Part shown: positions 1-20,496 of the stretch, piece after piece
How positions within the stretch are numbered: position 1 is the stretch's first letter
How the letters are laid out: every line of letters starts with the position of its first letter
Source: a virus
IMG/VR virus record: IMGVR_UViG_3300005253_000206
Span: 1 to 20,496 of that record
Direction: 5' to 3' (one strand)
DNA: 20,496 nucleotides
Made by a program: the position numbers and the translations under genes
The notes under the pieces: generated by a model
What the model saw: the letters and a program-made list of their open reading frames with translations, nothing else
Databases searched by the model: none
Told to the model about the DNA's origin: nothing

Positions 1-3000
1 AAATTGGCTAGTCCGGCCACCGCTGCAAGGCCCCCCGGTACGATTGATCCTGCAAGGTTATCAGAGGACGCAGGAGAGCCAGAAGAAGCGGAAGATAAAA
101 TAAGCGATGATGATTTGTTGCTTGAACCTACTGCTAAAGCAGAGTCTAAGGCAGAGACTGCCGAAGAGGAGCTTCGCCAGGGAGGTGCCCAGGAGGTCGC
201 GAGGGGGATTGGTCCTGCGGGGCAACAGAGAGGTGTAGAGGGGCCGCAGGAGGCTCCTTCTACAGTTTTGGGCCCATTCCCTCCGGCTGTTCCCGCGAAG
301 GTACTAGATCCTGCTTATCTTGGCGCCGAAGTCTACAGAGATCCGAAGACCTCACCGTTAGAAGTCCCCCCTCAGCAGGTTACGCCCCCACCATCTAAGC
401 TCGCTAAGGGCATATCCCTAAAAGAACAGGCTGAAATTAGAGCGGAAGAGGACTTAACCAAGGAGGAATTGCAAGCTAGCTCTCGACTCGGCATAAGCAA
501 AGAGGCAGATGCTCGGCGTGGCCGACGTGGACGAGGGGGCCGGCCCGCCCGTCAAAGTCGAGTGCGACCAGTTGCCAAAGGAGATGCGAAAAAAGAGTCG
601 CCTCGAATTGATCTTACTGACGTCGTCAAAACTGATGACAAAGGTTTCCTGACGGACACTGCTGGTCGAATCGGAATTCCAATTGACGCAATTATTAAGA
701 AAATCAAAGGGATCAAGAAGACGACTTTGGGCTGGGCTAGACGATTTGGTCTCTCGCGTGGAGATCTGCCGCAAGAGGTTCACGAGAGTAAAAGAATTCG
801 GCTGGGGAAAATCGGCAAGATTCAAGCCGATATAGGTTTTGCGGTTATTGCCTACGATCGCGCGGCGCAGGAAGCATTTGGCGGCATCTTGAATGTCAAC
901 GGTGCGAAGATGGTTAATCTATACATGCAAGGAGAGCTAGACGTAAAAGAATTGCCGGAAGTCATGCGTGCTCCGGCGGGGATGCTTCGTTCTACCTTGG
1001 ACAGCATGAGTCAACGGTTGATTGACGAGGGTATTATTGAAGGTGACTTGGCGGTGGTAGTCGCTAATAATATGAAGTCTTACGTTACGCGGTCGTTTCG
1101 TGTTTTTGATGATCCTAAGTGGGCGGATAAAGTCCCTGAAGATATCCGCAATAACGCAAAGGCGTGGGTTCGTCGTGAGTTCCCAGATAAGTCAGAGAAG
1201 GAAATAAATGGGTATATCAAGCAATTACTTTACGAAGGAAAGGCCGCTCAGGCTCCGATAGCACTATTAGCGAAAGCACAACTTGGATCGAAAGATCTGT
1301 CGGTTTTTAAGAAGAAAAATACCGAGTTGCCGGAAGAGCTAAGAGCTTTGTATGGAGAGTATACAGATCCTCGTGTAAACTACGCCAGGTCGATGATGAA
1401 GATCGGACATATCATTGCTAACCATGAGTTTTTATCTGAGGTTAAGGAGTTTGGGTTAGGGAAGTTTCTGGCCGAAGCTGGCAATCCAATTGAGAGCGAA
1501 TATGGCGATCTCATTGCACCGTTATCTTCTGAAACTAATATAGCTATGGCACCATTGAACGGTTTGCTAACTACGCCCGAGATTGCAGCCGCTTTCAAGC
1601 GAGAGACCTCACCTGAAGGGGCGCCAGATTGGTTGCGATTGTATTTCAAAGTCAATGCTGCCGTGAAGGCTGGGAAGACAATCTATTCGCCAATGACGCA
1701 GACGCGAAATCTTATCGGAAATATTGGTTTCGCAATGATGCAAGGACATTGGCGAGTAGGTATGTCAAAAAAAGCGTGGAAGACAACATGGGCTGTTCTT
1801 ACAAAAAAAACTAACGCTGAAATTGAAGCATACTATTCGAGAGCGACGGAGTTGCTTGTTGTCGGGCAGAGCGTACATGCTGGGGAGTTTCGTGATATCA
1901 TGAAAGACGCATGGGCGGCTTCGGATATTGAAGAATTTGTGCTTGCCGCAGAAGAGCGGAGGGCCCATAAGTTCAAATCGCTTATTAAGATGTCGACCAA
2001 AAAGGCGACAGAGTTATATCAAGCTGGAGACGATGTTTGGAAACTTTATGCCTGGGAAAACGAGAAGGCTCGCTACCAAAAGTATAGGCCGGATCTTAGT
2101 GAGAAAGAAATTGAAGAATTGACAGCAAAAATTGTTACTGATACCTACCCGACATATTCCCTCGTTCCAGAGGGTATTAGGCTGCTTCGTCGATTCCCGG
2201 CTATCGGTATGTTTGTCAGCTTCCCTTCTGAAGTATATCGAACAACGTACAAGACGCTCGAACTGGCTTATAAGGAGATGAAGGACCCTCGGACTCGTGC
2301 GATTGGCGCTACGAGGTTGGCGGGTGTTTTTGCAATGGCAACAGTTATAGAGGCTTTGTCGGCTTTTTCAATGTGGTGGTGGGGGGTTTCTCGCGAGGAG
2401 GATGAGAAATTAAGGAAATTTCGTCAGCCGTGGCAAGATCAACATACCTTTGTCCATTACGGTAACAACAAGAACGCTTCGGTATACGGGTCTATTGATA
2501 TGACTTACTCAGACCCGCATGGCACATTGAAGTCTCCGATCAGGGCATTCTGGAGAGGCGACTCTTTTTTGGATGGTATGCTTGATGGAATTAAAGAAGC
2601 TGCCGCGCCATTCGTTAGCGCAGATCTTCTAATAAAGACAATCAAAGAGGCGGCTTCTGGTACCGTGGATGGGCGTGCCGGCGCAGTCTGGAAACGAGGA
2701 GATACCGGCAAAGAGATAGCAGTTGGGATAGCGAAACACACCTGGAAGAAATTGCAGCCCGGGATTACTTCTCAAGCCGAGAAGGTTGTCAAAGGCACGA
2801 TTGGTTACAAGGAAAAGAATGGACGGACCTACAATGCGTTAACTGAAATATTGGCAATATCAACCGGGCAACGAATGGAGCCGCTTGATATTGAACATGC
2901 AATACCTTTCAAACTTGGCGATTTCAAGCAAGCAAAAAGTTCAGCAACAAGAAAGCTCTCAAGGATACTGCAAAGTAAAGGCTATGTCTCTGCCGGGCAG

Positions 3001-3300
3001 ATCAAGAGCGCTTATCGAACATCAGAGGATCGCCGGCAGCGAGCTTATAAGGAAGGCTCGGAGATGGTTCTCGATGCTAAGTCTTTGGCCGAGCTTAGCT
3101 GGGGGGAGCTTCGGACAATTATGGCCGGGAATGACGTAACAAAGGCCGACATGAATTCTCTAATTAGCGGCTCGCCTCCGCCGTTTAAGCTGTCCAAGCA
3201 GCTAGTTTCTGCCATGCGTAAGGCCAATCCAAAGGGGGTCAAGGATAGGGTGGTAGCGATCACTAAAGCGATCAAAGAGGAAAATTCAAAAAAGAAGTAG
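1..3300 (+). CDS. Large virion-associated polyvalent protein, LPD38-like (5' partial)
   Basis: The reading frame is open from the first base of the window to a TAG at 3298-3300, so at least 1099 codons are present and the true start is probably upstream; the TTG at 4 has no visible ribosome site. The first ~215 residues (counted from TTG 4) are rich in Pro, Glu, Lys and Ala and look disordered, with an Arg/Gly-rich patch (RRGRRGRGGRPARQ) near residues 170-185. The remainder is largely helical. Around residues 735-880 a segment beginning FPSEVYRTTYKTLE, followed by a hydrophobic stretch ending in SMWWWGVS and then by DPHGTLKSPIRAFWRGDSF, resembles the LPD38 domain of large polyvalent phage proteins, which are often packaged with or injected ahead of the DNA. 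Its place at the end of a structural module is inferred. No catalytic motif was recognised. It could also be an internal virion protein of another family. Confidence 0.7.
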   Translation, partial: KLASPATAARPPGTIDPARLSEDAGEPEEAEDKISDDDLLLEPTAKAESKAETAEEELRQGGAQEVARGIGPAGQQRGVEGPQEAPSTVLGPFPPAVPAKVLDPAYLGAEVYRDPKTSPLEVPPQQVTPPPSKLAKGISLKEQAEIRAEEDLTKEELQASSRLGISKEADARRGRRGRGGRPARQSRVRPVAKGDAKKESPRIDLTDVVKTDDKGFLTDTAGRIGIPIDAIIKKIKGIKKTTLGWARRFGLSRGDLPQEVHESKRIRLGKIGKIQADIGFAVIAYDRAAQEAFGGILNVNGAKMVNLYMQGELDVKELPEVMRAPAGMLRSTLDSMSQRLIDEGIIEGDLAVVVANNMKSYVTRSFRVFDDPKWADKVPEDIRNNAKAWVRREFPDKSEKEINGYIKQLLYEGKAAQAPIALLAKAQLGSKDLSVFKKKNTELPEELRALYGEYTDPRVNYARSMMKIGHIIANHEFLSEVKEFGLGKFLAEAGNPIESEYGDLIAPLSSETNIAMAPLNGLLTTPEIAAAFKRETSPEGAPDWLRLYFKVNAAVKAGKTIYSPMTQTRNLIGNIGFAMMQGHWRVGMSKKAWKTTWAVLTKKTNAEIEAYYSRATELLVVGQSVHAGEFRDIMKDAWAASDIEEFVLAAEERRAHKFKSLIKMSTKKATELYQAGDDVWKLYAWENEKARYQKYRPDLSEKEIEELTAKIVTDTYPTYSLVPEGIRLLRRFPAIGMFVSFPSEVYRTTYKTLELAYKEMKDPRTRAIGATRLAGVFAMATVIEALSAFSMWWWGVSREEDEKLRKFRQPWQDQHTFVHYGNNKNASVYGSIDMTYSDPHGTLKSPIRAFWRGDSFLDGMLDGIKEAAAPFVSADLLIKTIKEAASGTVDGRAGAVWKRGDTGKEIAVGIAKHTWKKLQPGITSQAEKVVKGTIGYKEKNGRTYNALTEILAISTGQRMEPLDIEHAIPFKLGDFKQAKSSATRKLSRILQSKGYVSAGQIKSAYRTSEDRRQRAYKEGSEMVLDAKSLAELSWGELRTIMAGNDVTKADMNSLISGSPPPFKLSKQLVSAMRKANPKGVKDRVVAITKAIKEENSKKK

Positions 3301-3328
3301 CATAACGCCGAAGGGCATGGTAGAGTGA

Positions 3329-3505
3329 ATGCTTGAAGCGTTTAAGTTAGCGAAAAGAAGGGATGACATGCAACACGGGTGGAGAGATTTTCTTGACAGT
3401 TGCTGGGAGAATGTGATATATCTCACGATTACTATATTGTTTCTTTTTACGAATGTCCTAGCTCTCGGGATTATCATCAAGGCAGTGTGGTTCATTTTAA
3501 TGTAA
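3329..3505 (+). CDS. Small membrane protein, 58 residues
   Basis: An ATG at 3329 opens a 58-codon frame ending in TAA at 3503-3505, filling most of the gap between the virion gene and the hydrolase gene. The N-terminal half is charged (MLEAFKLAKRRDDMQ) and residues 30-58 form one long hydrophobic segment (start VIYLTITILFLF), so a single-pass membrane protein with its basic end in the cytoplasm is expected. A second ATG at 3368, preceded by AAGAAGGG, is an alternative start giving 45 residues. The stop lies 10 bases before the next gene and just before that gene's AAGGAGG. Size and topology would fit a holin, spanin partner or other lysis accessory, but nothing beyond hydrophobicity supports a function. 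Confidence 0.55.
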   Translation: MLEAFKLAKRRDDMQHGWRDFLDSCWENVIYLTITILFLFTNVLALGIIIKAVWFILM

Positions 3506-3515
3506 GGAGGATACG

Positions 3516-4139
3516 ATGATTCAACAAGTCGAAACAATCAAGAACTACCATGTTGTCATCAGCGGCTTCCTTCAAACGGAAGGCAAGCCGAATGGCATGA
3601 TCCGCCTCTGGCGAGATCTCCACCGGGCCCAATCCGGGCCGGATACTCTGGTTCTACTGCGGACGTGGAACGATAACATGGATACACTCGCCGAGTTTAT
3701 CTGGCGGCTGGCTGCCGATGATGTCAGCGTAAAGATCTACGGATACTCGTGGGGCGGTGCGGCAGCGATGCGACTTGCTAAGGGCTTGCAGAAGCGTGGG
3801 ATTGGCGTGCGAGAAATGGTTCTTTCGGACGCTGTGTATCGTCATGGTTACTGGTTAGGAAATTGGCGAGCGCTTGTTCCGTTTTCTACTTTGCGAGTGC
3901 CGGCAAATGTCGAATGTGTGCGATGGCTTCGCCAGCAGGGAGGATTTTGGAAGATAAGCGGTCATACGATTGTTGCCGATTGCCCAAGGAAGACTGCTGT
4001 ATTGAATCCCATTTTGGTAACATGCTCTCATACGTACATGGATGACTTGCCGAGTTTTCACAGGATAGCAGGAAACGTAGCTGCTAATTGTGCATCTATC
4101 AATTGTGTCACGCCGTATGAACGGGAGTTTTTGCTATGA
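3516..4139 (+). CDS. Alpha/beta hydrolase (lipase/thioesterase-like), 207 residues
   Basis: The start is preceded by a strong AAGGAGG eight bases upstream. Residues 76-80 read GYSWG inside KIYGYSWGGAAAM, a classic nucleophile elbow (G-x-S-x-G) with Ser78 as candidate nucleophile; Asp105 (VLSDAVY) and His172 (TCSHTYMDD) sit in the order and spacing expected for a Ser-Asp-His triad. The protein is short and has no signal peptide or membrane segment, so it is probably cytosolic unless exported by a partner. Its stop overlaps the start of the downstream secreted protease by four bases (ATGA), implying coupled translation. Substrate is unknown: an envelope lipid esterase aiding lysis, a lipase-like effector or a metabolic thioesterase are all possible. 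The hydrolase fold is well supported; the role is not. Confidence 0.8.
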   Translation: MIQQVETIKNYHVVISGFLQTEGKPNGMIRLWRDLHRAQSGPDTLVLLRTWNDNMDTLAEFIWRLAADDVSVKIYGYSWGGAAAMRLAKGLQKRGIGVREMVLSDAVYRHGYWLGNWRALVPFSTLRVPANVECVRWLRQQGGFWKISGHTIVADCPRKTAVLNPILVTCSHTYMDDLPSFHRIAGNVAANCASINCVTPYEREFLL

Positions 4140-5455
4140 GACGTGTTCGCCCGTTTCCAGGGGTACCTGAGATCATCACTCTGATCTTGCTGCTTGCATC
4201 TATACTGCTGCTTGCCACTGGATTGTGCTGGAGCGCCGAGCCGCTGACTTGCCGCGACGGAAAATGCCCGACAAGCCGTCCACAAGTTCATTCGTCAGCA
4301 CTTGTGTTTTTGTCGCATACCGATCATGAAGGACCAGGTTACTTCAGCGGGGTTCTTATCGACACGCCGCATAAGAATGACTTGATTCTGACTTGCGCTC
4401 ATGCTTTAGAGCACGCCGGCAATACGATGGCAATCTTTACTAATGGACAACGCGCCTGGGCGGATATTCTCGCCAAGGATCATTATCTAGATCTTGCGCT
4501 CTTGCAGGTTCGCAAGAGTAATCGCCAGAAGTTTAGTATTGCAAGAAATCGGCCTCCTCTCGGGGAGACTGTCGCGGGTTTTGGTTTCGGAGGCACGCAG
4601 AGGCACCGTGTATTATTGGGGGTGGTCACTCAGTATGAATGGCTAACTCCGAACATCGCTGAAGACACCTCGACAGACTGTTTTAGCTTTCGGGCTGCCG
4701 TTAAACCTGGGGACTCTGGCGGCCCAGTTCTGAATCGTAAGAGGCAGATCGTAGGTGTGATTTTGGGTGGCGGCAAAGAAGGGACTCATGCAATTGACTG
4801 CGTTCGTATCAATCAATTCCTAAATAACGCGCTACGCGATAAACAAGCGATAGGGACATCCAATCCGCAGCCGCCCTCGGCCCCCGTAGAATCACACGGC
4901 TCCGGCAGGCCGGGGGCGGCTATTCCTGATGTTGCTGAGCGGCTGCCGCTAGTGCCTATTGCGGCTATGGAACCTCAAGAAAATAATAGTGAACCTGAAA
5001 GAAAGAACGCTTCGCATGAAACGAGTATTCTAGGACAAATTGATTGGCTCAGCCTGGCGGTGCTTGGCGGCAAGGTAGCCGCCGGGACCGCTGGGGTAGT
5101 TGCAACTGGCGGTTCAAGCTGGGCTGCGTGGCTGGCTCTTCAGGCTGCGACAAAGCTCTACAAGCGGCGTCAGGTACGAAAGAGAGGCCAGGCTGCCACG
5201 GCGGCCGACTCCTTTTCGCCTATTGCCCGAGACGACACAGAAGCCAAGCAACTTCTACAACTTTCGCAACTCGAAGGACGCAGCCCGGTACATGACGCGA
5301 TTATCGGACGATTTGCGTATGACACCATTGACATGTTCCTCACGCAGAGTCCTAATGGATCTGCGGCGGATGCACTTAGGCAGTTGCGAATCAAACTCGA
5401 AAGCCGCTTTAATGAAGTAGCGCCTGCCGCTGTCTTCAAAGAGGAAGAGAAATGA
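4136..5455 (+). CDS. Secreted trypsin-like serine protease with C-terminal hydrophobic segment
   Basis: This 439-residue protein begins with a signal-like region (basic N-terminus, hydrophobic core at residues 13-31). Cysteines follow in LTCRDGKCPTS. The protease domain spans about residues 50-235: His89 in LTCAHALEH, Asp119 in HYLDLALLQV and Ser194 in KPGDSGGPVLN form a complete chymotrypsin/trypsin-type triad. A Pro-rich linker (about 243-300) leads to a Gly/Ala-rich hydrophobic stretch at about 304-340 followed by a basic LYKRRQVRKR, which would anchor the protein in the membrane with a cytoplasmic tail of roughly 95 residues. It is coupled by ATGA overlap to the hydrolase upstream and to a 47-residue membrane protein downstream. 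A secreted, apparently two-anchor S1 protease is unusual in a phage; roles in envelope breakdown, surface-receptor modification or processing of a phage protein are inferences. Confidence 0.85.
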   Translation: MRRVRPFPGVPEIITLILLLASILLLATGLCWSAEPLTCRDGKCPTSRPQVHSSALVFLSHTDHEGPGYFSGVLIDTPHKNDLILTCAHALEHAGNTMAIFTNGQRAWADILAKDHYLDLALLQVRKSNRQKFSIARNRPPLGETVAGFGFGGTQRHRVLLGVVTQYEWLTPNIAEDTSTDCFSFRAAVKPGDSGGPVLNRKRQIVGVILGGGKEGTHAIDCVRINQFLNNALRDKQAIGTSNPQPPSAPVESHGSGRPGAAIPDVAERLPLVPIAAMEPQENNSEPERKNASHETSILGQIDWLSLAVLGGKVAAGTAGVVATGGSSWAAWLALQAATKLYKRRQVRKRGQAATAADSFSPIARDDTEAKQLLQLSQLEGRSPVHDAIIGRFAYDTIDMFLTQSPNGSAADALRQLRIKLESRFNEVAPAAVFKEEEK

Positions 5456-5595
5456 AAATGCTCATAGTAATAAAAATACTCACAACTATTTCTCTTGTTG
5501 GTGCGTCATCTGTAGCAGTAATTGCCGTAACAGCTATGGCCATTCTTGGGTGGATCTGGGCTGTAATCCGCATTGAAGCTAGTATCTGGAATTGA
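5452..5595 (+). CDS. Small single-span membrane protein, 47 residues
   Basis: ATG at 5452 overlaps the protease stop (TGA 5453-5455) and is preceded by GAGGAAGAGAA, a good ribosome site. The 47 codons end in TGA at 5593-5595. After MKMLIVIKIL the protein is almost entirely hydrophobic (through AVIAVTAMAILGWIWAVI), with Arg40 and Glu42 near the end. It is the first of three consecutive tiny membrane genes with very similar translation-start regions. The function is unknown; a holin, spanin or small regulator of the adjoining protease are possibilities suggested only by position. Confidence 0.6.
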   Translation: MKMLIVIKILTTISLVGASSVAVIAVTAMAILGWIWAVIRIEASIWN

Positions 5596-5611
5596 CTCGA
5601 AGGAAAAGAAT

Positions 5612-5737
5612 ATGAATATGAACGATCAAGAGAGATCCCTTATGCTGCTTGCTATATTGCTCTGCGCTTGCGGGAGCTTTCTGGGGGCGTTTGGAGGGAG
5701 TATCGTATTTCTGGCAATCCAAGTGGCTGCAACCTAA
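5612..5737 (+). CDS. Small single-span membrane protein, 41 residues
   Basis: ATG at 5612 follows GAAGGAAAAGAAT; a second in-frame ATG two codons later could also be used. The product has a short polar N-terminus (MNMNDQERSL) and a hydrophobic segment from about residue 10 to the end, with Cys18 and Cys20 (LLCACGS) and several small residues (GSFLGAFGGS) of the kind that pack transmembrane helices together. LLCAC loosely resembles a lipobox but is not a good match. It lies between the two other tiny membrane genes, 16 bases after the first and 10 bases before the third. No function is recognised. Confidence 0.55.
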   Translation: MNMNDQERSLMLLAILLCACGSFLGAFGGSIVFLAIQVAAT

Positions 5738-5747
5738 AGGAAGAGAA

Positions 5748-5861
5748 ATGTCTGACCCGCTCGAAGCATTCGCCTTCATTTTGGTGTTATCTTCGTTTGC
5801 GGCTTTTATTGTTTCTTTTAATGTTTTCATGATCTGTTTAACTTCGGACAAGGAGAAATGA
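5748..5861 (+). CDS. Small single-span membrane protein, 37 residues
   Basis: ATG at 5748 is preceded by AAGGAAGAGAA, nearly identical to the site before the gene at 5452. The 37 codons end in TAA just before the next gene. Sequence is MSDPLEA followed by one hydrophobic segment (FAFILVLSSFAAFIVSFNVF) and a charged tail (LTSDKEK), a clean single-pass membrane topology. The reading frame is open further upstream, but a longer version would overlap the 41-residue gene, and the ribosome site argues for 5748. Function unknown. Confidence 0.55.
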   Translation: MSDPLEAFAFILVLSSFAAFIVSFNVFMICLTSDKEK

Positions 5862-5862
5862 C

Positions 5863-6534
5863 ATGGGCAAAGGCGATCCAGGGCAAGAGCAATTTAGCAG
5901 AGCAGTGACTGTTCTGCGCAATCAGCACATTGTGGCGGCTATTGCTCCGCTGATCACGATGAGGCAGGAAGCAATTTCAAATGACGAACTCTCTAACCGT
6001 GGCGGCACCGATGATGCAACTCGTGACCACCTCCGGGCCTTGCTCGTGCGTGCTGATGAGGTTCGGCGGCACTACACGCATAATCCGCAAAACAAAGATC
6101 TGAGATCTCTCATTGAGGAATCGAGAGACGTGGACGCTACGATCACCGACGCTGACAATCCGTCCGGCGGGGACACTGCACAGAACTCAGCAAGTGGACT
6201 TTTCCCGCTACCCTTCGCCTTGGACGGCAGCGATGTGAATATTCCGCTCAATAGCCAACTGAAGTTCAAATCGTCCAACGCGATTCTCATCGTTGGCGCC
6301 ATTGATCAGGCAATTGTTGCGTGGACTCGTCTGAACAGCGCCGACCGAAGCAGGTTTTATACGGAGATGGATTCGCTTCGGATGTTCGGGCAATACCAGC
6401 AAATCATCGGATACTTCGATGACTTCCTTGGTGACATCAAGCGAGTTGACATAGCCGGGAAGCTCCCATCGGACGAGCCGCTTGGTCCAACCGATTCGCC
6501 GAATATCATTGGAGAAGCCGCGCGACCGTCGTAA
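5863..6534 (+). CDS. Hypothetical protein, 223 residues
   Basis: The ATG at 5863 has AAGGAG about nine bases upstream. I do not recognise the family. The first ~100 residues look helical and charged (QEQFSRAVTVLRNQHIVAAIAPL, DHLRALLVRADEVRRHYTHN); the centre (about 100-130) is Gly/Ser/Asn-rich and probably flexible; residues 130-205 contain alternating hydrophobic and polar helices (SNAILIVGAIDQAIVAWTRL, FGQYQQIIGYFDDFL); the tail is Pro-rich. There is no signal peptide, transmembrane segment or cysteine cluster. It closes the accessory cassette and is followed by the largest non-coding gap in the window. Good ribosome site and full-length frame support it as real; the function is open. Confidence 0.7.
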   Translation: MGKGDPGQEQFSRAVTVLRNQHIVAAIAPLITMRQEAISNDELSNRGGTDDATRDHLRALLVRADEVRRHYTHNPQNKDLRSLIEESRDVDATITDADNPSGGDTAQNSASGLFPLPFALDGSDVNIPLNSQLKFKSSNAILIVGAIDQAIVAWTRLNSADRSRFYTEMDSLRMFGQYQQIIGYFDDFLGDIKRVDIAGKLPSDEPLGPTDSPNIIGEAARPS

Positions 6535-6754
6535 CTAGGGACGTGTGTCGTCTACGTGGAATAAGGACGATGCTGGAGACTCGGCATCCAGTAGGTGAAC
6601 CATAGTTTGGGCATGAACTCAGATGGGCTCCCTTGTCCGCTGAATAACGGTGTTAGGTGGAATAGTCTTCGTGCGACCACAGCTACCGCAGCAAGCTGGA
6701 TACTTATTTCAACATTTTTTTGTCAACCCTTAAAGATTTGTCAAGAGGTGCGTC
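6535..6754 (+). other. Intergenic region between accessory and replication blocks
   Basis: This 220-base gap is the longest stretch without a supported gene. It holds a small possible hairpin (GATGC 6569-6573 with GCATC 6584-6588, flanked by CTAC 6552-6555 and GTAG 6591-6594), a T-run at about 6715-6721 without a GC-rich stem next to it, and two copies of TTTGTCAA at 6719-6726 and 6737-6744 just before the next gene. These would fit a promoter/operator region for the downstream operon, but I cannot identify convincing -35/-10 boxes. A GTG-initiated frame from 6595 crosses it but lacks a ribosome site and runs deep into the next gene, so I do not call it. Confidence 0.4.
6719..6744 (+). repeat. 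Direct repeat TTTGTCAA x2 upstream of the replication block
   Basis: TTTGTCAA occurs at 6719-6726 and again at 6737-6744, 18 bases apart start to start, ending 11 bases before the GTG start at 6755. The second copy lies close to the ribosome-binding region (AAGAGG). Tandem half-sites of this kind can be operator elements, but chance is a fair alternative for eight-base words. Confidence 0.35.
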
Positions 6755-7006
6755 GTGCGTATCTTGCTGTACGGGTTGTTGTTTGGCTCCGCTACGACAG
6801 TAGCAGGAACAACTCTCATGGAATCTAACGGGCTCGCCCAAGGAGGGGCGCTTTTTGTGCTTACAGGAACAGTAGCGTATCTGCTTGTCACGCAGCGGAT
6901 TGCCTTAATCGCATTTCTGAAGGCAATCAAAGAAGAGCGCGACGCTCATCAGAAAACGATTGAACGATTGTCCCAGTCGATCGAGACTATACTGAGGGAA
7001 CGATAA
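6755..7006 (+). CDS. Membrane protein with coiled-coil tail (holin-like size), 83 residues
   Basis: The start is GTG at 6755, preceded by AAGAGGTG. Residues 2-20 form a first hydrophobic segment, about 30-55 a second (GALFVLTGTVAYLLV, then a short QR break and IALIAFL), and residues 57-83 form a charged amphipathic helix with heptad character (KEERDAHQKTIERLSQSIET). Two membrane spans plus a short charged tail in under 100 residues is typical of phage holins and holin-like proteins, though XhlA-type proteins have the coil first. No family was recognised. Its stop lies one base before the next ATG, so it starts the downstream operon. Confidence 0.6.
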   Translation: MRILLYGLLFGSATTVAGTTLMESNGLAQGGALFVLTGTVAYLLVTQRIALIAFLKAIKEERDAHQKTIERLSQSIETILRER

Positions 7007-7007
7007 G

Positions 7008-7208
7008 ATGGACAAAAAGGTGTACTTAGTTCACGGAAATGACGAGTACCTGCTTGGTCTTGCTTGCGATATATTGGAAGGCCGGGATACTACCGCGGCA
7101 GGCGGGCCGGGTTTTTCTTTTGCGACAGCTATCGCTGAAATCGTTAACTCCTTCCTTGACGCTCCGTTTGAAGTTACCTCAGCCGAATTCAAAATTGAAG
7201 TAAGATAG
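7008..7208 (+). CDS. Hypothetical protein, 66 residues
   Basis: ATG at 7008 follows GAGGGAACGATAAG and lies directly after the preceding stop. The short soluble protein starts MDKKVYLVHGNDEYLLGLAC, has a Gly-rich centre (AAGGPGFSFATAI) and ends in acidic/hydrophobic residues. No motif or family was recognised. It sits in a tight gene string between a membrane protein and a coiled-coil protein. Confidence 0.55.
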   Translation: MDKKVYLVHGNDEYLLGLACDILEGRDTTAAGGPGFSFATAIAEIVNSFLDAPFEVTSAEFKIEVR

Positions 7209-7214
7209 AAGAGA

Positions 7215-7634
7215 ATGAAGAGACTCTTGAGAAAAATGTTTCGGCAGATTTTCGAGAAGGAATCCAAGGGGCTTAGGGTTTTCATTGGTATACTCGAAAG
7301 CGACTGCCTGAAGTTGCGGAGGGAAAGATCGGTACTCGAAAGCGACTGTCTGGAGTTGCGAGAGGAAGCAGAGAAATCCAAGGGGCTATTGAGAGCCAAG
7401 ATTTCTGTTCTTCGAGCTAAAGTTCAGGAATATGAAATAACATTTTCTGATCTCAAGAAGAATATTAAGTGGTACCGAGAGCAGATCATCAAGTACCAAA
7501 ATATCGTTTGCAAAGCTACGGATAGTTTCCGGGAGCTTACTGATCTTGATGGGGAGAAATTTGGGACTGATGCAAAAGCATCGCCTGCCATGAAGGCTAT
7601 CCTCAAATCCGTGGAGACTTATAATGGCTTTTGA
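7215..7634 (+). CDS. Coiled-coil protein with internal duplication, 139 residues
   Basis: ATG at 7215 follows AGAAGAGA. The N-terminus is strongly basic (MKRLLRKMFRQIFEKES); residues ~25-105 show continuous heptad-like Leu/Val/Ile spacing, so a long coiled coil is expected. Two adjacent 14-residue units (LESDCLKLRRERSV and LESDCLELREEAEK, about 27-54) reflect a 42-base DNA duplication, and the flanking ESKGL/KSKGL blocks are also repeated. The C-terminus ends DAKASPAMKAILKSVETYNGF. The stop overlaps the start of the ATPase gene by 11 bases. The function is unknown; the tight link to the Sak4-like ATPase could mean a role in DNA metabolism, but the basic N-terminal amphipathic helix could equally bind membrane. 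Confidence 0.65.
   Translation: MKRLLRKMFRQIFEKESKGLRVFIGILESDCLKLRRERSVLESDCLELREEAEKSKGLLRAKISVLRAKVQEYEITFSDLKKNIKWYREQIIKYQNIVCKATDSFRELTDLDGEKFGTDAKASPAMKAILKSVETYNGF
7291..7374 (+). repeat. Tandem 42-base duplication inside the coiled-coil gene
   Basis: Unit one starts at 7291 and unit two at 7333; both begin with the identical 16 bases TACTCGAAAGCGACTG and continue with few differences (CCTGAAGTTGCG versus TCTGGAGTTGCG) before diverging. The unit is 14 codons, exactly two heptads, so the frame and coil register are preserved. The 13-base word AATCCAAGGGGCT also flanks the pair at 7261-7273 and 7375-7387. Confidence 0.85.
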
Positions 7635-8400
7635 TCTAAGTTCGATCGGTAGCGGCTTCGGGATTCGTCCGCCACGTATGATTCTTCTCGGCACTGAGAA
7701 GATTGGCAAGTCGACTTTCGCTGCTTGCTTTCCTTCGCCATGTTTTATTCCGATCGCAGGCGAAGAAGGAATTGACGACCTTCCGGTTCAGCAGTTCCCT
7801 CCGAGCACCTGTTTCGCCGACGTGAAGTCCGCACTTCAGTCCCTCCTAGATGGCGAGCATGAGTTTCGGACTGTCGTTATTGATTCCGCTAGCACGCTAG
7901 AGCCGCTTGTCTGGAATGACGTACGGGCTCGCAACGAAGGCGCTTCGTCAATTGAGACTGTACTTGGCGGATACGGGAAGGGATACACTGAGTCTCTCAT
8001 GGAATGGGGGACTCTTACGCAGTATCTCGATGCCTTGCGAACGCACCGGAATATGGCTTCGATTATTGTTGGACATGTTATTATCCGGCAGTTCAACAAT
8101 CCCGAAGGGCCGGATTATGATCGGTACGTTGCCGACATCAATCAGAAGGCCGCGAACCTACTTTATCGCTGGGCTGACGCGATTGTCTTCGCGAATACAA
8201 AGGTCGTGGTCAAAGTAGAGAAAGCCGGATTCGGCAAGGAAACTGGCAAAGGTATGGACACCTCGGGCGGGCAGCGTTTCCTCTACACGCAGAAACGCCC
8301 AGCGCATCCCGGAGGCGGCCGAGGCGTATACGGTCGACTTCCTCATGAGCTTCCGTTCTCGTGGGAGCATTACCAAGCGGCCGTAGCTTCGGCCAAATAA
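7624..8400 (+). CDS. RecA-fold ATPase of the phage Sak4 / AAA_24 type, 258 residues
   Basis: Walker A is GTEKIGKST at residues 23-31 (ILLGTEKIGKSTFA) and Walker B ends in Asp87 (RTVVIDSAS). The GHVIIRQFNNPEGPDYDRY region around residues 140-160 and the ADAIVFAN segment fit phage AAA_24 proteins. Members of this group (Sak4) act as single-strand annealing or strand-exchange recombinases and are commonly found beside an SSB, as here: the next gene encodes a DUF669 SSB-like protein. The protein is soluble and cytosolic. The start at 7624 has GGAG upstream and overlaps the previous gene by 11 bases. The ATPase call is secure; recombinase activity is inferred from family and neighbour. Confidence 0.85.
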   Translation: MAFDLSSIGSGFGIRPPRMILLGTEKIGKSTFAACFPSPCFIPIAGEEGIDDLPVQQFPPSTCFADVKSALQSLLDGEHEFRTVVIDSASTLEPLVWNDVRARNEGASSIETVLGGYGKGYTESLMEWGTLTQYLDALRTHRNMASIIVGHVIIRQFNNPEGPDYDRYVADINQKAANLLYRWADAIVFANTKVVVKVEKAGFGKETGKGMDTSGGQRFLYTQKRPAHPGGGRGVYGRLPHELPFSWEHYQAAVASAK

Positions 8401-8435
8401 CCACACTTCATTCCTCTCTCAAGAAAGATTTTCTT

Positions 8436-9026
8436 ATGGCAGACCTGACTGGTTTTTTCGATGGACAAGGCTTCGACCCAGAGACTGCTCCGCCTGATGT
8501 TGTTCCTCCAGGCGATTACACCGTTCAGATTGACGCTTCTAGCATTAAGGAGACCAAAGCAAAGGACGGTCATTACATCGAGGTAGAAATGACAATTCTG
8601 GATGAATGCCCTTCTAAGGGGTGTAAGCTCTGGGATCGTCTCAATATCCATAACAAGAATCCAAAAACTGTCGAGATGGCCAAGCGTAGCCTCGGCGCTC
8701 TTAGTGTTGCGTCTAGTATTCCTGATTTGAAAGACACAGACATGCTCCTGCAAAAGGTTGTCATCGCCTGCGTCAAGGTCAAAGATGATCAGAATAACAT
8801 CCGAACATACAAGGTTGCTGGCCAGGCGCTAGTTGCCCCAACGCCTGCTGCATTTGCTCCTGCCGTTGCTCCTGCGGCCTCTCCCGCTATCGGAGTGGAA
8901 GCGTACACCCCGGCTCCTTTACCTACACATCAGCAGGCGCCTGCTGCGATCGTTCCTGCTACTGCACCTGACGCTGCGGCGGCTACGGCTCCAGGCGCTC
9001 CTGTTGCTCCATGGCTGAAGCCGTAG
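8436..9026 (+). CDS. DUF669-type SSB-like protein, 196 residues
   Basis: I chose the ATG at 8436 (MADLTGFFDGQGF) because the frame upstream overlaps the ATPase gene and DUF669 proteins start close to this motif. Residues 1-130 match the known pattern: an early acidic DGQGFDPETAPPDVVPPGDYTVQI, then a beta-rich core (HYIEVEMTIL, CKLWDRLNIHN, AKRSLGAL) and a strand KDDQNNIRTYKVAGQ. After that comes a ~60-residue Ala/Pro-rich, low-complexity linker ending APVAPWLKP, which may serve as a protein-interaction tail as in other SSBs, though it lacks an acidic tip. DUF669 proteins bind single-stranded DNA and travel with Sak4-like ATPases. The ribosome site (AAGAAAG, 12 bases upstream) is weak. Confidence 0.8.
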   Translation: MADLTGFFDGQGFDPETAPPDVVPPGDYTVQIDASSIKETKAKDGHYIEVEMTILDECPSKGCKLWDRLNIHNKNPKTVEMAKRSLGALSVASSIPDLKDTDMLLQKVVIACVKVKDDQNNIRTYKVAGQALVAPTPAAFAPAVAPAASPAIGVEAYTPAPLPTHQQAPAAIVPATAPDAAAATAPGAPVAPWLKP

Positions 9027-9048
9027 CGACTCCTCTATACTCGTTAAC

Positions 9049-9117
9049 CTCGCTCCCCTGGCCCCGCTGCCCATACGGAACCCCGCAGCCGGCTGGCCGG
9101 CGAGCTAGCGAGTTTTT
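9049..9117 (+). terminator. Possible rho-independent terminator or structured element
   Basis: In the 102-base gap after the DUF669 gene, CTCGCT (9049-9054) can pair with AGCGAG (9107-9112), which is followed directly by TTTTT (9113-9117). The long loop contains its own strong hairpin, GCCGGC-TG-GCCGGC (9088-9101). The arrangement resembles a terminator with a branched stem, but the outer stem is only six pairs, so confidence is low. Confidence 0.3.
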
Positions 9118-9128
9118 AAGAGAATCTC

Positions 9129-9527
9129 ATGACACCAGATCAGATCAACGCGTGCTTTGAGCTAGTAGCTGCATGTTTGCTGGCTGCGAACATTCACCGC
9201 CTGAAAGCAGACAAGCAAGTAAGAGGCGTATGCCTTGCTCCTATGATTTTCATGGTCTGCTGGGGCGTCTGGAATTGTTACTTCTATGCGGCCATAAATG
9301 TTCCGTGGTCATGGTTTGCGGGATTGCTATGTACAACTATCAACGCTATCTGGGTGGCGCAGATGCTCTATTACAATCATCAAGAAAGAAGAGAACATGA
9401 CAAGGGATCAGGAACTAAGGAATCTCGCCAGAAAGTTTGTTTGTGCGAAGGCTGCCGAGGAACAGGCAAAATCCACTCGTATAGTTGCCGAGAAAGCCAT
9501 CGCGAGTTTAATCGAAGGACCCGATAA
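9129..9527 (+). CDS. Three-span phage membrane protein, overlapping the next gene
   Basis: The ATG at 9129 follows AAGAGAATCTC. Residues ~6-23, 34-55 and 60-82 are hydrophobic. The body (TPDQINACFELVAACLLAAN, DKQVRGV, WGVWNCYFYAAINVPWSW, NAIWVAQMLYY) matches my memory of small phage/bacterial membrane proteins with the pattern DKQVRGVS...LWGxWNxYYYP...N..WV; these are about 90 residues long. Here, after YYNHQERRE (residue ~89), the frame continues 43 more codons through the start of the next gene in another frame, so the tail (including CLCEGCRGTGK) may be an accident of overlap. The function is unknown; it is odd to find a membrane protein between SSB and nuclease genes. Confidence 0.65.
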   Translation: MTPDQINACFELVAACLLAANIHRLKADKQVRGVCLAPMIFMVCWGVWNCYFYAAINVPWSWFAGLLCTTINAIWVAQMLYYNHQERREHDKGSGTKESRQKVCLCEGCRGTGKIHSYSCRESHREFNRRTR

Positions 9528-9828
9528 AGGGCAAAGAACCGAGACCCTTGAAGACGGTGTGAAGATCACCGTTAAACGCAGCCTAAGATACAAGGCAGAC
9601 CTTCAAGGGATCAAGGATGTATTCCTTTTAGTTGCAAAGCAGATTGGGGAAAGCGTCCAACCGCCAATCAAAGCCAAGACCACTCATACGCTTGACGAGG
9701 TGATGTATGAGTGGTACCAAAAGAATGTGCCCGAGATCTTTAAGTTAATTTCTCAGCACGTTGAAATTACGCCTGCCAAGGACGCTATCACCGTCAAGAT
9801 TCCTAAGGCAGGAGAGATTGATGGCTGA
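9397..9828 (+). CDS. Hypothetical phage protein in the recombination block, 143 residues
   Basis: I place the start at ATG 9397 (MTRDQELRNLARKF), preceded by AGAAGAGA; starting earlier would overlap the membrane gene even more. The first half is a charged helix (ARKFVCAKAAEEQAKSTRIVAEKAIASL), followed by short strands (GVKITVKRSLRYKAD) and further helices. This helix-then-strand layout resembles small phage proteins found beside exonucleases and SSBs, but I cannot name the family with confidence. Its stop overlaps the nuclease start by eight bases, so it is probably co-translated with the nuclease and could be its partner or inhibitor. Confidence 0.65.
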   Translation: MTRDQELRNLARKFVCAKAAEEQAKSTRIVAEKAIASLIEGPDKGQRTETLEDGVKITVKRSLRYKADLQGIKDVFLLVAKQIGESVQPPIKAKTTHTLDEVMYEWYQKNVPEIFKLISQHVEITPAKDAITVKIPKAGEIDG

Positions 9829-11143
9829 TCTCACGCCCTACCTCCCGGAGCTTTCCGAGACAGTAGAGAAAATCTACAAGCACTACAAGAAAACTGGAGA
9901 TACCGAATCGCCTCGGAAATATCTAGGCGCCTCGATTATCGGACACCATTGCGAGCGGTACCTCTGGTACAATTTCCGACAAACTACTAAGCCGGAATTC
10001 GATGGAAGAATGTATCGCCTATTTCAAACTGGCCACCTTGAAGAGGCTCGCATGGTCGAAGATCTACTAGATATAGGATGCGAGGTTCACGACATAGATC
10101 AAGACGGCAATCAGTTTGCGATCAGCGATCTTGGCGAGCACTTCTCGGGCCACATGGACGGCGTAGGTCTAGGTATTCCAGAAGCGCCGAAGACGTGGCA
10201 TGTTCTCGAATTCAAGACACATAATAACAAGTCTTTCGCCAAGCTCAAGAAGAGCGGAGTCAAGGATTTCAAGCCACAACACTATGCCCAGATGCAAGTC
10301 TACATGCACAAAACAGGCATGAAGCGGGCTTTATACATGGCAAAGGATAAGAACACGGACGAACTCTACACCGAACGGATTCGATACGACCAGGCATTCT
10401 GCGAGAACCTCATGGCTCGAGCAGAGCGGATTGTCTTCAATAATAAGCCACCAGAACGACCATATAGCCGAAGCGACTACTATCTCTGTTCATGGTGCGA
10501 TGCGCAGAAGATCTGCTGGGGGATCGGAGACACGGCATTGCCGATTACGGCTCCCTCTTGCCGGCAATGCTGCCACGCAACGCCAAAACTTGACGGCCAT
10601 GCACGGTGGCTCTGCACAAAGCATGAAAGATCATTATCCTCGCAAGATCAGGATACGACCTGTGATAAGCATCTGCTTCTTCCGGGAATGTTGTCGTTCG
10701 CCGAGCCAATAGGATGCGGACGAAACTTAGCAGACGACGATTATATTGTCTTTCAAAATACAGGAGATGAAGAGCCTCCCTGGAATCATGGAGCGCACGA
10801 TCGTGGCTTCTCAACTGCTGAACTCATGACGTTGCGCGTGGAAGACTTAACCAATGAGATGATCGTCGTCGCCAAGCAGGTCATGGGCGCCGTGGCCACG
10901 GATGCCTGCGATGATATCTTGAACCGCTATCCAGAAGAGGACACGCGTATCGTCTGGGAAGGGCATCAATCGGGTCTCGCAAACGAATGGCTCAACCGGT
11001 ATGGAGAGGATTTCTGGGCGATGAAACCGATTGATATCAGCCAGCTTCCTAATGATCGGAATATCGCCGAGTTTGAAGGCGGCCGGCTTGCGGTTGTATT
11101 ACTAAACGGGCATGGGGCACAAATTCGAGAGGGCGTAGAATGA
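9821..11143 (+). CDS. Cas4/RecB-like PD-(D/E)XK nuclease with Cys cluster and zinc-finger-like insert
   Basis: The start at 9821 (MADLTPYLPEL) is preceded by AAGGCAGGAGAG. The 440-residue protein shows the RecB-type nuclease motifs in order: GASIIGHHCERYLWY (residues 36-50, Cys44), GHMDGV with Asp113, LEFKT with Glu130 and Lys132, and QHYAQMQVYMHK (153-163). Cys44 together with Cys223, Cys226 and Cys232 (LCSWCDAQKICW) reproduces the four-cysteine pattern that holds an iron-sulphur cluster in Cas4 and AddB. A second cysteine set (Cys247, Cys250, Cys251, Cys265, His268) looks like a zinc finger, and about 170 further residues follow without recognised motifs. It likely resects DNA ends for the Sak4/SSB pair. 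The C-terminal extension makes it longer than a typical Cas4-like nuclease. Confidence 0.8.
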   Translation: MADLTPYLPELSETVEKIYKHYKKTGDTESPRKYLGASIIGHHCERYLWYNFRQTTKPEFDGRMYRLFQTGHLEEARMVEDLLDIGCEVHDIDQDGNQFAISDLGEHFSGHMDGVGLGIPEAPKTWHVLEFKTHNNKSFAKLKKSGVKDFKPQHYAQMQVYMHKTGMKRALYMAKDKNTDELYTERIRYDQAFCENLMARAERIVFNNKPPERPYSRSDYYLCSWCDAQKICWGIGDTALPITAPSCRQCCHATPKLDGHARWLCTKHERSLSSQDQDTTCDKHLLLPGMLSFAEPIGCGRNLADDDYIVFQNTGDEEPPWNHGAHDRGFSTAELMTLRVEDLTNEMIVVAKQVMGAVATDACDDILNRYPEEDTRIVWEGHQSGLANEWLNRYGEDFWAMKPIDISQLPNDRNIAEFEGGRLAVVLLNGHGAQIREGVE

Positions 11144-11304
11144 TAACGATCATTTACGCTTGCCCAATATGGTTCGAGTGGAGTCTCTTCGAGATAATTA
11201 ACGAGACATTGCCATTAGCTACTTTAAGGGCGTGCGATAGCGCTTGGCAAATGCACGTCAACAAGGACTTCATGACCATTTTTACAGTATATTGCACGCA
11301 ATGA
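11140..11304 (+). CDS. Small ORF, 54 residues, coupled on both sides
   Basis: ATG at 11140 overlaps the nuclease stop (TGA 11141-11143), and its own TGA (11302-11304) overlaps the helicase ATG at 11301, giving an ATGA junction at each end. The product (starts MITIIYACPIWFEWSLFEII) is hydrophobic/aromatic at its N-terminus, has three cysteines and no recognised motif. The double interlock is the main evidence that it is translated, and it explains why the helicase start lacks its own ribosome-binding site. It may be a small protein or mainly a coupling device. Confidence 0.55.
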   Translation: MITIIYACPIWFEWSLFEIINETLPLATLRACDSAWQMHVNKDFMTIFTVYCTQ

Positions 11305-12938
11305 TCCCTCGTCCTTATCAACAAGAAGCGCTAGATGCCTTGCATTTGCATGTCTGCACGAAAGAGACAAACCCTTGCGTAGTCATTCCAACAGGAGGAG
11401 GGAAAAGTGCCCTTATCGCCTGGATCGTCGGAAAGTGGAAATCTGAGTCCCCTCATGTGCGGATTATCATCCTGGCACATCGCAAGGAGCTTATCGAACA
11501 AAATGCAGCAGAGCTTCAAGGGATGTGCCCTGAGTTTCGTATTGGCATTTACTCAGCCGCTCTCGGACGCAGAGACTACGACGCAGACGTACTCTTCGCC
11601 TCTATTGACTCCATTTACAAGAGATCCGGGGATTTTCCTGCATGGGATGTTGCCATGGTCGATGAGGCGCATCGCATTCCTCCTAAAGGAGAAGGAAAGT
11701 ATAGAACTTTTCTACAAGGTTGTCGAAAGTGGAATCCAGCCCTCCGTGTTATCGGATGGACTGCCACCCCGTTCCGCATGGGTTACGGAGCGATCTGCCA
11801 CAAGGATCATCTCCTCAACGAGATTTGCTACGAAGCTAAAATCACTAGCCTTATCCACGATGGCTATCTGTGTAAGCTACGGTCGAAAGTCGGAGTTATC
11901 CAGCCAGAGCTAGGCGGAGTGAAACGCAACAGCGGAGGCGATTACATCACCAGATCCTTGTCGGCAGCGACGAACAAGAAGGTAATCGTTACTGAAGCAG
12001 TTGCTGAAGCTGTACGAATCATGAATGCCGAAAATCGCAAATCAGCAGTTTTCTTTTGTGTCGATGTAGATCATTGCAATAATGTTTCAAAAGAGTTGCA
12101 GCGACATGGAATACATGCACCAGCCATTACTGGCGGTACTAAACGTAAAATCCGAGAGCGTGCTGCGGATAATTTCAAAGCCGGGAAACTTCGTGCTATC
12201 TGTAATGTCAACGTCTATACCGAGGGATTTAACGCAACGATCATTGATTGTATTGTGCTACTTCGGCCTACTCTATCAGCCGGATTGTTCTCACAGATGG
12301 TCGGACGAGGGCTTCGATTACATAAACAAAAAAATGTATGTCTGGTTCTTGACTTCGCCTGCTGTATCGAAGAGCACGGGCCAATTGACATACTCGGCGG
12401 CGAGCCCATTGCCCTAGCTACGTGTGAGCTTTGCCGAGAATCTTTTTCACGGGCCATCGGTACTTGCCCGGCTTGCGGTTGGGTGATCCCTAAAATAGTC
12501 TTCGACAAGATGGAAGCAGCCGATTGCGAGAAACGATTGCACGAAACTAAAGTCTCACAACGATCAATCCTTTCTAATGTACCAGAAGTTCGTAATGTCC
12601 ATACTGTCTTTGCATCTCGGCATCGAAAGCTCGGTTTTCCAGACAGTCTGCGAGTCCAATACCGATGTGGAAAGAGCATGTTCTCGGAATGGGTTTGTCT
12701 CGACCATGAAGGCTACGCAGGAGAATGCGCTAGCAAGTGGTGGGCAAAGCGGTTCGGCCTCCATCAGGTAGCAGGCGGCAGCAGGCCGGCCACAGTCAAC
12801 GAAGCGCTCAATTACATGTTCCTAACGCAAGGAATAGCTGAGTACACAAAAACCATTTCCGTAAAGCGAAAAGGGAAGAACTGGGAAATTGTCGCATACA
12901 ATGAAGCAATTACCAAGACGGATGACGTGAGCGCATGA
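11301..12938 (+). CDS. SF2 DEAH-box helicase with C-terminal zinc finger, 545 residues
   Basis: With the start at ATG 11301 (MIPRPYQQEALDAL), the Q-motif-like RPYQQEA stands at the N-terminus as in UvrB/type-I-restriction-like SF2 enzymes. Motif I is PTGGGKS (residues 30-36), motif II DEAH (121-124), motif III TATP (154-157), and motif VI QMVGRGLR (332-339). A C-x2-C-x10-C-x2-C zinc finger (Cys375, 378, 389, 392) follows the helicase core, then ~150 residues of unknown fold. Such helicases in phage replication blocks are thought to unwind or remodel DNA at origins or recombination intermediates. It overlaps its neighbours by four bases at both ends, so it belongs to one coupled operon with nuclease and primase. 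Confidence 0.9.
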   Translation: MIPRPYQQEALDALHLHVCTKETNPCVVIPTGGGKSALIAWIVGKWKSESPHVRIIILAHRKELIEQNAAELQGMCPEFRIGIYSAALGRRDYDADVLFASIDSIYKRSGDFPAWDVAMVDEAHRIPPKGEGKYRTFLQGCRKWNPALRVIGWTATPFRMGYGAICHKDHLLNEICYEAKITSLIHDGYLCKLRSKVGVIQPELGGVKRNSGGDYITRSLSAATNKKVIVTEAVAEAVRIMNAENRKSAVFFCVDVDHCNNVSKELQRHGIHAPAITGGTKRKIRERAADNFKAGKLRAICNVNVYTEGFNATIIDCIVLLRPTLSAGLFSQMVGRGLRLHKQKNVCLVLDFACCIEEHGPIDILGGEPIALATCELCRESFSRAIGTCPACGWVIPKIVFDKMEAADCEKRLHETKVSQRSILSNVPEVRNVHTVFASRHRKLGFPDSLRVQYRCGKSMFSEWVCLDHEGYAGECASKWWAKRFGLHQVAGGSRPATVNEALNYMFLTQGIAEYTKTISVKRKGKNWEIVAYNEAITKTDDVSA

Positions 12939-15196
12939 AACAACTTTCAGATGCAGCAGCATGGTATGCCTCAGTTGGATGGCCAATCTTTCCGTGCAAG
13001 CCAGGCCAAAAAGTGCCAGCAACTGCTCATGGCGTCAAAGATGCAACCACCGATTCCTCTCAGATTAAGCAATGGTGGACAACAAACCCGAATTACAATA
13101 TCGGCTTCGCGTGCGGAGGGATCAGCAATCTCTACGTCGTCGATGTTGACTTGGACAACGAGAAGGGGCTCAATGGCTACGAGTCCCTGAAGGAGTTTCC
13201 GGAAATCCCGGTTACGGTCGTGCAGCGAACGCCGCGTGGGGGCCTCCATGCGTTCTACACGACGGATAATCCGCCAGCCAACAAAAACAACTTCCGCCAA
13301 GGCATCGACATACGCGGAAACGGCTACTATGTCATTCTCGCTCCCAGCATCCATCCTAACGGCAAGCAATATGACTGGGCACCAGGGCGTGCCCCGTGGG
13401 AGATTCATGCGAGTGAGTTCCCTGATGCCCTTAGACCTGCCTCTAAACTAGCCCCCGCGGTACCTGTCGTCATTCCGCCAGATGTTACGCATGAACTCTA
13501 CGATCAACGTATAGACCGCGCTAGCCTCTACCTGGCAACCGTCGATCCGGCTGTCCAAGGGGGGGGAGGGCACAGCACGCTCCTGCGGGCGGCCGGGTTC
13601 ATTATGCACGGCTTTCTTCTGAGCGACCAGGAGACGTTCAGCCTGCTTGCGACTGAGTACAATCCGCGGTGCGTCCCACCGTGGGACTTCAGCGTCCAGA
13701 AGGACGACCGAGACTTCCGCCGGAAGGTCAGCGAGGCCAGGAAGCATCCACCTAACAAGTCTTCGGGTTGGCTCTTGTATGACACTGCATTTGAGCCAGT
13801 TTTGCAGGCGAGCCCGGCGCTATCCGCGTCAATAGGGAAGCTGTGTACAGGCGTGGCCGAATCTGCTGCTGCCTCAAAAGTTCGCAAAAAGCCGAACTTC
13901 TTCCGGACCCGCCCCGCTCAATCAGAATTGGATTTCCTTACGGCGCCCATGGGTAAGCTTGGAGAACTCTGCGCTTGGATGAATGCAAATTCGATTCGGA
14001 AGCAGCCCTTCTTGACTCTTGGTTGCAACTTGGCGTTTCTCGGTGCGCTATTCGGTAGAAAGATTAAGAGCCACCGAGGGATGCGAACAAATATCTATTG
14101 CATGGGGGTCGCAGATTCTTCAGCGGGGAAAGCTCACGCGCAGAAAAGCATTCGGAAGCTTTGCGAGTTTGCGCAGATATCGAAACTGATTGGCGGAGAT
14201 GACATTGCTTCCGATTCAGCAATTCTGAAGCGGCTTTCCAGACAGGCGAACACAGTTTACTTACTCGACGAGATTGGGCATCTCTTGTCTGACATTAAGA
14301 GCGGAAACAATGTGTACGCCAAAAAGATCGTACCGTTGTTGATCAAGCTCTACAGCCATGCGGAAGATAAATACACGGCAAAAGACCTCGCCGACTCAGA
14401 GTTAGACCGTGAACTCATACAGCCATGCTGTTGCATCTGGGGCGTCTCAGAGCCGGATCGGTTCGCTGCCGGGCTGTCTCCCGAGGAGTTGCACGACGGG
14501 TGGCTATCTAGGTGCCTGGTGTTCCGGACTGACACGACGCCAGACAAAGAAGAGGACTTCACGGAGCCTAAACCTCCGATGGAGCTTGTCGAGTGGTGCC
14601 GGGCATGGTTCGATCGCGAAATTAGATGTCCAGACGAAGATGGTAATCTTCTGGAGTGGCAACGAGTCAGAGGATGGCAAGTAGATACTGTTGGGCCTCA
14701 TCAATTGGTCGTACCAAGCACCGACGAAGCGACGGCAATCTTCAAAATGCTTGACAGGTCCACCAAGAATATCGGGATTGAAAATTACGATCTAAGTCGC
14801 CTCTGGAAAAAGGCCGAAGAGAATGCGCGTCGTATTGCCTTGATTTATGCAGCGAGCATAAATTTCGATAATCCTGTGATTGATGCTGCCGTGGCCGATT
14901 ACGCATGTCGTCTGGTCGTCTACTTACTGCGTGATTTTGGCTATGCGACGGTTGGCCAAATAGCAGGCTCTGTGCTAGAAGAAAAGAAGAACCGATTGGA
15001 ACGTTACATTGCGCGTTCGGGGTACGGAGGCCGGATCAAGGGGCAGATTTCTCAAGGCTCGCCATGGCTTCGGATGAACGAGCGTGCCGAGTACCTCCTG
15101 GACCTAGCTGAGTCTGGTCGAATTATCGCCAGAGCGGTGGGCGAGAAGGTTGTCTATTGGACAGCAAAATTTGCACCGGAGGAGCTTGATGACTGA
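12935..15196 (+). CDS. Primase-polymerase fused to a helicase-like ATPase, 753 residues
   Basis: Residues 1-165 are a bifunctional primase-polymerase (Prim-Pol) domain: WPIFPCKPGQKVPAT, then the metal-binding VVDVDLD (Asp70, Asp72), RGGLHAFY with His105, and GIDIRGNGYYVILAPS (Asp125). A Gly/Ser linker region with short helices follows to ~330. From ~340 a P-loop-type ATPase begins: DSSAGKAHAQ (about 394-403) stands at the Walker A position and TVYLLDEIGH (440-449) at Walker B, followed by a DUF3987-like pattern (KIVPLLIKLYSHAEDKY). The residue after GK is Ala instead of Ser/Thr, which I believe occurs in this subgroup. The enzyme likely makes primers, and possibly longer products, while translocating on DNA. 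Start overlaps the SF2 helicase stop (ATGA). Confidence 0.88.
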   Translation: MKQLSDAAAWYASVGWPIFPCKPGQKVPATAHGVKDATTDSSQIKQWWTTNPNYNIGFACGGISNLYVVDVDLDNEKGLNGYESLKEFPEIPVTVVQRTPRGGLHAFYTTDNPPANKNNFRQGIDIRGNGYYVILAPSIHPNGKQYDWAPGRAPWEIHASEFPDALRPASKLAPAVPVVIPPDVTHELYDQRIDRASLYLATVDPAVQGGGGHSTLLRAAGFIMHGFLLSDQETFSLLATEYNPRCVPPWDFSVQKDDRDFRRKVSEARKHPPNKSSGWLLYDTAFEPVLQASPALSASIGKLCTGVAESAAASKVRKKPNFFRTRPAQSELDFLTAPMGKLGELCAWMNANSIRKQPFLTLGCNLAFLGALFGRKIKSHRGMRTNIYCMGVADSSAGKAHAQKSIRKLCEFAQISKLIGGDDIASDSAILKRLSRQANTVYLLDEIGHLLSDIKSGNNVYAKKIVPLLIKLYSHAEDKYTAKDLADSELDRELIQPCCCIWGVSEPDRFAAGLSPEELHDGWLSRCLVFRTDTTPDKEEDFTEPKPPMELVEWCRAWFDREIRCPDEDGNLLEWQRVRGWQVDTVGPHQLVVPSTDEATAIFKMLDRSTKNIGIENYDLSRLWKKAEENARRIALIYAASINFDNPVIDAAVADYACRLVVYLLRDFGYATVGQIAGSVLEEKKNRLERYIARSGYGGRIKGQISQGSPWLRMNERAEYLLDLAESGRIIARAVGEKVVYWTAKFAPEELDD

Positions 15197-15584
15197 TGAA
15201 TCCCTAGTTATCATCCTGCCGCTGCCGGCAAAAAATCTTCACCCGAATCATCCAATTGCGTCGATGAAAGGACGATTCGCGAAAGCTAGTGCGGCTAAGC
15301 GATACCGCAAGCTAGCCAGAGAGCATATTAGGCAAGAGGAGATTAGTTCGGCGCCATGGCCGCATATCGAGGTGCAAGTGACCTTCTATCACCCAACGAA
15401 ACGACGTAGGGATACTGACAACGCAATTGCCTCCATTAAGTCAGCCTATGATGGCATTGTCGACTCTGGGTTAGTTTCCGATGATACTCCCGAATACATG
15501 ACCCGCCGCGAGCCAGAATTCAAATTCGATCCTGAATTTCCTCGTATTGAATTTGTTCTCACGAGATTGGAGCGTCCTAAGTGA
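15189..15584 (+). CDS. rusA: RusA-like Holliday junction resolvase, 131 residues
   Basis: The ATG at 15189 is preceded by GGAGGAG and overlaps the primase stop by eight bases; starting further upstream would lie deep in the primase gene. The signature RusA segment is present at residues 73-100: RRDTDNAIASIKSAYDGIVD, with Asp75, Asp77, Asn78, Lys84 and Asp88, then SGLVSDD (Asp98/Asp99), which supply the metal-binding site. Its length (131) is close to that of Escherichia coli RusA (120). As a homodimeric endonuclease it would resolve four-way junctions formed during phage replication and recombination. It is coupled by a GTGA overlap to the regulator gene that follows. Confidence 0.92.
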   Translation: MTDESLVIILPLPAKNLHPNHPIASMKGRFAKASAAKRYRKLAREHIRQEEISSAPWPHIEVQVTFYHPTKRRRDTDNAIASIKSAYDGIVDSGLVSDDTPEYMTRREPEFKFDPEFPRIEFVLTRLERPK

Positions 15585-16123
15585 TTTCTATACAAAAAGA
15601 AGAACATATCCGTCGTCTTATCAATCAAGGCCAAACGGATAGCAAAATAGGACGCGATACAAACTCCGGACACGAAACCATCGAAAGGATTCGCAAGGCC
15701 ATGTCGCTCGCCCTGGCGTGCCCGTTGGGCATCCGTGAGAAGATTATTTTTCAGCTAATTGGCGGCTTCCCGATCAAGGTTGTTGCCGCGGACCTTCGCG
15801 TACGACTAGAAGTTGTTATGGCTGTCCAGAGGTATTGTTATATCCATACCCTGAAGGGTAATGAAAAAAAGATGGCTATCGTTTGTTCTGTATGCCGGAG
15901 AGACATTGAAGCAATGTACGAAAAACCTCCGCAAGTGTGCAAACGTATTAGCCTGAGAGATCTTGCATCTCATGCAGATACATTATACGACATAGCTTGT
16001 AACGTTGTTGACCTTAGTAACCTCGGAGTCATTGCAAGCCCGCTTTTTTGCGGAATTGCTTCCGGGGCTAGTGACATTCTTGAAGAAATTTCCGGAGGTA
16101 TCCATGACCAAAAAGAAAACTAG
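15581..16123 (+). CDS. Putative HTH DNA-binding protein with Cys motif, 180 residues
   Basis: The start is GTG at 15581, interlocked with the RusA stop. Residues 8-40 (EHIRRLINQGQTDSKIGRDT then SGHETIERIRKA) fit a helix-turn-helix of the homeodomain-like type, and residues 60-83 (GGFPIKVVAADLRVRLEVVM) could be a second one. Cys102, Cys105 and Cys120 (VCSVCRRDIE...PQVC) resemble part of a metal-binding site. The C-terminal ~50 residues are helical with hydrophobic patches. Its position after the replication genes suits a phage transcription regulator, but no specific family was recognised. It overlaps the next gene by 20 bases. Confidence 0.6.
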   Translation: MISIQKEEHIRRLINQGQTDSKIGRDTNSGHETIERIRKAMSLALACPLGIREKIIFQLIGGFPIKVVAADLRVRLEVVMAVQRYCYIHTLKGNEKKMAIVCSVCRRDIEAMYEKPPQVCKRISLRDLASHADTLYDIACNVVDLSNLGVIASPLFCGIASGASDILEEISGGIHDQKEN

Positions 16124-16352
16124 ACGAAGCGCTTCCGATATTGTCAAGGGGTCAATGCAGTCTAAGTGGAAGTGGTTTGATCGCCTTTCAAAGGAAGATC
16201 TGAATTACATTCAGGATATTGCTCATCAATTGCGGCTTCAACCCGGGGCGTCGATTTCTGTCGTTGCTCGCAAGCTCAGGGAAGAGCTTGATCTCTCTGT
16301 CCACGAAAACAGTGTTGCTCGCAAATTAAAGGAGCTAGTTAATGCCCCGTAA
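16104..16352 (+). CDS. Small basic protein, possible winged-helix/HTH, 82 residues
   Basis: ATG at 16104 has a strong GGAGGT seven bases upstream, which decides the start although the frame is open further upstream inside the previous gene. The N-terminus is highly basic (MTKKKTRRSASDIVKG). The second half, SISVVARKLREELDLSVHENSVARKLKEL (about residues 49-79), reads as a helix-turn-helix-like segment. A DNA-binding role is plausible; no family was recognised. It overlaps the phosphoesterase gene by 11 bases. Both this protein and the next have a similar N-terminal block (DIVKGSM / DLIKGAV after a basic stretch), which may be a shared short motif. Confidence 0.6.
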   Translation: MTKKKTRRSASDIVKGSMQSKWKWFDRLSKEDLNYIQDIAHQLRLQPGASISVVARKLREELDLSVHENSVARKLKELVNAP

Positions 16353-17409
16353 GAAAAATCCGAAAGACCTAATCAAAGGCGCAGTAGCCGAAAGCCACGA
16401 TCTGGAACTCGCTAAAGCGAAGACTGAAGCTGCAAAATGGCGGAGGCAATGCAAGGAGGCAACCAAAACAGCAGTAGAGATGGAGGCCCGCGCTGATATG
16501 CTTGTAGGTCTTCCGGATATGCCCTCTATTCAGAAATTCAAGCCGTCCAAGAAGGCGAAGGCAGGAACTGTAGCTGCCGTAGTGCCGGCCTCGGACTGGC
16601 ATGTTGAAGAGCGAGTATTCTGGGCTTCAGTTAGTGGTAAGAATCGTTTCAATCTTAGAATAGCCGAGGCGCGTATTAAGACCTTTTACCAAAAGGTCTT
16701 GGAAATGATTGAGTGGCAAAATTATCAAGCACCAGTCAGCGAAATCTGGTACCCACAGCTTGGGGATCTGCTTAGCGGGTACATTCACGAGGAGCTTCTG
16801 GAAACTAACACGCTCTCGCCGACTGAGGCGTGCGTTTTCCTACAGGAAATGATCTGCTCAGGAATCGACCTCTGGCTTAGGGAAACAAAACTCCCGATTT
16901 ACATTCCCACTTGTTGCGGCAATCATGCCCGCACGACAGCTAAAAAGCGAATTAAGACTAACCACAGAAATAGTTTCGAGTGGTTGCTCTATATGACTCT
17001 GGCTAAGTATTATGCCTCAGAACCCCGCGTTACCTGGCTGATTGGGGAAGGTTATTGGAATATCCAGACTATTATGGGTCGTAAGGTGCGATTTCATCAT
17101 GGTGATGGCTTACGATTTCTTGGCGGCGTCGGTGGAATTACAATTCCAGTCAACAAGGCGATCGACAAGTGGCAGAAAATTACAGCCTGCGACTTTGATA
17201 TTTTCGGACACTGGCATCAGTACCTTTACCACTATCCATCGTGGGTTAGTTGCGGTTGCTTAATTGGCTACAGTGAGTACGCGCTTGAGGTTTGTAAGGC
17301 AGAATTTCAGCATCCGACTCAGACGTTTATCGTTATCGACCGCGGGCTCGGCATCTCGCTTTGCACTCCTATCTATCTAGAAAAACCCAAGAGAGGACGA
17401 AAGAAATGA
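16342..17409 (+). CDS. Calcineurin-like metallophosphoesterase, 355 residues
   Basis: ATG at 16342 is preceded by AAAGGAG. After a basic, coiled-coil-like N-terminus (about 1-70), the five metallophosphoesterase motifs appear in order: SDWHVEE (Asp85, His87), LGDLLSG (Asp141), GNHART (Asn193, His194), HHGDGL (His252) and GHWHQY (His289, His291). These residues build the two-metal site. Similar phage enzymes include SbcD/Mre11-type nucleases and nucleotide phosphatases; no SbcC-like partner is seen here, so nuclease activity is only one option. It sits between DNA-binding proteins and nucleotide-metabolism genes, and its stop interlocks with the next ATG. Confidence 0.88.
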   Translation: MPRKKNPKDLIKGAVAESHDLELAKAKTEAAKWRRQCKEATKTAVEMEARADMLVGLPDMPSIQKFKPSKKAKAGTVAAVVPASDWHVEERVFWASVSGKNRFNLRIAEARIKTFYQKVLEMIEWQNYQAPVSEIWYPQLGDLLSGYIHEELLETNTLSPTEACVFLQEMICSGIDLWLRETKLPIYIPTCCGNHARTTAKKRIKTNHRNSFEWLLYMTLAKYYASEPRVTWLIGEGYWNIQTIMGRKVRFHHGDGLRFLGGVGGITIPVNKAIDKWQKITACDFDIFGHWHQYLYHYPSWVSCGCLIGYSEYALEVCKAEFQHPTQTFIVIDRGLGISLCTPIYLEKPKRGRKK

Positions 17410-17546
17410 AAGATGGCTGCGAATGCTGCGAAGCTCATTTTGGCGAGTATCATGCAAATTGGTGTGAATGCAAACCGAATGTTAGGATCGGTAGCGCACT
17501 GGAAGAATTTGTACATAAGCAATGGATGGAGGATCCAGACGAATGA
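17406..17546 (+). CDS. Cysteine-rich small protein, 46 residues
   Basis: ATG at 17406 overlaps the phosphoesterase stop (ATGA), and its TGA overlaps the following ATG at 17543. Within the first 22 residues (MKDGCECCEAHFGEYHANWC) there are four cysteines and two histidines, with one more cysteine at residue 22 (CEC), a pattern that could bind zinc. The C-terminus is acidic (WMEDPDE). The function is unknown. Confidence 0.55.
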   Translation: MKDGCECCEAHFGEYHANWCECKPNVRIGSALEEFVHKQWMEDPDE

Positions 17547-17602
17547 AGAATCAATTAGTGGCAGCTGACTACCTTGAATCTTATAAGAAGGTGAAGAAAT
17601 GA
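17543..17602 (+). CDS. Possible 19-residue micro-ORF linking two genes
   Basis: A 19-codon frame (MKNQLVAADYLESYKKVKK) starts at 17543, its ATG interlocked with the preceding stop, and ends with a TGA at 17600-17602 interlocked with the ATG at 17599. The frame covers exactly the space between the two larger genes and contains the ribosome site (GAAGGTGAAGAA) of the next. It may be a translated coupling peptide; chance cannot be excluded at this length. Confidence 0.3.
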   Translation: MKNQLVAADYLESYKKVKK

Positions 17603-18033
17603 GCGACAAGATGCGAACTTTTGATTCTGGTGCAACCCGTAATGTTGATGACGAAAAAATTGATTACGAAGGTTTCCTTAGTCCGTGGGTGATCAGAAGA
17701 TACGGAAATTACATGCACAGCCACCGCATCCAAGCAGACGGGAAGGTCCGGGATTCTGATAACTGGCAGCGCGGATTGCCGCCTGACGTATACATAAAAT
17801 CCCTACTCCGCCACGCGCTAGACGCCTGGTCAATTTGCCGTGGCCTTCGCACGTTTGACACGAAGGATGGTCACGAAGTAGACATCGAAGAAGCACTTTG
17901 TGGTATTATTTTCAACGCTTCCGGATACCTCCACGAGCACCTAAAGGCGAAAGAGGAGCAAAAAAATGCCGACATCACTGTTATGAAAGCGATAGATAAA
18001 ACACTTAATGATTTCACAGGAGGTCTTCAATGA
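17599..18033 (+). CDS. DUF5664-type (MazG-like) nucleotide pyrophosphohydrolase, 144 residues
   Basis: The protein matches a phage family I know as DUF5664, described as the dATP/dGTP diphosphohydrolase N-terminal domain: TFDSGATRN, KIDYEGFLSPWVIRRYGNYM, a long loop ending NWQRGLPPDVY, then the helices KSLLRHALDAWSICRG (68-83) and EEALCGIIFNASGYLHEHL (97-115). These helices carry the acidic and His residues of an all-alpha pyrophosphohydrolase. In cyanophage S-2L a related enzyme, MazZ, works in 2-aminoadenine synthesis, but many family members occur without that pathway and no PurZ-like gene is in this window. Pruning of the nucleotide pool is the safest inference. GAAGGTGAAGAA precedes the start. 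Confidence 0.65.
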   Translation: MSDKMRTFDSGATRNVDDEKIDYEGFLSPWVIRRYGNYMHSHRIQADGKVRDSDNWQRGLPPDVYIKSLLRHALDAWSICRGLRTFDTKDGHEVDIEEALCGIIFNASGYLHEHLKAKEEQKNADITVMKAIDKTLNDFTGGLQ

Positions 18034-18629
18034 AACCACCTAAAATAATCTTCCTTGACGTAGACGATACGCTGAACCGTTTCACAATGTCGGCTCTTAG
18101 CTTCCTCGGCTGCGACGTGAACCCCTTTAATGAAAGCCAATATGATCCCGCCTGGGAATACGATCTCGCCACCGCGGTTACAGCCCTGCTTCCTGGTGTC
18201 AGCATTCCCGAAGAAACTTTTTGGAACAGGTTCCCTCGTAACTTCTGGGCTAATATTCCAATTTCCGCTGAGTGCGGTTGGCTCCTGACGACTTGCAGCA
18301 AACTTGTCGGGAAGAGCAACATATGCCTGCTTACGAAACCATCGGGAGAGAACGATTGTCTTGCGGGCAAGGCCGATTGGATTCAGAGGTCCATGCCGGG
18401 TTGGCTTCACGACCAATATCTGATAGGAGCCCCAAAGTATTTTTGCGCTAACGAGCGATCGCTCCTGATCGACGACTCCGAGCGCAACATCTCGGCGTTT
18501 GCAAGAAATGGCGGGCAGACCATCTTAGTTCCAAGGCCCTGGAATCCGCTTCACAAGACGATCAATACCGTAGGATATATTGCCTCCAAGTTAGAGCGAA
18601 TCTTCGACACAGATATTGCGATACCGTGA
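18030..18629 (+). CDS. HAD-family 5'(3')-deoxyribonucleotidase-like phosphatase, 199 residues
   Basis: ATG at 18030 follows GGAGGT and interlocks with the previous stop. HAD motif I is FLDVDDTLN (Asp10, Asp12, Thr14), motif II is the LLTKPSG threonine region (about residues 99-105), the conserved Lys lies in GKADWIQ, and motif III is LLIDDSERN with its Asp pair. The overall layout, with a short helical cap after motif I, resembles NT5C-type deoxyribonucleotidases, which remove phosphate from dNMPs. Directly coupled to the pyrophosphohydrolase gene, it could act in sequence: dNTP to dNMP, then dNMP to nucleoside. The specific substrate is not determined by what is visible. Confidence 0.8.
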   Translation: MKPPKIIFLDVDDTLNRFTMSALSFLGCDVNPFNESQYDPAWEYDLATAVTALLPGVSIPEETFWNRFPRNFWANIPISAECGWLLTTCSKLVGKSNICLLTKPSGENDCLAGKADWIQRSMPGWLHDQYLIGAPKYFCANERSLLIDDSERNISAFARNGGQTILVPRPWNPLHKTINTVGYIASKLERIFDTDIAIP

Positions 18630-18650
18630 TGACCAGAAAATAAAAAACGC

Positions 18651-19523
18651 GTGAACAAACACAAACTAATCTGCACTGACTGGCTCGACGGTATTCAAGT
18701 TGCCGGCGACGATTACTACGCCGTTGCCTTTGCCGATCCGCCAGACAACATTGGGGTAAAGTACGACGGATATGATGACAATCTTCCTGCGAAAGAGTAT
18801 TTCAGCCTGCTATCCAAGTGGGTACGGAAGCTCGTCGAGGTTGCAGGCATTACCTGGTTTAGCTATAACGCTAAGTGGGCTGCTGAAGTCGGAACGATCG
18901 TGAATTTTCTAGTCCATTCAACTCCTGGGCTAGAGAAAAGACACATGGTCCAGACCTACACGTTTTACCAACATAACCAGCATGACCTCGGAAATGGCCA
19001 CCGGCCTATCTGGCGGCTTCGCTGGCGCGATGCGCCATTGTACCCCAACCAGATCCGCGTCGAGTCTGAGCGGCAGAAGAGCGGGGACAAGAGAGCCGAT
19101 CCAAGAGGCAAGGTGCCTTCCGATTGCTTCGATTTCCCACGCGTCACGGGCAACAGCCGCCAGCGTAGGTCATGGAGCCCTACCCAGCTACATGAGGGAT
19201 TGATCGAGCGGTGCGTGAAGTTAAGCACCAAAGAAGGGGATCGAGTCCTAGATCCGTTCGGGGGTACAGGAAGTATTTTGAGAGTGTGCCGACGAATTAA
19301 CCGAGTTAGCACTACCTTCGAGATTTCTCCCGCGTACAGCAAGCTCATAGCTAACGACAATGCCATGGCGGCTGTAGACATAATTTCGCCCTCGACTTTT
19401 CTCCGTTGCCGAACCTGCCGAGCTAAGATGGTAAAATTGCACGAGAGCTACGTTTCCTGCGTGGAGGGCTGTAACAAGGTTATACCGCTCCAGGATCAAA
19501 CGTCCTGCTACGTTCTAGACTAG
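18651..19523 (+). CDS. DNA methyltransferase (N6-A/N4-C type, beta order) with C-terminal zinc ribbon
   Basis: GTG at 18651 is the only suitable start after the previous stop; the ribosome site is weak. Catalytic motif IV is ADPPDN (Asp29-Pro-Pro-Asp32), where most amino-methyltransferases have DPPY. The SAM-binding motif I is LDPFGGTGS at 200-208, after the SPTQLHEGLIERCVKL segment (176-191); this order (IV before I) defines the beta group. The region DFPRVTGNSRQRRSW is typical of the family. The C-terminus carries C-x2-C and C-x3-C (Cys253, 256, 270, 274), a probable zinc ribbon. No restriction endonuclease lies beside it, so it is probably an orphan protecting phage DNA. Target base and sequence are unknown. 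Confidence 0.85.
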   Translation: MNKHKLICTDWLDGIQVAGDDYYAVAFADPPDNIGVKYDGYDDNLPAKEYFSLLSKWVRKLVEVAGITWFSYNAKWAAEVGTIVNFLVHSTPGLEKRHMVQTYTFYQHNQHDLGNGHRPIWRLRWRDAPLYPNQIRVESERQKSGDKRADPRGKVPSDCFDFPRVTGNSRQRRSWSPTQLHEGLIERCVKLSTKEGDRVLDPFGGTGSILRVCRRINRVSTTFEISPAYSKLIANDNAMAAVDIISPSTFLRCRTCRAKMVKLHESYVSCVEGCNKVIPLQDQTSCYVLD

Positions 19524-19566
19524 TCTCAAGATAACATGCTTCTCAGCCTTGCAACTTGAGCAGATC

Positions 19567-20370
19567 TTATTCTCCATCTTCCTTTTCCCAATTATGGGTT
19601 TTGGCGATCATTTTCCTAACCGTCCTGGCTTTCCAGTACTTCCCCCTGAACCTCCCGCCTCTATCTAATCGGTTCGCTATTTCTACTGAAGTGAGGCCAT
19701 TTTGACGCATGCGACGTGCCGTCTCGACTGCGACCCGTTCCTTTTCGAACGGGACGAGTTCCGTCCCTTTGCCATTCACCCTCTGATACCCGATCGGCAC
19801 CTTACCGAAGTGCTCTCCATTGGCCTGCCGCTTCTTGATGCCTCGCGATGTGCGGTAGCAGATTCTATCACGCTCAAAAGCGGCCACGGCTGCCATTATG
19901 TTCATAAAGAACTTAGACTCGGGCGTATCGTCGTTAGGCGTTCCATCGGCGAACTCAAGCACGCCGTGCGCTTTCTCGATCCGTTGGCGCAACGTAAGGT
20001 TGACCAGCAGATCCCGGGCTAACCGATCGACGCAATCCACGATCACAGCAATGCGGCTGTGGTCCGTGGCGTGCTTCTTTAGGTATTTCAGCATGTCCTC
20101 CAGTCCTGGTCGATTGAGATCGCCGCCTGAAACTGCCGCGTCCTGGAAGTCAGCCACTCTCCAGTAGCCTTTTGAGTTTGCATAATCCTGGCAACGCTTT
20201 CTCTGTTTATCGCAGGAATCGCACGCTTTACTTCCGGGCCTAGGCGAGAAACGTACGTAAGTAACGGCTTTCATTCTCTTCTCCTTTTTTGGTTCTTTAA
20301 GTAATCCACGTTCTTCTGCAAACCTTGTACATCGTTCCACGGTACTCTTGATAATGTCAATGTCATTCAT
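19567..20370 (-). CDS. Small serine recombinase (resolvase/invertase superfamily)
   Basis: The catalytic domain starts at MKAVTYVRFSPRPG with the nucleophile Ser42 and Arg40 (numbering from the outer start), followed by CDSCDKQRKRCQDYA, SGGDLNRPGLEDML, the VDRLARD helix (Arg116, Arg119) and FERDRICYRTSRG (163-177). A short recombinase/HTH segment (VPIGYQRV, TSVEIANRLD, ARTVRKMIAK) ends the protein, so it lacks the long zinc-ribbon C-terminus of large integrases. Two starts compete: ATG at 20370, overlapping the upstream gene's stop, and ATG at 20274, which has the clearly better ribosome site (GGAGAAGAG) and matches the usual family start. Its antisense orientation at the end of the operon suits a lysogeny, resolution or inversion function. 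Confidence 0.85.
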   Translation of the reverse strand: MNDIDIIKSTVERCTRFAEERGLLKEPKKEKRMKAVTYVRFSPRPGSKACDSCDKQRKRCQDYANSKGYWRVADFQDAAVSGGDLNRPGLEDMLKYLKKHATDHSRIAVIVDCVDRLARDLLVNLTLRQRIEKAHGVLEFADGTPNDDTPESKFFMNIMAAVAAFERDRICYRTSRGIKKRQANGEHFGKVPIGYQRVNGKGTELVPFEKERVAVETARRMRQNGLTSVEIANRLDRGGRFRGKYWKARTVRKMIAKTHNWEKEDGE

Positions 20371-20496
20371 TTCCGTGATCCTTTGGTTTTAGCACGAAGT
20401 TGTCTCCCGGATACGGTCCATCTCGAAAGTCAAAACGCAAAATCCTGTCGCGGTAAAGCACGCAGACCCACGGCGCCTCGCCTGAATCTGGTAGGT
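20363..20496 (-). CDS. 3' end of an unidentified gene upstream of the recombinase
   Basis: On the minus strand a frame enters from the window edge and runs 43 codons (reading PDSGEAPWVCVLYRD, RILRFDFRDGPYPGDNFVLK) to TGA at 20363-20365, overlapping the outer recombinase ATG at 20370 by eight bases. The composition looks like real protein, and the overlap matches the gene packing elsewhere. Too little is present for a function. Confidence 0.5.
   Translation of the reverse strand, partial: LPDSGEAPWVCVLYRDRILRFDFRDGPYPGDNFVLKPKDHGNE

Follow-up and report, generated by a model that had tools for sequence, protein, structure and literature searches.

The polymerase of phage NrS-1 is described as the one DNA polymerase which this phage possesses, and as being helped by a phage-encoded helicase and a single-strand DNA-binding protein (SSB) (PMC7102993). 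Similarly, the PrimPol of cyanophage S-2L is presented as the sole possible polymerase of its virus (PMC8065100), and both enzymes are covered by a review (PMC8775771). In BcMCM, a protein of a Bacillus cereus prophage, an AEP domain is fused to an MCM-type helicase and helicase, primase and polymerase activities are reported; the same source describes gp43 of Corynephage BFK20, a phage protein of the Prim-Pol clade which we liken by its description to the protein studied here, as a primase and polymerase that uses dNTPs only (PMC4538821). Use of a host polymerase is also an option, as discussed for the polymerase-less cyanopodoviruses, for which the candidates considered are Pol I or Pol III of the host and a polymerase not yet recognised (PMC9860041). 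On the recombination side, the gene for Sak4 of phage HK620 adjoins that of a DUF669 SSB, whose C-terminal tail, NDYPPF, is reported to be needed to stimulate Sak4 (PMC5928155), and Escherichia coli RadD is reported to bind the C-terminus of SSB (PMC10238739). The genes of these two kinds of apparatus occur together in Pseudoalteromonas phage vB_PspS-H40/1, which encodes a Sak4-like NTPase, a DUF669 protein, a Cas4 protein, a helicase, a resolvase and a Prim-Pol protein; both this phage and the related case of Pseudoalteromonas phage C7 possess a Prim-Pol and no family A, B or C polymerase.

The stretch of DNA analysed here (the window) is an entire virus record of 20,496 bases, which carries a comparable set of genes in a single co-oriented string at 7624-15584. 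The first is a Sak4-like RecA-fold ATPase, a putative single-strand annealing recombinase (7624-8400, + strand; PF13479, E 1.9e-34; phrog_124, E 7.5e-26), followed by a DUF669 SSB (8436-9026, +; PF05037, E 1.3e-10; phrog_6015, 'single strand DNA binding protein', E 1.4e-24). A small DUF7173-like protein (9397-9828, +; phrog_2480, E 5.2e-5), whose match to PF23791 (E 8.4e-4) lies under the Pfam cut-off at 19.8 versus 27 bits, precedes a Cas4-domain exonuclease of the PD-(D/E)XK type (9821-11143, +; phrog_1990, E 1.8e-102). Next comes an SF2 helicase/translocase (11244-12938, +; PF04851, PF00271; phrog_16, E 9.2e-86) for which RadD is the nearest NCBIfam model (NF053632, E 1.4e-71); as its 241.5 bits fail the equivalog cut-off of 720, its sequence makes it RadD-like only. 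The Prim-Pol fusion (12935-15196, +; PF09250, E 2.1e-38; PF13148, E 0.0015) overlaps the helicase gene by 4 bases, the junction reading ATGA, and is followed by a RusA-like Holliday junction resolvase (15186-15584, +; phrog_34, E 2.2e-21) that scores above the PF05866 cut-off (E 2e-5; 25.6 versus 22.8 bits). Thus, the six genes named in the initial annotation are all present on the + strand, and the DUF7173-like gene is an addition to them. The string resembles that of H40/1 in content and differs from it in arrangement, the Prim-Pol of H40/1 opening the string and that of the window lying between helicase and resolvase; the Prim-Pol identity to H40/1 and C7 is about 25%, and that of Cas4 37-38%.

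Related loci were gathered by profile and protein searches of viral contigs and bacterial genomes. They comprise 92 rows, from which we derived a non-redundant set of 66 distinct Prim-Pol ORFs, while several of the counts use redundant loci. An SF2 gene lies upstream on the same strand in 64 of the 66 distinct ORFs, a Cas4 gene precedes the SF2 gene in 58/66, and RusA lies downstream in 46/66; a DUF7173-like gene adjoins 39/66. The gene order of the window is kept in 34 of the 36 loci that possess all six genes. Since the SF2 neighbour recurs in this way and the order is so rarely altered, the string is not a chance assembly but a module that a phage lineage has conserved. The spacing of helicase and Prim-Pol is -4 in 21/88 rows, a count that uses mechanical start codons and redundant loci. 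A calcineurin-like phosphoesterase/exonuclease gene (16342-17409, +; phrog_284, E 7.4e-32), found 3' of the module in some relatives, adjoins 17 of the 66 distinct Prim-Pol ORFs; its product contains what we take to be metallophosphatase motifs, which were recognised by eye. The large genes common to six whole relatives are those of the module, a terminase, tail-fibre-like proteins and structural-cluster proteins of 778 and 580 residues. A 35-base direct repeat (7291-7367, copies 86% alike, spacing 42) is found inside a coiled-coil-like ORF just 5' of the module; it is the clearest pair in a search of 7000-17600 for an origin, in which direct repeats were few, and no origin is proposed.

The SSBs of this family share a C-terminal feature, with [PVL]W occurring within the last 8 residues in 41/48. 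Hence most end in a PPW-type tip, which differs from the NDYPPF terminus described for HK620 (PMC5928155). Three SSB relatives (L132, L054 and L110) have GIPF or NVPF at the terminus, resembling the tips of bacterial SSBs.

To delineate the fusion protein we combined an AlphaFold2 model of the whole chain (mean pLDDT 89.0, pTM 0.61) with an alignment of 51 sequences, namely the window and 50 relatives out of 53 full-length sequences (L039, L055 and L057 were left out by hand). Secondary structure in the model was read as giving, in order, a Prim-Pol domain (~1-168), a helix bundle (~186-290), an AAA+ ATPase of the DUF3987 type (~330-674) and a winged-helix-like region (~680-745), both the limits and the winged-helix label being such a reading. 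The window matches PF09250 with 132.7 bits against a cut-off of 22.8, and all 51 aligned sequences match it at E 0.01 or better. In the Prim-Pol domain D70 and D72 are invariant (51/51), H105 is kept in 50/51 and D125 in 49/51, with E in the other two; by the published meaning of the DhD, xH and D motifs (PMC5862659, PMC8065100), the catalytic triad is intact. Structural searches with Foldseek matched the Prim-Pol part of the model to pRN1 ORF904 (E 6.0e-7) and to NrS-1 N300 (E 5.6e-5), indicating that the N-terminal part has a predicted AEP fold. The ATPase part is likewise conserved, the Walker-A K399, D445, E446 and R526 being invariant in 51/51. The Walker-A lysine usually precedes Ser or Thr; here the motif reads SSAGK and then Ala, Asn or Asp in most members, with Ser/Thr at residue 400 in only 4/51.

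The intact triad and ATPase across the family are among the grounds on which the Prim-Pol fusion might be taken as the replicase of the phage, a reading that we consider possible but unlikely. According to it, the fusion would both prime and extend the whole genome, and its own ring helicase, together with the SSB and the RadD-like helicase, would complete the replisome. The predicted likeness to NrS-1 N300 and pRN1 ORF904 is consistent with this, as is a TP-x-GG-x-H loop in the Prim-Pol domain, which lacks zinc-finger cysteines (CxxC in 1/51) and is comparable to the serine loop described for NrS-1 (PMC8718748). The NrS-1 polymerase and S-2L PrimPol, which have a similar general layout, polymerise in vitro and have been proposed as replicases. 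The window further encodes an SSB and a helicase alongside the fusion, as described for NrS-1 (PMC7102993), and the reported neighbours of S-2L PrimPol include an SF2 helicase, an annealing protein and nucleases (PMC8065100). In NrS-1, too, Prim-Pol, helix bundle and ATPase/helicase lie in one chain, the ring being predicted in the present case; its helicase is described as SF3-like with a novel head and tail (PMC7102993), whereas the best matches of the window's ATPase are to MCM. Activity has been measured for NrS-1, whereas the fusion of the window is known from its sequence and a model. S-2L PrimPol differs in that it is described as having PriCT-2 and a VirE-matching C-terminus and as belonging to an All3500-like family (PMC8065100); purZ and datZ, the 2-aminoadenine genes that are a trait of S-2L, were not found among the window proteins scanned. 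Arguing against the fusion as replicase are the results that Pfam and PHROGs profiles revealed no proofreading exonuclease domain in the module, and that homologues coexist with family A polymerases in other phages (see below), so that a Prim-Pol need not be the replicase.

The ATPase part was compared with known structures using the whole model, and aligned with MCM helicases with a Z of 18.9 over 267 residues (rmsd 3.3-3.4). The C-terminal half folded alone (pLDDT 90.3, pTM 0.89) recovered the same MCM match. The best 50 structure matches listed for each model were all of the MCM type, a result with which an SF3-like helicase is still compatible; structures of the NrS-1 C-terminal ring were not among the matches listed, which is no sign of a difference. 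An assignment to MCM by sequence was ruled out, as the MCM profile PF00493 was silent in all 23 records (0/23) even at E 10 and matched all 14 control genomes. In this the family differs from BcMCM, which is described as an MCM homologue detected with BLAST (PMC4538821). A profile of three sequences, searched against solved structures, likewise returned no MCM; its matches were weak ones to pRN1 ORF904 (E 0.04 and 0.08) and four at chance level. DUF3987 itself (PF13148) reaches 18.2 bits in the window against a cut-off of 27, and matches 46 of the 51 aligned members at E 0.01 or better (best 6.6e-54). Thus, the ATPase is MCM-like in its predicted fold only and not an MCM by sequence. DUF3987 has been predicted to be a helicase in PMC5862659; no assignment to MCM was seen there, though the literature may hold one. 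We regard the MCM-like assignment of the DUF3987-type domain, resting as it does on models, as the one modest addition.

The initial annotation had pointed to Prim-Pol as the only polymerase visible in the string, and named a conventional polymerase elsewhere in the genome as the counter-evidence. A profile search of the 20,496-base record found no family A, B or C polymerase. This says little, since the record is probably a fragment of a phage genome: the ORF at 1-3300 is open at the left end, which suggests that the record is cut there (this ORF matches the virion structural protein family phrog_22602, E 3.5e-38). The search was therefore moved to relatives and spanned 39 records, namely the window, 22 close relatives (G002 and G018-G038) and 16 comparators. 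Prim-Pol was detected in 23/23 of the window and its close relatives, and a family A, B or C polymerase in none (0/23). When the ends of 14 close relatives were examined, exact terminal repeats of 114-144 bases were found in seven, a repeat of 22 bases in one and none in six; on account of the longer repeats at least seven relatives, of about 50-53 kb, are apparently complete genomes. In one of these terminally redundant genomes (G018), PHROGs yielded no polymerase among the 20 ORFs of at least 250 residues outside the main module. Hence, the claim that a conventional polymerase is missing is true of the record and also of apparently complete relatives, in which Prim-Pol is the only polymerase-like protein found, a result that is itself in keeping with Prim-Pol as replicase.

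A phage polymerase might still have been missed, either because it lies in an unsequenced part or because it is too divergent for the profiles used. The open end of the window would leave room for it; PF03175, the profile for protein-primed family B enzymes, was silent, but equally so in the controls, so that this search carries no weight; and conserved proteins of 778 and 580 residues, together with one of 684 residues whose cluster is present in 5/6 genomes, lack any Pfam domain at E 0.01. Against this stand the 0/22 result for close relatives, seven of them apparently complete, and the position of the large shared unassigned proteins of G018 in a structural cluster that also contains the genes for terminase, head and tail. 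An absence that extends through a syntenic lineage is unlikely to result from a missing contig end, and we consider a missed polymerase very improbable.

The comparators and described phages bear on what the absence means. Ten of the 16 comparator records have Prim-Pol and five have an above-cut-off family A polymerase; weak matches below the cut-off were obtained to family A in G040 and G041 and to family B in G012. Three Cas4 phages (G013, G016 and G017) have a family A polymerase without Prim-Pol, which suggested mutual exclusion of the two. This idea was dropped, as the metagenomic records G044 and G046 have both, the family A matches being above the cut-off. Moraxella phage Mcat17, whose Cas4 protein is 47.6% identical to that of the window, has neither Prim-Pol nor a family A, B or C polymerase. 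Thus, the partner of these related recombination neighbourhoods varies: it may be a family A polymerase or Prim-Pol, or both may be missing. Of 50,697 phage records, 657 contain a homologue of the window's Prim-Pol domain. A set of 16 described Prim-Pol phages was hand-picked from the homologue matches plus S-2L and is not a random sample; 13 of them lack a polymerase of family A, B or C and three have one of family A (Arthrobacter phage Makoto, Microbacterium phage Rasovi and Vibrio phage 69E27.1). Prim-Pol without a conventional polymerase is accordingly a real but common and ordinary pattern, already published for several phages.

Taken with the premise that no conventional polymerase is present, which holds, this comparative evidence bears on the alternative left by the initial annotation, that the fusion is the main replicase or that the phage borrows the host polymerase. 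It leans towards the host, although neither option is provable from sequence. On balance, we favour as the probable arrangement that the fusion acts as initiator, primase and helicase, with a host replicase carrying out the bulk of synthesis. We prefer this because Prim-Pol coexists with family A polymerases in some phages (G044, G046 and 3/16 of the described ones), because the related neighbourhood of Mcat17 has neither type of enzyme, and because of the lack of an identified proofreading domain. Judged from Mcat17, a neighbourhood of this kind can work on the host polymerase. Speaking against the host replicase are the NrS-1 and S-2L precedents, and there is no positive sign of recruitment: a clamp-binding-like motif, which would point to recruitment of host Pol III, is conserved in none of the eight module proteins (at most 5/44, in Sak4), which weakens this reading a little.

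From the observed gene content, order and conservation, the intact catalytic residues, the predicted folds and the failure to detect polymerases of families A, B and C in relatives that are apparently complete, we infer the following activities for a host-dependent system. The string would constitute a recombination-coupled replication module, in which the Prim-Pol fusion might be a self-loading initiator whose winged helix picks the site. Its AAA+ part would form a ring responsible for DNA opening and unwinding, and a DNA primer would be laid down by the Prim-Pol domain together with the helix bundle. The bulk of the DNA would then be made by a replicase recruited from the host, most likely Pol III, while Sak4, the DUF669 SSB, the Cas4-type exonuclease, the RadD-like translocase and RusA could process ends, anneal strands and resolve junctions, giving rise to concatemers.

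As for the host, 15 of 23 matches in bacterial genomes are titled Planctomycetota, as counted from the titles. A 13.7-kb contig binned as Planctomycetaceae (L110) carries the whole six-gene module, with a Prim-Pol at 35%. Planctomycetota are thus a possible lead to the host, and L110 may be misbinned. At the right end of the window, on the opposite strand, lies a serine recombinase gene (19567-20370, - strand; phrog_95, E 7.1e-44), an observation that also concerns L204 2522-3460 and L238; G018 carries the phrog_95 serine recombinase family as well as a second integrase family (phrog_1). These families in the window and G018 suggest that the lineage is temperate. Other genes of the window include those for a trypsin-like serine protease with a long C-terminal part (4136-5455; PF13365, E 2.1e-17), adjoined by an alpha/beta-hydrolase-like gene (3516-4139), a deoxyribonucleotidase-like protein (18030-18629; phrog_2643, E 6.1e-10) and an N4/N6 DNA methyltransferase (18651-19523; PF01555, E 4.9e-23).

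At its boldest, the fusion as replicase would mean that members of a widespread uncultured phage lineage of about 50 kb, possibly with Planctomycetota as hosts, replicate their whole genome by means of one trifunctional protein that unites Prim-Pol, helix bundle and a ring helicase resembling MCM, the winged helix serving as site reader. Neither a family A, B or C polymerase nor proofreading would be involved, and the RadD-like helicase and the SSB would form the rest of the replisome; we regard this larger proposal as rather doubtful. The MCM-like fold, if confirmed, would give the DUF3987-type ATPase a concrete mechanism. More generally, a conventional polymerase is missing across a whole syntenic phage lineage, beyond the one fragment, and this lineage is naturally suited to testing whether the Prim-Pols of phages act as replicases or serve solely as primases.
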